Positions 1 through 64,000 of a stretch of 64,000 bases of DNA are shown in pieces. This DNA comes from Lachnospiraceae bacterium (lineage in GTDB: Bacteria; Bacillota_A; Clostridia; Lachnospirales; Lachnospiraceae), in NCBI GenBank assembly GCA_017522685.1, contig JAFWYN010000029.1:1-64000 (forward strand), written 5' to 3'. Numbering within the stretch: the stretch's first letter is position 1; the number at the start of each line of letters is the position of its first letter. The translations under genes were made by a program, and so were the position numbers. Under the pieces are notes generated by a model. The model saw only the letters and a program-made list of their open reading frames with translations. It was not told the origin of the DNA and did not search any database.

Positions 1-93
1 CCAACGCCGACGCCAACGCCGACACCCACCCCGACACAACCACCTTCAACAGGAAATGATTCAGAAGGGGAATGGTCGGATGATATGATGTAA
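1..93 (+). CDS. C-terminal tail of a Pro/Thr-rich protein (5' end outside window)
   Basis: The frame is open from base 1 and stops at TAA 91-93, giving 30 residues. They start with alternating Pro-Thr (six PT pairs), continue through Gln-Pro-Pro-Ser-Thr-Gly and end in an acidic tail, EGEWSDDMM. A PT-repeat is typical of an extracellular linker next to a wall or membrane anchor; a similar linker occurs in the GH25 protein at 38178. Most of the gene is missing, so function cannot be given. It lies 21 bases upstream of the first glycosyltransferase. Confidence 0.6.
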   Translation, partial: PTPTPTPTPTPTQPPSTGNDSEGEWSDDMM

Positions 94-114
94 GCACCTA
101 GGAAAGGCTACAAT

Positions 115-1350
115 ATGAAAGTGTTACAAATCAGCAGCCATTACGACTGGGGAGGCGCTGCCTGTGTAGTAGCGACCCTCCATCGACAATGGTTGTCAAA
201 GGATATGGAAGCATATGCGGCATACGGAAGAGGAACATATCCGAAAGACAAGAATACCTTTCGGTTTGGAACAAAGTTGGAAGTGTGTTTCTCAGTAATG
301 CTTAGCAGAATCACCGGTTGGAACGGTTGTTTTAACCGCCGTTCCACTGCAAGGCTGATTCGAAAAATTGAGCAAATACAACCGGATATCATTCATATGC
401 ATGTTCTGCATGGGTACTATATTAATGTACCCATGCTGTTTCACTATATAAACAAAAATAAGATCCCCTATATATGGACCATGCATGATTGCCATGCTTT
501 TACCGGCAATTGCGGGTATTTTTTTGATTGCAGAGGATGGGAAGAGGGGTGCGGAAACTGTCCTTATCTAAAGAATTATCCCAAAAGTTTAATATTTGAC
601 CATACTGCCCGTATGTGGCTTCGGAAAAAAGAGTTATATGGCAATTCAAAAGGGGAAATCGTAGCACCTTCTCCCTGGTTGTTTCGAGAAATAAAGAAAT
701 CCTTTTTGGGAAAGGCAGATTGCAGAGTGATTCCCAACGGAATCGACACTACAATTTTTCGTTACACCAAGGAAAAAGATAAACTAAGAGAAAAGTACGG
801 ATATGCTAAAGATGAGAAAATCATCCTGGGCGTTGCCATAGGATACCGGGATGAAAGAAAGGGTGCAGATTACATATTACAACTGGCAGAGGAGCTGAAA
901 GAGGCAAGGATTATACTGATTGGCTGGAATAAAAAAAGCAATTCTGTTAATAAAGTTTTGACCAATGTGGTAACCATGAAGGCCATACAGGATAAAAAGA
1001 TACTGGCAGAATATTATGCCATGGCGGATGTGTTTGTGATTCCTTCGCTGGCAGAGAATTATGCCACAACCGTATTGGAGTCGTTGGCCTGCGGAACGCC
1101 GGTAGTGGGTTTTGATGTGGGCGGTATCGGACAGCAATTAGAAGAGGGAAAAGGTCTTACAGTACCCATTGGAGACGGAGCGGCTTTTAGCAGAGCGGTT
1201 CGTCGGGTTCTGTATGATGAGAATTGTGTGCTTCGGGGAGAGACTCTGGCAGATAAGGTGAAAGAATTAAATTCCGCAGAGCATATGGCCGGAGAGTATC
1301 TGAAATTATACAGGGAAGTCCTTTCAGAGGAAAGGAACCTTCTGCATTAG
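115..1350 (+). CDS. Family 4 glycosyltransferase (GT-B fold)
   Basis: A 411-residue retaining-type glycosyltransferase expected to transfer a sugar from a nucleotide donor to a lipid-linked glycan on the inner membrane face. The N-terminal half opens with MKVLQISSHYDWGGA, the acceptor-side glycine loop of GT4 enzymes. The C-terminal half has the GT4 E-x7-E pattern (about residues 314-322, ENYATTVLE) followed by CGTPVVGFDVGG. A cysteine-rich stretch near residues 127-150 (CHAFTGNCGYF, then CGNCP) resembles colanic-acid WcaC-type enzymes. A ribosome site AGGAAAGG precedes the ATG. It is the first complete gene of a run of glycosyltransferases; the GT2 at 1361 follows after 10 bases. Donor and acceptor cannot be read. 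Confidence 0.88.
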   Translation: MKVLQISSHYDWGGAACVVATLHRQWLSKDMEAYAAYGRGTYPKDKNTFRFGTKLEVCFSVMLSRITGWNGCFNRRSTARLIRKIEQIQPDIIHMHVLHGYYINVPMLFHYINKNKIPYIWTMHDCHAFTGNCGYFFDCRGWEEGCGNCPYLKNYPKSLIFDHTARMWLRKKELYGNSKGEIVAPSPWLFREIKKSFLGKADCRVIPNGIDTTIFRYTKEKDKLREKYGYAKDEKIILGVAIGYRDERKGADYILQLAEELKEARIILIGWNKKSNSVNKVLTNVVTMKAIQDKKILAEYYAMADVFVIPSLAENYATTVLESLACGTPVVGFDVGGIGQQLEEGKGLTVPIGDGAAFSRAVRRVLYDENCVLRGETLADKVKELNSAEHMAGEYLKLYREVLSEERNLLH

Positions 1351-1360
1351 GAGCAAAAGA

Positions 1361-2281
1361 ATGATTAGCTGCATTGTAACTACATATAAAAGACCCATAG
1401 AAGTTTTGAAAAGAGCCGTTGACAGTATCCTTAGTCAAACTTATGAGGAGATAGAGGTAATTGTGGTCAATGATGCACCGGAGGATACAGTACAGGGTGA
1501 AGTAATCAGGAAACTGCTGAATGGCTATAACAGAAATATCCGGTATGCAGAAACGAAGATGCCAAAAGGTGCCTGTCATGCCAGGAATATAGGCATAGAG
1601 ATAGCTACGGGAGAATACCTGGCCTTTCTGGATGATGATGATGAATGGCTTCCGGGAAAGCTGGAACAACAAATGTCCTGTATACAGGAAAATCCCTGTG
1701 CCTTGGTATATTGTGCCCATTATTTTGTGAATAAAGCAGGAAAGAAAAGGCTGATTCGGGAGCCTTTCGCAGCAACCGGTATCAGAGAATATGAGTTTGA
1801 AAGACTGCTTTGTTGTAATTTCATAGGTTCCACCTCTTATCCTCTATTGCGAAGGGATGCAGTAGAGGCAGTGGGAGGATTTTGTGAGGGCCTGGAATCC
1901 TCTCAGGATCACGATTTGTGGCTGCGGATTGCAGAAAAGTACCCTATCTGTTATTGTGACGTGCCCTTGGTAAATCTGTATTACAGCAAGGATTCCCTAT
2001 CAAGAGATAAGGAGAAAGTGATACAGGGATATGAATATTTGTTAAAGCAATATGGGGAGTATTACGAGAAGGATAAGGAACTGAAAAATTACCGTTTGAA
2101 CTATCTGGCATTTTGTTGCCTGAAGAATGGAATGTTCGGAGCCTTTTGGCGATATTGGTTGTCAGCATGGAAGGTGAAAGCTTTAAGCAGACACAACCTA
2201 ATGCCGGCAGGAAGGCTTTTTTACAGATTAGGGATAGGTGTGTCAGGGCAAAAAAACAACCACATAAAGGAGTGGAAATAA
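1361..2281 (+). CDS. Family 2 glycosyltransferase
   Basis: A 306-residue GT-A enzyme. It begins with SCIVTTYKRP, has VVNDAPED near residue 35 and a run of aspartates at residues 91-94 (FLDDDDEW), the metal/nucleotide-binding DxD region. Later SQDHDLWLRIA fits the catalytic-base region of GT2 enzymes. The C-terminal third is basic and probably membrane-associated. The start follows AGGAGC with good spacing. The stop is one base before the ATG at 2283, so the two genes are probably translationally coupled. Sugar specificity is unknown. Confidence 0.87.
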   Translation: MISCIVTTYKRPIEVLKRAVDSILSQTYEEIEVIVVNDAPEDTVQGEVIRKLLNGYNRNIRYAETKMPKGACHARNIGIEIATGEYLAFLDDDDEWLPGKLEQQMSCIQENPCALVYCAHYFVNKAGKKRLIREPFAATGIREYEFERLLCCNFIGSTSYPLLRRDAVEAVGGFCEGLESSQDHDLWLRIAEKYPICYCDVPLVNLYYSKDSLSRDKEKVIQGYEYLLKQYGEYYEKDKELKNYRLNYLAFCCLKNGMFGAFWRYWLSAWKVKALSRHNLMPAGRLFYRLGIGVSGQKNNHIKEWK

Positions 2282-2282
2282 G

Positions 2283-3287
2283 ATGGAGAAGGAAGAAATA
2301 AAAGTATCGGTAATTATTCCCATCTATCAAGTAGAGAAATACATTGAGCAGTGTCTAACTACTGTTTGCGGACAGTCCCTGAAAGAAATAGAAATCATCT
2401 GTGTAAATGACGCAAGTTTGGATCGGTCCATGGAAATAGTGGAAAAGAAGGCTGCTTCAGACAAAAGGATCTGCATACTAAACAAGAAAAACGGAGGACT
2501 TTCTTCTGCCAGAAATGCAGGTCTTAGGACAGCGCGTGGTGAGTATATCCTGTTTTTGGACGGGGATGATGCTTTGAAAAGCAATGCCTTGGAAGTGTTG
2601 TATGGTTATATGAAAAAATATACTTTGGAGCAGTTGTTTTTCGAGGCAGAGGTAATATATGATACTCCCAAGATAAAACAAGAAAATTACAGAAAGTACC
2701 ATACCTATTATCAAAGGCAGCAGGATTATCCAAAGGTCTTGAATGGCCGGGAGATGCTGTGTCAGTTGGTGAAAAACAAGGAGTATAGGGTGTCCGCCTG
2801 TTTACAAATGTTTCAAAGAGAGTTCCTGATGAAAAACCGGTTGGAGTTTAGGGAAGGAATCATTCAGGAGGATAATCTGTTTACGCCAAAGGCATTGTGG
2901 GTGGCGGAGAAAGTAATGGTATTAAAAGAGGCACTCTATATCAGAAGATTGCATGAGACTTCCATTATGATGTCCAAAGATGCCACAGACAGTTCTTGGG
3001 GATATTATGTATGCATGCGCGAATTGAATGAACTCATTAACGCAGATTCAGAACAAGAAGAAAAACAGTTCATGCAAGTAATAGCAGACGGTCTTTTGCG
3101 GGAAGCAGTGTCTGCTGTTTGTAAATGCGAAAAAAAGCAGATTTTACAAGCACTTACCGGCAAGGTAAATGACGAGGAAGTAAAAGAATACATGAAGATC
3201 GTGTGGGAAAGTGATTATATGACGTATCGACGGAGCATTTCCGGAAGGTTTAAGTATTGGCTAATAAGAAAAATGAGGTTGGGATAG
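2283..3287 (+). CDS. Family 2 glycosyltransferase (paralogue of the 4869 protein)
   Basis: A 334-residue GT2 enzyme. VSVIIPIYQVEKYIEQCL opens the GT-A domain, ICVNDAS lies near residue 40 and FLDGDD places the DxD aspartates at residues 93-96. IIQEDNLFTP is the likely acceptor/base region. Sequence and order closely match the N-terminal half of the fused enzyme at 4869, including SACL and EDNLFT blocks, so the two look like duplicates. It sits just upstream of the Wzm/Wzt exporter pair, so it probably builds the exported polymer. The ATG starts one base after the previous stop. Confidence 0.87.
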   Translation: MEKEEIKVSVIIPIYQVEKYIEQCLTTVCGQSLKEIEIICVNDASLDRSMEIVEKKAASDKRICILNKKNGGLSSARNAGLRTARGEYILFLDGDDALKSNALEVLYGYMKKYTLEQLFFEAEVIYDTPKIKQENYRKYHTYYQRQQDYPKVLNGREMLCQLVKNKEYRVSACLQMFQREFLMKNRLEFREGIIQEDNLFTPKALWVAEKVMVLKEALYIRRLHETSIMMSKDATDSSWGYYVCMRELNELINADSEQEEKQFMQVIADGLLREAVSAVCKCEKKQILQALTGKVNDEEVKEYMKIVWESDYMTYRRSISGRFKYWLIRKMRLG

Positions 3288-3290
3288 ATT

Positions 3291-4091
3291 ATGTTGACAA
3301 GTGTCAGATATGTTTTGTCAGAGCATAAGAAGAATATGGGATTAATCGGCAGAATGGCAGTGATGGATTCCCAAAAGCAGACGTTACGTACCAGCATCGG
3401 AATTGCATGGACGTATTTTCATGATTTGCTGTATTTCGGAGTTTTCTTACTGTTTCGCTTTTTGATATCCGGAAGCGGAGAGATTATGGGGATGAACCAG
3501 ATGGTATATTTGGTGACCGGAATGATTCCCTGGTTTTTTATGAGCGATGTATTAAACCAGGGAAGCATGGCTATACGTTCCGGTAAGGGAATTATACAGA
3601 GCATCCGATTTCCGGCGGTGATATTACCAACCATATCTGTAGCGGGGATTTTTATCAAGCGAATCCTATCATTTCTTTTGATTTTTGCAGTTAGCTTTGG
3701 CTTTGGCTATGGAAAAAACTTTCATCCCATACTGTTTGTATATTATATGTTTTGTATGATTTGCCTGGCGATTGCTTTAAACCTGGTGTTGACGGCGGTT
3801 ATAGCCATATCAGAGGATTTCAGACAGCTGCATAACGCACTTTTAAGAGTTATGATATATACCATGCCTATTATTTGGGATTTTTCCAGAGTAAAGGCTA
3901 TCTGGAGTAATGTGTTGCTTAGAATCAATCCCATTGTATATGTGGTAAAGGGATTTCGAGATGCCTTTGTACTGGGAATGACGCAGGATCTTTTATACAC
4001 GTTGTATTTTTGGGGTGTGGTGATCGGGTTGTTTGCAGTAGGAAGCTTTTTGCAATACAGATTGAAAAAGTACTATGCAGATTTTATGTAG
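3291..4091 (+). CDS. ABC polysaccharide exporter, membrane subunit (Wzm/TagG-like)
   Basis: A 266-residue polytopic protein with about six membrane segments and the ABC-2 permease layout. A basic N-terminal amphipathic region (MAVMDSQKQTLRTSIGIAW) leads into the first segment; MIPWFFMSDVLNQG and the late motif INPIVYVVKGFRDAF are typical of Wzm/TagG permeases. Together with the ATPase at 4110 it should move a lipid-linked polysaccharide across the membrane. It is one of two such permeases here; the other, at 43855, is longer and has an N-terminal extension of two extra segments. The start is three bases after the previous stop with only a weak ribosome site. Confidence 0.9.
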   Translation: MLTSVRYVLSEHKKNMGLIGRMAVMDSQKQTLRTSIGIAWTYFHDLLYFGVFLLFRFLISGSGEIMGMNQMVYLVTGMIPWFFMSDVLNQGSMAIRSGKGIIQSIRFPAVILPTISVAGIFIKRILSFLLIFAVSFGFGYGKNFHPILFVYYMFCMICLAIALNLVLTAVIAISEDFRQLHNALLRVMIYTMPIIWDFSRVKAIWSNVLLRINPIVYVVKGFRDAFVLGMTQDLLYTLYFWGVVIGLFAVGSFLQYRLKKYYADFM

Positions 4092-4109
4092 ATAAGGGTG
4101 TGCCAAAGG

Positions 4110-4844
4110 ATGGAAAAAATAATTGAAGTAAAGGATTTGAATAAAACCTATTATCTGTTTGATAAAGAGTATAAAGTGATTCCCTGGTTGTTAACCGGTA
4201 AGGGATGCAAGAGCCAAAAGGAGGCACTTAAGAATATCAGTTTTCAGGTGGCACCCGGGGAAATTGTGGGTATCATAGGCGTCAACGGTGCCGGAAAATC
4301 CACATTAATGAAGCTGATAGCGGGGATTACCTATCCCACCTCCGGAGAGGTAAACGTACACGGCAGGATAGGTTCCCTGATTAATCTGTCTGCGGGTTTT
4401 CATCCGGATTACAGCGGAAGAAAAAACATTTATTACAAGGGAACTATGATGGGACTTTCCCAAGATCAGATAGACAGCATAATAGAAGATGTGGAAGCAT
4501 TTGTGGAGTTGGGAGAGTATTTTGACAGACCTATTCGCATGTATTCGGCAGGTATGGCAGCCAGGCTGGGCTTCGCACTGGCAGTATTTATGGAGCCGGA
4601 AATACTGATTGTGGATGAAGTGCTTGCGGTAGGAGATAAGAAGTTTCAGCAAAAGTCCAAGGAGAAGATTCTGGAAATGTTTCAGAACGGAAAAGCAGTT
4701 CTGTTTTCCTCCCACTCTGACCAATTGATAGAGGAGTTTTGCAGTCGTGTCCTTTATTTGAAGGATGGATGTATTGTGTTTGACGGAGAAGTAAAAGAGG
4801 GACTGCGCAGGTATAATGAGGATTTGAGATTGCAGAAAAAATAG
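4110..4844 (+). CDS. ABC polysaccharide exporter, ATPase subunit (Wzt/TagH-like, no cargo domain)
   Basis: A 244-residue ATPase. Walker A GVNGAGKST is at about residues 57-65, the signature is the YSAGM variant common in Wzt/TagH (about residue 145), and Walker B ends LIVDEVLAVGD (Asp169). The protein ends soon after the H-loop (SSHSD), so it lacks the C-terminal glycan-binding domain found in the Wzt at 44898. I chose the ATG at 4110, with AAGGG 11 bases upstream; a GTG at 4098 is in frame but has no usable spacing. It pairs with the permease at 3291. Lack of a cargo domain usually means export does not depend on a modified chain end. Confidence 0.9.
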   Translation: MEKIIEVKDLNKTYYLFDKEYKVIPWLLTGKGCKSQKEALKNISFQVAPGEIVGIIGVNGAGKSTLMKLIAGITYPTSGEVNVHGRIGSLINLSAGFHPDYSGRKNIYYKGTMMGLSQDQIDSIIEDVEAFVELGEYFDRPIRMYSAGMAARLGFALAVFMEPEILIVDEVLAVGDKKFQQKSKEKILEMFQNGKAVLFSSHSDQLIEEFCSRVLYLKDGCIVFDGEVKEGLRRYNEDLRLQKK

Positions 4845-4868
4845 ATTGCACTTGATGGAGGAAGTAAC

Positions 4869-6968
4869 ATGAGTAACTGGGGATTGGTATCGGTGGTCAT
4901 ACCCATGTATAATGTGGAAAAATACATAGAGAAATGCTTGGCATCCCTACGGAGTCAGACCTATAAGGACTTGGAAATCATCTGCGTCAATGACGGAAGC
5001 ACGGATAATACTTTATCTCTGGCGCAAAAATGTGCCCGGGAAGATGAAAGAATCATCCTGGTGGACCAACCCAATGGAGGCCCTTCCTCCGCCAGAAATG
5101 CCGGGATAGATGCGGCTAAGGGCGATTATATTTATTTTCTGGACGGTGATGACTGGCTTGAGACAGAGGCAATAGAAGCGTTGGTGAATTGTGCCCAAGA
5201 AAATCAGGCAGAGTTGGTGCTTTTCAATGCCAGAACCTATTTTGAATCCGGGGAGGTGGAAGCGGCCAATAAGTCATATACGGATTATTACAGTCGTAAG
5301 GGTACTTATGAAGGGGTATATACAGGAGAAAATCTGTTTGTAGAATTGAATAGAAACTGGGATTTTAAACCCTCTGCCTGTTTGGTGTTTATCAAAAGAG
5401 AATTCTTGCAGGAAATAGGGCTTCGTTTTTATGAAGGGATTCTTCATGAGGATAATTTGTTTACCATCACGTTGCTTCAAAAGGCTGAGAGGGCCGTTCT
5501 ATGTAATAAGGTTCTTTATTGGAGATTGCTTAGGAAGGCATCCATCATGTCCGGGGGAAAAACCTGGAAACATGCCTATGGCCTTTACGTGTGCCGTTGT
5601 GAAATACTGCGGGTATTCGGCGAAAAGAAATTTTCGTTTGCTTATTACAAAGCTTTGAAAAAGTATTTGGATGTTATGCAGGCGGAAAGCCTGAAGGCTG
5701 TAAGGGGAAGCAGCTATGAAGAGTTGTTGGAAACGGTTCAGAAGCAGAATCCGGAGACAGCAGGAGGCTTTTTGGAATATGTTTCCAAAGCCTTTGAAAT
5801 GGAGGAAAGATCTGAGAAAAAGGTTGTACGAAAAGACACGAAACAAATACAGAAAGAAAAAAAGAGAGTACATAAAAAGAAAACGGGTAAAAAATGGTGT
5901 GGCAGAATAGCCGGGCTTCCTCTTGTGAAAAAGATAAAGTGGTATGTGAAGACTATTTGGACTATGGGCCCGGGATACTTTATTTACCGGAAAAAGCTGA
6001 AGGTCCATAAGGACAAAATCTGTGTCAGCATTGTGATGCCGGTGTATAACGCGAGCCCCTATTTAAGAGAGGCATTGGACTGCTTGGTGAAGCAGAATTT
6101 ACCCAATATTGAGATTATTTGCGTGGATGATGGTTCCACGGATGGTTCTTACTCCATCCTGCAGGAATATGCCGAGACGGATAAGAGATTCCGAGTGTTT
6201 CGGCAGGAAAACCAAGGCGCCGGAGCCGCCCGCAATAAGGGTCTTGAAATGGCTGTCGGAGAGTATCTTTTGTTTTGGGATGCGGATGATATTTTTCATG
6301 AAAATATGTGTAATCAGATGTATTATCTCTGCAAAAAACGAAAAGCGGATGTAGGTATATTTGCAGCCAAACGTATGGATATGCAGTCGGGAAAAACAGA
6401 AAATATGAATTGGGTATTGCAACCCACATTGTTACCTCTGAAAAAAGTATTTGCCGGAGAAGACATATCCGAAAAACTGTTTCAGCTGACCACCGGATGC
6501 GCATGGAATAAAATGTTACGGAGAGAATTTGTTGAAGAAAACGGCCTTCGGTTCCAAAGCTTGCAGAATGCTAATGATACCTTTTTTGTGAGGTTGCATC
6601 TGGCACTGGCAAAACGGATTACGGTGACGAAGGATAGGTTGATTACCTACCGTTACAATAGCGGTACCAATATACAGGCCAATAAGGACAAGGCTCCGTT
6701 GGCATTTCATGAAGCATTCCGTGCCATAAGGGAAGAACTGGAGAAGAGAGAGTTGTTTTCCGTTTATGAAAGAACCTTTTGTAACATGGCTTTAAAGGAA
6801 AGCCTGCATAATCTGAAAACCACGAAAGGTGAGGAGGCACAGGACAGAATCCGTGATATGCTAAAGAAAGAGGGGAATATCATTTACGGATTCCAAGATC
6901 ATGAAAAAACATACTACTATGACAGTGGTGCCTACGAAGAAATGCATAAAATCTTAAGAATAGAATAA
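4869..6968 (+). CDS. Tandem two-domain family 2 glycosyltransferase
   Basis: A 699-residue protein with two complete GT-A domains. Domain 1 covers about residues 1-300 (SVVIPMYNVEKYIEKCL; FLDGDDW). A highly basic linker, rich in Lys/Arg, follows at about residues 312-350. Domain 2 starts near residue 380 (VSIVMPVYNASPYLREAL; CVDDGSTDGS; WDADD). Each domain has its own DxD motif, so the protein may add two sugars or act as a small polymerase. Domain 1 is close to the 2283 protein. The start follows GGAGGAAG. It is the last gene of the first cluster; the next gene has its own promoter. Confidence 0.88.
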   Translation: MSNWGLVSVVIPMYNVEKYIEKCLASLRSQTYKDLEIICVNDGSTDNTLSLAQKCAREDERIILVDQPNGGPSSARNAGIDAAKGDYIYFLDGDDWLETEAIEALVNCAQENQAELVLFNARTYFESGEVEAANKSYTDYYSRKGTYEGVYTGENLFVELNRNWDFKPSACLVFIKREFLQEIGLRFYEGILHEDNLFTITLLQKAERAVLCNKVLYWRLLRKASIMSGGKTWKHAYGLYVCRCEILRVFGEKKFSFAYYKALKKYLDVMQAESLKAVRGSSYEELLETVQKQNPETAGGFLEYVSKAFEMEERSEKKVVRKDTKQIQKEKKRVHKKKTGKKWCGRIAGLPLVKKIKWYVKTIWTMGPGYFIYRKKLKVHKDKICVSIVMPVYNASPYLREALDCLVKQNLPNIEIICVDDGSTDGSYSILQEYAETDKRFRVFRQENQGAGAARNKGLEMAVGEYLLFWDADDIFHENMCNQMYYLCKKRKADVGIFAAKRMDMQSGKTENMNWVLQPTLLPLKKVFAGEDISEKLFQLTTGCAWNKMLRREFVEENGLRFQSLQNANDTFFVRLHLALAKRITVTKDRLITYRYNSGTNIQANKDKAPLAFHEAFRAIREELEKRELFSVYERTFCNMALKESLHNLKTTKGEEAQDRIRDMLKKEGNIIYGFQDHEKTYYYDSGAYEEMHKILRIE

Positions 6969-6969
6969 T

Positions 6970-6998
6970 TTGCGTTTCTGCACATGATATGCTAAAAT
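6970..6998 (+). promoter_or_regulatory. Sigma-A-type promoter before pseB
   Basis: A TTGCGT -35 (6970-6975) and a TAAAAT -10 (6993-6998) are 17 bases apart, and TGC directly before the -10 gives an extended -10. Transcription should start near 7005. A short inverted repeat, TGTAC-AAAA-GTACA (7012-7025), lies just downstream and could be a regulator site. No hairpin separates this from the preceding gene. Confidence 0.6.
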
Positions 6999-7043
6999 AT
7001 ATGGGATAATGTGTACAAAAGTACAAACAAAGGAGAGAAACGT

Positions 7044-8039
7044 ATGTTAAATGATAAAGCGATATTGATTACAGGCGGTACAGGTAGTTTTGGTAAGGCA
7101 TTTACCAGATATGTATTAGAGAATTACAATCCGAAAAAGATTATTATATATTCCAGAGATGAATTTAAGCAGTATATGATGCAGAATGAATTTAAGGAGT
7201 ATAAGAGTAAACTACGTTTCTTTATCGGTGATGTGAGAGATAAGGAAAGATTGATGCGTGCTTTTGAAGGCGTGGATTATGTGGTACATGCGGCAGCTAT
7301 GAAGCAGGTACCTGCCTGCGAGTACAATCCTGCTGAAGCCATTAAGACCAATATTCACGGTGCACAGAATGTGATTGATGCGGCTTTGGATAAGGGCGTG
7401 AAGAAGGTGGTAGCACTGTCTACCGATAAGGCTGTAAATCCCGTAAATCTGTACGGCGGTACTAAGCTGGTATCGGACAAGCTGTTCATTGCTGCCAATG
7501 CTTATGCTGGTGACAAGGATATTAATTTCTCTATCGTTCGTTACGGTGATGTAGCCGGTAGCCGTGGATCCATTATTCCGCTTTTCCACAATATTATCAA
7601 GAATGGTGGTACAGAGCTTCCTATTACCGACTATCGTATGACCCGTTTCTGGATTAGTTTGCGTCAGGGCGTGGAGCTGGTGATTAAAGCTTTGGAAGAG
7701 GCAAAAGGTGGCGAAACCTTTATTTCCAAGATACCTTCTTTCAAGATTACAGACTTGGCAGAAGCAATGTTGCCCGGATGTAAGATGCCGGAAATTGGTA
7801 TTCGTGAAGGAGAAAAGCTTCATGAGATTATGGTAACCGTAGAGGATTCTATGACCACTTATGAGTATGACAAGCATTTTATCGTATATCCTCAGATGGT
7901 TTGGAATGACAGTCACAGAGCGGTACCGACCGGCAAAAAGGTGCCGGAAGGATTTTCTTACAGCTCCGGTAACAATACGGAGTGGTTGACGGTTGAAGAG
8001 ATTCGCGAGTTGATTAAGACGGTGGATTTAGAAAAATAG
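7044..8039 (+). CDS. pseB: UDP-N-acetylglucosamine 4,6-dehydratase (inverting), PseB-like
   Basis: First enzyme of CMP-pseudaminic acid synthesis. It converts UDP-GlcNAc to UDP-2-acetamido-2,6-dideoxy-beta-L-arabino-hexos-4-ulose in the cytoplasm. The 331-residue SDR protein has the NAD(P) loop GGTGSFG (residues 11-17), the catalytic Asp128-Lys129 of STDKAVNP and Tyr137 with Lys141 in YGGTK. The pattern and short length fit PseB rather than membrane-bound FlaA1/WbpM enzymes. I chose ATG 7044, 8 bases after AGGAG; an in-frame GTG at 7011 lies before the ribosome site and is unlikely. A PseC-like aminotransferase follows at once. The rest of the pathway lies 16-22 kb downstream. Confidence 0.9.
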   Translation: MLNDKAILITGGTGSFGKAFTRYVLENYNPKKIIIYSRDEFKQYMMQNEFKEYKSKLRFFIGDVRDKERLMRAFEGVDYVVHAAAMKQVPACEYNPAEAIKTNIHGAQNVIDAALDKGVKKVVALSTDKAVNPVNLYGGTKLVSDKLFIAANAYAGDKDINFSIVRYGDVAGSRGSIIPLFHNIIKNGGTELPITDYRMTRFWISLRQGVELVIKALEEAKGGETFISKIPSFKITDLAEAMLPGCKMPEIGIREGEKLHEIMVTVEDSMTTYEYDKHFIVYPQMVWNDSHRAVPTGKKVPEGFSYSSGNNTEWLTVEEIRELIKTVDLEK

Positions 8040-8081
8040 AGTCGACATCACAGAAAGTAAGGAGTGATGTTTGGAGGTTTT

Positions 8082-9275
8082 ATGGACAAACTGGCAATAA
8101 ACGGCGGTACTCCCGTGCGAAAAGAACTGATTGGTTACGGAAGACAATATATTGATGAAGCAGATATACAGGCTGTGGTGGACACCTTGAAAAGTCCGGC
8201 TTTAACCTGCGGACCAAAGATTCCGGAGCTGGAGAAGAAGCTTTGTGAAGTGACCGGATCCAAATATGCGGTAGCGGTAAGCAATGGTACCGCAGCACTT
8301 CATATTGCAGCTATGGCAGCAGGGATTGGACCGGGGGATGAAGTAATTGTGAGCCCCATTACCTTTGCCGCTTCCGCAAACTGTGTGCTGTACTGCGGAG
8401 GAACACCGGTATTTGCAGATATAAATCCCAAGACCTATAATATTGACCCGGTATCCATCCGGGAGAAGATTACGGAGAAAACCAAAGCTGTTGTGGCGGT
8501 GGATTTTACCGGGCAGGCAGTAGAACTGGATGAAATCCGTAAGATTTGCGAAGAGTATAACTTGATATTAATAGAGGATGCGGCACATTCCATCGGTACC
8601 AAATACAATGGGAAGCCGGTGGGAAGTATTGCTGATATGACCACCTTCAGCTTCCATCCGGTGAAGACCGTAACCAGCGGAGAAGGTGGAGCCGTAACCA
8701 CCAATGATGAAGAATTGTATCGTAAACTGCGTTTATATCCTACCCATGGGATTACCCGAAATTTGGATGAAATGCAGAATCCATCCGATGCCGGTTGGTA
8801 TTACGAACAGGTGGATTTGGGATATAACTATCGAATGACAGATATTCAGGCGGCACTTTTGCTGAGTCAGTTAGAAAAGCTTCCTGCATTTTCAGCAAGA
8901 AGAAAAGAAATCGTAAAGCGGTATGATGAAGTATTCGGAACAATGCCGGAGATTATTGTTCAGCAGGAGATCCCGGAGTCCGATACCACCAGACATTTAT
9001 ATATTTTGCGTCTGAATAGGTCGCTGTTAACCTGTGACAGAAGAGAGTTTTTTGATGCCTTAAGAGCTGAAAATATCGGAACCCAGGTGCATTATATTCC
9101 GGTGTATTGGCATTCCTATTATGAGAAGCTGGGATATAAAAAGGATCTGTGTCCGGAAGCAGAGAAATTGTATTCGGAGATTTTAAGCATTCCTTTGTTC
9201 TATTCCATGAGTGATGAGGATGTAGAGGATGTAATTATAGCGGTAAAGAAATTGATAACAGCTTTTCGAAAATAA
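8082..9275 (+). CDS. pseC: UDP-4-keto-sugar aminotransferase, PseC-like (DegT/DnrJ/EryC1 family)
   Basis: A PLP enzyme of about 397 residues expected to transaminate the PseB product at C4, using glutamate, to UDP-4-amino-4,6-dideoxy-N-acetyl-beta-L-altrosamine. The PLP lysine is in FHPVKTVTSGEGG (about Lys195). GSKYAVAVSNGTAALH and DAAHSIGT are family cofactor-binding blocks. The start LAINGGTPVR matches the usual beginning of this family, so I chose ATG 8082 (GGAGG 4 bases upstream, slightly close) over in-frame GTG/ATG codons at 8064/8067. Position right after pseB supports the role. A related enzyme at 32128 is of the WecE type. Confidence 0.86.
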   Translation: MDKLAINGGTPVRKELIGYGRQYIDEADIQAVVDTLKSPALTCGPKIPELEKKLCEVTGSKYAVAVSNGTAALHIAAMAAGIGPGDEVIVSPITFAASANCVLYCGGTPVFADINPKTYNIDPVSIREKITEKTKAVVAVDFTGQAVELDEIRKICEEYNLILIEDAAHSIGTKYNGKPVGSIADMTTFSFHPVKTVTSGEGGAVTTNDEELYRKLRLYPTHGITRNLDEMQNPSDAGWYYEQVDLGYNYRMTDIQAALLLSQLEKLPAFSARRKEIVKRYDEVFGTMPEIIVQQEIPESDTTRHLYILRLNRSLLTCDRREFFDALRAENIGTQVHYIPVYWHSYYEKLGYKKDLCPEAEKLYSEILSIPLFYSMSDEDVEDVIIAVKKLITAFRK

Positions 9276-9307
9276 AAGAAAGAGAAGTTACTAAAACGGA
9301 GGGTGTC

Positions 9308-10243
9308 ATGGATAAGATTGCAGTATTGATACCATGCTTTAATGAAGAAAAAACCATCAAAAAAGTAGTGAATGATGTGAAAAGTGCTTTGCCGGAAGCT
9401 GTAGTATATGTCTATGACAATAATTCCACAGATCGTACTGCAGAGCTTGCAGTAGAGGCAGGTGCAGTACTGCGTCATGAGTATAGGCAGGGAAAAGGAA
9501 ATGTGATCCGGAGAATGTTCCGTGAAATCGATGCACAATGTTATTTGATGATTGATGGTGATGACACGTATCCGTTAGATTGTGCAAAAGAGCTGGTGGA
9601 CAAGGTGCTGAATTATAAGGCGGATATGGTGGTGGGAGACAGATTATCATCTACCTATTTTACGGAGAATAAGCGACCTTTTCATAATTTTGGAAATACC
9701 TTAATGCGTACCAGTATTAATAGTCTTTTTCATACCGATATTAAGGATATTATGACCGGTTACCGGGCATTTTCCTATGAATTTGTAAAGACATTTCCGG
9801 TGGTTTCCTCCGGATTTGAAATAGAAACAGAAATGACAATACATGCGGTAAATTATAATCTGCAGGTAGAAAATGTGGTGGTACAGTACAGAGACCGTCC
9901 TGAAGGAAGTGAATCAAAGTTGAATACTTTCCGGGATGGCATGCGTGTGATTCGGAAGATGTTACAGTTGTACAAAAATTACCGTCCCATCAGATTCTTT
10001 GGATTAATTGCGATGTTGTTAGTTTTAGTGGCATTGGCTTTATTTGTTCCTATTCTGGGAGAATATTTGGATACGGGTCTGGTTCCAAGATTTCCCACTC
10101 TTATTGTATGCGGCTTTATGGTCTTGGCAGGGATACAGTCCCTGTTTGCAGGAATGATACTGGACGGAACTGTGGCGAAAGACAGAAGAGATTTTGAGTA
10201 TCGTCGTAATTTGGTGAATTCTGATTTGAAGCGGAAGATGTAA
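9308..10243 (+). CDS. Polyprenyl-phosphate sugar synthase-like GT2 (DPM1/GtrB type)
   Basis: A 311-residue enzyme with a cytoplasmic GT-A domain at about residues 1-225 (IAVLIPCFNEEKTI; YDNNSTDRT; MIDGDDTYP; ITGYRAFS-type block) and two C-terminal membrane segments (about 228-250 and 262-285). This layout is that of enzymes that put a sugar on polyprenyl phosphate to make a lipid-phosphate donor for glycosyltransferases acting outside the membrane. The large membrane protein at 10258 begins 14 bases later and is a candidate user of that donor. The sugar is unknown. Ribosome site GGAGGGTGTC lies before the ATG. Confidence 0.85.
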   Translation: MDKIAVLIPCFNEEKTIKKVVNDVKSALPEAVVYVYDNNSTDRTAELAVEAGAVLRHEYRQGKGNVIRRMFREIDAQCYLMIDGDDTYPLDCAKELVDKVLNYKADMVVGDRLSSTYFTENKRPFHNFGNTLMRTSINSLFHTDIKDIMTGYRAFSYEFVKTFPVVSSGFEIETEMTIHAVNYNLQVENVVVQYRDRPEGSESKLNTFRDGMRVIRKMLQLYKNYRPIRFFGLIAMLLVLVALALFVPILGEYLDTGLVPRFPTLIVCGFMVLAGIQSLFAGMILDGTVAKDRRDFEYRRNLVNSDLKRKM

Positions 10244-10257
10244 AAGGGAGAAGTGGT

Positions 10258-11910
10258 TTGAAAGCAGCTGGCAGGAAATGGCTTTGTATAGGCACACTCT
10301 TCATTGTGACAGTAGTGTTGATTATACTTAGTACTCCGGTATTTTATCTGAATGATGATGTGACCATGAGAAGTATTCTCAGCGGTGCATACACAGGAAC
10401 TCCGGATGGACATGCGGTATATATTCAGTATCCGTTGAGCGGAGTGTTGGCTATTCTGTATAGAGTGGTAGGTTTTATGCCCTGGATGGAGCTGTTTTTT
10501 GTGGGTTCTGTTTTCACCGGTATGGTCTTCTTTGCAGAGTCCTTTGAGTCGTGGGTAAGGGGTGTTTTGGCAGCGATTGCCATATATATTCCTTTCGTGC
10601 TTTATACACATTACACCCTGATAGCGGCATTGCTTGCAGCCACGGCCTGCTTTTTGTTGGCAAAAGGAGACAAAGGAATCCGGTCCGGTGTATTGCTGTT
10701 ATTAGCGTTTTTGATTCGCGGACAGATTGGGCTTTTGAGTATTCCTTTTATACTTTGTGCCATGGTTTTTCGGGTGATAATGATATCCACATCTGAACGA
10801 AAAGGAGAATGTATCCGAAACGGAAAATGGTTGGCTGTATTGGCAATCAGTATGTTATTGTGCAGTGCAATTCATACAGCATGTTATTCTTCCGCAGAGT
10901 GGAAGGAATACAATGCTTATAATGATGCACGTACACAACTCTATGACTATACGGATTTTTTGTCCACAACCGTTTATGAAGAAGACAGTACGGATTATGG
11001 CATGACAGCCATGGAATATGATATTTTATACAGTTATAACAATATGCTGGAACCATCCATTGACGGAGAAAGAATGCAGGACATTGCAAACAGAATAACG
11101 GAATCGATGGGGGATAGGACCAAAGAGGTTTCCTCGCTGAAAGATAGTGTTTACAAATATTATCTGCAGGTACGTTACAATGATTCGCCATACAATTATA
11201 TATGGATTGCAATGGTGTGTTTGAATGTTTTCAGTTGTGTATGGTGCAAAAAATGGCTAAACCTGGGGATACTGGGTGTATTGGAAATTGGGCGTAGCAT
11301 TGTATGGATGTACCTGATATGGAAAGGTCGCTTCCCTGAGAGAGTATCCGTTTCGTTGTATTTGATAGAGCTTCTTTTGCTGATAGGCATGTTACAGATG
11401 ATAGTATCTGAGGCGAAATTAAGTGTGACTCAAAAGAAGGTGGCAGGCAGTGTATGTATCGGTCTTTTGATGGTTGCATCGTTCTTTGAGTGGAAGGATA
11501 CTTTTAGGGAACTGGAGAAGCGTCATCAGATACAAGAGGAATGGGATGATTTGAAGGCCTATTGCGCACAGAGTTCGGATACGATTTACCTAATGGATGT
11601 TTTTTCTGTGGTGGAATATGCAGAAACACAATATAACCGGGATGCGAAAAACATGATGTTATTAGGCGGATGGCTCAGTGCCAGTCCCTTGTCACAGAAA
11701 GTTTTGAACCAAATGGATGTGGAGGATGCTGCAGAAGCATTACTTGCCGGTAAGGTCAGGTTACTTGCAGATAAAGAGAAAGACCTTGAGTGGCTGGATA
11801 GCTATTTGGAGTCTCGATTCGGAGCTTGTGAATGGATTGTCTGCGATGAAGTGTTATTGCAGACCGGCAAAGGATTTAAGGTATATGAAATTCGTTCATT
11901 GACACCGTAA
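10258..11910 (+). CDS. Large polytopic membrane protein, possible GT-C glycosyltransferase
   Basis: A 550-residue protein with about ten membrane segments, an extracytoplasmic region around residues 215-305 and a soluble C-terminal domain of about 130 residues. Just after the first membrane segment comes FYLNDDVTMRSIL; an acidic pair in the first outer loop is the usual active-site position of GT-C enzymes that use polyprenyl-phosphate sugars. The immediately upstream DPM1-like enzyme (9308) could make that donor. I accept the TTG start because AGGGAG sits 7 bases before it. I recognise no named family; GT-C function is inferred from topology and neighbours. Confidence 0.7.
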   Translation: MKAAGRKWLCIGTLFIVTVVLIILSTPVFYLNDDVTMRSILSGAYTGTPDGHAVYIQYPLSGVLAILYRVVGFMPWMELFFVGSVFTGMVFFAESFESWVRGVLAAIAIYIPFVLYTHYTLIAALLAATACFLLAKGDKGIRSGVLLLLAFLIRGQIGLLSIPFILCAMVFRVIMISTSERKGECIRNGKWLAVLAISMLLCSAIHTACYSSAEWKEYNAYNDARTQLYDYTDFLSTTVYEEDSTDYGMTAMEYDILYSYNNMLEPSIDGERMQDIANRITESMGDRTKEVSSLKDSVYKYYLQVRYNDSPYNYIWIAMVCLNVFSCVWCKKWLNLGILGVLEIGRSIVWMYLIWKGRFPERVSVSLYLIELLLLIGMLQMIVSEAKLSVTQKKVAGSVCIGLLMVASFFEWKDTFRELEKRHQIQEEWDDLKAYCAQSSDTIYLMDVFSVVEYAETQYNRDAKNMMLLGGWLSASPLSQKVLNQMDVEDAAEALLAGKVRLLADKEKDLEWLDSYLESRFGACEWIVCDEVLLQTGKGFKVYEIRSLTP

Positions 11911-11937
11911 CTATGGTGCGAGGAGAGAAGGAATATA

Positions 11938-12462
11938 ATGGAATATAGGGATGATAAGTCGGGTATTTATTTGCGAAAAATGACTTACGAGGATACGGAT
12001 AATATTGTGGCATGGCGAAACTGCGATTCAGTGAGAGGGAATTTTATTTATCAGGCACTTTTCACCAAAGAAAGCCATGAAAACTGGATAAAAACTATGA
12101 TTGATACCGGCAAGGTGGTCCAAATGATGATTTGTGAAAAGGATACCGGTAGGGCGGTAGGGTCTGTATATGTGAGAGATATCGACCCGGTACATCAGAA
12201 GGCGGAATACGGTATATTCATCGGAGAAGAGGATGCCAGGGGCAAAGGATACGGAACGGTAGCGGCTAAGCTGATGATTCGTTATTGCTTTGAAGAACTG
12301 AAATTGCATCGTTTGTTTTTACGGGTCTATGCTGATAATGGGCAGGCCATCCGAAGCTATGAAAAGGCAGGCTTTGTAAAAGAGGCTTATTTGCACGATG
12401 ATGTATTTGTAAATGGCAGATTTAGGGATATTGTGCTGATGGGGATTTTAAATACCCGTTAG
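11938..12462 (+). CDS. GNAT N-acetyltransferase, possibly PseH
   Basis: A 174-residue RimJ/RimL-type GNAT protein. GIYLRKMTYEDTDNIVAWRN is the N-terminal fold, RGKGYGT is the acetyl-CoA pyrophosphate loop (R/Q-x-x-G-x-G/A) and LRVYADNGQAIRSYEKAGF is the standard C-terminal block. In pseudaminic-acid synthesis, PseH acetylates the 4-amino group made by PseC; this gene shares the promoter-led unit with pseB and pseC, so PseH is the leading guess. It could instead acetylate the dTDP-4-amino sugar made by the WecE-type enzyme at 32128. A second GNAT domain is fused to PseI at 25614. Confidence 0.75.
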   Translation: MEYRDDKSGIYLRKMTYEDTDNIVAWRNCDSVRGNFIYQALFTKESHENWIKTMIDTGKVVQMMICEKDTGRAVGSVYVRDIDPVHQKAEYGIFIGEEDARGKGYGTVAAKLMIRYCFEELKLHRLFLRVYADNGQAIRSYEKAGFVKEAYLHDDVFVNGRFRDIVLMGILNTR

Positions 12463-12480
12463 TGCAGAAACGAGGAAGAG

Positions 12481-13431
12481 ATGAAGAAGGTCAGTTTTGT
12501 AATACCTTGTTATCGTTCGGAACATACGGTAGAAGGTGTGGTAAATGAAATAGCAACCACCATGGAAGCGTTGCAGGAGAAATATTCCTTTGAGGTGATT
12601 TTGATAAACGATTGTTCCCCGGATAATACCATGGGAACAATCCGCAGATTATGTGAAGAAAGACCTTATGTGAAGGGAATCGGATTTGCCCGTAATTTCG
12701 GACAGCATGCAGCGTTAATGGCAGGTCTTCGTCAGTCAAGCGGTGATTATGTGGTATGTTTGGATGATGACGGACAGACACCGGCAGATGAAGTAAGCAA
12801 GTTGCTTGATGCACTTGAAGAAGGTTTTGATGCGGTTTATGCAAAGTATGAGCATAAGCAGCATTCCGGCTTCCGTAATTTGGGAAGCAAGGTAAATGAG
12901 CTGATGACCAGAGTGATGCTGGAAAAGCCCAAGGAGCTTTATGTGTCCAGTTATTTTGCAGTAAAGCGTTTTATTGTGGAGGATATGATCAGATACGAGA
13001 ATTCATATCCCTATGTAATAGGTCTCGTACTACGGGCTACCAAGAATATTACCAATGTGGTGGTGAATCACAGAGAAAGGGAAGAAGGTACTTCCGGATA
13101 TACTCTGAAGAAACTTTTGGGACTTTGGTTTAATGGTTTTACTGCATTTTCCGTAAAGCCTTTGCGGATTGCTACCTGTGTGGGTGCTGTTAGTGCATTC
13201 TTGGGATTTGCTTATGGTATTTATACGATTTTAAAGAAATTTATCAATCCGGATGTACCATTGGGATTCAGCTCCATGATGGCAGCATTGGTGTTCTTTG
13301 GCGGTATGATTATGATTATGCTGGGACTGATTGGAGAATATATCGGACGTATTTATATCAGTATGAATAATTCGCCCCAGTATGTGATTCGGGAGCGAAT
13401 CAATGTGGAACCGGAGGAAACAGTACAGTAA
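12481..13431 (+). CDS. Polyprenyl-phosphate sugar transferase-like GT2 (ArnC/GtrB type)
   Basis: A 316-residue GT2 protein. KVSFVIPCYRSEHTVEGV, INDCSPDNT and CLDDDGQTP form the GT-A site; FARNFGQHAALMAGL is a block typical of ArnC/GtrB enzymes that load a sugar on undecaprenyl phosphate. Two membrane segments lie at about residues 230-255 and 265-290. It is followed by two polytopic membrane proteins (13458, 15085) that could use the lipid donor on the outer face. Start after GAGGAAGAG. The sugar is unknown. Confidence 0.85.
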   Translation: MKKVSFVIPCYRSEHTVEGVVNEIATTMEALQEKYSFEVILINDCSPDNTMGTIRRLCEERPYVKGIGFARNFGQHAALMAGLRQSSGDYVVCLDDDGQTPADEVSKLLDALEEGFDAVYAKYEHKQHSGFRNLGSKVNELMTRVMLEKPKELYVSSYFAVKRFIVEDMIRYENSYPYVIGLVLRATKNITNVVVNHREREEGTSGYTLKKLLGLWFNGFTAFSVKPLRIATCVGAVSAFLGFAYGIYTILKKFINPDVPLGFSSMMAALVFFGGMIMIMLGLIGEYIGRIYISMNNSPQYVIRERINVEPEETVQ

Positions 13432-13457
13432 CATACGGATTTTGACAGGAGAAGGTT

Positions 13458-15020
13458 ATGAAGGAACTGTGGAAACGTAATAAAATATTGTACCTGAAGG
13501 CAGTAATGATGGGATTACTGCCTCTTTTGTGTTGCGCAGTAACCTGTGCCATTCATGGCTATGGCATTAAAGATATTTATTTGCCGGCTTCTGATTGGAA
13601 CGATGAATTGTTTTATTTTAAGCAAGTGGAAAGTATGCTGACCTATGGTTGTCCCCAGGGATATTTCGGCTTTAATGAAAGCCACGCCCTGAAGCTGTCC
13701 TTTGCAGCATGGAGTCCGGTATTGGTATTTCCTTGGCTTTTGTTTGGTGCCATATTCGGGTGGACCATGATATCTCCCATTTACTGTAATATTTTACTGA
13801 TGTCACTGGCCTGTATGGTATTTGTGCTTCTGGTAAAGCCCAAATGGAAGCAACTATTTTTACTGACCATTTTGTTCTGTGTATTCACACCTTTTTCCTA
13901 CTATATGCTGCGTGGCATGCCGGAGTGTATCTGTTTCAGTATGCTGATTGTGTACTATGGGGTACTGGAATGGTATCAGAGAGAAAAGAAGGTGTCCGGA
14001 CTGGTATGGATGCTGATTCTGTCAGGTTTGATGACATTGATGCGGCCTTATTTAATCTTGTTTATGATCTGTCCCTTGGTGATTTGGTTTAAGAGAAATA
14101 AGAAATGGGGAATCATTGGCGGTGTGTCCGTACTGGGCGTCATAGCGGTGACCTACTGGGCCATCAATCACTATCTGGCTGCAGAATATTTTACCCCTCT
14201 GTTTAAAACCGATTGGCTGGAGCCGTTCTTCAGAGGCGAGATTTTTACCGGTATAAAAGGAATATTCAGTCGCCTCTACCATGATGGAAGGAGATTTCTT
14301 GCCTTGACGGTGGAAGGGCTTCGCAGCGGCTTTACGGAAGGAGCCTTTTTTGCAGGATTCTTGGCCCTTATGTGTCTGTTTATATGGCAGGGCATGGCAG
14401 AATGGAGAAAGAAAAACAAGGAAAAGGCATGGAAGTATTTGTACTTTGCATTTTGTTTTTTTGCCATGACCATAGCATTGATTCTTATGTATAAGATGAA
14501 AGAGGGAAGCAAGCATCTGCTGACCTTTATGGCAATGGGGATTTTTGTGTTAAGCGGCATGGAAACTAAATTTTATAAAAAGGCCATGTTCTTCAGTGCC
14601 CTATGCGTGTATTTGTATATCATGAAGGCCACAAATCCCATGGATTATCAGATTTGCTTTGCCACTCCTGAGCGGGTAGAAAAAGTAGAGACTTGGGAAA
14701 AGATTTTTGAGAAGGAACTTGCGTTGGTAGAAGAAGATACTCCTAATTATGAGAACGTGGTGATTTGGGTATTTTCAGATATGGTTAGGTCTTCAGGTAC
14801 AGAAGAGAGCCGTTTGACGGATTGGCAGATTCTGTACGGCTTGCCCAAGGGATTTGGTATCAGCTGTTGCTATGATGATTATATTATAGAGAATTTCGAT
14901 ACTCTAAAGAGTAAATATATTACCATACCCGCCGGTGGCGCGATTCAGGAATTGTGTGAGAGTAAAGGCCTGCGGCTTCTGGGGAAGGATGATACGGTTT
15001 GTGTGTATCAGCTGCGATAA
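13458..15020 (+). CDS. Polytopic membrane protein, possible GT-C glycosyltransferase
   Basis: A 520-residue protein with about ten predicted membrane segments and a soluble C-terminal domain of about 120 residues (from about 400). The first outer loop contains ASDWNDELFYFKQ, an acidic site like the catalytic loop of GT-C enzymes. It lies 26 bases after the ArnC/GtrB-like gene. No named family is recognised. The shape (first loop acidic, many membrane segments, short outer C-terminal domain) is shared with the proteins at 10258, 19306, 29518 and 33300, which suggests a common mechanism. Confidence 0.66.
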   Translation: MKELWKRNKILYLKAVMMGLLPLLCCAVTCAIHGYGIKDIYLPASDWNDELFYFKQVESMLTYGCPQGYFGFNESHALKLSFAAWSPVLVFPWLLFGAIFGWTMISPIYCNILLMSLACMVFVLLVKPKWKQLFLLTILFCVFTPFSYYMLRGMPECICFSMLIVYYGVLEWYQREKKVSGLVWMLILSGLMTLMRPYLILFMICPLVIWFKRNKKWGIIGGVSVLGVIAVTYWAINHYLAAEYFTPLFKTDWLEPFFRGEIFTGIKGIFSRLYHDGRRFLALTVEGLRSGFTEGAFFAGFLALMCLFIWQGMAEWRKKNKEKAWKYLYFAFCFFAMTIALILMYKMKEGSKHLLTFMAMGIFVLSGMETKFYKKAMFFSALCVYLYIMKATNPMDYQICFATPERVEKVETWEKIFEKELALVEEDTPNYENVVIWVFSDMVRSSGTEESRLTDWQILYGLPKGFGISCCYDDYIIENFDTLKSKYITIPAGGAIQELCESKGLRLLGKDDTVCVYQLR

Positions 15021-15084
15021 GTTAACGAACATTGTGGATAATTCCCCGTAGATGTGGGAAAGAAAAGGAAATGAGGCGTATTTA

Positions 15085-16269
15085 GTGGAAAAGAAATTTC
15101 CGTGGAGTCAGTTTTGGCTTTGTGTTTTGAAAATTTTAACAGTGCTGTATGGTGCATCCTGCCTGTATCTGTATTTGAATCAGGCAGTGCAACCGTTGGA
15201 TGAACAAAATCGTTATTTTCATTCGGATTTGCCCTATCATATCAGTATGATTATTGATGATGGCTGGTATTACAGCTTTACGGCCTATGCATATCAGGTG
15301 CTATATCTGTTGGCGGGGAAAAGCACTTGGTTGATTGCGGTACTTTTAGCGGTAGTGAGTGTGGCTACCGTGCTTTTGACAGAAAAATTATTACAGGTCT
15401 TGACCGGACAGAAAGAGAGGAGTTCCTTCACATTAGGTGGGGCCTTAATGTTAAATATGGTGATGCCCTTCTTTTTGGAATGGGCAGGACGTTATCGTTA
15501 TGTAAGCTACCAGTCCGGGAACTTATGGCATAATTCTACCTATTTGTGCATGCGGTTATTTGCCTTGGCAAGTATACTGTTGTATCTGAAAATAGAGGAA
15601 AATTACCGAGAAAAGATTCATCCGGGACAGTGGATGGGCTTTATGGTGCTGCTGGTATTGACCACCGGCATTAAGCCCAGCTTTTTAACTGTGTTTGCGC
15701 CGGCTATGGCATTGAAACTTTTGTGGGACTTGTTTCATAAGGTACCTTTTAAGCAGATATTTTTCTTCGGCTGTGCAGTGCTTCCGGCTTGCGGGGTGGT
15801 ACTATGGCAGAATATGGTGCTTTTTGGAGAGGATACGGGACAGGGCTTTGCCTGGAATCCCTGGTTTACCTTTTCGCTTCATGCGGACAGACCGAAAGTC
15901 GCTGTGCTGTGTTCCCTGGCGTTTCCGTTAATTGTAGCCGTTTTTTCATTAAAAGAACTGATAAAGGATAAGAAATATTTTTTTGCTTGGCTGATAGCAG
16001 GTATCGGCTTTTTGGAAGCCTTGCTTTTGGCAGAAACAGGAAGTCGTGCTAATGATGGTAATTTCCTCTGGGGCTATTGCTTTGCGATTTTCTATTTGTT
16101 TATTTTCAGCTTTGTAAAGTGGCTGGAACTTTGGAAACAGGACAAATATGTGAAGCGATACAGAGTATTGTTTGGGATAGCAGGTGCGGTATTCTTTTAT
16201 CAGCTATACTGTGGCGTATATTTCTTTATCCGTCTTTTGGGTGGCGAAACTTATTTTATGTTAAGATGA
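15085..16269 (+). CDS. Polytopic membrane protein, unknown function
   Basis: About 394 residues, with nine or ten membrane segments and little soluble sequence. An outer-loop stretch RYFHSDLPYHISMIIDDGW carries acidic and histidine residues, as in the first loop of lipid-phosphate-sugar glycosyltransferases. I prefer GTG 15085, with GAGG 8 bases upstream; an in-frame ATG at 15052 would add 11 residues but has no clear ribosome site. It is the last gene of the pseB unit and is followed by a strong terminator. It could be a GT-C enzyme or a polymerase; the sequence does not decide. Confidence 0.6.
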   Translation: MEKKFPWSQFWLCVLKILTVLYGASCLYLYLNQAVQPLDEQNRYFHSDLPYHISMIIDDGWYYSFTAYAYQVLYLLAGKSTWLIAVLLAVVSVATVLLTEKLLQVLTGQKERSSFTLGGALMLNMVMPFFLEWAGRYRYVSYQSGNLWHNSTYLCMRLFALASILLYLKIEENYREKIHPGQWMGFMVLLVLTTGIKPSFLTVFAPAMALKLLWDLFHKVPFKQIFFFGCAVLPACGVVLWQNMVLFGEDTGQGFAWNPWFTFSLHADRPKVAVLCSLAFPLIVAVFSLKELIKDKKYFFAWLIAGIGFLEALLLAETGSRANDGNFLWGYCFAIFYLFIFSFVKWLELWKQDKYVKRYRVLFGIAGAVFFYQLYCGVYFFIRLLGGETYFMLR

Positions 16270-16280
16270 TGCAAATGTTA

Positions 16281-16342
16281 AAACAAGGATTTAATCGGTT
16301 GTTAAGATTTTATAAACAACCGTCTTAAATCCTTGTTTTTTT
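16281..16342 (+). terminator. Strong intrinsic terminator ending the pseB unit
   Basis: A long hairpin. Outer arms 16281-16294 and 16325-16338 pair over 14 bases; inner arms 16296-16303 and 16315-16322 pair over 8 bases, separated by a small bulge. The 3' side ends in seven T (16336-16342). A-rich and T-rich flanks mean it could also work on the other strand, but no convergent gene exists here. Confidence 0.88.
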
Positions 16343-16353
16343 GTGCGTGAAAG

Positions 16354-16382
16354 TTGCTATTTAATGGCATTTTTGTTATAAT
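16354..16382 (+). promoter_or_regulatory. Strong sigma-A-type promoter before the GT52 gene
   Basis: TTGCTA (16354-16359), a 17-base spacer and a perfect TATAAT (16377-16382) preceded by TGT, giving an extended -10. Transcription should begin near 16389, leaving an untranslated leader of about 55 bases before the ATG at 16444. It directly follows the terminator at 16281-16342, so a new transcription unit starts here. Confidence 0.75.
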
Positions 16383-16443
16383 GAAATTTAATGTGGGAAA
16401 CTATATTTATTAGGACGGATGGAAAAACCGGGATAGGAACATT

Positions 16444-17517
16444 ATGAAAGATCGGATTTATGTATGTTATACCTATTATCATGTATATGTGACTTATTTG
16501 AAGGAGTTAAATCTGCCGATAGAAAAACGCGGACAGGCCACTTTGGTGTTAAGTAGTTTATCCATAGACTTTGAACAGTTGAAAGAGCGTGTAGAAAGCA
16601 CAGGATTGTTTGCTGAAGTTATAGAGTTCGATGAAAAGAGGGATGATTATTTTCCGGAATTGGCTAAATATCGGAAGGATACCGGTAGCCTGGTGAAGAA
16701 CTTGTGGAACAGGATTTTGTTTACTAAAAAGTATGCTAAGCTGGAGTCACCATATGTTCCTGTGAATTTTAGAGAATATAAGGAGATATATGTATATTGT
16801 GATTCGGATCCCATAGGATTTTATTTGAATCAAAATCATATAAAATATCATGCGTTGGAAGATGGATTAAATTGCCTGAAAAATTATGATGCAGCCCGCT
16901 ATGATAACAGAGGACATTTTGGCTTAAAAGCCTTTCTTTCAGAGAAGTTAAATTTGATTTTCATACAGAATGGTTATGGAAAGTATTGTTTGGATATGGA
17001 AGTAAATGATATTTCAGCCATTCAGTATCCTTGTAAAAAATATATTGAGGTACCTCGCCAAAAGCTGGTAGAGAATCTTAGTCAAGAGGACAAGGATCTT
17101 ATGCTAAAAGCTTTTGTAAGGGATATGCCCAAACTGACAGAACAGATTGAGGAAAGTCATAAGGCAGGAGATAAGATTCTGATACTAACAGACCCTCTCT
17201 GTACTTTGGATATCAGAAAACAGATATTTGAAGATGTGATTAAAATGTATGAGCCGGAAGGTACCATATTTATTAAACCCCATCCTAGAGATGAGTTGAA
17301 TTATAGAGAACTATTTGCACAGTATCCCCAGTTTGATGCAACTGTTCCTATGGAAATGCTTAATTTTTTCCCGGGGCTGACTTTCAAGAAAGTGGTGGGT
17401 GTACTTACGGAAGTAAGGAATTTACAGTTCGCAGAGGAATGTGTTCGTTTGGGACCGGATTTTATGGATAAATACGAAGACCCTTTGGTGCATAGACAGA
17501 ATGAACAGATTTACTAA
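16444..17517 (+). CDS. GT52/sialyltransferase-like glycosyltransferase
   Basis: A 357-residue protein. The N-terminus IYVCYTYYHVYVTYLKEL and the late motif FIKPHPRDELNYRELF resemble family 52 (lipooligosaccharide sialyltransferase) and related polysialyltransferases, where the KPHP-like block helps bind the CMP-sugar. The same region encodes a CMP-nonulosonic acid pathway (24911, 25614, 28445), so this is the best candidate for transferring CMP-pseudaminic-acid-type sugar to the glycan. It is the first gene after a strong promoter, and the flippase follows 20 bases later. Family assignment by eye is moderate; capsule glycerol-phosphate transferases share the KPHP motif. Confidence 0.66.
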   Translation: MKDRIYVCYTYYHVYVTYLKELNLPIEKRGQATLVLSSLSIDFEQLKERVESTGLFAEVIEFDEKRDDYFPELAKYRKDTGSLVKNLWNRILFTKKYAKLESPYVPVNFREYKEIYVYCDSDPIGFYLNQNHIKYHALEDGLNCLKNYDAARYDNRGHFGLKAFLSEKLNLIFIQNGYGKYCLDMEVNDISAIQYPCKKYIEVPRQKLVENLSQEDKDLMLKAFVRDMPKLTEQIEESHKAGDKILILTDPLCTLDIRKQIFEDVIKMYEPEGTIFIKPHPRDELNYRELFAQYPQFDATVPMEMLNFFPGLTFKKVVGVLTEVRNLQFAEECVRLGPDFMDKYEDPLVHRQNEQIY

Positions 17518-17537
17518 AGGGATTAGGAAGGAACATA

Positions 17538-19292
17538 ATGCTACAGATACTGAAAAAATTAAATGTATTATTAGATAAAAAACAGAAAAGGACCATGGCC
17601 TGGTTGACGGTTCTAATGGTAATAGGAGCTTTTTTGCAAACGGCAGGTGTAAGTACGATTTTGTCGGTGGTAGAACTGGTGATGGATCGGGAAAAACTTT
17701 ATGAAGAGGGTATGCTTCATGATTTGTTTGTGCTGGTAGGCGATGGTTCAGAGGTGCGTTTTACTGTTTTGGCTATGATTGCACTGATTCTGGTGTTTGT
17801 TGTAAAGAATTCTTTTTTGTATTTTCAGCAGAAGGCTACATTGGCTTTCGTATATACCAATCAGTTCCGTACATCCGAACGTATGATGAAGAACTATTTA
17901 CGCAGAGGATATGAGTTTTATTTGAATGCGGATACGGCTGTCGTACAAAGAAGTATTACTTCAGATGTAAACAATATGTATGCATTGATACTGGCTATTC
18001 TCACATTGATGTCAGATATCATAGTATTTGCATTTATGGTTGTTTTCTGTTTTGATCAGGATCCGGTAATGACCATTCTGGTGGCTGGAGTCATGCTTCT
18101 TTTATTGGTGCTGATTAAGAAGGTGTTAAAACCCATATTGCATAAAGCGGGAGAAGATAATCAGAATTATTACAGTGGATTGTTTAAATGGATTTCCCAG
18201 ACCGTACAGGGTATTAAGGAAGTGAAAATATCATGCAAAGAACAGTATTTTGTTTCTGAGTACGTAAAGTGCGGAAAAGGATATGTGGATGCGGTCCAAA
18301 AATACAGCCTGTATAATCAGGTGCCCAAGTTGTTAATCGAAACCATCTGTGTTATGTGTATGATGGGTTATATGATGTATATGATTCTCATGGGTATACC
18401 CAGTGAAGAGATGGTGACTACATTAACTGCTTTTGGAGCAGCTGCGTTGGTGATGTTGCCATGTGTGAACCGTGTCAATAATCAGATTAATAATATTGCG
18501 TATTTTGAACCCTTCTTTATGGGGGTAAGCGATAATTTACAGGATGAAATCAACGGCGAAAAGGTGGATATGTCCTATGCTACGGATACAGATGAAAAGC
18601 TTCCCATTGAACATCAGATTGAACTGCAGGATATAGTATACGCATATCCTAATACGGAAAAATTGATATTTGATAAGGCGAATCTGACAATTCCGGTAGG
18701 TGCCAGTGTTGGTATTGTGGGAACCTCCGGTGCCGGAAAGAGTACTGTGGTAGATATATTGCTGGGACTTTTGGAAGTAAAGAGCGGAAAGATTTTAGCA
18801 GACGGTAAGGATGTGAACGAAAACTACCGTGCATGGTTGAAGAACGTGGGGTATATTCCTCAGATGATTTTTATGTTGGACGACACCATTCGTAAGAATG
18901 TAGCATTTGGTGTGCCGGAGGATAAGATTGATGAAAAACGCCTCTGGGAAGCATTGAAAGAGGCGCAATTAGATGAGTTTATTAAGACTCTGCCGGAAGG
19001 ACTGGAAACAGGTATTGGTGAAAGAGGGATCCGATTATCCGGCGGACAAAGACAGCGTATCGGTATAGCCAGAGCACTCTATAATAATCCGGAAGTATTG
19101 ATTTTAGATGAAGCTACATCTGCGTTGGATAATGATACAGAGGCGGCTATTATGGAATCCATTAATCGTCTCCATGGAAAGAAGACTCTGATTATTATAG
19201 CCCACAGATTGCAGACCATCGAGAAATGTGACATGGTATATCGTGTGGAGAATGGTAAAGCTATAATAGAGCGGAGAAACGATATTTCATAG
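17538..19292 (+). CDS. ABC transporter with fused membrane and ATPase domains (PglK/MsbA-like flippase)
   Basis: A 584-residue half-transporter. About six membrane segments occupy residues 1-330; the ATPase follows with Walker A GTSGAGKST (395-403), signature LSGGQRQR (about 500-507) and Walker B LILDEATSALD (Asp524), then the H-loop IIIAHRLQT. It should work as a homodimer. In the setting of glycan synthesis it resembles PglK, which flips lipid-linked oligosaccharides; a general lipid or peptide exporter is the alternative. It is co-transcribed with the GT52-like gene. Ribosome site AGGAAGGA. Confidence 0.86.
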   Translation: MLQILKKLNVLLDKKQKRTMAWLTVLMVIGAFLQTAGVSTILSVVELVMDREKLYEEGMLHDLFVLVGDGSEVRFTVLAMIALILVFVVKNSFLYFQQKATLAFVYTNQFRTSERMMKNYLRRGYEFYLNADTAVVQRSITSDVNNMYALILAILTLMSDIIVFAFMVVFCFDQDPVMTILVAGVMLLLLVLIKKVLKPILHKAGEDNQNYYSGLFKWISQTVQGIKEVKISCKEQYFVSEYVKCGKGYVDAVQKYSLYNQVPKLLIETICVMCMMGYMMYMILMGIPSEEMVTTLTAFGAAALVMLPCVNRVNNQINNIAYFEPFFMGVSDNLQDEINGEKVDMSYATDTDEKLPIEHQIELQDIVYAYPNTEKLIFDKANLTIPVGASVGIVGTSGAGKSTVVDILLGLLEVKSGKILADGKDVNENYRAWLKNVGYIPQMIFMLDDTIRKNVAFGVPEDKIDEKRLWEALKEAQLDEFIKTLPEGLETGIGERGIRLSGGQRQRIGIARALYNNPEVLILDEATSALDNDTEAAIMESINRLHGKKTLIIIAHRLQTIEKCDMVYRVENGKAIIERRNDIS

Positions 19293-19305
19293 CAAGGAGA
19301 ATATA

Positions 19306-21147
19306 GTGTTATTACAAACGGAAAGTAAGAAAAAATATATTTCATATTTGCAATATCTTTATCCTTTAATTTTGTTTCTATATCCACTTAGACACATTCG
19401 TGTAGGTATGGAATGGAATGACACGGGGTATAATTATGCTAATTTTATGTACATGGACCGCATGGACGAAATGTGGTTGTTTAGTACTTATCTGGGGAAT
19501 GCGTTAGGGAATGTGCTGACTCGTCTTCCTTTTGGGAATACCATGATAGGTATGAATATCTATACCGGCTTGTTGGTAAGCATTATGGCGGTAGGGGGAT
19601 ATTGCTTTTTTACAAGGCTGATAAATGTGCCAAAGTTGCTCGTGTTTTTGGGAGAGTTTTTGGCAATCAATTTATGTTGGTGTCCTACGGCATTGCTATA
19701 TAATTATCTCACATACTTTTTGCTTGGAATAGGGTATGTGTTTTTATATCATGCACTGATGGCAGAAGGGACCAAAAGAAATATCAGTTTTGTTCTGTCA
19801 GGTGCGATGCTTGGGATTAATGTTTTTACGCGATTTTCTAATTTGTCCCACATGGCGTTAATTGTAGCGGTATGGGCTATGGGTATTATCCAAAAGCAAA
19901 AGGTAATAAAAGTTATTCAAGATACTTTATGGTGTGTTTTAGGATATATCGCAGGAGTGGGAATGGTGTTCGGCTGGATTTCATTGCGATATGGGGCACG
20001 CAATTATGTGAATGCTATTGTACGCTTGCTTCGTATGCCGGCAGAAGCGTCCAGTTATACCATTACATCCATGGTGACTTCTCAGTTGCAGAATTATTTG
20101 CAAAACCTGTTTTGGTTGGCATACTTGGCAGTATTTGTTTTGATAAGCGTGATGGTTTATAAGTGTTTTCCGAAAAAGCTCCAATGGATAGCTAAAGTGG
20201 GATATGTAGGCGGAGTGGTTCTGTTTTTCTACTATTTGCGCAATCAGAACATGTACAATTTTAAGTATTCCACTACCCCCAGTATGTTTCAATGGGCGGT
20301 TATTTTGTTGACTTTGACCATGTTGGTGGGAATAATAGTGATTTTTGACAAAACGTTCACACTACAGGAGAAGTTGCTGTGCGGGATGAATATGATTTTA
20401 ATTGTAATCACACCCCTTGGCAGCAATAACCATTTATACGGTTCTATTAATAACTTGTTTTTGGTTGCACCGTTTACCTTGTGGATGTGTTTCCGTTTTA
20501 TAAAGTGGTTGCCGAAGCAATTCTCTGTCGGGAAGAAACGGTACCTCATATATACTTATCCGGTTAAGGCCATGTGTTGGTGTGTGTTTGCAATGATTTT
20601 GGTGCAAATAACATTATTTGGCTGGGTGTTTGTATTTCAAGAAGGTAACGGAGGCGAAAATCTTCATACAAAAATTGAGAAGAATGAAGTACTTAAGGGC
20701 ATATTTACAACAGCGGAAAGGGCTGAGGTTTTGGAATCTATCAGCAGTTATGTTGAAGAGAACGGACTGTCTGGAAAGGAGGTTATCCTGTATGGTAATC
20801 TTCCCTCCATGTCATATTATTTGGAAATGCCTTTTGCAATCACTGCGTGGCCGGATTTGTCTTCTTACAATTTTGGTATCATGGTTCAGGATCTTATGGA
20901 ATTAGAGAGTCAGATAGCAAAAAAAGAAAGAGACTTGCCGATTGTCTTGTTGGAAGCAATGCAGGGAAGCTATCTTTTAGATGGAGAGATTGCTTTGGAT
21001 CAAGCTGATATGAGTGAAGAGCAAAAGAATAAGATTGTAGAAGACCCTAAGTTGAAACTGATTCAAAGTTGGTTGTATAATTATGGTTATACAGATGTTT
21101 TTCGAAATGAGAAATTTGTGTTATTTCGTGCAGAAGCTATGAAGTAA
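19306..21147 (+). CDS. Large polytopic membrane protein, possible GT-C glycosyltransferase
   Basis: A 613-residue protein with about eleven membrane segments and a C-terminal soluble domain of about 150 residues. The first outer loop carries MEWNDTGYNYANF, an acidic site in the GT-C catalytic position. The GTG start has AAGGAGA 5 bases upstream. No named family is recognised. Codons are more AT-rich than in the rml genes downstream. It lies between the flippase and an acyltransferase, so a role in decorating or polymerising the flipped glycan outside the membrane is plausible but not shown. Confidence 0.66.
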   Translation: MLLQTESKKKYISYLQYLYPLILFLYPLRHIRVGMEWNDTGYNYANFMYMDRMDEMWLFSTYLGNALGNVLTRLPFGNTMIGMNIYTGLLVSIMAVGGYCFFTRLINVPKLLVFLGEFLAINLCWCPTALLYNYLTYFLLGIGYVFLYHALMAEGTKRNISFVLSGAMLGINVFTRFSNLSHMALIVAVWAMGIIQKQKVIKVIQDTLWCVLGYIAGVGMVFGWISLRYGARNYVNAIVRLLRMPAEASSYTITSMVTSQLQNYLQNLFWLAYLAVFVLISVMVYKCFPKKLQWIAKVGYVGGVVLFFYYLRNQNMYNFKYSTTPSMFQWAVILLTLTMLVGIIVIFDKTFTLQEKLLCGMNMILIVITPLGSNNHLYGSINNLFLVAPFTLWMCFRFIKWLPKQFSVGKKRYLIYTYPVKAMCWCVFAMILVQITLFGWVFVFQEGNGGENLHTKIEKNEVLKGIFTTAERAEVLESISSYVEENGLSGKEVILYGNLPSMSYYLEMPFAITAWPDLSSYNFGIMVQDLMELESQIAKKERDLPIVLLEAMQGSYLLDGEIALDQADMSEEQKNKIVEDPKLKLIQSWLYNYGYTDVFRNEKFVLFRAEAMK

Positions 21148-21189
21148 AATGTAGGTGTGATAGGATTATTTGAAGAGGATGGTATACCT

Positions 21190-22311
21190 ATGATGTCTGT
21201 GCAAACAGAAAGAAAAAGAAATGTTAATATGGATTTTCTGAGAATAATTGCAATGGTAATGGTGACAATGCTCCATGCATTGGCCAAAAGTGATTTGTTA
21301 CCATTCATGGGCAGAGAGGTGTCTGCTAACGGTTGGATTGCCTGGGTTCTTGAAGTGCTTTCGATTGCAGCAGTCAATATATTCATGTTGATTTCGGGAT
21401 ACTTTTTGATTATTTCCAAGTTTAAAGTGAGTCGTCTGCTGGAGATAGTGTTTCAGACCATGTTCTATTTGATAGGTACGTTTATTCTATTTTGGATTTT
21501 GGGAAAGTTTCCGGCAGAGGATATGACCATATACAATCTATTGCATTATTTTCTTCCTGTTCACATGGCAACATATTGGTTTATATCGGCATATATAATT
21601 ATACTTCTTTTGCTGCCGTTAATAGTGAATGGTGTGTATTCTATGTCGGAGAAGCAGTTGCAAGGAGTCATTTTGTGGATGTTGCTTTTTACTTGTGTGA
21701 TAAAGAGTGTTTTGCCTGTCCGATTGGAAATGGATGACAAAGGATATTCATTTTTATGGTATCTGACGCTGTTTTTGGTGGGATCATATATTAGATTGTA
21801 TGGTTTTAAGATAGTAAAGACTGCTGCGAAAGGTTGGATTGTTTTTGGAGTCAGTAGCTTTCTGATACTGGCCGAAATTTTTGTATTATCCCAGATTAAC
21901 GTAAGAACGGACCGATTGAAGGAAATGATAACAGTGTCCCTCGATTATAATCACATTTTGGTTTTCTGTTCGGCATTGGGGATTTTTGCGGCATTTATGC
22001 ATGCAAAACCGCTGGGAGAAAAGTTTGGAAGAGTGGTATGTTTGCTTTCTCCGTATTGCTTAGGAGTTTATCTGTTTCAGGAAAGCCCTGTGGTAAGATA
22101 TCTGTGGCAGGACTGGTTTGGATTGCGGGAGTCCATGGGAAACCCGGTTCCGATATTTGTGTTGCGTGTATTTGGCAGTGTGATAACAATGTTCGTGCTG
22201 GGAATTTGTTTAGATATGATTCGGACCGGTCTTTATCGGATAATTACCCATCTTGTATATAGGAGGAAAAAACAACATGTTGGAGTTGAGTGTGATAGTT
22301 CCGGTTTATAA
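21190..22311 (+). CDS. Acyltransferase family 3 membrane protein (OafA/WcjD type)
   Basis: About 373 residues with ten membrane segments. NMDFLRIIAMVMVTMLHAL in the first segment carries the family arginine and histidine; ATYWFISAYIIILLLLPLI is also typical. Such enzymes O-acetylate extracytoplasmic polysaccharides using acyl groups from inside the cell. I chose ATG 21190 (GAGGAT about 9 bases upstream); an in-frame GTG at 21157 is possible. The 3' end overlaps the next gene by 35 bases, so expression is probably coupled. A second family member lies at 62579. Confidence 0.84.
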   Translation: MMSVQTERKRNVNMDFLRIIAMVMVTMLHALAKSDLLPFMGREVSANGWIAWVLEVLSIAAVNIFMLISGYFLIISKFKVSRLLEIVFQTMFYLIGTFILFWILGKFPAEDMTIYNLLHYFLPVHMATYWFISAYIIILLLLPLIVNGVYSMSEKQLQGVILWMLLFTCVIKSVLPVRLEMDDKGYSFLWYLTLFLVGSYIRLYGFKIVKTAAKGWIVFGVSSFLILAEIFVLSQINVRTDRLKEMITVSLDYNHILVFCSALGIFAAFMHAKPLGEKFGRVVCLLSPYCLGVYLFQESPVVRYLWQDWFGLRESMGNPVPIFVLRVFGSVITMFVLGICLDMIRTGLYRIITHLVYRRKKQHVGVECDSSGL

Positions 22312-23308
22312 TATGGCCAGAGATGGTTTGTTGGAGTATTGTATCAATTCTTTGGTGCATCAAACCTTGCAAAGCATGGAAATTATTGCTGTTGACGATG
22401 CATCTACGGATGATTCATTAAGGATTCTTCAAGAGTTTGAAGCAAAATATCCCGGTAGGGTAAGAGCTGTGGCGTCACCTGAAAACCGACGCCAGGGAGG
22501 TGCCAGGAATTTGGGCTTACAGGCGGCACAGGGACGTTATATCGGTTTTATGGATGCGGATGACTGGGTGGTTGAGGACCTTTATGAACGAATGCTGGAG
22601 CATGCAAAACGTACCGGCGCGGATGTTGTGGGAACCGATATGTGCAGAGTATATGAACATACCATGATACCCACAGAGAGAGAGTCCTGTAACCTGCTCA
22701 GTCAGGTGGGAGTACTTGATCACGATAAAAGAAAAGAGTACTTGTTGCATCCGGGGCCTATTAGCACTAAGATTTATGCAAGAGAAATTTTCTTTGATAA
22801 AGAATTTCGATTTCCTGAGCATATGTCATATGAGGATAATGCAGTTGCTGTAGAGCTGGGGATGAGAATAAAGCATTTTGAGCACTTGCCTGAGCCAAAT
22901 GTGTTTTATTATCAGCATGGAGATTCAACAACACATTCCATTGATATGAAAAAATGTCAGGACCGGATGCAAGCAATGCGTATTATGATGGATTATGCTA
23001 AGAGTAATGGTGCTTTGGAAGAGTTTAAGGATGTATTAGAGTATCATTTTAGCAATCTTTTTTATCGAAACACTTTGTTTGCTTATATGCAGAGCGAAGG
23101 TAAGAAGGAGTGGAAATTTCTTAAGAAAATGGGAGAAGAAATGCTGGAAACATTTCCGGATTTTAGACAAAACCCCTATTACAATCAAACAGTAAATGAA
23201 TACGAACAGAACTTAATAAACATTCATTTGAAATCTACATGTATGTTTTTGGTTGTTTATAAGTTGAAGATGTTATCTAAAAGAATCAGGGGTAATAAGA
23301 GAAAATAG
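22277..23308 (+). CDS. Family 2 glycosyltransferase
   Basis: A 343-residue GT2 enzyme. LELSVIVPVYNMARDGLLEYC and AVDDASTDDS form the nucleotide site, GFMDADDW is the DxD motif and MSYEDNAVAVELG is the acceptor/base region. The start is ATG 22277, 10 bases after AGGAGG; an upstream in-frame TTG lies before this site and is rejected. The gene overlaps the acyltransferase stop. The C-terminal 60 residues are basic. The sugar transferred is unknown. Confidence 0.86.
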   Translation: MLELSVIVPVYNMARDGLLEYCINSLVHQTLQSMEIIAVDDASTDDSLRILQEFEAKYPGRVRAVASPENRRQGGARNLGLQAAQGRYIGFMDADDWVVEDLYERMLEHAKRTGADVVGTDMCRVYEHTMIPTERESCNLLSQVGVLDHDKRKEYLLHPGPISTKIYAREIFFDKEFRFPEHMSYEDNAVAVELGMRIKHFEHLPEPNVFYYQHGDSTTHSIDMKKCQDRMQAMRIMMDYAKSNGALEEFKDVLEYHFSNLFYRNTLFAYMQSEGKKEWKFLKKMGEEMLETFPDFRQNPYYNQTVNEYEQNLINIHLKSTCMFLVVYKLKMLSKRIRGNKRK

Positions 23309-23325
23309 CAGGGAGGAAAAGTGAT

Positions 23326-23973
23326 ATGAAAAAGACAATTGTTGCCATAGGAGCACATTTAGATGATATAGAGTTAGCAGCAGGCGGGACCTTGGCAAAA
23401 GCAGTTCAGGAAGGGCATGATGTTTATATGATTGTTATGAGCCAGTCCGGTTATACCGATTATAACGGAAAGGTTATGAGAACCGATGAGACTGCTATGC
23501 AGGAAGGTAGAAATGCAGCCAAGGTTTTGGGAGTAAAGGAATTGGAAATCCTGGATTTCAGCAATAAAGATATTGCTTACGATTCCAGAGCGGTTGAAGC
23601 TATAGAAAAGAGACTTAATATTATTAAGCCGGACATTATTTTTACCCATTGGCCTTTTGATACCCATCAGGCGCATGTTGCGGTAGGAAAATCAACCATT
23701 TCCGCAGCAAGACGTTTTAATACCATATATTTCTTTGAACCCATTTCGCCTTCAGGAAGGTCCTATGTAGGATTTCGTCCTCAGCTGTATGTTGATATTA
23801 CGGAAGTGATTGATACTAAGATTGCAGCATTGGAAGAGCATGTGACAGAAAGAAAGAAATATGGTGATTATTGGACACGCGGCGTAGAAGCAAGAGCCGC
23901 TTTCCGTGGTTATGAAATGGGAAAAATGTACGGAGAGGCATTTGAAGTATTAAGAGAGGAATTAATGTTGTAA
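23326..23973 (+). CDS. PIG-L/LmbE-family zinc deacetylase
   Basis: A 215-residue protein of the family that removes N-acetyl groups from amino sugars. Zinc ligands are visible: His11, Asp13 and Asp14 in GAHLDDIE, and the later HWPFDTHQAH (His108, His114, His117). It is followed after 2 bases by an LpxD-like acyltransferase, so the pair may replace one N-acyl group by another on a sugar nucleotide. The CMP-nonulosonate genes begin 0.9 kb downstream, which makes a pseudaminic-acid precursor a plausible substrate. Ribosome site AGGGAGGAAAA. Confidence 0.86.
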   Translation: MKKTIVAIGAHLDDIELAAGGTLAKAVQEGHDVYMIVMSQSGYTDYNGKVMRTDETAMQEGRNAAKVLGVKELEILDFSNKDIAYDSRAVEAIEKRLNIIKPDIIFTHWPFDTHQAHVAVGKSTISAARRFNTIYFFEPISPSGRSYVGFRPQLYVDITEVIDTKIAALEEHVTERKKYGDYWTRGVEARAAFRGYEMGKMYGEAFEVLREELML

Positions 23974-23975
23974 AT

Positions 23976-24869
23976 ATGAGTGGGTTAAAAGAATTTTTTA
24001 GCGTAGATGCATCAAAATATGATAGGACAAAAACGTATAAGGTAGTACGTCCGGCAAGTTTGTCCAATCCGCAGGACAATGCCGTAATGTTTGTTACAGA
24101 GGGATTCTTAAAGTATTGGGAAGCGGTATTAAGCGTAAAGGAATGCATTGTTATATGGCCTGAGAATCATCCGGTTCCGGCGGAGCTTGCACAAAAGCAT
24201 GCAGTGATTCTTTCCAAGGAACCACGCTATGGTTTTGCACAGTTTTTCTATGAAAATCATGTAACATACAATACTATGCCGAAGCCCTATCGAGTGGAAA
24301 ACGGTGCCATGATTTGTGAAGGTGCACAGATAGGGGAGGGGACAATAGTTTTTCCGGGAGCATATGTGGATGGTGATGTAAAGATCGGGAAGAACTGTTA
24401 TATTGCATCCGGAGTTAAGATTGTAGGAAGTGTGCAGATAGGCGATGATTGTATTATTCGAGAAAATACGGTAATCGGTTCGGATGGTTTGACTACACGC
24501 AGAAATGAGGAAGGAAAGATTATTACTATTCCTCAGTTCGGAGGTGTCACTATAGAAAATAATGTGCAAATAGGTGCAAACAGCGTTGTTTGTAAGGGTG
24601 CAATAGACAATACCATTATCGGAAGCGGAAGCAGAATTGATAATTGTTCTTTCATTTCCCATAATGTTAAGATGGGAAGTGATACGATTGTTGTTGGTGA
24701 AGTCCTGATGATGGGAAGTTCTTCTACCGGTGAAAGAGCTTATCTGTCGGGAAATGTTGTGGTTCGGGACGGTGTGTCCATCGGAAAAGATGCATTTGTG
24801 GGCATGGGAGCCGTAGTGACGAAAAATGTGCCTGACGGTGCTACTGTAAAAGGGAATCCGGCAAGATAG
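23976..24869 (+). CDS. LpxD-like left-handed beta-helix N-acyltransferase
   Basis: A 297-residue protein. An N-terminal domain (about 1-100) comes before hexapeptide repeats of a left-handed beta-helix (about 105-297: EGAQIGEGTIVFPGA, VKIGKNCYIASG). FISHNVKMG matches the LpxD catalytic-histidine block. Gram-positive cells lack lipid A, so the likely role is N-acylation of an amino sugar, probably after the PIG-L deacetylase two bases upstream. The acyl donor (acyl-CoA, acyl-ACP or other) is not visible. Start ATG 23976 has only a weak ribosome site, so coupling to 23326 is likely. Confidence 0.82.
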   Translation: MSGLKEFFSVDASKYDRTKTYKVVRPASLSNPQDNAVMFVTEGFLKYWEAVLSVKECIVIWPENHPVPAELAQKHAVILSKEPRYGFAQFFYENHVTYNTMPKPYRVENGAMICEGAQIGEGTIVFPGAYVDGDVKIGKNCYIASGVKIVGSVQIGDDCIIRENTVIGSDGLTTRRNEEGKIITIPQFGGVTIENNVQIGANSVVCKGAIDNTIIGSGSRIDNCSFISHNVKMGSDTIVVGEVLMMGSSSTGERAYLSGNVVVRDGVSIGKDAFVGMGAVVTKNVPDGATVKGNPAR

Positions 24870-24910
24870 ACCAAATAAGCATGCATGTAGTAAGGAGCTA
24901 ACGTTTTCAG

Positions 24911-25612
24911 ATGAAGAAAATAGCCATGATTACTGCCAGAGGCGGCAGTAAAAGAATACCCGGAAAAAATATTAAAGAGTTTTGCGGAAAACCGATTATT
25001 GCTTATTCTATAGAAGCGGCTTTAGCATCCGGTGTATTTGATACAGTAATGGTTTCTACGGATGATGAAGAAATTGCAGAGGTTGCTAAGCAGTACGGAG
25101 CAGAAGTGCCGTTTTATCGTAGTGAGAAGACTTCCAATGATTTTGCAACTACGGCAGATGTGATTTTGGAAGTGTTAGAGGAATATGAGAAGCGAGGAGA
25201 ACGCTTTGATATTGCTTGCTGTATTTATCCTACAGCACCGTTTCTGACTTCGGAGAGATTGGCTGAGGCAGTAAACAAGCTGGAATATTCGGATGCAGAT
25301 ACCTTGTTGCCTGTAGTGACCTTTTCATATCCGGTACAGCGTGCTTTAATAGTAAGAGAGGAAAAGCTTGTGTTTGAATATCCTCAGTATATGGATAGCC
25401 GTTCTCAGGATTTGGAAAAGCATTATCATGATGTGGGACAGTTCTATGTGTTAAGAACAGAAGCTTTTAAAGAGAATAAAAAACTGATGCTGGGAAGCAT
25501 CATTCCTTATGAAATGTCTGAGATGGAAGTACAGGATATTGATAATCAGACCGACTGGGAAATCGCGGAGATGAAGTATCGCATTTTGATGAGCAAGGCG
25601 GAGATAAAGTAG
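24911..25612 (+). CDS. pseF: CMP-nonulosonic acid synthetase, PseF-like (NeuA family)
   Basis: A 233-residue cytidylyltransferase that activates a nine-carbon acid sugar with CTP to the CMP-sugar. MITARGGSKRIPGKN is the CTP-binding loop, STDDEEIAEVAKQYGAEVPF and CIYPTAPFL are standard NeuA/PseF blocks, and HYHDVGQFYV fits the PseF branch more than NeuA. It is followed after one base by pseI and later pseG, the last three steps of the pathway. AAGGAGCT lies 11 bases before the ATG. Confidence 0.88.
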   Translation: MKKIAMITARGGSKRIPGKNIKEFCGKPIIAYSIEAALASGVFDTVMVSTDDEEIAEVAKQYGAEVPFYRSEKTSNDFATTADVILEVLEEYEKRGERFDIACCIYPTAPFLTSERLAEAVNKLEYSDADTLLPVVTFSYPVQRALIVREEKLVFEYPQYMDSRSQDLEKHYHDVGQFYVLRTEAFKENKKLMLGSIIPYEMSEMEVQDIDNQTDWEIAEMKYRILMSKAEIK

Positions 25613-25613
25613 G

Positions 25614-27110
25614 ATGAAGCAGATTCAAATAAAAGGACGTACAATCGGGGAAGGTTATCCGGCGTATATTATTGCGGAGATGTCAGGAAACCATGCGGGA
25701 AGTATAGAGCGTGCGAAAGAGATTATCCGCGCAGCTAAGGATGCCGGTGCAGACTGTATCAAGATACAGACCTATACGCCTGATACCATTACCATGGATT
25801 GTGATAATGAGTATTTTCAAATAGAGCAGGGAACCTGGAATGGAGAAAATTTATATCGTTTGTATGGTAAGGCATATACTCCATGGGAATGGCAGAAGGA
25901 GTTAAAAGAGGAAGCTGACAGAGTAGGAATCGATTTTTTTTCCACTCCTTTTGATAAAACGTCTGTGGATTTCCTGGAAGAAATAGGGATGGAATTTTAC
26001 AAGATTGCATCCTTTGAGCTGGTAGATTTGCCGTTGATTAAGTATGTGGCAGAGAAAGGGAAACCGATGATTCTGTCCACTGGTATGTCTACTTTTGCAG
26101 AGATACAGGAAGCGGCAGAAGTCATCCGAACTACGGGTAACGAGCAATTTGCATTTTTAAGATGTGCCAGTGCATATCCGGCTATTTCGGATGAAATGAA
26201 CCTGGCTACCATGATGGATATGGGAGAACGTTTTGAAGTTCCGGTAGGACTATCAGACCATTCCATGGGTGGTCTGGCGGCAGTAACAGCAGTGGCCATG
26301 GGGGCATCCATAATTGAGAAGCATTTTTGCCTGAGCCGCGAGATTGAGAATCCGGACTCTTCTTTTTCTATGGAACCACAGGAATTTGAACAAATGGTAC
26401 ATGACATACGTCAGGCAGAGAAAGCTAAAGGAAGAGTAAAATATGGTGTGACGGAGCAGGAAAAGTCGAATCATATTTTCCGGAAGTCTGTTTTTGTGAC
26501 AGAGGATGTGAAGGCCGGTGAAATATTCAGTGAAAAGAATGTAAGGGTGATCCGTCCGGGTTTTGGATTGCATCCCAGAGAGTGGGAGAACATATTGGGT
26601 AAGACCGCATTGACGGATATAGAGAGAGGAATGCCGCTTAAGGCGTCTTATGTGAAGGATTACTTAGTGCTTCAACCGGCTACTCAAAAAGATTGCAAAA
26701 TGGTTTTTGACTGGGCCAATGAGGAGGAGACCAGAAAGTGGTCCTTTACAACAGAAACCATACCATGGGAAACACATGAAAAATGGTATCGTGACAGCCT
26801 TGAAAGGCCGGACAGAGAATTGTTAATAGGGTATCATTTGGGATGTCCCATAGGGGTGTTGAGAATTGATTATTTGGAAGAAAAGGCTGTTTTAAGCTAT
26901 AATATTGCAAAGGAATATCGTGGCCGCGGATATGGAGAGGAACTTATCAGAGCCGGAGAGGCTTGGATAGTGTCCCATGTTTCCAAGGTGAAATTTTTGG
27001 AAGCAGCTGTCAAAACAAAGAATATGCCGTCCCGAAAGCTTTTGCTGGGGAATGGATTTACAGAAAGAGAAGAAGATGGGCTTGTGCGTTATACAAAGCA
27101 AATCAAATAG
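25614..27110 (+). CDS. pseI: Pseudaminic acid synthase PseI fused to a GNAT domain
   Basis: A 498-residue fusion. Residues 1 to about 280 are a NeuB/PseI TIM barrel that condenses the six-carbon sugar with phosphoenolpyruvate (IAEMSGNHAGSIERAKEI; IKIQTYTPDTITMD; FSTPFD; LSDHSMGG). Residues about 285-345 form the antifreeze-like SAF domain (SVFVTEDVKAGE; GFGLHP). Residues about 350-498 are a GNAT acetyltransferase (YRGRGYGEELIRAGE; SRKLLLGNGF). Usual PseI length is about 340-350. The GNAT part could be a built-in PseH or could modify the finished sugar. The gene starts one base after pseF. No frameshift separates the halves. Confidence 0.88.
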   Translation: MKQIQIKGRTIGEGYPAYIIAEMSGNHAGSIERAKEIIRAAKDAGADCIKIQTYTPDTITMDCDNEYFQIEQGTWNGENLYRLYGKAYTPWEWQKELKEEADRVGIDFFSTPFDKTSVDFLEEIGMEFYKIASFELVDLPLIKYVAEKGKPMILSTGMSTFAEIQEAAEVIRTTGNEQFAFLRCASAYPAISDEMNLATMMDMGERFEVPVGLSDHSMGGLAAVTAVAMGASIIEKHFCLSREIENPDSSFSMEPQEFEQMVHDIRQAEKAKGRVKYGVTEQEKSNHIFRKSVFVTEDVKAGEIFSEKNVRVIRPGFGLHPREWENILGKTALTDIERGMPLKASYVKDYLVLQPATQKDCKMVFDWANEEETRKWSFTTETIPWETHEKWYRDSLERPDRELLIGYHLGCPIGVLRIDYLEEKAVLSYNIAKEYRGRGYGEELIRAGEAWIVSHVSKVKFLEAAVKTKNMPSRKLLLGNGFTEREEDGLVRYTKQIK

Positions 27111-27148
27111 TACCGGATTTGTAATGGGGGACAATTAGGAGGATGAAG

Positions 27149-28432
27149 ATGGAAATTAGAACAGCAGCAAAAAAAATGAAACTAAGTGCATCGGTATTGG
27201 CTGCTTCCGCCATGGAGCAGAGAAATCGTGCATTAGACTGCATAGCTAAGGCATTAAAAGAGCATGAGGCAGAGATTTTTGAAGCCAACAGGAAGGATAT
27301 GGAATATGCAGAGAGTAAGCAGATTGCCCAATCCATACAGAAGAGATTAAAATACGATGAGAATAAATTAAGAGATAGCATCAGCGGTGTTTTAGAACTG
27401 AAGGAATTAAGTGACCCTATCGGGAAGGTGCTGATGCACAGACAGTTGGACGATGGTCTGATATTGAAGAAAATCAGCGTGCCCATCGGTGTAATCGGTG
27501 TCATCTTTGAAGCCCGCCCGGATGCCATGGTTCAGGTGGCTTCCCTCTGCATTAAGAGTGGAAACTGTGCGATTTTAAAGGGCGGAAAGGAAACCGCCAA
27601 TACCAATAAAGTGCTGTTTGAGATTATTAAAAATGCAGTGATAGAAGCAGGATTGCCTGCTGAGTGTTTGGTGCAGGCAGAGCTGCATAATGAAATAGAC
27701 GAACTGTTAAAATGCGACAATGATGTGGATTTGCTGATTCCCAGAGGAAGTAATCAGTTTGTAAGATATATTATGGAAAACACCAAAATTCCGGTAATGG
27801 GACACTCCAGCGGTATCTGTCATATTTATGTGGACAAGGATGCAGATAAGGAACTTGCGTTGTCTGTAATCCTGGATGCCAAGAAGAACTATCCGGCTGC
27901 CTGCAATGCAGTAGAAACATTGTTGATTCACAGAGATATGGCGGCCACTTTTCTTCCTCCTCTTTCCGCTATGTTTACAGAGGAAAACGTAAAGGTGAAC
28001 GGAACAGCGGAAGTACAGGCGTTGTTTGGAAGTGATATGGGAGTGATGCCGGAAGATGAATTTGCCATGGAATACAATGATATGGAAATATCCATAAAGT
28101 TGGTATCCGATGTAAATGAGGCTGTACAACATATCAATTATTTCGGCTCTCATCATACAGATTGTATTTTGACAGAAAACGATGAAACCGCAGAGTATTT
28201 TATTCAAATGATTGACAGTGCCGGTGTATATCGGAACTGTTCTACCAGATTTGCAGATGGTTTCCGCTATGGCTTTGGTGCAGAGGTGGGAATCAGTACC
28301 GGAAAGCTTCATGCCAGAGGACCGGTTGGTTTGGATGGTTTGGTGACTTATAAGTATGTGTTAAATGGTAATGGTCATATTGTTGGGGATTACTCCAGTG
28401 GAAAAAAGAAATTTAACCACAGGGATTTGTAG
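27149..28432 (+). CDS. proA: Gamma-glutamyl phosphate reductase
   Basis: A 427-residue aldehyde-dehydrogenase-family enzyme, the usual ProA length. It normally reduces gamma-glutamyl phosphate to glutamate semialdehyde with NADPH in proline synthesis. PIGVIGVIFEARPDA and LKGGKE are cofactor-side blocks; the catalytic Cys252 is in YPAACNAVETLL; GAEVGISTGKLHARGPVG is intact. The start is ATG 27149, 6 bases after AGGAGG (an ATG at 27143 abuts the ribosome site). It lies between pseI and pseG with short gaps (38 and 12 bases), so it is in the operon. proB is not in the window. All key residues look intact, so normal ProA activity is expected. Confidence 0.93.
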   Translation: MEIRTAAKKMKLSASVLAASAMEQRNRALDCIAKALKEHEAEIFEANRKDMEYAESKQIAQSIQKRLKYDENKLRDSISGVLELKELSDPIGKVLMHRQLDDGLILKKISVPIGVIGVIFEARPDAMVQVASLCIKSGNCAILKGGKETANTNKVLFEIIKNAVIEAGLPAECLVQAELHNEIDELLKCDNDVDLLIPRGSNQFVRYIMENTKIPVMGHSSGICHIYVDKDADKELALSVILDAKKNYPAACNAVETLLIHRDMAATFLPPLSAMFTEENVKVNGTAEVQALFGSDMGVMPEDEFAMEYNDMEISIKLVSDVNEAVQHINYFGSHHTDCILTENDETAEYFIQMIDSAGVYRNCSTRFADGFRYGFGAEVGISTGKLHARGPVGLDGLVTYKYVLNGNGHIVGDYSSGKKKFNHRDL

Positions 28433-28444
28433 AAGGAAAAGTGT

Positions 28445-29485
28445 ATGGAAGGGAAACAGAATTCTGTTATTCTGATTCGTGCTGATGGGAATGAAACCTT
28501 GGGCATGGGACATTTGATGCGTTGTCTGTCCATTGCCACGGCTTTGGAAAAAATGAATGTGAAATGTGTCTTTCTGGTGGCACAGGAACAGGCGGCAGAT
28601 TTTGTGAGAGAAAAAGGATTTGCCTGTGAAGTGTTAGCTACAGATTATCGGCATATGGAGTCAGAGCTACCGCTATTAGAGGAACTGGCTACGAAATATT
28701 CTCCCAAATGTTGGTTGGTGGATAGTTATCAGATGACACAAGAGTATCTGTCCGAAATACGAAAGGTGGCGCCGGTGTATTATGTGGATGACATCGGTGA
28801 GCAGATATTTGAAGCGGATGGACTAATTAATTATAATATATATGCAGACGGTTTGGAGTATGAAGTAAGATGCCCGGAAAGTATGCGGTTATTCTTGGGT
28901 GCCGGATATGCGCCGGTGAAATCAGAGTTTGTGTCTGTGCCCTATCCGGTTCGAGAGAAAGTGCAGAATGTCTTGATTACTATGGGTGGCAGTGATAAAC
29001 TGAATATTGCCGGCAGACTATCTTTGTGTCTGGCAGAGTGCTTGCCCAAAGAAGTGAATCTGACAGTGGTTTGTGGTCGGTTTAACAGTCATTTGGAAGA
29101 ACTTATGCAGCTTCAACAAAAAGAGCCGAGAATCAAGATTTGGGTGGATGTGCCCGATATGTGGAATCGGATGGCACAAGCAGATATTGCCGTGTCCGCA
29201 GCAGGCAGTACCATGTATGAACTGAGTGCTATGGGAGTGCCCACTGTGTGTTGTTATTATGTAGAGAATCAGAGGAGAATCGCCGAAGGATTTGCCAGTA
29301 TGATAGGGATGACCAATGCGGGTGATTATTCAAAGAATCCTGATGAAGCATTGTCACAAATGATAAAGGCTGTAAGTGAGTTGACGAATAGTAGAAGAGA
29401 GAGAGAGAAGCTTTCATCCCGCATGAAGCAGATTGTGGATGGCATGGGAGCTGAGCGTATTGCCCAAAAATTATGTGATATTTAG
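28445..29485 (+). CDS. pseG: UDP-2,4-diacetamido-2,4,6-trideoxy-beta-L-altropyranose hydrolase, PseG-like
   Basis: A 346-residue GT-B-like nucleotide-sugar hydrolase that removes UDP from the PseH product, giving the substrate of PseI. The N-terminal block RADGNETLGMGHLMRCL contains the catalytic histidine (His23) found in PseG; VLITMGGSDK and SAAGSTMYELSAMGVP are donor-binding segments. It completes the late pathway with pseF and pseI, from which it is separated by proA. The fold also suits SpsG-type proteins, but PseG is favoured by context. Ribosome site AAGGAAAA. Confidence 0.87.
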   Translation: MEGKQNSVILIRADGNETLGMGHLMRCLSIATALEKMNVKCVFLVAQEQAADFVREKGFACEVLATDYRHMESELPLLEELATKYSPKCWLVDSYQMTQEYLSEIRKVAPVYYVDDIGEQIFEADGLINYNIYADGLEYEVRCPESMRLFLGAGYAPVKSEFVSVPYPVREKVQNVLITMGGSDKLNIAGRLSLCLAECLPKEVNLTVVCGRFNSHLEELMQLQQKEPRIKIWVDVPDMWNRMAQADIAVSAAGSTMYELSAMGVPTVCCYYVENQRRIAEGFASMIGMTNAGDYSKNPDEALSQMIKAVSELTNSRREREKLSSRMKQIVDGMGAERIAQKLCDI

Positions 29486-29517
29486 TTACGGTTATATAGA
29501 TAAAAAGCGAGGTAACA

Positions 29518-31068
29518 ATGTATATGAAGAGTCCTTCAGAGATTTTGGTCTACCTGAAACAAAATATGAAAAGAGAGTGGAAGATTGCTTTTATCAGTAC
29601 ATTTCTGATAGGAGTTCTCTTGCATGCACCAATGATGATTCGGGATATTCCCAATCATGATGGTTTGGACAGTATGCATTTCAGTCAAAATATGATTGTG
29701 TCTGGAAGGTGGTTTCTTTCTGTTGCCTGTGGCATATCGTCCTATTATACATTACCTTGGCTGATTGGTATTCTTGCTATGATTTATCTTGGATTAGCAT
29801 CGGTATTTTTGGTGGATTTCCTGGAGTTGAAGGATACTATATCCGTGGTATTGATTAGTGGGTTATTGGTGTCTTTTCCGTCATTGGCATCTACCTTTGC
29901 ATATGTATTTACCATGGACGGCTATATGATGGCAGTGCTATTGGCTGTTTTGGCAGTATGGCTGACCAAGAATAAGCGAATGGGTTTTGTACCCGGTGCA
30001 GTATGTCTGGCACTCAGTATAGCCATTTATCAGGCATATTTACCAATAGCTGTAATATTGAGTATCTATGGTGTTTTAATGATTGCCATGGAAAAGGGAG
30101 AAGTAAGGGAAAAGCTTCTGAATATGTTACGCTATCTGTATATGGGCCTTCTGGGCTGTACCGGATATTATGTGGTTTTGCAGATTATGCTGAAACTTCA
30201 GCACACAGAAATCGGCACCTATCAGGAAGGCAGCAGTTTGGGATTCTTAGGTGGTCTGAGCCTTTTAGAATGTATTAAGAACTTATATATTGACTTTTTT
30301 GCCTTTACCCTTAATGGTAATGTGCTTATGAACAATGTATTTTCTGCCACGGCATTTGTGGGCTTGGGCTTGGTGACATTTGCTACCCTGATTCGTTTGA
30401 TAGCCTATACGGATTGGTGGAAGAGCCCGTGGTTTTATGTGATAGCAATCCTCTTGCCGATTAGTTTGCCGATTGCTACCAATATTATGCTTTTAATTTT
30501 GCCGGGTGTCACATATCATTTGTTGATGAGGTATCAGTGGGTTATATATCCGATTTTGATGATAGCTTTTGTGGCGAAGCATAATAAAGGGCTTTTGGGC
30601 GAAAAGAGAAGAGAGTGGTTTCTTGTACTATGTGCCATAGAGCTTATTTGGAATTTTGTGGTAACAGATCAAATTGCTTATTCGAACTTACAGAAAAAGT
30701 ATGAAAAGACATATGCGTATTGTGTGAGACTTTTGGATAGGATAGAGCAAACGGAAGGATATTATAAAGGAATGCCCATTGCCATGATTGGTGTAGTGGG
30801 AGACGATTCTTATCCTGAAACAGATATTACCGGAAAAGTAACAGATAATCTCATTGGAATGAATGGGGAATGGTTGCTTTATACAGGTAACAATTACGAG
30901 CTGTTTATGAAGCATTATTTGGGAGCTACCTTGAATATTTTGCCTCCGGACAGCATGGGAGAAATGTATTATGATGAACGATATCGGGAGATGGAAAGCT
31001 TCCCGGCACAGGAGTCCATACGCATTATAGATGGTGTGATGTATATAAAGACCGAAAACAAAGAGTAG
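29518..31068 (+). CDS. GtrII-like membrane glucosyltransferase family protein
   Basis: A 516-residue protein with about ten membrane segments. The segment NHDGLDSMHFSQNMIVSGRW followed by ACGISSYYTLPWLIGIL resembles the GtrII family, which transfers glucose from undecaprenyl-phosphate-glucose to O-antigen outside the inner membrane. The partner GtrB-type enzyme (31087) starts 18 bases downstream, the standard pairing. A soluble C-terminal region of about 120 residues follows the last segment. The transferred sugar may not be glucose. Confidence 0.78.
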   Translation: MYMKSPSEILVYLKQNMKREWKIAFISTFLIGVLLHAPMMIRDIPNHDGLDSMHFSQNMIVSGRWFLSVACGISSYYTLPWLIGILAMIYLGLASVFLVDFLELKDTISVVLISGLLVSFPSLASTFAYVFTMDGYMMAVLLAVLAVWLTKNKRMGFVPGAVCLALSIAIYQAYLPIAVILSIYGVLMIAMEKGEVREKLLNMLRYLYMGLLGCTGYYVVLQIMLKLQHTEIGTYQEGSSLGFLGGLSLLECIKNLYIDFFAFTLNGNVLMNNVFSATAFVGLGLVTFATLIRLIAYTDWWKSPWFYVIAILLPISLPIATNIMLLILPGVTYHLLMRYQWVIYPILMIAFVAKHNKGLLGEKRREWFLVLCAIELIWNFVVTDQIAYSNLQKKYEKTYAYCVRLLDRIEQTEGYYKGMPIAMIGVVGDDSYPETDITGKVTDNLIGMNGEWLLYTGNNYELFMKHYLGATLNILPPDSMGEMYYDERYREMESFPAQESIRIIDGVMYIKTENKE

Positions 31069-31086
31069 GGGAAAGTGAGGAATGGC

Positions 31087-32040
31087 ATGGCATTATTGTC
31101 AATAGTACTTCCTTCGTACAATGAAGAACAGAACATTGCAAATACAGCAAAGGTATTGTCTGATTTGCTGGAGCAGGAAAACATTGAATATGAGCTGGTG
31201 TTTATCAGTGATGGTTCAAAAGATGCTACATATGAGGAAATTCAAAAGGTTGCGGAAAGCAATCCCAGGATAAAAGGAGCAAAATTCAGTCGTAATTTTG
31301 GTAAGGAAGCCAGTATTTTTGCGGGATTGAGACTCACCACAGGAGATGCTGTGATTGTAATGGACTGTGATTTGCAGCATCCTCCGCAGACCATTCCTGC
31401 CATGTGGAAGCTTTGGCAGGAAGGCTATGAGGTAATTGAGGGAGTCAAGTCTGACCGAGGGAAGGAAAGTCTGGGATACAAAATGTCTGCCGGAATTTTC
31501 TATAAGGTCATGAGCAAATTGATAAAGATGGATATGAATGCCTCTTCCGATTATAAATTACTGGATCGCAAGGTGGTGGATGTATTATTGCAGTTGCCGG
31601 AAAAGAATACTTTTTTCAGAGCACTTACCTTCTGGGCCGGCTTTAAGACCACTACCGTGGAATACGAGGTGCAGGAAAGAGCATATGGTACCAGTAAATG
31701 GTCAGTGATTAGTCTGATGAAGTATGCCGTAACTAATGCAACTTCCTTTAGTACCTTGCCATTACAACTGGTAACTATTATGGGTATGGTATCCATATTC
31801 GTGAGTGTTATATTAGGGATTCAGACACTGGTCAGATATTTAATGGGCAATTCAGCAGAAGGTTTTACTACCGTGATTCTACTGATTCTGCTTATTGGTG
31901 GTTTCATTATGCTGAGCTTGGGAATCATTGGCCATTATATTGCCCGCATTTATGAAGAAGTAAAGGGCAGACCGAAGTACATTATCAGTGAAGTGACAGA
32001 GAATGTACAGGGAGAAGCAGTGGGGACCTGGAAGAAGTAA
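31087..32040 (+). CDS. GtrB-like polyprenyl-phosphate sugar transferase
   Basis: A 317-residue GT2 protein with two C-terminal membrane segments (about 225-250 and 258-285). LSIVLPSYNEEQNI, FISDGSKDAT, FSRNFGKEASIFAGL and MDCDLQHPP are close to GtrB/DPM-type bactoprenol glucosyltransferases, which load UDP-glucose onto undecaprenyl phosphate. It serves the GtrII-like protein just upstream. I chose ATG 31087 (GTGAGG 6 bases before) over an in-frame GTG at 31075. It is the third member of this type in the window. Confidence 0.87.
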   Translation: MALLSIVLPSYNEEQNIANTAKVLSDLLEQENIEYELVFISDGSKDATYEEIQKVAESNPRIKGAKFSRNFGKEASIFAGLRLTTGDAVIVMDCDLQHPPQTIPAMWKLWQEGYEVIEGVKSDRGKESLGYKMSAGIFYKVMSKLIKMDMNASSDYKLLDRKVVDVLLQLPEKNTFFRALTFWAGFKTTTVEYEVQERAYGTSKWSVISLMKYAVTNATSFSTLPLQLVTIMGMVSIFVSVILGIQTLVRYLMGNSAEGFTTVILLILLIGGFIMLSLGIIGHYIARIYEEVKGRPKYIISEVTENVQGEAVGTWKK

Positions 32041-32053
32041 AGAAGAGAATACC

Positions 32054-32062
32054 TGATATAAT
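32054..32062 (+). promoter_or_regulatory. Possible extended -10 promoter before wecE
   Basis: TGA-TATAAT at 32054-32062 is a perfect -10 with the extended TG, but no convincing -35 lies upstream. Downstream, TTTGTG (32086-32091) and CACAAA (32102-32107) form a short inverted repeat in the leader of the aminotransferase gene. It may be an internal promoter. Confidence 0.35.
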
Positions 32063-32127
32063 GAAAAAGAGAATTGAAACAAGAATTTGTGTTATTTTTA
32101 GCACAAACAGAAGGAGAATAATTTGCT

Positions 32128-33258
32128 ATGATTAATTTCAATGTGCCCCCTTATATAGGCAAAGAGATGGAATACATCCGGGAATGTGTAGAAAATCAGA
32201 AGATTTGCGGTGATGGGGCTTATACCAAAAAGTGTAATGAATGGATAGAGAAGAAAACAGACACTAAAAAATGTCTGCTTACCACATCCTGTACCCATGC
32301 TTTGGAAATGAGCGCATTGCTTGCGGATATTCAGCCCGGTGATGAGGTGATTATGCCTGCATACACCTTTGTATCCACGGCGGATGCATTTGTAATGCGT
32401 GGAGCGGTACCGGTATTTGTGGATATCCGACCGGATACTATGAACATTGATGAAAAACTGATTGAAGCAGCCATTACGGAGAAAACAAAGGCCATAGTCC
32501 CGGTTCATTATGCAGGTGTAGCCTGTGAGATGGATAAAATTATTGAGCTTGCTAAGAAATATAATCTGTTCGTCATAGAAGATGCGGCACAAGGTATTAT
32601 GTCAACCTATAAAGGGAAGGCATTGGGAACCATCGGTGATTTCGGTTGTTTTAGCTTCCACGAAACCAAGAATTATAGCATGGGTGAAGGCGGAGCGTTG
32701 CTGATACAGGATGACCGTTATGTGGAAAGTGCAGAGATTATCCGAGAGAAGGGTACCAACCGCAGTAAGTTTTACAGAGGACAGATTGATAAATATACCT
32801 GGGTGGATTTTGGCTCATCTTATTTGCCCAGTGATATGAATGCCGCTTATTTGTATGCACAGTTGGAGATGGCGGAAGAAATCAATGAAGAAAGAATTGC
32901 CTGCTGGAACCGTTATTATGAGAATTTGAAGCCCTTGGCGGACAACGGAAAGATTGACCTTCCGGTAGTACCGGAAGGTTGTGTGCACAATGCACATATG
33001 TTTTATATAAAGACAAAGGATATTGAGGAAAGGACTGCTTTGATTCAGCATTTGAAGAGCAGGGAGGTTATGTCCGTGTTCCACTATATTCCTTTGCATA
33101 CAGCACCGGCAGGAAAGAAATTCGGACGTTTCCACGGTGAGGACAGGTATACTACCAAGGAAAGTGAACGACTTACCCGTTTGCCTATGTATTATCGTCT
33201 TACATTGGAACAGGTGGATTATATTTGTGAGCAGGTCAAAGATTTTTATTTGAAATAG
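32128..33258 (+). CDS. wecE: dTDP-4-amino-4,6-dideoxygalactose transaminase, WecE-like
   Basis: A 376-residue PLP aminotransferase that closely follows E. coli WecE along its length as I remember it: KICGDGAYTKKC, PAYTFVSTADAFV, PDTMNIDE and IVPVHYAGVACEMD. The PLP lysine is in FHETKNYSMGEGG (about Lys181). It would turn dTDP-4-keto-6-deoxyglucose, the RmlB product (41143), into dTDP-4-amino-4,6-dideoxygalactose. No WecD acetylase neighbours it, though the GNAT at 11938 is a candidate. The start follows AAGGAGA. It is distinct from the PseC-like enzyme at 8082. Confidence 0.9.
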   Translation: MINFNVPPYIGKEMEYIRECVENQKICGDGAYTKKCNEWIEKKTDTKKCLLTTSCTHALEMSALLADIQPGDEVIMPAYTFVSTADAFVMRGAVPVFVDIRPDTMNIDEKLIEAAITEKTKAIVPVHYAGVACEMDKIIELAKKYNLFVIEDAAQGIMSTYKGKALGTIGDFGCFSFHETKNYSMGEGGALLIQDDRYVESAEIIREKGTNRSKFYRGQIDKYTWVDFGSSYLPSDMNAAYLYAQLEMAEEINEERIACWNRYYENLKPLADNGKIDLPVVPEGCVHNAHMFYIKTKDIEERTALIQHLKSREVMSVFHYIPLHTAPAGKKFGRFHGEDRYTTKESERLTRLPMYYRLTLEQVDYICEQVKDFYLK

Positions 33259-33299
33259 TGGCGGAGATATAGGAATGACTCTGCTTTGGAAGGGTAACG

Positions 33300-34934
33300 A
33301 TGAAGAAATGGGAGAATAACAGAGAAAAAGGATTTATATTGGCGGTATGCATTCTGGGAATAGCTTTCTTAATGCTTCTGGTTTTGAATATTTTCTACGG
33401 TGACCATTGGTTGGATTCCGACATGGCAGCAGAGATGATATTCTCAAAGCAGATTGCAGAGGAGGGCGGCTACTTTACCACCCCAAACTGGTATTATTCC
33501 ACAGAATTCAGATTACTGTATACTCAGCTTTTTATGGTGCCTCTGTTTCATATATTTAAAGACTGGCATGTAATCCGTGTGATTACCAATGTGTTGACTT
33601 ATGCGCTGATGCTGGGAAGCTATTATTATTTTATGAAGCCCTTGAAGGTTAGTAAGACTAAGGTGGCGCTCAGTTCGGTTATTCTGTTACTGCCTTTTTC
33701 GGAAACCTTTGTCACCCATATGCAGATGGGGAATACCTATATGCCCCATGTGATTATTGTATTTTTCTGCTTTGGTATGTTTCTTCGCCTGGTGCAGCAA
33801 ACTAAGATATTAGAAAAGAAAAGAATTATTCTATTAGTGTTTTATACACTTTTGTGCGTGGCTTGCGGTATGTCCGGAGTGCGTTATATGCTGGCCTTGC
33901 AGGTGCCTTTGGTATTGACGGCAGTATATTATGTGTTTTGTTCTGCTGCATTTACAAGTTTAAGAGAGAAATTTGATAAAGAGAATTTGAAGAATGTTTG
34001 TAAGGGAGAAGGCTTTTTGTGTCTGGTCTACAGTATTTACGGTGCATTTTTTGCACTGGTAGGATACGCCGTTAATGTGGTAGTGATAGCACGTAAATTC
34101 CCTTTTCAGACCTATGAAGCTACTAACTTTATTAAGGTATTCCAGGGCGTATTATTGGAACGTCTGCAGGATACAGCAGGCAATTTGCTGATGCTTTTCG
34201 GATATATTGAAGAGAAGGGTTTTTTGTCCCTGCGCGGATTGATTTCTGTCATTGCATTTGCACTATTGGTCGGAATTGTTTTACTGGTAAAGCGTGTGAA
34301 GACTTTGGAGGCTAAAAAAGGAAAGGAAGCGGATTTGAGAAGTTTTATCCGTTATTTCTTCGTGATTGCTTTTGTGCTGAATACTTTTGTATTTGTATTT
34401 ACTACCAGTACCATTGTTTCAAGATATTACATCACCGTGTTTATTTTTGTATTACCTTTGCTTTGCTTCTATTTTGAAATGGAAGAACGGTGTTTGGACC
34501 GATGGTTGGTATTGCTGTTTCTGTGCGGTTGTTTGGGACTGGCAACCATGAAATGTGTGTATTCCTTCATAGATAAGGATAAGAATGCGGAAGAAAAAAA
34601 GGTGGTTGCTTTTCTGGAAGAGAATGGCTATACCTTTGGTTACGCCAGCTACTGGAATGCCAATATTATGACGGAATTGAGCGATGGTGCGGTAGAGGTG
34701 GCGAATATATCGGATTTTGAAGAAATGTCCTTTTTCCGTTGGTCCAGCCCCATGAGATATTATGAGGCGGATTATCATCAGGGCAAAACCTTCCTGCTTT
34801 TGGCAGAAGAGCAAAGAGTAAAATATGGTGTGTTGTTCCTGATGCAGGGAGGAAATGTGGTGTATGAAGATGAAACCTACACAGTGGTTCATTTTGACTC
34901 TGTAGAAGAAGTGTTGAAAGGACAAAACCAATAG
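33300..34934 (+). CDS. Large polytopic membrane protein, possible GT-C glycosyltransferase
   Basis: A 544-residue protein with about eleven membrane segments and a C-terminal soluble domain of about 115 residues. The first outer loop contains DHWLDSDMAAEMIF, an acidic pair in the GT-C catalytic position. No named family is recognised with certainty. It has a good start (GGAAGGG 6 bases before ATG). Its layout matches the other large membrane proteins here, and it may use one of the polyprenyl-phosphate sugars made by the GT2 enzymes at 9308, 12481 or 31087. Confidence 0.66.
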   Translation: MKKWENNREKGFILAVCILGIAFLMLLVLNIFYGDHWLDSDMAAEMIFSKQIAEEGGYFTTPNWYYSTEFRLLYTQLFMVPLFHIFKDWHVIRVITNVLTYALMLGSYYYFMKPLKVSKTKVALSSVILLLPFSETFVTHMQMGNTYMPHVIIVFFCFGMFLRLVQQTKILEKKRIILLVFYTLLCVACGMSGVRYMLALQVPLVLTAVYYVFCSAAFTSLREKFDKENLKNVCKGEGFLCLVYSIYGAFFALVGYAVNVVVIARKFPFQTYEATNFIKVFQGVLLERLQDTAGNLLMLFGYIEEKGFLSLRGLISVIAFALLVGIVLLVKRVKTLEAKKGKEADLRSFIRYFFVIAFVLNTFVFVFTTSTIVSRYYITVFIFVLPLLCFYFEMEERCLDRWLVLLFLCGCLGLATMKCVYSFIDKDKNAEEKKVVAFLEENGYTFGYASYWNANIMTELSDGAVEVANISDFEEMSFFRWSSPMRYYEADYHQGKTFLLLAEEQRVKYGVLFLMQGGNVVYEDETYTVVHFDSVEEVLKGQNQ

Positions 34935-34949
34935 AGAGAAGGAGTTAAA

Positions 34950-36014
34950 ATGTTAGGAATACGAATAGTGATTCTGGGGATTTTCTTGTTGTTGATTCCT
35001 ACTCTGATTGGAACCTTATTTGAGAGAAAACAAGGACAGACAGAGGGACTTATATTTTGCTGGATAAGCGGGCAGATGCTTACATGGGCAGGGTTTTTAG
35101 TGATTTGCGTCCCCATGATTTTGTTAAAACAATCTTTTTCTTTGGTAAGTACTCTGTTTCATGGTTATCAGGGAATATTGCTTTTGGCGGCAATCGTATT
35201 TGGAATTTATAGAAAACGTCAAAGTGTAGGAATACGGGAAAAGAAGGAAATGATTAAGAAGGCCGGAAGGACAACGCATATATGGTGGATTGTTTTCTGG
35301 TTGTTGCTGATATTGCAATGGGTACTGACTATCTTTTTGGCCTATGAAGAAGGCGACGATGCGTTCTATTTTGCCACGGCAACCATTACGGAGCAGTCTG
35401 ACACCATGTATTTGTTATTGCCTTATACAGGATTTTCCACAGGCTTGGATGCCAGACATGGATTGGCACCGTTTCCGGTGTGGATAGCATATCTGGCGAA
35501 AGTGTCCGGGATACCGGCACTGGTGGTGGCACAGGTTTTACTGCCGCTGGCACTGTTGGGTATGTCTTATGGAATTTACTATTTGATGGCAAAACATTTG
35601 TGTGCGGAAAAAGAAGAGACCGTTGGGTTGTTCATGGTTTTGACGGAAATGTTATTTTTGTTTGGAGGATATTCCCTGTTTACGGCGGAAAATTTTATGC
35701 TTGTGCGGGCATCACAGGGAAAGGCGGTAATTGCCGGTATTATCCTGCCGTTCTTAATGTATTTGATAATGCGGCTGATGAGAAGCTTGCAAAAGCAGGA
35801 AAGATACGGAATTATTCCATGGATGTTGTTTGCGGCTACTATGACAGCTGCCTGTTTATGTAGTACTCAAGGGACGATTTTGAGTTGTGTTTTGATTGGG
35901 ATTGCAGGATTATGTGTAGCTGTAAGCTATAAAAAGATAAGGCTGCTGATACCGTTGGTACTATGTTCCGGTGTGCCGGTATGTATGGCCCTGTTGTATT
36001 TTGTTGTGAAATAG
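34950..36014 (+). pseudogene. DUF6077-like membrane protein, N-terminal part, cut by in-frame TAG
   Basis: 354 residues with about nine membrane segments, ending just after a hydrophobic segment (LLYFVVK) at TAG 36012-36014. The next coding region (36039-36797) is in the same frame, with no other stop between them. This part has the usual acidic outer loop (LAYEEGDDAFYFATATI) but lacks the soluble C-terminal domain of its sister proteins, which the downstream part supplies. Together they would make about 615 residues, the usual size. I think it is one gene broken by a nonsense change. Two separate genes, or readthrough of the amber codon, remain possible. The family name is from memory. Confidence 0.6.
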
Positions 36015-36038
36015 GATGATGTTGGTGAGGGAATTGCC

Positions 36039-36797
36039 ATGATAGAGACATTTCAAAAATATAGTGGCACAGGCTTGCTGGTTTGTTTGTTCCTGGCAGC
36101 ATGGTTTTATTTATTCTTTTGTGAGAAGAAGAAAGAGACCCGGGTGCTTTTTGTATATATGCCGGCAGTATTGCTTCTGTTATTTTTTAATCCTTTGTTT
36201 TACAAAGTGTTTGGAAACCTTACAGAGGAAGCAATATATTTTCGATTCCTGTGGTTGTTGCCTATAACGATGGTAATTGCATATACGGTGATAAAGATAT
36301 ATAGTACATTGGAGGGGACAAAGCAATACATTTTCGTATTATTATCCTTTGTGCTGATTGTGTTTTCGGGGCGTTTGGTATATTTAAATCCGTTATTTGA
36401 AAAAGCGGAGAATCCATATCATATACCGCAGGAAGTGATTGAGATTTGTGATATGATTGAGGTGGAAGGAAGAGAGGTTGTAGCTGCTTTTCCCAGCGAA
36501 TTTATACTTTATGTCAGACAATATTCGGCCATGGTTTGTATGCCCTATGGACGGGAAGCGTTTTCCTACTATAATCCGCTTCATGCTGCTATGAATGAGG
36601 CTGTGATTGATGCGGAGAAGCTGGCAGAATTGGGACAAGAGTACGGATGCCATTTCCTGATTCTGAATGAGGAAAGGGAGATGGATGGTAAATTAGAGGA
36701 TTATTCCTATGAAGTATACGGAAAAGTGGGAAAATATGTGGTTTATCACGATTTAGATATGTATATCGGTATGTGGGGAATAGAAATAAAAGAGTAG
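36039..36797 (+). pseudogene. C-terminal part of the interrupted membrane protein
   Basis: 252 residues: about four membrane segments in the first 120 residues, then a soluble domain like the outer C-terminal domains of the other large membrane proteins. It continues the frame of 34950 after one TAG and eight codons. A passable ribosome site, GTGAGGGA, lies 6-7 bases before the ATG, so the fragment might be made on its own. It ends directly in a terminator. Alone it lacks the acidic first-loop site expected of a GT-C enzyme. Confidence 0.58.
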
Positions 36798-36816
36798 CCG
36801 TAAGGCTACTCTTTTT
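36788..36816. terminator. Bidirectional intrinsic terminator between convergent genes
   Basis: Perfect 12-base arms (36788-36799 and 36804-36815) around a GTAA loop, with a T-run on the plus side and an A-rich 5' side that gives a T-rich run on the minus strand. The 5' arm overlaps the stop of 36039-36797. It can end both the long plus-strand unit and the minus-strand gene at 36843-37997. Confidence 0.85.
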
Positions 36817-36842
36817 ATGTGATAAGAAATTGCACTTTTTTA

Positions 36843-37997
36843 TTAGTCATAATAGGTCAATGCATATACAAAACGATCTGCCAATTTTTTGCGACCATCC
36901 ACATTTAAGTTGATATGGTCTAAAAGATATTGGTCAGCATTGATTTCGTTAACGGTTCCGTATATATTGTCCACAAAGGAAACACCGTGAATTGTAGTAA
37001 AGCGTTCAATTGTCAGTGCATAGTCGGAAAGCTTATAGTTTTCGACATAGTTATATAAATCGCTACTAATATATTCGCCATCCGCATTGATAGCATATGC
37101 ATAGGTGGGAGACATTACAATGATTCGTATATGAGGGTAGGTTTCCTGTATCAAACGGATACTCGCTACTAAATTGCCTATAAAACAATATATATCCGTA
37201 GGATTGTCGTGATTAATCAGTGGTTTAGCAGCCAAATAGTCGTTAGCATCATACATAATACCAATGACATCCACGGTATCAAAGTCGATGGAAGTAAGTG
37301 TTTCGTAGGCCTCAATACCTTCCGCTGACAACTGGTCCCCATAGTCCTCGAACAGCATCTCATAGGAAGTATCCACATCATATTTTGAGCCATAACAAAA
37401 AGCTGTTGTTAACCAGTACAGATTGAATGCATCATCCGGGTGGATATAATTGTGGGAGGAAGCAAGGTAAGAACCTGTTACTGCACAATTATATACTGTA
37501 CTGTCTGAGAGTTCGGCAATCATTTGGGCCATGTCATCACTGGTTCCTTTGTTTTGTGCAAAGGTATCGTTACCAAACAGTACGACCTTTCGGATACCAT
37601 CATTGGGGGCAGGAGAATTTCCTTCGTAAATAAGGGGAAGGATATTGTCCAATCTTTCCACATCATATTCATTATCATCAATAGGCGCTAATTTGTCTAA
37701 ATCAACTTTGGTTCCCCAATTCTTGAAACGCCAGATAATAAATACAACGGCGAATATAAATACAACAAGAAGAACCAAATGCCAGTTGATTTTAAGAATA
37801 CGATCCAGAATACCTGTTTTGGTTCGGGAAGAAGTATTTGAAGATGAATTCAAATCCAGGGTTAGTGACTTTTCTTCCGCTATTTTGTCATAATCTATAT
37901 TGGTGTCGTCATCCAGCTTGTCTAAATCAATAATGGTGACTTCAGAAAGGTCCTTTTCTTTCGGGGTCACATTTTTGTTGTTTGTATCGTTATTCAT
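36843..37997 (-). CDS. Membrane-anchored SGNH-hydrolase-like protein with altered active site
   Basis: A 384-residue protein: an acidic cytoplasmic N-terminus (about 1-65), one membrane segment (71-91) and an outer domain. The outer domain has the SGNH block order: LFGNDTF (141-146) where GDS is expected, NCAVTGS (block II), MYDANDY (Asn252, block III) and DHINLNVDG (360-368) at block V. The nucleophile serine appears replaced by Asp144 and the block V histidine by Asn363, so it may bind rather than cleave esters. It is the only minus-strand gene and is divergent from the GH25 gene. AAAGAGGTG precedes its ATG. Confidence 0.72.
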   Translation of the reverse strand: MNNDTNNKNVTPKEKDLSEVTIIDLDKLDDDTNIDYDKIAEEKSLTLDLNSSSNTSSRTKTGILDRILKINWHLVLLVVFIFAVVFIIWRFKNWGTKVDLDKLAPIDDNEYDVERLDNILPLIYEGNSPAPNDGIRKVVLFGNDTFAQNKGTSDDMAQMIAELSDSTVYNCAVTGSYLASSHNYIHPDDAFNLYWLTTAFCYGSKYDVDTSYEMLFEDYGDQLSAEGIEAYETLTSIDFDTVDVIGIMYDANDYLAAKPLINHDNPTDIYCFIGNLVASIRLIQETYPHIRIIVMSPTYAYAINADGEYISSDLYNYVENYKLSDYALTIERFTTIHGVSFVDNIYGTVNEINADQYLLDHINLNVDGRKKLADRFVYALTYYD

Positions 37998-38044
37998 AGA
38001 ACACCTCTTTGTGTTTGCTTTCTTGGATTCTCACTTATTTTACT

Positions 38045-38050
38045 ATTATA
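38045..38050 (-). promoter_or_regulatory. Possible -10 element for the minus-strand gene
   Basis: A perfect TATAAT reads on the minus strand at 38050-38045, about 50 bases before the start codon at 37997. No convincing -35 lies at 16-18 bases. It is the best candidate in the divergent 180-base region. Confidence 0.35.
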
Positions 38051-38111
38051 TGCCTTGTTTGTCCACATTACTTATAAAAATTTAAGAATTGATGAAGAAA
38101 AACACTTTCTC

Positions 38112-38140
38112 TTGCACCATATGGTGCAAAATGGTATACT
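38112..38140 (+). promoter_or_regulatory. Promoter of the GH25 gene with overlapping 18-base palindromic operator
   Basis: TTGCAC (38112-38117), a 17-base spacer and TATACT (38135-38140) form the promoter. The -35 and most of the spacer lie inside a perfect 18-base palindrome at 38112-38129, TTGCACCATATGGTGCAA. A dimeric regulator bound there would block or alter polymerase binding. The arms look like NtrC-type sites (TGCACC, GGTGCA), but the spacing is 4 rather than 5 and no sigma-54 promoter is seen, so the regulator is unknown. Confidence 0.68.
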
Positions 38141-38177
38141 AGCAATAGTATTGTGATGAATGAGGAAGGAAAACACA

Positions 38178-41069
38178 ATGAAAATGTCTTTTGATTTTAG
38201 AGCTAAATCTCTTAAGAATAGAAACAGACAGGAATATATGAACCATGATTGGGAGATGATGGATGAGGACTCATGGGACGGATATGAGGAAGAGACCGAT
38301 GCGTATGAAGCAGAAGCGTATTATGAGTCAGATGATATAGAACAAGGATATTATGAAACGAATGATATAGAGGAAGAGTATTACGAGCCTGAACAGGAGT
38401 ATTCTGAAGAATATGAATCGGAAGAGACAGAAGGTGCTTATTATGCGGCGGAAGTATATGAGGAAGGCGAGGAATACTATGGTGAAGCAGAAGAGTACTA
38501 CGAAGAATATGACGGTACAGAATATGAAGGTGAGGCAGAAGAATACTACGAAGAATATGAAGGTGAATCAGAAGAAGGATACTATGCTGAAGAGGGCGAT
38601 TCGGAATATTACGAAGAACAAGGCGAAGAGTATTACGAAGAATATTATGAAGAGTACGACGGAGAAGATGCTCAGGCGTATTATGAGCAGGATGGTTATG
38701 TCCCGGAATATGAAGATGAAAGAAGAGAACGTAATGCTGTAGCGCCTGTGTCAAAGTGGATGGATTATATGATTGTGTTCGGCGCAGTGGCTATGCTTTT
38801 GATCGTAATTGTATTGGGAGCGAAGCTGTTTTTGAGTGGCAGGGACAACACGGATACAGAGAATTTGCGGCAGGTAGGTAATCAGTTGGCGAATATCGAT
38901 ATGATTGGTGAACAGGGTTTGCTTGCCATGTCAGATGCCCAGAAGGCACTGCTGGAGGCTTCCAAACAACCCCAGGTTACGGAACCGCCGCAGCCTACGG
39001 AAGAACCGGAATATGAAGAGGAAGAATATAATTATGATGTAACGGTAAAACTTAGCTTCACCTCTATTGAGAAAGACTTAAAGATTAAGTTTTTGAACAA
39101 GGATACGGGTAAGCTTGTTGGGAATGTACCGTTTGGCGTAGAACTAGTGAATCCAAATGGTGAAACGCTGTTCTGGTCGGACGATGATATGGATGGTATC
39201 ATCTACAAAAAGAATCTTCCGGCAGGCAAGTATACTGTAAAAATGCAGGAGCTGGCCGGTGAAAAGTACAAGACCTATGCCATATCCTTGGTAGAATCTA
39301 AGGTGGATGTAAAATCTAAGCTGGTATATGAAAAGGTGGATGTGGCTAACGAGATTAAGTCAGAGTCACAGGTAGATGTAAAGAAAGAAGATACAAAGAA
39401 TAATAATTCTATTGTTGAAGAATATATGCAGGATACGGTAGCTTGGGTGGAAAGTACCGTTTTGGAGGAATCTTTTGAAGAAATAACCAAAACAACCATT
39501 CAAGATCCGTTGACATTGGCTATGGCAGGTTCGTTTGTTCGTTTGTCGGCCGCAGATCCTTCTGTGGAACCTCCGGCAAATAATCCGGAGCCGGCACCGG
39601 TAGAAACAACCACGCCGGAACCGGTGGTAACACCGACACCGGAACCTACGGCCACACCGGAACCCGTAGTAACACCGACACCGGAACCTACGGCCACACC
39701 GGAACCCGTAGTAACACCGACACCGGAACCTACGGCCACACCGGAACCCGTGGTAACACCGACACCGGAACCTACGGCCACACCGGAACCTACAGGAACA
39801 CCGGAACCTACAGGAACACCGGAACCTACAGGAACGCCGGAACCTACAGGAACGCCGGAACCCAGTGAATCACCTGAACCCAGTGAATCACCGGAGCCCA
39901 GCGAGTCACCGGAACCCAGTGAAGCACCCAAGTTAGAGAAGGTTGCATTGGAGAAGAAGACCGCAGTGGTTTATGCAGAGGATGAACCTTTAAAGCTTTC
40001 AGTAACTCTGACTCCAAATGATTTGGAGGATGTGATCTTGACTGCGACATCTTCGGATACTACCGTAGCAACAGCTAAAATTGAAAATGGGAAATTGTTA
40101 ATAGAAGGCAAAAAAGAAGGTAAGAATATTACCATTACGGTTAGTGCTAAGATTGGTGATGCAGAACCGGTTAAGGATACCTGTACCATTGAAGTGAAAA
40201 TCAATCCGAAGAAAGACAGAAATACTGTCTTAAAGGATAATGCAGGGCGTGAAGTATTTGTATTCGAAAACAATGCATACAGAAATGCTTACTATGCGGA
40301 CTTCTATACCTTTGATAAATTCTACATCAAGAATGATGTGAAATATACCGGATGGCAGACGATTGACAATAAAGTAATGTACTTTGATGCTGCCGGCAAG
40401 TTTGTGACAGGACAGCAGGTTATTCAGGGCGTGAAGTATCAGTTTGCCAGTGACGGTTCCTTGGTAACCGGTACCGGAACTTTAGGTATTGATGTATCCA
40501 AGTGGAATGGCAATATTGATTGGAATGCGGTTAAGAATTCCGGAGTATCTTATGTGATTATCCGTTGCGGATATCGTGGTTCATCAGCAGGTGCTCTTAT
40601 AGTGGATTCTAAGTTTAAGGAAAACATTAAGGGTGCAACGGCTGCAGGACTGAAAGTCGGAGTTTATTTCTTTACTCAGGCAATAGATAAGAACGAGGCC
40701 TTGGAAGAAGCGTCCATGGTATTGGAGTTGATTAAGGATTATAAGATTTCTTATCCGGTATTTTTGGATGTTGAGCCCAGTGGCGGCAGAGCCGACTCCC
40801 TGAATGTAGCTACCAGAACAGAAATTTGTAAAACTTTCTGTGAAACCATTAAGCAGTATGGTTATACGCCGGGAATCTATGCCAATAAGACCTGGCTGGA
40901 AACCAAGCTGGATATGAATGTATTAAATGCTTATAAGGTATGGTTGGCCCAGTATGCTTCTGAGCCTACCTATCAGGGAAGATATGATATGTGGCAGTAT
41001 AAGGATACAGGCAAGATTGGCGGTGTATCCGGTAATGTTGACTTGAACCAAAGTTATTTGGGCTACTAA
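38178..41069 (+). CDS. Membrane-anchored GH25 muramidase-like protein with acidic cytoplasmic tail
   Basis: About 963 residues. Order: cytoplasmic region of about 190 residues very rich in Tyr/Glu; one membrane segment (about 197-221); an outer beta domain like a small SpaA/Cna fold (about 285-385); a Pro-Glu-Thr repeat linker (about 475-585); an Ig-like domain (about 590-670); cell-wall-binding-like repeats (about 705-765); and a C-terminal GH25 domain with Asp772 in GIDVSKWNG and the DVEP motif (Asp864, Glu866). GH25 enzymes cut the MurNAc-GlcNAc bond of peptidoglycan. I chose ATG 38178, 7 bases after AGGAAGGA; an upstream in-frame ATG at 38160 precedes that site. It could remodel wall where the glycan is attached. 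Confidence 0.88.
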   Translation: MKMSFDFRAKSLKNRNRQEYMNHDWEMMDEDSWDGYEEETDAYEAEAYYESDDIEQGYYETNDIEEEYYEPEQEYSEEYESEETEGAYYAAEVYEEGEEYYGEAEEYYEEYDGTEYEGEAEEYYEEYEGESEEGYYAEEGDSEYYEEQGEEYYEEYYEEYDGEDAQAYYEQDGYVPEYEDERRERNAVAPVSKWMDYMIVFGAVAMLLIVIVLGAKLFLSGRDNTDTENLRQVGNQLANIDMIGEQGLLAMSDAQKALLEASKQPQVTEPPQPTEEPEYEEEEYNYDVTVKLSFTSIEKDLKIKFLNKDTGKLVGNVPFGVELVNPNGETLFWSDDDMDGIIYKKNLPAGKYTVKMQELAGEKYKTYAISLVESKVDVKSKLVYEKVDVANEIKSESQVDVKKEDTKNNNSIVEEYMQDTVAWVESTVLEESFEEITKTTIQDPLTLAMAGSFVRLSAADPSVEPPANNPEPAPVETTTPEPVVTPTPEPTATPEPVVTPTPEPTATPEPVVTPTPEPTATPEPVVTPTPEPTATPEPTGTPEPTGTPEPTGTPEPTGTPEPSESPEPSESPEPSESPEPSEAPKLEKVALEKKTAVVYAEDEPLKLSVTLTPNDLEDVILTATSSDTTVATAKIENGKLLIEGKKEGKNITITVSAKIGDAEPVKDTCTIEVKINPKKDRNTVLKDNAGREVFVFENNAYRNAYYADFYTFDKFYIKNDVKYTGWQTIDNKVMYFDAAGKFVTGQQVIQGVKYQFASDGSLVTGTGTLGIDVSKWNGNIDWNAVKNSGVSYVIIRCGYRGSSAGALIVDSKFKENIKGATAAGLKVGVYFFTQAIDKNEALEEASMVLELIKDYKISYPVFLDVEPSGGRADSLNVATRTEICKTFCETIKQYGYTPGIYANKTWLETKLDMNVLNAYKVWLAQYASEPTYQGRYDMWQYKDTGKIGGVSGNVDLNQSYLGY
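39615..39926 (+). repeat. In-gene tandem repeats coding a Pro-Glu-Pro linker
   Basis: Three nested tandem arrays within the GH25 gene. Four 42-base units (39615-39782) code PEPVVTPTPEPTAT; four 18-base units (39783-39854) code PEPTGT; four 18-base units (39855-39926) code PEPSES or a variant. All begin with a CCGGAA-like hexamer, so the arrays share an origin. The 42-base copies are nearly identical, which predicts length variation by slippage or recombination in multiples of three. Confidence 0.93.
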
Positions 41070-41079
41070 TCAATAGGGC

Positions 41080-41108
41080 TAGCCATATTTGATAAATAAT
41101 GATATACT
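41080..41108 (+). promoter_or_regulatory. Extended -10 promoter before rmlB
   Basis: TATACT (41103-41108) preceded by TGA gives an extended -10; TAGCCA (41080-41085) is a moderate -35 at 17 bases. An 8-base palindrome, GGCTAGCC (41077-41084), overlaps the -35. The leader to ATG 41143 is about 28 bases. The upstream GH25 gene ends at 41069 without a clear terminator. Confidence 0.5.
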
Positions 41109-41142
41109 GTTCGCGAGTAAGAAAATGAAAGAGGAGCTTAAA

Positions 41143-42225
41143 ATGAGAACATATTTAGTAACAGGCGGTGCCGGATTTATCGGTTCCAACTATATTCATT
41201 ACATGTTTAAGAAATATGATAATGACATCCGCATTATCAACGTGGATGTACTGACCTATGCAGGTAATCTGGAAAACTTAAAGGATGTGGAAGATAGAGA
41301 GAACTACACCTTTGTAAGAGCAGATATTTGTGATAAAGAAGCCATTGCAAAGATTTTTGCAGAAAACGATATTGACCGTGTGGTACATTTTGCAGCAGAA
41401 AGCCATGTGGACAGAAGTATCCGTAATCCGGAAGTATTCGTACAGACCAATGTACTGGGTACAGCGGTTATGTTAAACTGTGCCAAGGCAGTATGGGAGC
41501 TTCCCGACGGCAGCTTCAAGGAAGGAAAGAAGTTCCTTCATGTATCTACCGATGAGGTATATGGTTCACTTCCGGATGATGAAAATGCATTCTTCTATGA
41601 GACCACAGCTTATGATCCTCACAGCCCTTATTCTGCAAGTAAGGCCAGCTCGGACATGCTGGTAAAGGCATACATGGATACCTACAAGTTCCCGGCCAAC
41701 ATTACCAACTGTTCCAACAACTACGGCCCTTATCAGTTCCCGGAGAAGCTGATCCCCCTGATTATCAACAATGCACTTCAAGGCAAGAAGCTTCCTGTAT
41801 ACGGTGACGGTAAGAACGTACGTGACTGGTTGTTTGTAGAAGATCACGCCAAGGCCATCGATATGGTACAGGAGCAGGGAAGACTGTTCGAGACTTATAA
41901 TATCGGTGGTCATAACGAGAAGCAGAATATTGAAATCATCCATATCATCATTGAAACCTTACAGGAAATGCTTCCGGAAGGTGACCCGAGAAAGGCCCTG
42001 GTAAGCAAGGACTTAATCACCTATGTGGAGGACAGAAAGGGGCATGACCGTCGTTATGCCATCGCACCTGACAAGATTAAGGCAGAAATCGGCTGGTATC
42101 CGGAGACCATGTTTAAGGAGGGTATCAAGAAGACCATTGGCTGGTTCTTTGAAAACGAAGAGTGGATGAAGAATGTGACCAGCGGAGACTATCAGAAATA
42201 TTATACTGATATGTACGAAAAATAA
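41143..42225 (+). CDS. rmlB: dTDP-glucose 4,6-dehydratase
   Basis: A 360-residue SDR enzyme making dTDP-4-keto-6-deoxyglucose from dTDP-glucose. NAD loop GGAGFIGS (residues 8-15), catalytic Asp137-Glu138 in STDEVYG, Tyr163 and Lys167 in YSASK. GDGKNVRDWLFVEDHA is a family hallmark. The start is ATG 41143, 6 bases after GAGGAG; an in-frame TTG at 41089 would add an unlikely tail. Product feeds rmlC (43289) and the WecE-like enzyme (32128). C-ending codons are commoner here than in neighbouring glycosyltransferase genes. Confidence 0.95.
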   Translation: MRTYLVTGGAGFIGSNYIHYMFKKYDNDIRIINVDVLTYAGNLENLKDVEDRENYTFVRADICDKEAIAKIFAENDIDRVVHFAAESHVDRSIRNPEVFVQTNVLGTAVMLNCAKAVWELPDGSFKEGKKFLHVSTDEVYGSLPDDENAFFYETTAYDPHSPYSASKASSDMLVKAYMDTYKFPANITNCSNNYGPYQFPEKLIPLIINNALQGKKLPVYGDGKNVRDWLFVEDHAKAIDMVQEQGRLFETYNIGGHNEKQNIEIIHIIIETLQEMLPEGDPRKALVSKDLITYVEDRKGHDRRYAIAPDKIKAEIGWYPETMFKEGIKKTIGWFFENEEWMKNVTSGDYQKYYTDMYEK

Positions 42226-42247
42226 AAGAAAAAATAGGAAAAATCGA

Positions 42248-42290
42248 GGGATTGCTGTGAAATATCAGGAATCCCTTCGGTGCGTTTTTT
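42248..42290 (+). terminator. Possible weak terminator or attenuator after rmlB
   Basis: Arms 42248-42257 and 42266-42275 pair over nine of ten bases around an 8-base loop. A six-T run (42285-42290) follows only after a 9-base gap, so function as a terminator is uncertain. If active it would lower rmlA relative to rmlB. Confidence 0.3.
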
Positions 42291-42330
42291 GAATGATAGA
42301 AAATGTGCGAGTACGGTGGTGGAAATTAAA

Positions 42331-42377
42331 AAGAATTGCGAAGCAATTCTTGTAATTGTCGCCGCCGGGCGACAATT
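42331..42377. repeat. Two tandem perfect hairpins in the rmlB-rmlA gap
   Basis: Hairpin 1 has 9-base arms (42331-42339, 42343-42351) with a GAA loop. Hairpin 2 has 10-base arms (42354-42363, 42368-42377) with a GCCG loop. They are two bases apart and end 6 bases before the rmlA ribosome site (42384-42390). No T-run follows, so they are not terminators. They may be an extragenic palindrome or an RNA stability/translation element. Confidence 0.75.
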
Positions 42378-42396
42378 TAAGATGGAGGAAATTACC

Positions 42397-43266
42397 ATGA
42401 AAGGTATCATATTAGCCGGCGGTTCCGGCACCCGTTTATATCCCTTAACAAAGGCTATCAGTAAGCAGATTATGCCCATTTACGATAAGCCTATGATTTA
42501 CTATCCCCTGTCTACCTTGATGTTGGCAGGTATCCGCGAGGTGTTGATTATTTCCACCCCCAGAGACTTACCTGTATTTGAAGAGCTTTTGGGAGACGGC
42601 AGCCAGCTGGGTATGCGTATCGAGTATGCAGTGCAGGAATATCCCAGAGGTCTGGCAGATGCCTTTATCATCGGTGCGGATTTCATCGGACAGGACAATG
42701 TGGCATTGGTATTAGGAGACAATATCTTCTACGGACAGAGCTTCTCCAAGCTGCTTCGTGAAGTGGCAAGCAGAGAAAGCGGGGCAACCATCTTCGGTTA
42801 CTATGTAAGAGACCCCAGAGAGTATGGCGTGGTAGAGTTTGATGAAAATGGTAAGGCCCTTTCCATCGAGGAGAAGCCGGAGCATCCCAAGAGCAATTAT
42901 GCAGTACCGGGCTTGTACTTCTATGACAATGACGTAGTGGAAATCGCAAAGAATGTAAAGCCTTCCGCAAGAGGAGAAATCGAAATCACCAGCATCAACA
43001 ATGAGTACCTGCGTCGAGGAACCTTGCGTGTGGAAACCATGGGAAGGGGCTTCGCATGGCTGGATACGGGAAATCATGATTCGTTATTGGATGCAGCCAA
43101 CTTCGTGGCCGCCTTCCAAAAGCGACAGGGTCTCTATGTATCCTGCATCGAAGAAATCGCCTATAAGAGAGGCTTTATCGACAGAGAGCAGCTGCTGAAG
43201 CTGGCTGAGCCGCTGATGAAGACCCAGTACGGACAGTACCTGGTGGAAGTGGCAAACGGTTTATAA
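42397..43266 (+). CDS. rmlA: Glucose-1-phosphate thymidylyltransferase
   Basis: A 289-residue enzyme making dTDP-glucose from dTTP and glucose-1-phosphate. [17 protein letters not shown] is the nucleotide loop; [31 protein letters not shown] and LGDNIFYG are family blocks. Length is typical. The ATG at 42397 is 6 bases after GGAGGAA; the frame is open upstream to a GTG at 42280, but that extension runs through two hairpins and is not coding. Its substrate can come from the phosphoglucomutase at 54756. Confidence 0.95.
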
Positions 43267-43288
43267 AATCAAAAAGGAAAAGAGAAAT

Positions 43289-43852
43289 ATGGGAAAGATA
43301 ACAGTAGAAACTTGTGAAATAGAAGGCTTAAAGATCATCACCCCTACCGTATTCGGGGATGAAAGAGGATACTTTGTGGAAACCTATAATTACAATGATT
43401 ACAAGGCGGCAGGTATCGATGTGGAATTCGTACAGGATAACCAGTCTGCATCCAAGAAGGGCGTGCTTCGTGGTTTACACTTCCAGATTAACTACCCTCA
43501 GGACAAGCTGGTAAGGGTCATCAAAGGTGAGGTATTCGACGTGGCAGTGGACTTACGTAAGGGTTCCCCTACCTTCGGTCAGTGGAAGGGTGTGGTATTA
43601 AGCGCTGAGAATATGAAGCAGTTTTTTGTACCCAAGGGATTTGCACACGGCTATCTGGTGCTTTCTGATTATGCGGAATTTTGCTATAAAGTAACAGATT
43701 TCTATCATCCCGGCGATGAGGGTGGTATTATGTACAATGATCCGGGTATCGGTGTGGAATGGCCGTTCCCTGAAGGTGTGGAACTGACCTTGTCAGAGAA
43801 GGATACCAAGCATGGCGGTATCGCAGAGTATATAGAAAAGTTTGGAAAATAA
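43289..43852 (+). CDS. rmlC: dTDP-4-dehydrorhamnose 3,5-epimerase
   Basis: A 187-residue cupin enzyme that epimerises C3 and C5 of dTDP-4-keto-6-deoxyglucose. VQDNQSASKKGVLRGLHFQ holds the catalytic histidine (about His64); KVTDFYHPGDEGGIMYNDPG is the C-terminal hallmark. It follows rmlA by 22 bases. RmlD, the reductase needed to finish dTDP-L-rhamnose, is not in the window. The next gene, a Wzm permease, begins two bases after this stop, tying rhamnose supply to export. Confidence 0.94.
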   Translation: MGKITVETCEIEGLKIITPTVFGDERGYFVETYNYNDYKAAGIDVEFVQDNQSASKKGVLRGLHFQINYPQDKLVRVIKGEVFDVAVDLRKGSPTFGQWKGVVLSAENMKQFFVPKGFAHGYLVLSDYAEFCYKVTDFYHPGDEGGIMYNDPGIGVEWPFPEGVELTLSEKDTKHGGIAEYIEKFGK

Positions 43853-43854
43853 GC

Positions 43855-44859
43855 ATGAAAGAGAAAAAATCCTTTAGAAAATGGAATAGTCTCATATTTT
43901 TAGTGCTTGCTGTGGCAATGGCAGGTGTTATTGTGCTACATAAAAATCCTCTGGCAGATCCACAGGAGGAGTTATTAAAGAAGCTTCTTTCCTGCGGTGT
44001 TATCGGGGCAATTTGTATTATTTTCCTTACCTGTTATGAGAAGATTGTAGCGTTGCCAACAGAGCTTTGGCAAAACAGACATTTAATTTGGAAGCTGGCA
44101 AAGAATGATTTCAGAAAGCGCTATTCCGGTTCCTATCTGGGAGGAATCTGGGCCATGGCACAACCGGTAGTTACGGTGGTTATGTACTATATGGTGTTTG
44201 ATATCATATTTAAAAGTCCGGGACCATTGTTGAATAATGGTACCAGAGCCCCTTATGTATTGTCCCTGACGGCAGGATTGGTTCCCTGGTTTTTCTTTAG
44301 CGAAGCCTTGAATCATGGCACCATGGCATTGTTAGAGTACAATTATCTGGTAAAGAAAGTGGTGTTTAAAATCAGTGTATTACCCATCATTAAGGTAATT
44401 GCGGCGAGCTTTATCCACGTATTCTTTGTAGGTGTATTATTGGTAGTGGGATGTTTTTATGGTTATTATCCCACGATTTATACCATTCAGCTGCTTTATT
44501 ACAGTGCCTGTCTTTTTATGTTCATTCTGGCGATTTGCTATACCACCTGTGCAGTAGTGGTCTTTTTCAGAGACCTGTCACAGATTATCAATATTGTGTT
44601 GCAGATCGGTATGTGGGCCACCCCCATCCTATGGAACCTGGGTGATATGCAGGCAAGCTATGGTGATGCGGTACTTTTGTTTAAGCTGAACCCCATCGTT
44701 TATATCGTGGATGGTTATCGCAGTGCCATAATGGAGAAGCAATGGTTTTTTGAAGACTTCTTTTCCACCATGTATTTTTGGATTATTACAGCCCTGTTAT
44801 TTGGTATCGGTGCGTTGGTATTTAAGAGATTAAAAGTACATTTTGCAGATGTGCTGTAA
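43855..44859 (+). CDS. ABC polysaccharide exporter, membrane subunit (Wzm-like) with N-terminal extension
   Basis: A 334-residue permease. Two extra N-terminal membrane segments (about 12-30 and 42-62) precede the standard ABC-2 domain, which starts with an amphipathic LAKNDFRKRYSGSYLGGIW and has LVPWFFFSEALNHG and LNPIVYIVDGYRSA. It pairs with the Wzt at 44898, which has a cargo domain. It starts two bases after rmlC without a clear ribosome site, so translation is probably coupled. It is related to the 3291 permease. Confidence 0.9.
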   Translation: MKEKKSFRKWNSLIFLVLAVAMAGVIVLHKNPLADPQEELLKKLLSCGVIGAICIIFLTCYEKIVALPTELWQNRHLIWKLAKNDFRKRYSGSYLGGIWAMAQPVVTVVMYYMVFDIIFKSPGPLLNNGTRAPYVLSLTAGLVPWFFFSEALNHGTMALLEYNYLVKKVVFKISVLPIIKVIAASFIHVFFVGVLLVVGCFYGYYPTIYTIQLLYYSACLFMFILAICYTTCAVVVFFRDLSQIINIVLQIGMWATPILWNLGDMQASYGDAVLLFKLNPIVYIVDGYRSAIMEKQWFFEDFFSTMYFWIITALLFGIGALVFKRLKVHFADVL

Positions 44860-44897
44860 GATAAGGATAAGTCGAATCCTAAAAGAAAGGACACATT

Positions 44898-46187
44898 ATG
44901 CAGGAAAATTCACAGATTGCAATTGATGTGCAGAATGTTCAAAAAATATATAAATTGTACAATAAGCCTTCAGACCGTATGAAGGATGCGTTTGGTCTGT
45001 TAAAGCACAATCCCCCCAAAAAGCACTATGCATTAAGTGGGGTGAGTATGCAGATTAAAACCGGTGAGACGGTAGGTATTATCGGAACCAACGGATCCGG
45101 AAAGTCCACCATTTTGAAGATTATTACCGGCGTGCTGAATCCCAGTGCGGGTGAGGTGACGGTTAATGGCCGTATTTCTGCACTGCTGGAGCTGGGTGCA
45201 GGCTTTAATATGGAGTATAACGGTATCGAAAATGTGTATCTGAATGGTACCATGATGGGCTTTTCCGAAAAAGAAATTGATGAAAAGCTTCCTGCAATCT
45301 TGGAGTTTGCAGATATCGGAGATTATGTATATCAGCCTTGTAAAACCTATTCCAGTGGTATGTTTGTACGACTGGCTTTTGCGGTAGCCATAAATATCGA
45401 ACCGGAGATTTTGATAGTAGATGAAGCGTTGTCCGTAGGTGATGTTTTCTTCCAGGCCAAATGTTATCATAAGTTTGAAGAATTTAAGAAGATGGGTAAG
45501 ACCATTGTTTTTGTCAGCCACGATTTGAGCAGTATCAGCAAGTATTGTGACAGAGTATATTTGTTGAACAAAGGAAAACTTTTAGGCGAAGGTAAGCCCA
45601 AGGAAATGATAGATACCTATAAGAGAGTGCTGGTGGGCCAATACGAAGAAATGGCAGTAGAGGAAGCCAATTTGTTGGATGATGAATTGCTTCGAAAGAA
45701 AGCAGCGCAGGCAGCACAAGGCCAGAATCCGGAAACCTTGGAGTATGGTACCAAACAAGGTGAGATTGTTGAGTTTTTTGTGACGGATGACAGAGGAATC
45801 CGAAGCAATGCCATTCTAAAGAATGCTGAGTTTACCATACACATGAAGGTAAAGTTTTATGAGAATATCAAGATGCCTATTTTTGCATTTACCATAAAGG
45901 ATGTGAAGGGCGTGGAGATTACCGGTACCAACAGTATGGTAGAAAAAGCTTATCTGGACGGTGGAAAGGCCGGAGAAACAAAGGAGATTACCTTTACCCA
46001 GAAGATGACATTGCAGGGAGGCGAATATTTGTTGTCCCTTGGCTTAACCGGTTATGATAACGATGTGTTTGAAGTATATCATCGTCTGTATGATGCAATA
46101 AATATAACAGTAATCGCGGACAAGAATACTGTGGGATATTATGATATGAATTCCCGGATTACGGTAAAGGATGTAATAGAAGATTAA
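44898..46187 (+). CDS. ABC polysaccharide exporter ATPase with C-terminal cargo-binding-type domain (Wzt)
   Basis: A 429-residue protein. The ATPase (about 1-245) has Walker A GTNGSGKST, signature YSSGM and Walker B EILIVDEALSVGD. After a helical linker (about 250-285) comes a beta-sandwich region (about 285-429; FTIHMKVKFYENIKMPIFAF, LSLGLTGYDND) like the Wzt C-terminal domain that recognises the modified end of a finished polysaccharide. Directly downstream is a methyltransferase-kinase-like protein, the type of enzyme that makes such an end in E. coli O8/O9a. Ribosome site AAAGGA. Confidence 0.92.
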   Translation: MQENSQIAIDVQNVQKIYKLYNKPSDRMKDAFGLLKHNPPKKHYALSGVSMQIKTGETVGIIGTNGSGKSTILKIITGVLNPSAGEVTVNGRISALLELGAGFNMEYNGIENVYLNGTMMGFSEKEIDEKLPAILEFADIGDYVYQPCKTYSSGMFVRLAFAVAINIEPEILIVDEALSVGDVFFQAKCYHKFEEFKKMGKTIVFVSHDLSSISKYCDRVYLLNKGKLLGEGKPKEMIDTYKRVLVGQYEEMAVEEANLLDDELLRKKAAQAAQGQNPETLEYGTKQGEIVEFFVTDDRGIRSNAILKNAEFTIHMKVKFYENIKMPIFAFTIKDVKGVEITGTNSMVEKAYLDGGKAGETKEITFTQKMTLQGGEYLLSLGLTGYDNDVFEVYHRLYDAINITVIADKNTVGYYDMNSRITVKDVIED

Positions 46188-46215
46188 TAGGAAGTCCCTA
46201 AATAAGGAGGTTCCC

Positions 46216-48297
46216 TTGGAAAACAGAGAACAGATTGGAAAAATTTGGTTGGATTTAAGTAAATATCCCGGCGAGGATTTTTATTGTGACGGAGCAGTTG
46301 AGGATGAAATCCTGAAGATTGCCAGAGATTATTCTCCGGTGGAGTATCCGAAACTGATAGAAGAGAAAAAAAGTTGGCCCGTATTCTATCATTTGTCTTC
46401 CCAGAGAGAAAATATCGTAGAGTTTTTGCCTATTACGAAAGAAGATAAGGTGTTAGAGGTAGGAAGCGGCTGTGGTGCCATTACGGGAGCCTTGGCAAAG
46501 AAGGCCGGAAATGTAACCTGTGTGGATTTGTCTAAGAAGAGAAGCATGATTAATGCGTATCGACATGGTGAGTGTGATAATGTTACCATTCACGTAGGTA
46601 ATTTTAAGGATATCGAACCGGACCTGCCGGCAGATTACGATTATGTATGCCTGATAGGTGTGTTTGAGTATGGTCAGAGTTATATTGGCGGGGACAAGCC
46701 CTTTGTGGAATTTTTGAATATCCTGAAGAAACATTTGAAGAGGGACGGCAGGATTGTCATAGCCATAGAGAATAAGTACGGCCTGAAATACTTTGCAGGT
46801 TGTGCAGAGGACCATTTGGGCACTTATTTCAGCGGTATTGAGAATTATGCGGCCGGTGGAGGAGTACGCACTTTTTCTAAAAATGGTCTGGAAAAGATCT
46901 TTAAGGAATGCGGTATAGAAGAGTACCATTTTTATTATCCCTACCCGGATTATAAGTTTATGACAATGGCATACTCCGATAAGAGACAACCGAAAGTGGG
47001 AGAGTTGTCTAATAATCTGCGTAATTTTGACAGGGAAAGAATGCTTTTGTTCAATGAAAAGAATGCTTTTGACGGCATGTCCGAGGATGGTCTGTTTCCG
47101 GTATTCTCCAATTCTTATGTGGCAATATTGGGCCGAGAGTTGCCCCTTCAGTATGTAAGGTATTCTAATGACCGTGCAGAGGAGTATCAGATTAAAACGG
47201 TTATTTTGGAGAAGGATGATCATCAGAAAGAGGTGCGTAAGTATCCATTGACAGAGGCGGCCAGAGAGCATGTAAGGAATATGCTGACTGCTTATGAAGG
47301 ACTGAAAAAAAGATATGCAGGAAGCAAACTGACTATCAACAAATGCCGTTTTCTGGAAACCTCGCAAGAATGCTATGCGGCATTTGAGTTTGTGGAAGGA
47401 AGAATGCTGTCAGAATTGATGGATGATTGCCTGGAAAAGCAGGATGTGGAAGGTTTTCATAAGCTTTTCGATGAATATGTGGAACGAATCGGCTATGGAG
47501 ACGATGCAAACGTAACAGACTTTGATTTGGTATTTTCCAATATCATTGTAAATGGCGATGAGTGGACCGTGATTGATTATGAATGGACATTCGGCAAAAA
47601 TATTGAAACTAAAGAACTGGCATTCCGTGCACTGTACTGCTATCTCATGGAAGATGAGCGCCGAAACGGTCTGCAACCGGACCGTGCACTGGATAAGTTG
47701 GGAATAACCCAGCAGGATGCGGAGAATTACAGACAGCAGGAAAGAGAGTTCCAAAGATTCGTAACCGGAAAAAGGATGTCTGTAAGCGAAATATATCAGT
47801 TAATCGGAAGGGGGGTATATACTCCCCAGGATTGGATAGACGGCTATCGTACCAATAGGGAGATTCGCAGAATACAGATATACGAAGATACCGGAAACGG
47901 ATTTAGAGAAGAAACCTCCCATCTTTTGTACGGCAATTATGAAGATGAAAACACTGTGGAATTGGAATATGTGGTGACCGGTAATGTAAAGGTGTTGCGT
48001 TTGGATCCGGCATTTGATTCCTGTGTATGCAGGATTTCAGATATTAACATTAACGGTCAGCCTTTGGTGCTGACGAAGAAAGGCTTACTGCAAACAAACG
48101 GTAAGGTTTTAAAGAGTAAAACAGAGAATGAAACCGGCGTGAGTGTGGTATTTGCTACACAAGACCCGAATATCAGCATTGATATGAATGAGTTATTGCC
48201 GGATAAGGAGAACCTGCTGAGTGTGCGGATGGAAGTGGTGAGACTTCCCATGCAAATTGCAAAAGACATGGCGGGAGCGGTTAAGAAGTTGATTTAG
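46216..48297 (+). CDS. Methyltransferase-kinase-like fusion, WbdD-type chain-terminator candidate
   Basis: A 693-residue protein. A class I SAM methyltransferase (about 60-260) has motif I VLEVGSGCGAITG (residues 79-91). A kinase-like region follows (about 320-490): TDFDLVFSN has a catalytic-type Asp437 and Asn442 in the DLxxxN arrangement, and VIDYEW places Asp454 like the metal-binding Asp of phosphotransferases. A beta-rich C-terminal domain (about 570-693) has no clear match. In E. coli O9a, WbdD phosphorylates and methylates the chain end, which then engages the Wzt tail domain. The TTG start is backed by AAGGAGG 5 bases upstream. The kinase part could be inactive. Confidence 0.76.
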   Translation: MENREQIGKIWLDLSKYPGEDFYCDGAVEDEILKIARDYSPVEYPKLIEEKKSWPVFYHLSSQRENIVEFLPITKEDKVLEVGSGCGAITGALAKKAGNVTCVDLSKKRSMINAYRHGECDNVTIHVGNFKDIEPDLPADYDYVCLIGVFEYGQSYIGGDKPFVEFLNILKKHLKRDGRIVIAIENKYGLKYFAGCAEDHLGTYFSGIENYAAGGGVRTFSKNGLEKIFKECGIEEYHFYYPYPDYKFMTMAYSDKRQPKVGELSNNLRNFDRERMLLFNEKNAFDGMSEDGLFPVFSNSYVAILGRELPLQYVRYSNDRAEEYQIKTVILEKDDHQKEVRKYPLTEAAREHVRNMLTAYEGLKKRYAGSKLTINKCRFLETSQECYAAFEFVEGRMLSELMDDCLEKQDVEGFHKLFDEYVERIGYGDDANVTDFDLVFSNIIVNGDEWTVIDYEWTFGKNIETKELAFRALYCYLMEDERRNGLQPDRALDKLGITQQDAENYRQQEREFQRFVTGKRMSVSEIYQLIGRGVYTPQDWIDGYRTNREIRRIQIYEDTGNGFREETSHLLYGNYEDENTVELEYVVTGNVKVLRLDPAFDSCVCRISDININGQPLVLTKKGLLQTNGKVLKSKTENETGVSVVFATQDPNISIDMNELLPDKENLLSVRMEVVRLPMQIAKDMAGAVKKLI

Positions 48298-48317
48298 AAT
48301 CCTTAAGGAGGATGACA

Positions 48318-50150
48318 TTGGGGATTAAGCAAACAGTTAAATGTTTTTTGACTGCAATAAGAAATGAAAAGTATATAAAGGAACTTGCCGGCAAGAAGTA
48401 TTCCTATGAAGCCTGGGTGAAGCAGGACGAGGAACAAAAAAAGGTTGCTGTTCAGGAGATGTCAGAAGATTTTGTGATATGGAAGCTGGCGAATGGTGTT
48501 ATTTCTGAAGGTGCCATGTCCCAGCTGGCGGTATATTTCAAGAAGCATCCGGAAGCAAAAGTGTTGTATGGTGACGAGGATGTGAGGGAGGCGGACGGTA
48601 TAAGGAAGAATCCTTGGATAAAGCCCTGCTGGTCTCCGGATACCTATAAAACATATTTTTACGTGGGAAGTGTGGTTGCAGTCAGACAATCCCTGTTGGC
48701 AGAGATGGGTTATGAGAAAACGGACCCCATAGTAGAATACAAGGCTACGGAAGAAATAAGAGAACGGATGGACCGTATACTTGTTAAGGCCGGAGCTTTT
48801 GAAAAGGGGACCCATGCTGTGCAAAGAGTACCCTACGTGCTGTTCCATGCCGCATCCGATTCGACCCGGGATACCCATTTGGCGTCCAAGTGCAGTCTTT
48901 CAGAGCCCAGGGCAGAGGCTAAGGTGTCTGTGATTATTCCTTCGAAGGACAATCCTGATATGCTAAAGCAGTGTTTGGATTCCTTACGCAAACAAGCTGC
49001 CGATTTGGATATTATAGTGGTTGACAACGGCAGTAATGAAGAGAATCGTGGAAAGATTGAATTACTTACAGAGGGTATGAAGTATATTTACCGCCCTATG
49101 GAATTTAATTTCTCACAGATGTGTAATATAGGTGCCCAAGCGGCACAGAATCCCCTGCTATTGTTTTTAAATGATGATATAGAGTTGGACAGCAGTGCCT
49201 GGTTGGAGCGCATGTGCCAAAAGGCTGTAAATTCTTATGTGGGTGCAGTAGGCCTAAAGCTTTATTATCCCAACGGAAATCTGATTCAGCATGCGGGCGT
49301 TATTAATATGCCGGTAGGTCCGGACCATAAGTTGCGAACTCTGCCGGATACGAAGGATTATTATTTCGGCTGGAATAAATATACCCATAACAGCAGTGCG
49401 GTTACAGGTGCCTGCCTGATGGTGGAAGCGAAGAAGTATTGGGAAATCGGCGGTTTTGAGGAAAAACTGGCAGTCTGCTATAACGATGTGGATTTGTGTT
49501 TCCGTTTGTATGAGCAAGGATATCATAATGTGGTGATTAATGAGTATTTTGCATGGCACCATGAGTCTGTCAGTCGTGGCAGTGATGAGGAAAACCCTCA
49601 GAAGCAGGCCAGATTTTGGAAAGAATGGAACGGACTTTATGAATATCATCCGGATTTTGTAGAGGAAGACCCATATTATCCCATTGAAATGGATAGATGG
49701 AGCCTGAATAATAGAATACAACCTGCATACATTTACGGAGTTTACAGTCCCCAAAAGCCTGTGTGGAAAGCTTATGCAGGGATGAAGGGATTGCGCCACG
49801 ATCCCTGTCTGATGGCCCGTGTTGAGATGTATGACAAGAAGAAAATACAAGGCTATGGTATTGTCTTAGGTGATGACAATGCCTGTTATGAGAGATATTT
49901 GGTGCTTAGCCCTGAGCCAGAAAGTGATACCATATCCTCAGGAAGCTTTTTGTTGAAGCTGGAGGGAAAGTATCGCTATGAATTGGAGCAAAACGTTCCC
50001 GATCAAAAGAACGTGGCATTATGCGGTTATTGTATCAGCAGGGAGGGTGAAAACCTGCCGTCAGGCTCCTACAAAGTGGGAATGATAGCAGTAAACAAAG
50101 TGACCGGACTTAAACTGTTCAGTTGGTGCGGAAAGGTATTGGATATATGA
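48318..50150 (+). CDS. Family 2 glycosyltransferase with an N-terminal half-domain
   Basis: About 610 residues. The full GT-A domain (about 200-440) has KVSVIIPSKDNPDMLKQC, VVDNGSNEEN, LFLNDDIELD and YNDVDLCFRL, as in rhamnosyltransferase-like GT2 enzymes. Before it, residues about 50-190 look like the acceptor half of another GT2 domain (YGDEDVRE; WSPDTYKTYFYVGSVVAVR) without its nucleotide-binding half. A beta-rich tail follows (about 490-610). I chose TTG 48318, 6 bases after GGAGG; ATG 48312 abuts the ribosome site. The stop overlaps the next start (ATGA). Confidence 0.82.
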   Translation: MGIKQTVKCFLTAIRNEKYIKELAGKKYSYEAWVKQDEEQKKVAVQEMSEDFVIWKLANGVISEGAMSQLAVYFKKHPEAKVLYGDEDVREADGIRKNPWIKPCWSPDTYKTYFYVGSVVAVRQSLLAEMGYEKTDPIVEYKATEEIRERMDRILVKAGAFEKGTHAVQRVPYVLFHAASDSTRDTHLASKCSLSEPRAEAKVSVIIPSKDNPDMLKQCLDSLRKQAADLDIIVVDNGSNEENRGKIELLTEGMKYIYRPMEFNFSQMCNIGAQAAQNPLLLFLNDDIELDSSAWLERMCQKAVNSYVGAVGLKLYYPNGNLIQHAGVINMPVGPDHKLRTLPDTKDYYFGWNKYTHNSSAVTGACLMVEAKKYWEIGGFEEKLAVCYNDVDLCFRLYEQGYHNVVINEYFAWHHESVSRGSDEENPQKQARFWKEWNGLYEYHPDFVEEDPYYPIEMDRWSLNNRIQPAYIYGVYSPQKPVWKAYAGMKGLRHDPCLMARVEMYDKKKIQGYGIVLGDDNACYERYLVLSPEPESDTISSGSFLLKLEGKYRYELEQNVPDQKNVALCGYCISREGENLPSGSYKVGMIAVNKVTGLKLFSWCGKVLDI

Positions 50151-52105
50151 CGGAGATGAATTATAAGGAAGCTTATGAAAAAGAGCGGGAAAAGTGCATA
50201 AAGCTGGAGGACAGGCTTGCTACACTGGAGTCTCAGAATGCAGATTTACAATGCAAGCTGGACAAGATTAAGAACAGTATTTTCTGGAAAATGAGCAAAC
50301 CCTTCCGAGTGGTAATCAATTTTGTGTTGCGTCAGAAGCAACGTTTGGAACGTTGTGACGGACTGGGAGATTTTCTCAACAGTGTCCGGATTAAATTGCA
50401 GCAGAAGGGGAAAATGAAGAATTACGGTACCAATAGTTTTCCTACGGAAGAGGAAGCTAAGCTTCAGAGGGAGACCAAGTTTGAGCGGATGGTAAAAATC
50501 AGTATTCTGGTACCTCTGTGGAATACTCCCAAGGATTTCCTTCGTGAAATGATAGAGTCAGTAGTAAACCAGACTTATACGAACTGGGAGCTTTGTCTGG
50601 CGGATGGTTCCGATGAGGAGCATGCCTATGTGGGCGAGATTTGCAAAGAGTATCAGGTGGATTCGCAGGGACGGATTGTGTATGAGAAATTGGCAAAAAA
50701 TGAAGGCATTGCAGGCAATACCAACCAGTGTTATCGATTAGCAACCGGTGAATATATCGGATTGTTTGACCACGATGATTTGTTGCACCCTGCTGTTTTA
50801 TATGAATATGTAAAAGCCATTAATGAAAAGCGGGCGGACTATCTGTATTGTGATGAGATTACCTTTCATAAAGGGGATATTAATAAGATGCTGGTAATGC
50901 ATTTTAAGCCGGATTATGCGTTGGATAACTTGAGGGCGAATAACTATATTTGTCATTTCAGTGTATTCTCAAGGGAGCTGTTAGAAGGAACGGAATTGTT
51001 CCGCACGGCTTTTGACGGAAGTCAGGACCATGATATGATACTCAGACTGACAGACCGGGCTAAAAATGTGGTGCATATTCCCAAGGTGTTATATTATTGG
51101 CGTTCCCATGCAGGCAGTGTGGCTTCCGGAATCGGTGCGAAGCCCTATGCCATTGAAGCGGCTAAGGGAGCAGTGGCAGACCATTTGCAAAAGCATGGTA
51201 TGGACCATTTTCAGATTACCAGTACAAGGGCTTGTGAAACCATATTCAGAATCCGTTATCAGGTATTGGGCAATCCCAGAATATCTATTGTGATTGCAAA
51301 TAAGGACCATGCAGAGGATTTGAAACGTTGTGTGGATTCTATAATGGAACGTTCTTCTTACAGTAATTATGAAATTATCATTGTAGAGAATAATAGTACC
51401 ACAGATGAAATCAGGAAGCTTTATAAGGAATATCAGGAAAAGTATCCTTTCATCAAAGTGGTCACATATGAAGGTGCATTTAACTATTCGGCAGTTAATA
51501 ATCTGGGTGTGAAGTATGCAGAGGGCGAATATATTCTGCTTCTGAACAATGACACGGAGGTAATTACCCCCGGTTGGATGGAAGAGATGCTGATGTATGC
51601 CCAGAGAGAAGATGTGGGTGCAGTAGGTGCAAAGCTTTTGTATGGAGACAGAACCATACAACATGCAGGAGTGGTTCTTAAGCTGGGTGCACACCGTACG
51701 GCAGGACACGGACATTATAAGCAGCCTGACAGCAAACTGGGATATATGGGCAGATTGTGTTACGCCCAAAATGTTTCCGCAGTGACAGGTGCCTGTTTAT
51801 TGGTGAAGAAGAGTGTGTTTGAGCGGGTAAACGGTTTGGAGGAGAGCTTTCAGATTTCCTTAAATGATGTGGATTTTTGTTTGAAACTTCGGGAACTGGG
51901 CTATTTAAATGTATGGACCCCTTTTGCAGAGCTTTATCATCATGAATCCATCTCCAGAGGTCTGGATGATAAGGGTGAGAAAGCAGAACGTTACAACAGA
52001 GAATCAGAGCAGTTCCGTAAGAAGTGGAAGGAAGTCCTGGAGAAAGGGGACCCTTATTACAATCCCAATTTCTCGCTGGATAGAAGTGATTTTTCGTTAA
52101 AGTAG
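50147..52105 (+). CDS. Coiled-coil plus tandem two-domain family 2 glycosyltransferase
   Basis: About 652 residues. A predicted coiled coil (about 5-45; EREKCIKLEDRLATLESQ) is followed by a basic amphipathic stretch. Domain 1 (about 110-370) has SILVPLWNTPKDFLREM and LFDHDDLLHP. Domain 2 (about 380-640) has ISIVIANKDHAEDLKRC, LLLNNDTEV and LNDVDFCLKL. Both retain nucleotide and DxD motifs, so this may be a processive or dual-specificity enzyme for the exported polymer. Its ATG overlaps the previous stop. The coiled coil may set subunit contacts or chain length, as proposed for polymer-length rulers. Confidence 0.85.
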   Translation: MTEMNYKEAYEKEREKCIKLEDRLATLESQNADLQCKLDKIKNSIFWKMSKPFRVVINFVLRQKQRLERCDGLGDFLNSVRIKLQQKGKMKNYGTNSFPTEEEAKLQRETKFERMVKISILVPLWNTPKDFLREMIESVVNQTYTNWELCLADGSDEEHAYVGEICKEYQVDSQGRIVYEKLAKNEGIAGNTNQCYRLATGEYIGLFDHDDLLHPAVLYEYVKAINEKRADYLYCDEITFHKGDINKMLVMHFKPDYALDNLRANNYICHFSVFSRELLEGTELFRTAFDGSQDHDMILRLTDRAKNVVHIPKVLYYWRSHAGSVASGIGAKPYAIEAAKGAVADHLQKHGMDHFQITSTRACETIFRIRYQVLGNPRISIVIANKDHAEDLKRCVDSIMERSSYSNYEIIIVENNSTTDEIRKLYKEYQEKYPFIKVVTYEGAFNYSAVNNLGVKYAEGEYILLLNNDTEVITPGWMEEMLMYAQREDVGAVGAKLLYGDRTIQHAGVVLKLGAHRTAGHGHYKQPDSKLGYMGRLCYAQNVSAVTGACLLVKKSVFERVNGLEESFQISLNDVDFCLKLRELGYLNVWTPFAELYHHESISRGLDDKGEKAERYNRESEQFRKKWKEVLEKGDPYYNPNFSLDRSDFSLK

Positions 52106-52130
52106 AGAAAGGAGCAGGACGGAGAACATT

Positions 52131-53582
52131 ATGCTGTTTAATTCCTATGTGTTTGTATTATTATTTTTTCCTTTATGCCTGATAGGGTATTTTGTACTGA
52201 ATCATTTTCATAAATATACCTTGGGACATGCCTTTTTGTTTGGAATGTCACTGTGGTTTTACGGGTATTTTAATCCCGGATACCTGTTGATTATAATAAG
52301 CAGTATTCTTTTAAATTACGGAGTATATAAACTTCTCGATAGGTACAAAGGAAAGAAAATCCATAAGCCCATTATGATTGCCGGAGTGGCAATAAATGTG
52401 GGGATTTTGATTTATTTCAAATATATGGATTTCTTTATTGAGAATATCAACATGGTATTTGGACTTAAAGTTGAATTACTGCATATATTGTTGCCCTTGG
52501 GTATCAGTTTTTTTACCTTTCAGCAGATATCCTTTATTGTGGATGCCTACAGAGGTGAAATTCCCAACTATGGCTTTATCGAGTATGCTTGCTTTGTGTC
52601 CTATTTCCCGCAGTTGATTGCGGGACCTATCGTAACCCATGATGAGCTGATTCCTCAGTTTAAGGATGAATCAAAAAAGTGTTTTAATTCGGACAATTTT
52701 GTGCAGGGTCTGTATATATTTACTCTGGGTTTAGCTAAGAAGGTACTGTTAGCAGATACTTTCAGTGATGCAGTGGTTTATGGATTTACGACCATTGACA
52801 ATTTGAGTGCAGTAACGGCTCTTATTGTGATGTTGTCCTATACCATACAGATATATTTTGATTTTAGCGGATATTGTGATATGGCAATCGGTATCGGTAA
52901 AATGATGAATATTGATTTACCTTTGAATTTTAATTCTCCTTATAAAGCTTTGACCATTACAGAGTTTTGGGACAGATGGCATATGACATTGACCAGATTT
53001 TTTACCAAGTATGTATATATACCCTTGGGAGGAAATCGTAAAGGAACCGTAAGAACCTATGTAAATGTATTTTTGGTGTTTATGATTAGCGGATTTTGGC
53101 ACGGGGCTAGTTGGAATTTTGTGTTCTGGGGCGTGTGTCATGGACTCTTTGTGATATTGACCAGAGCCTTTAAGAAGTTCTTTGAGGCATTGCATCCGGC
53201 ACTAAATTGGTTGATTACGTTTTCTTTTGTGAATGTTATGTGGGTCTTTTTCAGGGCAGAAACCTTCGGTCAGGCCATAAAACTTTTGAAGGCTTTATTC
53301 TCATGGAATTTCTCTTTTGACTATATATTTGTGGAAATGTTCAGACTGCCGGAACTGAAAAAAGTACTTAGTGTATTCCGAATAGAGGACAGATATCCGC
53401 AGGTTTTGATTACGGCGTTTTTCCTGGTAGCCATGATATTGATATTGGGAAGCGAGAATGCTTATGAAAAGATGAAAAAGTGTAAGCCCACTGTTGTTAA
53501 TTTTGTGATGATTATATTTTTATTTACCTGGTGTGTATTTTCCTTTGCAGGCATCAGTGAGTTCTTATATTTTAATTTCTAG
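52131..53582 (+). CDS. MBOAT-family O-acyltransferase (AlgI/PatA-like)
   Basis: A 483-residue membrane protein with about eleven segments. FFTFQQISFIVDAYRGE and the catalytic-histidine block GFWHGASWNF (His324) are diagnostic of the AlgI/DltB branch. It passes acyl groups across the membrane to a partner that acetylates an outer polysaccharide. That partner is likely the SGNH-like protein that begins 17 bases downstream. The acyl donor inside the cell is not visible. Confidence 0.92.
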   Translation: MLFNSYVFVLLFFPLCLIGYFVLNHFHKYTLGHAFLFGMSLWFYGYFNPGYLLIIISSILLNYGVYKLLDRYKGKKIHKPIMIAGVAINVGILIYFKYMDFFIENINMVFGLKVELLHILLPLGISFFTFQQISFIVDAYRGEIPNYGFIEYACFVSYFPQLIAGPIVTHDELIPQFKDESKKCFNSDNFVQGLYIFTLGLAKKVLLADTFSDAVVYGFTTIDNLSAVTALIVMLSYTIQIYFDFSGYCDMAIGIGKMMNIDLPLNFNSPYKALTITEFWDRWHMTLTRFFTKYVYIPLGGNRKGTVRTYVNVFLVFMISGFWHGASWNFVFWGVCHGLFVILTRAFKKFFEALHPALNWLITFSFVNVMWVFFRAETFGQAIKLLKALFSWNFSFDYIFVEMFRLPELKKVLSVFRIEDRYPQVLITAFFLVAMILILGSENAYEKMKKCKPTVVNFVMIIFLFTWCVFSFAGISEFLYFNF

Positions 53583-53599
53583 GAAAGGAGCGGCAAAAG

Positions 53600-54664
53600 A
53601 TGCGTAAGAGTACAAAGTGGCTGATTGGTTTTGTGGCTTGTTTTCTGATGATATTGTTGCTTACAGGTACTTTTATGGTAATTGTTGATCCCTATTTCCA
53701 TTATCACAAGCCTGTAAAAGGACTGAATTATTCGTTGGAGAATGAAAGATATCAGAACAACGGTATAGTAAGGCATTTTGATTACAATGCCATTATTACC
53801 GGAAGTTCCATGACGGAGTGTTTCAGACCTTCTGAATTGGATGAATTGTTTGGGGTGAATGCCATAAAAGTACCCTATTCCGGAGGAAGTTACAAGGAAG
53901 TTAATGAGAATCTGAAGGTGGCGGCAGAGGTCAATTCAGAACTGAAAATGGTGGTGCGTTGTCTGGATGCCATGCGCTTTTTTGATGATAAGGACTACTT
54001 GGATTATACGGATTATCCCACATATTTGTATGACGATGTATGGATAAATGATGTGAATTATTTGTTTAACAAGTCCATACTATTGGTGGCGATTCAGAAC
54101 GTGTTGGGAGTAGGGGGAAACAGAGAAGACAGTCTGAATTTTGACAGTTATGTAAATTGGGATGAGTATTACAGTTACGGATATGATGCAGTAATGTCCA
54201 ATTATAGTAGAAATTCCATGGAGGTGGCTACGGAAAAGCAGGCCATGACAGAAGCAGATTATCAGCGTCTGGAAGCCAATATTGAGCAAAATGTGTTATC
54301 TCTGGCCAGAGAGAATCCGCAGATAGATTTTTATATTTATATTTCTCCTTACAGTATTTATTGCATGGATTATTGGAATCGTCTGGGAGAATTAGAGAAA
54401 CGTTTGGATGCAGAGAAAAAAGTAATAGAATTGTTACTTACCTGCGAAAACATTCATGTATTTTCTTTTAATACCGCCTACGATGTTATCTGTGACGCAA
54501 ATAATTACAGGGATGTGGCACACCACAGAGAAGAGGTAAATTCACAGATTCTGCAGTGGATGAAGGAAGGACGATATGAAATCACCTCGGATAATTATGA
54601 AGCGTATTGTGAAGAGGAAAGAGAGTTCTTCTTAAACTATGATTATGAGGCGCTTTTTCAGTAG
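53600..54664 (+). CDS. SGNH-like acyltransferase partner of MBOAT (AlgJ/AlgX-like role)
   Basis: A 354-residue protein with an N-terminal membrane anchor (about 7-28) and an outer domain. ITGSSMTE (Gly68-Ser69-Ser70) matches the nucleophile block of SGNH proteins, and DVAHH (Asp305, His308) near the C-terminus fits the Asp-x-x-His pair. In AlgJ-type systems such a protein receives the acyl group from MBOAT and puts it on the polysaccharide. Unlike the SGNH-like protein at 36843, the catalytic residues look intact. Ribosome site AAAGGAG. Confidence 0.83.
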   Translation: MRKSTKWLIGFVACFLMILLLTGTFMVIVDPYFHYHKPVKGLNYSLENERYQNNGIVRHFDYNAIITGSSMTECFRPSELDELFGVNAIKVPYSGGSYKEVNENLKVAAEVNSELKMVVRCLDAMRFFDDKDYLDYTDYPTYLYDDVWINDVNYLFNKSILLVAIQNVLGVGGNREDSLNFDSYVNWDEYYSYGYDAVMSNYSRNSMEVATEKQAMTEADYQRLEANIEQNVLSLARENPQIDFYIYISPYSIYCMDYWNRLGELEKRLDAEKKVIELLLTCENIHVFSFNTAYDVICDANNYRDVAHHREEVNSQILQWMKEGRYEITSDNYEAYCEEEREFFLNYDYEALFQ

Positions 54665-54681
54665 GGAAGAGAGAAAATCTA

Positions 54682-54711
54682 CTGTCAATTTTGCGGGAGA
54701 TATGTTATACT
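54682..54711 (+). promoter_or_regulatory. Promoter of the phosphoglucomutase gene
   Basis: CTGTCA (54682-54687), an 18-base spacer and TATACT (54706-54711) preceded by TGT (extended -10). Transcription would start near 54718, where a perfect inverted repeat begins. Confidence 0.65.
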
Positions 54712-54717
54712 ATAAGA

Positions 54718-54732
54718 AACTGTTTAACAGTT
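54718..54732. promoter_or_regulatory. Inverted repeat at the transcription start of the phosphoglucomutase gene
   Basis: AACTGT-TTA-ACAGTT (54718-54732) has perfect 6-base arms and sits at the expected +1, 8 bases before the AGGAGG ribosome site. It could be an operator or a small 5' RNA hairpin. Confidence 0.45.
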
Positions 54733-54755
54733 AATTTCATAGGAGGATATTTAGT

Positions 54756-56477
54756 ATGGGTTACATGGAAGAATTTAAGTTTTGGCTGGAAGATGATTAT
54801 TTTGATGCCGACACAAAGGCAGAATTGGCGGCAATATCCGGCGATGAAAAGGAAATAGAGGATCGTTTTTATAAGGAATTGGAATTTGGTACCGGTGGAC
54901 TCCGTGGTGTGATTGGAGCAGGAACCAATCGTATCAATATCTACACTGTAAGAAAAGCAACTCAGGGATTGGCAAATTATATTTTGAAGCAGGGTACACA
55001 GGATAAGGGTGTAGCCATTGCTTACGATTCCAGATTTATGTCTCCCGAATTTGCGGATGAGGCAGCACTTTGTCTGGCTGCAAACGGTATCAAGGCATAT
55101 GTATTTGATGCGTTGAGACCTACACCGGAGCTTTCCTTTGCCCTTCGTACTTTAGGATGTACAGCAGGTATCGTAGTAACTGCAAGTCACAATCCTCCGG
55201 AATACAACGGATATAAGGTTTACTGGGAGGATGGCGCACAGGTTACCGCGCCTAAGGATAAAGAGATTATTACCGAGGTTCAAGCTATTTCCGATTATCA
55301 CACCGTAAAGACTATGGACAAGGCAAAGGCCATGGAAGCAGGACTGTATCAGGTAATCGGTGCGGAAATCGATGATGCATACATGGTTGAGTTAAAGAAG
55401 CAGGTTATTCATCCTGAAATCATTAAAGAAGTAGCAGAAGATATTAAGATTGTATATACTCCTCTTTGCGGTACCGGTAATGTACCTGTAAGAAGAGTTT
55501 TGAAGGAACTGGGCTTTAAGAATGTATATGTGGTACCGGAGCAGGAAAATCCTGATCCTAAGTTTACCACATTGGATTATCCCAACCCGGAAGATCCTAA
55601 GGCATTTACCTATGCACTGAATCTGGCAAAGGAGAAGGATGCAGACATTATCCTGGCAACAGACCCTGATGCAGACCGTCTGGGTGTTTATGCGAAGGAT
55701 GCAAAGACCGGCGAGTATGTAGCATTTACCGGAAATATGTCAGGTATGCTGATTGCAGAATACCTGTTAAGAGAAAAGGTAAAGACAGGTACCATGCCTG
55801 CAAATCCTGCTATGGTTACCACTATCGTAACTACCAATATGACCTTCCCTATTACACAGAAGTATGATGTGAAGTTGATTGAAGTATTAACCGGCTTTAA
55901 GTTTATCGGTGAGCAGATTAAGCTGTTCGAGCAGACCGGTTCCAACAATTATGTATTCGGTCTGGAAGAAAGCTACGGCTGTCTGGCAGGAACTCATGCA
56001 AGGGATAAGGATGCTATCGTAGCGGTTATGTGTCTGTGTGAAGTAGCAGCTTATTGTAAGAAGAACAACCAGACTTTATGGGATATGATGCTTGAGATGT
56101 ATGAAGCATACGGATACTTTAAAGAGACCCAGTATACCATTACCTTAAAGGGTATCGATGGTTCTAAGCAGATTGCAGCCATTATGGATAAGCTTCGTCA
56201 GAATCCGCCCAAGGCAATTGGTGGGGCGAAGGTGTTGAAGTTCAGAGATTATCAGGAAGATAAGGTGATTGATATGGAAACCGGCGCAGAAACCAAGACC
56301 GGCTTGCCTAAGTCCAATGTACTTTACTTTGAACTTCCCAATAATTGCTGGTGCTGTGCAAGACCTTCCGGAACAGAACCCAAGATTAAGTTCTATATGG
56401 GTGTGGTTGGAAGTAGCTTAGACGATGCACAGGCAAAGGTAGAACAGCTGACAGAAGATTTAAAGGCATTGTTGTAA
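54756..56477 (+). CDS. Phosphoglucomutase/phosphomannomutase (PgcA-like)
   Basis: A 573-residue alpha-D-phosphohexomutase, the length of Gram-positive PgcA-type enzymes. The phosphoserine is in TASHNPPEYNGYK (Ser144), the metal loop is DPDADR (Asp303, Asp305, Asp307), LEESYG contacts sugar and PSGTEPKIKFY is the phosphate loop. It interconverts glucose-6-phosphate and glucose-1-phosphate, the substrate for RmlA and for UDP-glucose. It has its own promoter and is followed by a hairpin. AGGAGG lies 9 bases before the ATG. Confidence 0.93.
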   Translation: MGYMEEFKFWLEDDYFDADTKAELAAISGDEKEIEDRFYKELEFGTGGLRGVIGAGTNRINIYTVRKATQGLANYILKQGTQDKGVAIAYDSRFMSPEFADEAALCLAANGIKAYVFDALRPTPELSFALRTLGCTAGIVVTASHNPPEYNGYKVYWEDGAQVTAPKDKEIITEVQAISDYHTVKTMDKAKAMEAGLYQVIGAEIDDAYMVELKKQVIHPEIIKEVAEDIKIVYTPLCGTGNVPVRRVLKELGFKNVYVVPEQENPDPKFTTLDYPNPEDPKAFTYALNLAKEKDADIILATDPDADRLGVYAKDAKTGEYVAFTGNMSGMLIAEYLLREKVKTGTMPANPAMVTTIVTTNMTFPITQKYDVKLIEVLTGFKFIGEQIKLFEQTGSNNYVFGLEESYGCLAGTHARDKDAIVAVMCLCEVAAYCKKNNQTLWDMMLEMYEAYGYFKETQYTITLKGIDGSKQIAAIMDKLRQNPPKAIGGAKVLKFRDYQEDKVIDMETGAETKTGLPKSNVLYFELPNNCWCCARPSGTEPKIKFYMGVVGSSLDDAQAKVEQLTEDLKALL

Positions 56478-56486
56478 AAGATAGAC

Positions 56487-56511
56487 CAAGCCGCTCGTTA
56501 TGAGCGGCTTG
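56487..56511. other. GC-rich hairpin after the phosphoglucomutase gene
   Basis: Perfect 10-base arms (56487-56496 and 56502-56511) around GTTAT. No T-run follows on the plus strand, so it is a poor intrinsic terminator; it may protect the transcript end or dampen readthrough into 56541. Confidence 0.55.
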
Positions 56512-56540
56512 TAACTTGTAAGAAAGAGAAAGGAGTCCGT

Positions 56541-57896
56541 ATGGGGAAGCTGAATAAGGATAATTTCCGAAAAGCCGTATATTATCTGAAAAAGAATGGA
56601 ATACGTAATACTATGTATGCTGTTGCGGAACGGTTACAGCCCAAAGAAACGGACTCGTATACGTATGAGGAGCCGGCAGGGGATGTGTTGGACAGACAGA
56701 GGGCAACCATCCGGACAAATCCTGTTACTTTCAGTATTCTGGTTCCGGTATACCATACTCCGGCAGAATATTTTAAGGAGATGGTGGAGTCTGTGCTTGC
56801 ACAGACATATCCCTATTTTCAACTGATATTACTGGATGCTGGGGAGGAAACTGAACCTTTACGAACCCTGGCGAATGGGTATCAGGATGATAGAGTTTGT
56901 TATTATAAGCTGGATGACAATAAAGGTATCGCGGAAAATACCAATGCAGGAATTCCTTATGCTATCGGCGACTATATTGCTTTGCTGGACCATGATGATT
57001 TGCTGACGGCAGATGCGTTGTATGAGTTTGCTACAGCTATTGAAGAAGGTAAAAAACAAGGTATCGATTTTCAGATGATTTATTCGGATGAAGATAAATG
57101 CGACGGGGATGGTGAGAGTTTTTATGAGCCCCATTTTAAATTGGATTTTAATTTGGATTTGTTAATGACGAATAATTATATCTGCCATTTTACGGCGATA
57201 AAGGCGGATGTATTCAAGGAATTGCAGCTTCGTGGTGAGTATAACGGCGCCCAGGATTTTGATTTGGTGCTACGCGTGGCAGGAAGATTTATGAGTACAC
57301 CGCAGGTGATTTGTCATGTGCCTAAGGTGTTGTACCATTGGAGATGTCATAGAAATTCTACCGCGGCCAATCCGGCCAGCAAAATGTATGCTTATGAAGC
57401 AGGGAAGCGAGCAGTGGAGAGTTTTGTGACAGAGAGAGGATGGAATGCATCTGTTGAACATTTGAAGCATCTTGGTTTTTACAGGGTAGACTATGAAGAG
57501 GATATATTTAAGCAACGACCGGAAGTGGGAGCTTTAGGTGGCAGTTTATTAGGTCCCAAAGGAAGAATTGTGGGAGGCCTCAGAACGGCTGACGGTTCTC
57601 CTGTTTATGAAGGTTTGAAGCACGGATTCAGCGGATATATGAACAGAGCTGCATTGGTTCAGCAGGCAGAAGTTTTGGATATTCGTTGTATGAACATAAA
57701 TCCGGCATGCCGGGAACTTTTGGAACAATGCTTACAGGAGTCCGGATTGACTATGGCAGAGTTTCAACAGCTGCATATGCAGGGGAAAGATATTGATATT
57801 AAGGCATTGAGTGTTAAGGTGAGCAAAACCTTGAAGGAAGCCGGTTATGTACTGGTCTGGGATCCTTGGTGGGAGCAGTTGTACAGCGGCGAATAA
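56541..57896 (+). CDS. Family 2 glycosyltransferase with a degenerate second half-domain
   Basis: A 451-residue protein. The GT-A domain (about 50-310) has FSILVPVYHTPAEYF, LLDHDDLLTAD and NGAQDFDLVLRVAG and closely resembles domain 1 of the 50147 protein. The tail (about 325-415; PEVGALGGSLLGPKGRIVGG) resembles the acceptor half of a second GT2 domain without its nucleotide half, so a two-domain enzyme may have shrunk. AAAGGAG is 6 bases before the ATG. Sugar unknown. Confidence 0.83.
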   Translation: MGKLNKDNFRKAVYYLKKNGIRNTMYAVAERLQPKETDSYTYEEPAGDVLDRQRATIRTNPVTFSILVPVYHTPAEYFKEMVESVLAQTYPYFQLILLDAGEETEPLRTLANGYQDDRVCYYKLDDNKGIAENTNAGIPYAIGDYIALLDHDDLLTADALYEFATAIEEGKKQGIDFQMIYSDEDKCDGDGESFYEPHFKLDFNLDLLMTNNYICHFTAIKADVFKELQLRGEYNGAQDFDLVLRVAGRFMSTPQVICHVPKVLYHWRCHRNSTAANPASKMYAYEAGKRAVESFVTERGWNASVEHLKHLGFYRVDYEEDIFKQRPEVGALGGSLLGPKGRIVGGLRTADGSPVYEGLKHGFSGYMNRAALVQQAEVLDIRCMNINPACRELLEQCLQESGLTMAEFQQLHMQGKDIDIKALSVKVSKTLKEAGYVLVWDPWWEQLYSGE

Positions 57897-57914
57897 GAGA
57901 GGGAAGGAGTAACC

Positions 57915-58892
57915 ATGCAGGAAACGAAAGTAACAGTGGTAATACCCAATTACAACGGAATAAAGTATGTTCATGACTGCATGGATTCCCTGTGTCTTCA
58001 AAGCATGAAGGATTTTGAGATATTGGTAGTAGACAATGGCTCAAAGGATGGCAGTCTGGAGATATTACAAGAAGAATATCCGGAGGCAAGAGTGATTGCA
58101 TTGGAAGAAAATACCGGTTTTTGTCATGCTGTTAATTTAGGAATTCGGGAGAGTAATACACCTTATGTGATACTCCTTAACAATGATACTATGGTACATG
58201 CTGATTTTGTAAAAGCCTTAGTGGAAGCCATAGAGGAAAAAGAAGATATTTTCTCTGTCAGTGCCATGATGCTTTCCATGCAGAATCAGGATATCATAGA
58301 CGGTGCCGGCGATAATTATTGTTTGCTGGGATGGGCTTATGCCAGAGGAAAAGGCCGGAACAGAAAGGACTATGAAAAAAAGACCGAAATCTTTTCGGCT
58401 TGTGGGGGTGCAGCCATTTATCGAAAGGCCGTGATGGAGGAAATCGGCTTTTTTGATGAGAGACATTTTGCTTATTTAGAGGATGTGGATATAGGGTATC
58501 GTGCCCGAATATACGGATATCGAAATATGTACGAACCCAAGGCCCGGGTGGTTCATGCGGGAAGCGCTGTCAGCGGTTCCAGATACAATGAATTTAAGAC
58601 TAAGCTGGCGTCGGTCAACAGCGGATATGTGATTGCCAAAAATATGCCATTATTATTGCTTTTGATCAATTCCCCGCTTTTGTTGGCAGGATATTTCGTA
58701 AAATGCCTGTTCTTTGCCCGTAAGAAAATGGGTAAGCTGTATGCAAAGGGATTTTGGAAAGGGATATATTGTGGCCTCTTTGGAGAAGGCAGGAAGCAGA
58801 GGGTTCGCTTCCGCTGGAAGCATCTCTCCAATTATTTAAAGATAGAGATAAGGCAGTTTATCAGCCTGTTTGGGTACTTCATCAAATATTAA
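57915..58892 (+). CDS. Family 2 glycosyltransferase, rhamnosyltransferase-like (WbbL type)
   Basis: A 325-residue enzyme. VTVVIPNYNGIKYVHDC, VVDNGSKDGS, ILLNNDTMV and FAYLEDVDIGYRAR match the WbbL-type GT2 group, many of which transfer L-rhamnose. The C-terminal third holds one or two hydrophobic segments and a basic region, so it is membrane-associated. It is the last gene before the initiating transferase; a new promoter begins at once. Rhamnose specificity is a guess supported only by the rml genes nearby. Confidence 0.85.
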   Translation: MQETKVTVVIPNYNGIKYVHDCMDSLCLQSMKDFEILVVDNGSKDGSLEILQEEYPEARVIALEENTGFCHAVNLGIRESNTPYVILLNNDTMVHADFVKALVEAIEEKEDIFSVSAMMLSMQNQDIIDGAGDNYCLLGWAYARGKGRNRKDYEKKTEIFSACGGAAIYRKAVMEEIGFFDERHFAYLEDVDIGYRARIYGYRNMYEPKARVVHAGSAVSGSRYNEFKTKLASVNSGYVIAKNMPLLLLLINSPLLLAGYFVKCLFFARKKMGKLYAKGFWKGIYCGLFGEGRKQRVRFRWKHLSNYLKIEIRQFISLFGYFIKY

Positions 58893-58893
58893 G

Positions 58894-58922
58894 TTGTGCT
58901 TTTTGTAATAATATTGTAAAAT
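58894..58922 (+). promoter_or_regulatory. Promoter before the initiating phosphoglycosyltransferase
   Basis: TTGTGC (58894-58899), a 17-base spacer and TAAAAT (58917-58922). The layout matches the pseB promoter (TTGCGT, 17, TAAAAT). Leader of about 25 bases. Confidence 0.58.
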
Positions 58923-58953
58923 ATGAGTAGATTCGTGAAAACGGGTGGCGCTT

Positions 58954-60363
58954 ATGATAAAGGATAACCAAAAGATTTTAAATAGAATGCATGTGGTAAT
59001 GGATGCGTTGATTACCATTATTTCGTATGCATTGGCATATGTTTTAAAGTTTTATGTGATAGATGCCGGATCCATGGGGATTGGAGTACTTCCGCCCAAG
59101 GATTATTTTAGCATGCTTCTCTTTTTGGTGCCTGCATATGTGCTGTTATATTATTTGTGTAATGTGTATGGTCCCAAACGTACCGGAAAGCAGCATCGGG
59201 AAATAGGCGCAATTATTAAGGCAAACACCGTAGGAATGGCCCTGTATATTGTGATTTTGTATATCTTTGTGCAGGAAATCAACTATTCCCGTTCGATGAT
59301 GGCCATTTTTTATGTCTTAAATATTGTAATTACCACAATTTCACGCATTATTTTACGAAAAACCTTGCATTCTATGCGTAAAAGGGGTTATAATTTAAAG
59401 CATGTTTTGGTGGTAGGGTATTCTAGGGCCGCTGAAAGCTATATCGACCGTTTGCAGTGGAATCCTCATTGGGGCTATGTTGTCTGTGGTGTATTGGATG
59501 ATTTTGTTCCGAGGGATACCTTGTATAAAGGGGTAAAGGTGTTGGGCGAAATCGACAGATTGCAGGAGATTTTGCAAAACAGCAAGTTGGACGAAATCGC
59601 AATTGCATTATCACTTCGTGATTATGACAGATTGGAAGAGATTGTCAACATATGTGAGAAGTCAGGTGTTCATACTAAGTTTATTCCTGATTATAACAGT
59701 CTGATTCCCAGCAGTCCGTATACAGAGGATTTGATGGGCTTACCGGTGATTAATATACGTTATGTGCCTTTGACCAATACCGGGAATATGGTGATAAAGA
59801 GAGCCATGGATATTGCCGGTGCACTTTTTGGTATTATCATTACTTCTCCCATTTTATTAATCATTGCTGTCTTGGTAAAAATAACCAGTCCGGGTCCCAT
59901 TATTTTTAAGCAGGAAAGAGTGGGACTGCATAATGTGCCCTTTTATATGTATAAGTTCCGCAGTATGGAGCAACAGACTGAGGCGGATGAAAAGAAGGCA
60001 TGGACAGTAAAAAACGACCCCAGAGTGACACCAATAGGAAAGTTTATACGCAAAACCAGTTTGGATGAGTTGCCGCAGTTGTTCAATATCTTAAAGGGAG
60101 ATATGAGCCTGGTAGGTCCCCGTCCGGAGAGACCGTTATTTGTGGATAAATTTAAAGAAGAAATCCCCAGATATATGATAAAGCATCAGGTGAGACCGGG
60201 ACTGACCGGTTGGGCACAGGTGAACGGTTATCGTGGAGATACTTCCATTAAGAAAAGAATAGAATATGATTTGTATTATATTGAGAATTGGACATTTTCG
60301 TTTGATATAAAGATAATTTTACTAACATTTATTACCGGATTTATCAACAAAAATGCCTATTAA
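58954..60363 (+). CDS. Initiating polyprenyl-phosphate phosphoglycosyltransferase (WbaP/PssY type)
   Basis: A 469-residue protein that starts glycan synthesis by moving a sugar phosphate to undecaprenyl phosphate. About four N-terminal membrane segments, a Rossmann-like middle domain (about 145-260; HVLVVGYSRAAESY) and a re-entrant hydrophobic segment (about 285-310) precede the catalytic domain (KFRSM; TSLDELPQLFNILKGDMS; GPRPE; RPGLTGWAQVNGY). ATG 58954 is preferred over the in-frame GTG at 58945, because GGGTGG lies 5 bases before it. The substrate could be UDP-glucose, UDP-galactose or a GlcNAc derivative. It is co-transcribed with the LCP gene. Confidence 0.93.
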   Translation: MIKDNQKILNRMHVVMDALITIISYALAYVLKFYVIDAGSMGIGVLPPKDYFSMLLFLVPAYVLLYYLCNVYGPKRTGKQHREIGAIIKANTVGMALYIVILYIFVQEINYSRSMMAIFYVLNIVITTISRIILRKTLHSMRKRGYNLKHVLVVGYSRAAESYIDRLQWNPHWGYVVCGVLDDFVPRDTLYKGVKVLGEIDRLQEILQNSKLDEIAIALSLRDYDRLEEIVNICEKSGVHTKFIPDYNSLIPSSPYTEDLMGLPVINIRYVPLTNTGNMVIKRAMDIAGALFGIIITSPILLIIAVLVKITSPGPIIFKQERVGLHNVPFYMYKFRSMEQQTEADEKKAWTVKNDPRVTPIGKFIRKTSLDELPQLFNILKGDMSLVGPRPERPLFVDKFKEEIPRYMIKHQVRPGLTGWAQVNGYRGDTSIKKRIEYDLYYIENWTFSFDIKIILLTFITGFINKNAY

Positions 60364-60378
60364 GCAAGGAGAATTGTA

Positions 60379-61485
60379 ATGGCAGCGAGAGCAAACAGAA
60401 ATGGTAAGCAGCGCGTAAAGATTTTTATTTTTCTGATTGAAATTTTAATCATAGTAGCGATGCTTTTAGTGGTATGGAAGGTATTTGAAACTACGGATAA
60501 GACAGAAGGACCTCATATGGTAACTATCGAAGAAAGCGATATTATCATAAATTCAGAGGTAAAGGAAAGTCTGGAAAACAAAGAAACTACTGCTGAAAAT
60601 GATAAATCAAAGGGCTATTGGAACATTGCGCTTTTCGGTGTGGATGCTGTTACGACTGAACAGCTCTATAAGGGTAGCCGTAGTGATACCATTATGATTG
60701 CTTCCGTAAATATGGATACCGGTGAGATAAAACTACTCTCCGTATATCGTGATACCTATTTGAATAAAGGTAACGATAAATATGGTAAGTGTAACGGTGC
60801 CTATGCTGCAAACGGTGCGAAGCAGGCTATGAGTATGCTGAATCTGAACCTGGATTTGGCAATTACAGATTTCGTAACCGTAGGATATTATGCTGTAAAA
60901 GAATGTGTTGATGGTTTGGGTGGCGTTTGGATAGATATTGACAGCGCTGAGTTAGAGCATATCAATAATTATCAGTTGAGTATTATCCGTGATACAGATA
61001 TTCCTAAGAGCGAATATGTACCTGTTACAGATACCGGACGTCAGTTACTAAATGGTTTACAGGCTGCAGCATATTGTCGTATCCGTTATACAAAGGGTGA
61101 TGACTTCATGCGTACCGCACGTCAGCGAGAAGTTGTGCAGGCCATGTCAGAGCAGGCTAAGGAAATGAGCCTAAGTGAATTGACAGATTTGCTGCCTAAG
61201 GTGCTTAAGTATGTATATACCAGTGTTGATGAAACCGATATGGTAGAATTGTTGAAGAATATTGGTAAGTATTATATTACGGATGAGGGCGGTTTCCCGA
61301 AACAGGAATGGTTAGAGACAAATAATATCGGTTCCAGCGGAAGCTGTGTAGTACCGATTGATTTGGAAAAGAATGTTGTCTGGTTACATGAGATTCTTTT
61401 TGAGAGTGAGGATTATCAGGTTTCAGAAGCAGTAAAGGAATGCAGTAAACGTATTAAGTCAGATACAGCACCTTATTTAAATTAA
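60379..61485 (+). CDS. LytR-CpsA-Psr (LCP) family cell-wall glycan ligase
   Basis: A 368-residue protein with one N-terminal membrane segment (about 15-36) and an outer LCP domain (about 80-290). NIALFGVDAV, GSRSDTIMI and LSVYRDTYL carry the conserved acidic and arginine residues that hold the polyprenyl pyrophosphate; FMRTARQREVVQAM is a later hallmark. LCP enzymes join wall teichoic acid or capsule from the lipid carrier to peptidoglycan. Its place after the initiating enzyme suggests it attaches the polymer made here. A strong terminator follows. Confidence 0.92.
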   Translation: MAARANRNGKQRVKIFIFLIEILIIVAMLLVVWKVFETTDKTEGPHMVTIEESDIIINSEVKESLENKETTAENDKSKGYWNIALFGVDAVTTEQLYKGSRSDTIMIASVNMDTGEIKLLSVYRDTYLNKGNDKYGKCNGAYAANGAKQAMSMLNLNLDLAITDFVTVGYYAVKECVDGLGGVWIDIDSAELEHINNYQLSIIRDTDIPKSEYVPVTDTGRQLLNGLQAAAYCRIRYTKGDDFMRTARQREVVQAMSEQAKEMSLSELTDLLPKVLKYVYTSVDETDMVELLKNIGKYYITDEGGFPKQEWLETNNIGSSGSCVVPIDLEKNVVWLHEILFESEDYQVSEAVKECSKRIKSDTAPYLN

Positions 61486-61497
61486 TGATTGTAGAAC

Positions 61498-61523
61498 AAA
61501 GGGAGCTGAAAAGCTCCCTTTTT
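61498..61523 (+). terminator. Intrinsic terminator after the LCP gene
   Basis: Perfect 10-base arms (61498-61507 and 61512-61521) around GAAA, ending in a run of five T. It closes the 58954-61485 unit. The next start codon is only 9 bases later, so the downstream gene depends on readthrough or an internal promoter not recognised here. Confidence 0.9.
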
Positions 61524-61531
61524 GGTGAATT

Positions 61532-62539
61532 ATGAAGATAGATGTGATAATACCGGTATATAAGCCGGATAAGACTTTTTTTGAATTGATTGAAAAATTG
61601 GAGAATCAGACTCTACCCGTAAATCAGATTATTATTATGAATACGGAAGAGAAATATTTTGATAAACTGGCTTACGGAAGCCGTTTTTTCGAAAAATATC
61701 ATAATATCAAGGTGACACATATTTCCAAGAAAGAGTTTGATCATGGATATACCAGATGTATGGGAGTCAGGAAATCTGAGGCGGATGTTTTCGTTATGAT
61801 GACTCAGGATGCCATACCGGCAGATTTGGAGTTGGTGGAGAGGCTTGTAAAGGGACTGGAACAAAAGAAGGTGGCGGCAGCCTATGCCAGACAATTGCCC
61901 AAAGAGGATTGTGGTGTCATAGAAAGTTATCAGAGAATGTTTAATTACCCGGAAGAATCCATGTTGAAATCCTTAAAGGACAAGGAAACGATGGGAATTA
62001 AGACATATTTTTGTTCCAATGTCTGCTGTGCTTATGATAGGAAAATCTATGATGAGCTGGGAGGATTTATCCACCAGGCCATTTTTAATGAAGATATGAT
62101 ATACGCTGCGAAAGCAATTGAAAAGGGATATCAGATTGCTTATGTGGCAGATGCTTGTGTATATCATTCGCACAATTATACGGCCGGTCAGCAGTTCCAT
62201 CGTAATTTTGATTTGGGAGTTTCCCAGGCAAAACATCCCGAAGTATTTGCGCAGGTGCCTTCGGAAGGCGAAGGAATCCGAAGTGTAAAGGCAACCATGC
62301 AGTATTTGAAGGAACAGAAAAAGAGTAAATTGATTCCTAAATTGATCCTACATAGCGGATGCAAATATATGGGTTATTTTTTAGGGAAGCGTTATCAAAA
62401 ATTGCCACAAAAGTGGGTGGTGGCTTTTTCCATGAATAAGGAGTATTGGGAAAAGGATAAGAGAAAACAGGATGTGGCAAAAATAGATGCTACAAAAGGA
62501 TATGGTAAAACCAGTGAGGAAACCAGGTACACTAAGTAA
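61532..62539 (+). CDS. Family 2 glycosyltransferase, rhamnosyltransferase-like
   Basis: A 335-residue enzyme. IDVIIPVYKPDKTFFELI opens the GT-A domain; FVMMTQDAIPAD replaces the usual DxD with a T-Q-D pattern seen in RfbN/RgpB-type rhamnosyltransferases; HQAIFNEDMIYAAKA is the catalytic-base region. The C-terminal 80 residues are basic. The ATG sits just after a terminator with a weak GGTGA ribosome site, so it may be poorly expressed unless transcription reads through. Confidence 0.84.
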   Translation: MKIDVIIPVYKPDKTFFELIEKLENQTLPVNQIIIMNTEEKYFDKLAYGSRFFEKYHNIKVTHISKKEFDHGYTRCMGVRKSEADVFVMMTQDAIPADLELVERLVKGLEQKKVAAAYARQLPKEDCGVIESYQRMFNYPEESMLKSLKDKETMGIKTYFCSNVCCAYDRKIYDELGGFIHQAIFNEDMIYAAKAIEKGYQIAYVADACVYHSHNYTAGQQFHRNFDLGVSQAKHPEVFAQVPSEGEGIRSVKATMQYLKEQKKSKLIPKLILHSGCKYMGYFLGKRYQKLPQKWVVAFSMNKEYWEKDKRKQDVAKIDATKGYGKTSEETRYTK

Positions 62540-62578
62540 ATATCTGTACAAATGTGTGCGCGGCCGGAAAGGATATGC

Positions 62579-63655
62579 ATGGAACTCAGTAATATAAAAA
62601 CAAAGCGAATTGCATATTTGGATATGGCAAGGGGAATCGGCATGGTATTGGTGGTTTTAGGACACATCGAATACCTTGGTGCAGGATGGCTTCGATATGT
62701 TACTGCATTTCATATGCCTTTATTCTTTTTTGTATCAGGCATTCTGATATGTAAGAAGAAAGAAGAAGAAAAACCATTTGCCGGATTGATAAAGAAAAAA
62801 CTGGTTAGTATTATGGTGCCCTATGTCATATTCAGCCTATTGTCGTTTTTGATTGAAAGCAGCAGAATATGGGTTAAGGGGTTGGATGAATGGAATGTGG
62901 TGCTAAGACAATTGTTCCAGTCCTGTTGCTTGCAGGGGGTATCCACCTTATGGTTTCTGCCGGCACTGTTTATGGGAGAGGTTATCTTCATAGGTATCCG
63001 TAAGAAGACTCCACTATGGGGAACTGTGATTTGTGTGTGCGTAATCGTGATGGGTGCCGTTGTAATAAATGATTATGAGCAGAATTTCGCCCGGATTCAT
63101 GCCGTAAGCAGGGCATATCGATTGCTGCATGATGTTTGTTCCATGTTTATACGGAATCTATTTTGTGTGGGCTTTTTAGCAGCTGGTTATTTTGCGGAAA
63201 TAATATTTTTTGAAAAGAAGTTGAAAGGATTTGCAGATGTCTGCCTGGCGCTTGTATTTGGAATGATTGCTTTTGTGTCTATTCAAATGAGCGGGCTGGT
63301 GGATTTGCGTTCCATGCGTTTTGCGTCTGCGCCTTTATACGTGGTAGTAGCCGTGACAGGAAGTATGACGGTTATTTTTCTTTGTAAATGCCTGACGAGA
63401 TTGCCTTACAATCCCTTGCAACAAATCATGGAGTATTACGGACGTAATTCCTTGGTTATTATGGTGACACATATGGATTTTAGGGTAATGTATATAGCTA
63501 TTCGTCTGTTATTATTGCTTACCATAGAGCCCATATATTCTATCCTGTTTTGCCTTGTGATTGTTGCAATTGTATTTGTGTTGGAGATTCCCATTATATG
63601 GGCGGTAAACAAATATTTTCCTTTTGCGGTGGGCCGTAGCAGTAAAAGTTCATAG
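62579..63655 (+). CDS. Acyltransferase family 3 membrane protein
   Basis: About 358 residues with ten membrane segments. RIAYLDMARGIGMVLVVLGH carries the family arginine and histidine, and FHMPLFFFVSG is the second hallmark. It probably acetylates an outer glycan, like the protein at 21190 but of a different subgroup. ATG 62579 follows GGAAAGGA by 5 bases; an in-frame GTG at 62552 lies before that site and is less likely. Confidence 0.87.
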   Translation: MELSNIKTKRIAYLDMARGIGMVLVVLGHIEYLGAGWLRYVTAFHMPLFFFVSGILICKKKEEEKPFAGLIKKKLVSIMVPYVIFSLLSFLIESSRIWVKGLDEWNVVLRQLFQSCCLQGVSTLWFLPALFMGEVIFIGIRKKTPLWGTVICVCVIVMGAVVINDYEQNFARIHAVSRAYRLLHDVCSMFIRNLFCVGFLAAGYFAEIIFFEKKLKGFADVCLALVFGMIAFVSIQMSGLVDLRSMRFASAPLYVVVAVTGSMTVIFLCKCLTRLPYNPLQQIMEYYGRNSLVIMVTHMDFRVMYIAIRLLLLLTIEPIYSILFCLVIVAIVFVLEIPIIWAVNKYFPFAVGRSSKSS

Positions 63656-63757
63656 CAGTTTCATTTTTTAATCACAGATTTATCACAAATTATGAATATA
63701 CTAAGCTCATGAATCAAATACTGATGGATGCGCTTGTTAGTAGGGAGGAATGGCAGA

Positions 63758-64000
63758 ATGTATAACGAGTTGGATGAAAAGAAGGATATGATGACAGAGC
63801 AGGTAAGTGCTGATGATTCTGCAAAGTCACAGGAACCTATAGAGATAGAAAAGGTTGAGGAAACAACAGAGGTACGGGAAGAGGCAAAGGTGCAGGAGCC
63901 GGTATCAATCACTGAGACAAAAACCTATGAATTGAATCAGGAACCTGCGGAAAAGAAGTTCAAAAAGAAAAAAAAGGAAAAGAAAACTAAGAAGTCCGGC
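63758..64000 (+). CDS. N-terminus of an acidic then lysine-rich protein (3' end outside window)
   Basis: 81 codons from ATG 63758 (GGGAGGAA 7 bases upstream) stay open to the window edge. The first 65 residues are rich in Glu/Asp and Thr; residues 66-80 are mostly Lys. An acidic tail followed by a basic cluster often precedes a single membrane segment, and such tails occur on membrane-bound HtrA-type proteases of Clostridia, but that is a guess. The 100 bases upstream are AT-rich, with a possible TATACT (63697-63702) but no good -35. Confidence 0.55.
   Translation, partial: MYNELDEKKDMMTEQVSADDSAKSQEPIEIEKVEETTEVREEAKVQEPVSITETKTYELNQEPAEKKFKKKKKEKKTKKSG

Follow-up and report, generated by a model that had tools for sequence, protein, structure and literature searches.

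The window is a stretch of 64,000 nucleotides from a Lachnospiraceae bacterium (contig JAFWYN010000029.1), and all the genes described here lie on its forward strand. Three rml genes with matches over the cut-off, coding for the dTDP-glucose 4,6-dehydratase RmlB (41089..42225), the glucose-1-phosphate thymidylyltransferase RmlA (42280..43266) and the dTDP-4-dehydrorhamnose 3,5-epimerase RmlC (43289..43852), are followed by the membrane subunit of an ABC exporter, Wzm (ABC2_membrane, 43855..44859). Adjoining it is the ATP-binding subunit Wzt (44898..46187, 429 aa, ATG start), an ABC ATPase identified by Pfam and by sequence and fold matches. Its C-terminal part is a Wzt_C cargo-binding domain (45702..46184; Wzt residues 281-417, E 4.5e-37 in Pfam), whose best PDB match is 2r5o, which we take to be the E. 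coli O9a Wzt. After a gap of exactly 28 bases, which holds the ribosome-site-like AAGGAGG, a TTG start opens the gene of a 693-aa protein (46216..48297), the proposed chain-terminating enzyme. These reading frames, the gap and the cargo domain are just as the original prediction described them. Downstream come two glycosyltransferases: GT1, with a family 2 domain (48312..50150), varies more than any other of the ten proteins or domains compared, and GT2 (50123..52105) has two family 2 domains by Pfam and is the likely polymerase. The N-terminus of GT2 (50159..50308, ending WKMSKPFR) bears a heptad, coiled-coil-like segment of roughly 40 residues, a possible membrane or scaffold element. An MBOAT O-acyltransferase (52131..53582) follows, with one or more further acyltransferase genes nearby. 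Farther on are an undecaprenyl-phosphate sugar-1-phosphate transferase (WcaJ equivalog, 58945..60363) for chain initiation and a LytR-CpsA-Psr (LCP) protein (60379..61485), which is likely to attach the glycan to peptidoglycan.

The 693-aa protein is built of three parts. Its methyltransferase domain (residues 1-305, 46216..47130) contains a SAM motif at residues 79-91 (VLEVGSGCGAITG), and the Pfam methyltransferase families fall within residues 65-234. The kinase domain (residues 308-520, 47137..47775) includes DLVFSN at 437-442 and DYEW at 454-457, and the C-terminal beta-sandwich (residues 548-693, 47857..48294) is seen in the structural model. The SAM motif and the residues Asp437, Asn442 and Asp454 had been singled out in the original prediction; all are present, and K342, D437, N442, D454 and E456 do not vary across 70 aligned sequences, among them paralogues only 29-32% identical. 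Most of the SAM-site residues are likewise invariant across the family. Homologues made up 4076 of the 7995 candidate proteins scored at E 0.001, and no relative was found in the 36 stretches of viral contigs searched. The possibility that the beta domain is a module widespread in glycosyltransferases was also weighed: among 2221 ORFs it had two matches outside methyltransferase or kinase proteins, L128 and L147, which come from a single genome (G185) and are probably one gene.

Pfam misses the kinase region, and an NCBIfam Bud32 model touches residues 384-467 only at E 0.034. Eukaryotic-type kinases matched weakly by profile: GCN2 at E 0.025 in one search, GCN2 and JAK at E 0.0006-0.0037 in another, and E 0.9-1.3 with a kinase-only profile. 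The kinase fold was instead read from a model of the full-length protein and a fold search with it. The model (pLDDT 88) places methyltransferase, kinase and beta domain in this order, with strands at 553-676 followed by a helix at 679-688. When it was compared with 350,542 PDB chains (Foldseek), the five best matches were all WbdD; their TM-scores are low (0.18-0.29), and their alignments span 492-565 columns as against 223-319 for the other 45 of the best 50. In VIA-align all 50 rows were methyltransferase matches. The earlier proposal of a kinase at residues 320-490 thus agrees with the predicted structure.

These data bear on a reading in which the kinase-like domain is inactive and merely holds the glycan, so that the protein would make a methyl cap like WsaE or the methyl-capping WbdD of O8. 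The silence of Pfam would fit, and a methyl cap has been described in a Gram-positive: in the available text on the Geobacillus S-layer glycan, a 2-O-methyl rhamnose terminus is proposed both to end growth and to be bound by Wzt (PMC2943079). WsaE and Wzt of that system share with the window a Gram-positive host, a rhamnose glycan and a terminal modification. However, WsaE is described as a methyltransferase fused to two glycosyltransferases, with no kinase in the text available, and its product is linked to S-layer protein (PMC2943079), whereas a kinase-type domain is part of the window protein, in which Pfam finds no glycosyltransferase domain. Moreover, the four catalytic-type residues (K342, D437, N442 and D454) are invariant in 27 Clostridial kinase domains, some of them only 19% identical, and a kinase profile matched the enzyme in all 25 genomes of a class-wide sample where it had been found with the full-length profile, eight of which had themselves supplied rows to the kinase profile. 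With the type of Wzt_C found beside the enzyme, discussed below, this makes a methyl-only cap quite improbable.

The original prediction called the protein WbdD-like, and the fold ranking upholds this. In E. coli O9a, according to the text available, WbdD likewise joins a methyltransferase and then a kinase in one protein and is partnered by a Wzt with a cargo domain (PMC3482155). Residues 460-708 of WbdD, however, include a coiled coil (PMC3482155), and in its place the window protein, with its low TM-score to WbdD, has a beta domain. WbdD was absent from two sets of 53 and 14 sequence matches and from the best 60 of 260 in a third search. Plain membership of the WbdD family was rejected on these grounds, and some other protein is probably the nearest relative.

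Outside the Clostridia the nearest relatives found are Gram-negative proteins encoded directly after wzm-wzt; their residue numbers agree with those given for the terminator ORF6 of Klebsiella pneumoniae O7. One, from Pseudomonas, has 1457 aa (E 3e-38, query residues 23-659); the other, from Citrobacter, has 649 aa (E 1e-29, query residues 4-522) and lies in the order rml-wzm-wzt-enzyme-GT, like that of the window. E. coli genomes searched with the Citrobacter gene gave no match. The link is carried by the methyltransferase (142-145 bits). The Pseudomonas kinase and beta domains score 10.7 and 4.1 bits (shuffle maxima 6.6 and 2.5), and the beta match is weak; the Citrobacter kinase scores below zero and its beta domain has no match. 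K342 is conserved in neither homologue, and D454 is Glu in Citrobacter. The text available on O7 names the SAM-site residues Y28, Y66, G91, G93, E112 and Y158 and the catalytic D441 (PMC11231755). By this reported numbering the Pseudomonas protein has all six SAM-site residues at identical positions, and through it they map to Y23, Y58, G83, G85, D104 (D for E) and Y152 of the window protein. Similarly, the position of D441 is taken by D443 in the Pseudomonas protein and by D437 in that of the window, the O7 side being taken from the reported numbering only.

By these sequence comparisons the nearest enzyme so far characterised appears to be O7 ORF6, a methyltransferase-kinase type other than WbdD. 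It has been shown to cap the terminal rhamnose with methyl-phosphate (JBC 2024, PMC11231755). As described there, its N-terminal part has a methyltransferase, an unannotated kinase and, after it, an Ig-like carbohydrate-binding module (CBM) (PMC11231755), where the model of the window protein has its beta domain. The idea that this domain is a new substitute for the coiled coil was therefore dropped: the domain itself stands, but the O7 terminator already has one. The O7 acceptor is rhamnose, and the window locus has rml genes. The two systems also differ, in that a coiled coil and two GT2 modules follow in O7 ORF6, by the account available, while the window protein stops after the beta domain and another gene of the locus encodes the short heptad segment together with two GT2 domains; the host, by its taxonomy, has no outer membrane. 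Lacking the coiled coil and GT2 modules, the window enzyme is classed here as a variant of the O7 type and not a plain member.

The pairing of enzyme and cargo domain extends well beyond the window. Of 186 loci, 80 were kept for the neighbourhood count, and in 79 of these Wzt_C lies upstream of the enzyme. Among 391 genomes sampled across the class, 25 have the enzyme, 66 a Wzt_C over the cut-off, and 23 both (Fisher p 1e-17, kinship ignored). When Wzt_C scores at least 114 bits the enzyme is present in 23 of 25 genomes; below this, in 0 of 41. The exceptions are two genomes with the enzyme and no Wzt_C (G257, locus L155, and G105, locus L154, where it stands beside a 244-aa Wzt) and an enzyme copy beside a 245-aa Wzt (L112). 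In three genomes the two genes are 2-4 kb apart (G185, G343, G358), and in one they lie on different contigs (G211). The enzyme is nearly universal in one Lachnospiraceae genus, and the Acetatifactor muris DSM 23669 record (L089) also contains the pair. As the pair co-occurs and the kinase-type model has WbdD on top, neither observation that the original prediction named as contrary to it, another fold at 320-490 or homologues that do not occur together, was made.

The Wzt_C domains also differ with their partner. Those paired with the enzyme (7 sequences) score 86.7 bits for 2r5o and 38 for the Aquifex aeolicus domain, as against 29.4 and 63 for those paired with plain methyltransferases (6 sequences); the A6 profile contains two Gram-negative sequences. 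Aquifex Wzm-Wzt is the closest full-length exporter to the window Wzt by sequence and fold, although only the fold ranking was drawn from the Wzt model because of its poor pLDDT (67). Recognition of a cap, a 3-O-methyl sugar, has been shown there, according to the text available (PMC9445017), but its cargo domain is nearer to the methyltransferase-paired type than to that of the window enzyme. Across 52 loci, Wzt_C distances track those of the methyltransferase (0.60) and kinase (0.59), less those of GT1 (0.33) and GT2 (0.30), and hardly those of RmlA (0.07); Wzm is tracked as closely (0.58) as the enzyme. The pairing with Wzt_C and the agreement of Wzt_C type with enzyme type argue against an enzyme that places methyl-phosphate, or phosphate and methyl, on internal or side-chain sugars while Wzt_C reads another feature. 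The neighbouring MBOAT and acyltransferase genes do suggest a decorated glycan, and the chain-terminal position of the group is deduced from genes. But the O7 relative modifies the terminal rhamnose, as reported in PMC11231755, and in relatives the kinase is fused to glycosyltransferases; overall, a decorating role seems unlikely.

Domain composition varies within the family. In seven relatives the methyltransferase has its own gene (259-326 aa), glycosyltransferase domains are fused to the enzyme in L117 and L158, where coil-like stretches are seen by eye, and L150 retains the kinase beside a methyltransferase-like frame that is short and, judged by eye, degenerate. This last case would suit a different phosphate-type cap, for instance a bare or a cyclic phosphate, where the methyltransferase would act on another hydroxyl. 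So would the S-layer glycan of Clostridium difficile Ox247, which ends in 2,3-cyclophosphoryl-rhamnose and for which the authors suggested a capping role (PMC6254364). Like the window, that system is Clostridial and has an ABC exporter, with a phosphate-modified terminal rhamnose proposed as terminator, but its cap is a cyclophosphate and the word kinase is absent from the paper's main text (PMC6254364). The conserved SAM site, and the methylation of the phosphate reported for the O7 relative (PMC11231755), leave this the least probable of the alternatives, by a little.

We consider it probable that the 46216 protein is a bifunctional terminator of the O7 ORF6 type, which phosphorylates and then methylates the non-reducing chain end. 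The substrate would be a rhamnose-containing glycan linked to undecaprenyl: the kinase domain would phosphorylate the sugar at its non-reducing end, probably a rhamnose, and the methyltransferase domain would next methylate that terminal phosphate. The exported chain would then be linked to peptidoglycan, probably by the LCP protein. The genes, their domains and fold, the catalytic residues, the pairing and the match between Wzt_C type and enzyme type are observed; enzyme activity, the chemistry of the cap, the acceptor sugar, recognition and attachment to the wall are predicted from them. Of the length-control logic first proposed, capping and recognition are retained; the terminator has no coiled coil, and a scaffold could be provided by the short heptad stretch of the likely polymerase.

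Some Gram-negative bacteria tag a finished surface sugar chain chemically before its export, and it was on the O antigens of the outer membrane that capping-coupled export was established. For Gram-positives, a cap combined with ABC export had already been proposed in Geobacillus and C. difficile Ox247 in the texts available. What is new is the enzyme family in Clostridia, for which no paper on Gram-positives was found among the matches listed for the terms used, together with its near-universal presence in one genus and its split and fused forms. More tentatively, with slightly less than even confidence, we suggest that the Clostridial export password is the cap and not the repeat unit, that Wzt_C exists in at least two types according to the enzyme that makes the cap, a methyl-phosphate maker or a plain methyltransferase, that in one Lachnospiraceae genus the methyl-phosphate type is a core gene, retained as the glycosyltransferases diverge, and that these would be the first methyl-phosphate-capped Gram-positive wall glycans. 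The split, fused and possibly kinase-only forms would offer a natural series for the coupling of capping to polymerisation where the terminator carries no long ruler. If the proposal is true, it names an enzyme that may make the phosphate-type ends of Gram-positive glycans, and it predicts simply that each chain bears one methyl-phosphate. What look like the enzyme and its matching pump, in a gut bacterium that has no outer membrane, would make it possible to ask whether the tag alone is the password for export; if the wall glycans of gut Clostridia are also made in this way, then capping would be a general export check and not a trick of lipopolysaccharide.

The window carries a run of same-strand genes that begins with rmlB, rmlA, rmlC, wzm, wzt (44898..46187, +), the gene for a 693-aa methyltransferase-kinase-beta protein (46216..48297, +; hereafter "the enzyme"), two glycosyltransferases (GT1, 48312..50150, and GT2, 50123..52105, both +) and an MBOAT acyltransferase. 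It continues with a gene without a Pfam match, a phosphoglucomutase-family gene and more glycosyltransferases, and ends with a WcaJ-type initiating transferase followed by a LytR-CpsA-Psr (LCP) protein. Open reading frames confirm the wzt and methyltransferase-kinase genes as given in the original prediction. The locus reads as one for a rhamnose-containing glycan made on undecaprenyl phosphate, exported by the ABC transporter and, because an LCP gene is present, probably attached to the wall. Among named genome records, the closest protein relative (97% identical) is in L031, a Lachnospiraceae metagenome-assembled genome. Directly upstream of the rml genes, a 969-aa protein (38160-41069) combines a GH25 lysozyme domain, a choline-binding repeat and a Big_2 domain. 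Elsewhere upstream (23976-27110), matches to a PseF cytidylyltransferase (gene at 24911) and a NeuB-acetyltransferase fusion (gene at 25614) suggest a nonulosonic-acid pathway.

Homologues of the enzyme number 4076 among 7995 scored candidates. In the genomes and loci compared, its gene usually travels with one for a Wzt bearing the Wzt_C cargo-binding domain. Within a set of 99 genomes centred on the nearest relative, with 61 from its genus, the enzyme (E 1e-60 or better, a cut we set ourselves) is found in 59/61 genomes of the genus and 1/38 others, and the Wzt_C type in 59/61 and the same single outside genome. Both occur in 59 genomes and neither in 38, with the enzyme alone in one (G026, 63% complete) and Wzt_C alone in another (G052, at a contig end; Fisher p 4e-25, phylogeny ignored). 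A class-wide sample of 391 genomes has the enzyme (E 1e-15) in 25, spread over eight families, and Wzt_C over the cut-off in 66. A kinase profile, to which eight of these 25 genomes had contributed rows, recovers all 25 and one extra (G388). The predicted co-occurrence of the pair in other genomes is borne out in 23 of the 25 (six families), on separate contigs in G211 and 2-4 kb apart in G185, G343 and G358, and in 79 of 80 loci retained out of 186 relatives, where Wzt_C lies upstream on the same strand. The sole exception, L078, has only 117 bases before its match. Counting from where the Wzt_C match stops to where the enzyme match begins, 75/79 loci have a gap of less than 800 bases, and L033, L086, L087 and L091 have one of 1.5-3.8 kb. 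The pairing rule is not absolute, since the methyltransferase-kinase genes at L112:14620-16963 and L154:1149-3794 lie immediately 3' of a short Wzt (244-245 aa) without a cargo domain. One relative (L075:10001-12070) has a stop codon inside the matched stretch. There is also a paralogue family (L111:3838-5538 in genome G001; 2027/7999 candidates), of about 566 aa, with methyltransferase and kinase but stopping short of the beta domain; no Wzt match was found within the 9 kb examined at the L111 second locus.

The type of exporter follows the type of enzyme. With Wzt_C at 114 bits or more, 23 of 25 class genomes have the enzyme; with weaker Wzt_C (<114 bits), 0/41 do, the cut having been set after the list had been inspected. 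The window Wzt_C alone scores 30.9 bits against PDB entry 2r5o, which we take to be the E. coli O9a Wzt, versus 15.9 against the Aquifex domain, and a profile of seven enzyme-paired Wzt_C domains (two Gram-negative) scores 86.7 versus 38. Wzt_C occurs without the enzyme in 43 genomes, and nine such loci were examined, taken from the higher-scoring ones. The next gene is a different methyltransferase in six (L140, L141, L142, L144, L145, L146) and a glycosyltransferase in L138 and L139; L143 is the remaining locus. For the Wzt_C domains of the six methyltransferase-paired loci the best match is the Aquifex domain (63 bits versus 29.4 for 2r5o), which binds a 3-O-methyl cap (PMC9445017). As a separate observation, WsaE-like proteins (methyltransferase, GT2 and group 1 glycosyltransferase) directly follow Wzt_C transporters in other Clostridia (L141:7278-11225, L145:3696-6764). 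Of the 80 gene sets (the window plus L032-L110), 52 have all genes complete; across these 52, distances for Wzt_C show correlations with those for methyltransferase (0.60), kinase (0.59), Wzm (0.58) and ATPase (0.49), then GT1 (0.33), beta (0.32), GT2 (0.30), RmlC (0.22) and RmlA (0.07). This pattern supports cap recognition without proving it, because Wzt_C tracks Wzm just as closely as it tracks the enzyme.

The domains also occur in split and fused forms. Seven loci (L117, L147, L148, L149, L151, L153, L156) have a separate methyltransferase gene (259-326 aa), with the kinase in an adjacent gene downstream or overlapping it. The beta profile matches the kinase gene of L147, L148 and L149. 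In L117, L151, L153 and L156 the kinase gene runs on to encode glycosyltransferase domains, which Pfam assigns to GT2 and group 1 in L117 and which match window GT1/GT2 in the other three. In L117 the order is kinase, a beta-aligning stretch without a match to the beta profile, a coil-like stretch (by eye), WKMTKPFR, then glycosyltransferases. The separate GT2 of the window has WKMSKPFR after a heptad N-terminus whose score, a home-made one, is equalled by 0/500 shuffles; by the same score the enzyme is low. This motif pattern is found in 49/55 full-length GT2 proteins, window GT2 counted, and is absent from 12 other proteins of split-form loci checked. Near a Wzt with Wzt_C, L150 (2921-6457, genome G408) encodes an 1178-aa kinase protein, preceded after the Wzt by only a short degenerate methyltransferase-like frame (by eye); its cap is possibly phosphate only.

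The AlphaFold2 model of the enzyme (70-sequence input) has a mean pLDDT of 88.1 and a pTM of 0.76. The proposed likeness to WbdD, the chain-capping methyltransferase-kinase of E. coli O8/O9a, holds in ranking, as five WbdD entries come first among 350,542 PDB chains in Foldseek (E 3.7e-10 to 2.9e-9; first other row 5.7e-9; 492-565 columns, 11-14% identity), but not in overall superposition, with TM-scores of only 0.18-0.29 and rmsd of 15.6-19.4 for the whole-protein model. We read this as like domains in like order, differently placed relative to each other. In VIA-align, the 50 rows match methyltransferases, mainly over model residues 18-308, and therefore do not test the kinase (residues 308-520). 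An alignment of 27 kinase domains, of which the eleven furthest from the window share 19-34% identity with it, has nine invariant columns, K342, D437, N442, D454 and E456 among them.

A tblastn search of 72,556 plasmid records with the enzyme gives two matches. The Pseudomonas protein (1457 aa; Pfam methyltransferase and GT2 domains) immediately follows wzm-wzt, and the Citrobacter protein (649 aa) lies in the order rffG-rfbA-rfbC-rfbD, transposase, wzm, wzt, enzyme, glycosyltransferases; in each case the neighbouring Wzt carries a Wzt_C domain (102.8 and 93.3 bits, respectively). The closest characterised enzyme is probably ORF6, the K. pneumoniae O7 terminator, described as having a methyltransferase, an unannotated kinase (catalytic D441; D441A is inactive), an Ig-like CBM, which the O4/O7 paper says is known in no other terminator, a coiled coil and modules of the GT2 type. 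It is reported to phosphorylate the terminal rhamnose at position 3 and to methylate the phosphate, incompletely in vitro, and its named orthologues are from alpha- and gammaproteobacteria and cyanobacteria, with an archaeal homologue (PMC11231755). Its six SAM-site residues have identical numbering in the Pseudomonas protein, through which they align with conserved window residues, one being Asp for Glu. The link to the O7-type enzyme is weakened because the kinase and beta profiles match the Gram-negative proteins weakly at most (Citrobacter not at all), neither protein keeps K342, and Citrobacter has Glu in place of D454. A further search gives 1396 homologues that resemble the O7 terminator; among the best 120 listed (P0241-P0360; 1412-1644 aa), the organism names shown are Pseudomonas.

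From sequence and fold comparisons, the following scheme as a whole is most likely how capping and export work. The chain would be extended by GT1 and GT2 at the cytoplasmic face; the beta domain perhaps serves to hold the glycan. The kinase domain would then phosphorylate the chain end and the methyltransferase domain would methylate that phosphate, halting extension. The capped end would be bound by Wzt_C, the chain exported by Wzm-Wzt and linked to the wall by the LCP protein. For Gram-positives, terminal modification with ABC export has been proposed before, as a methyl group in Geobacillus (PMC2943079) and a cyclic phosphate in C. difficile (PMC6254364), and the WbdD paper also brings up these bacteria (PMC3482155). 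The present analysis adds to this that Clostridia have the enzyme family, that nearly all genomes of one genus carry it, that it comes in split and fused forms, and that the type of Wzt_C is linked to the type of enzyme.
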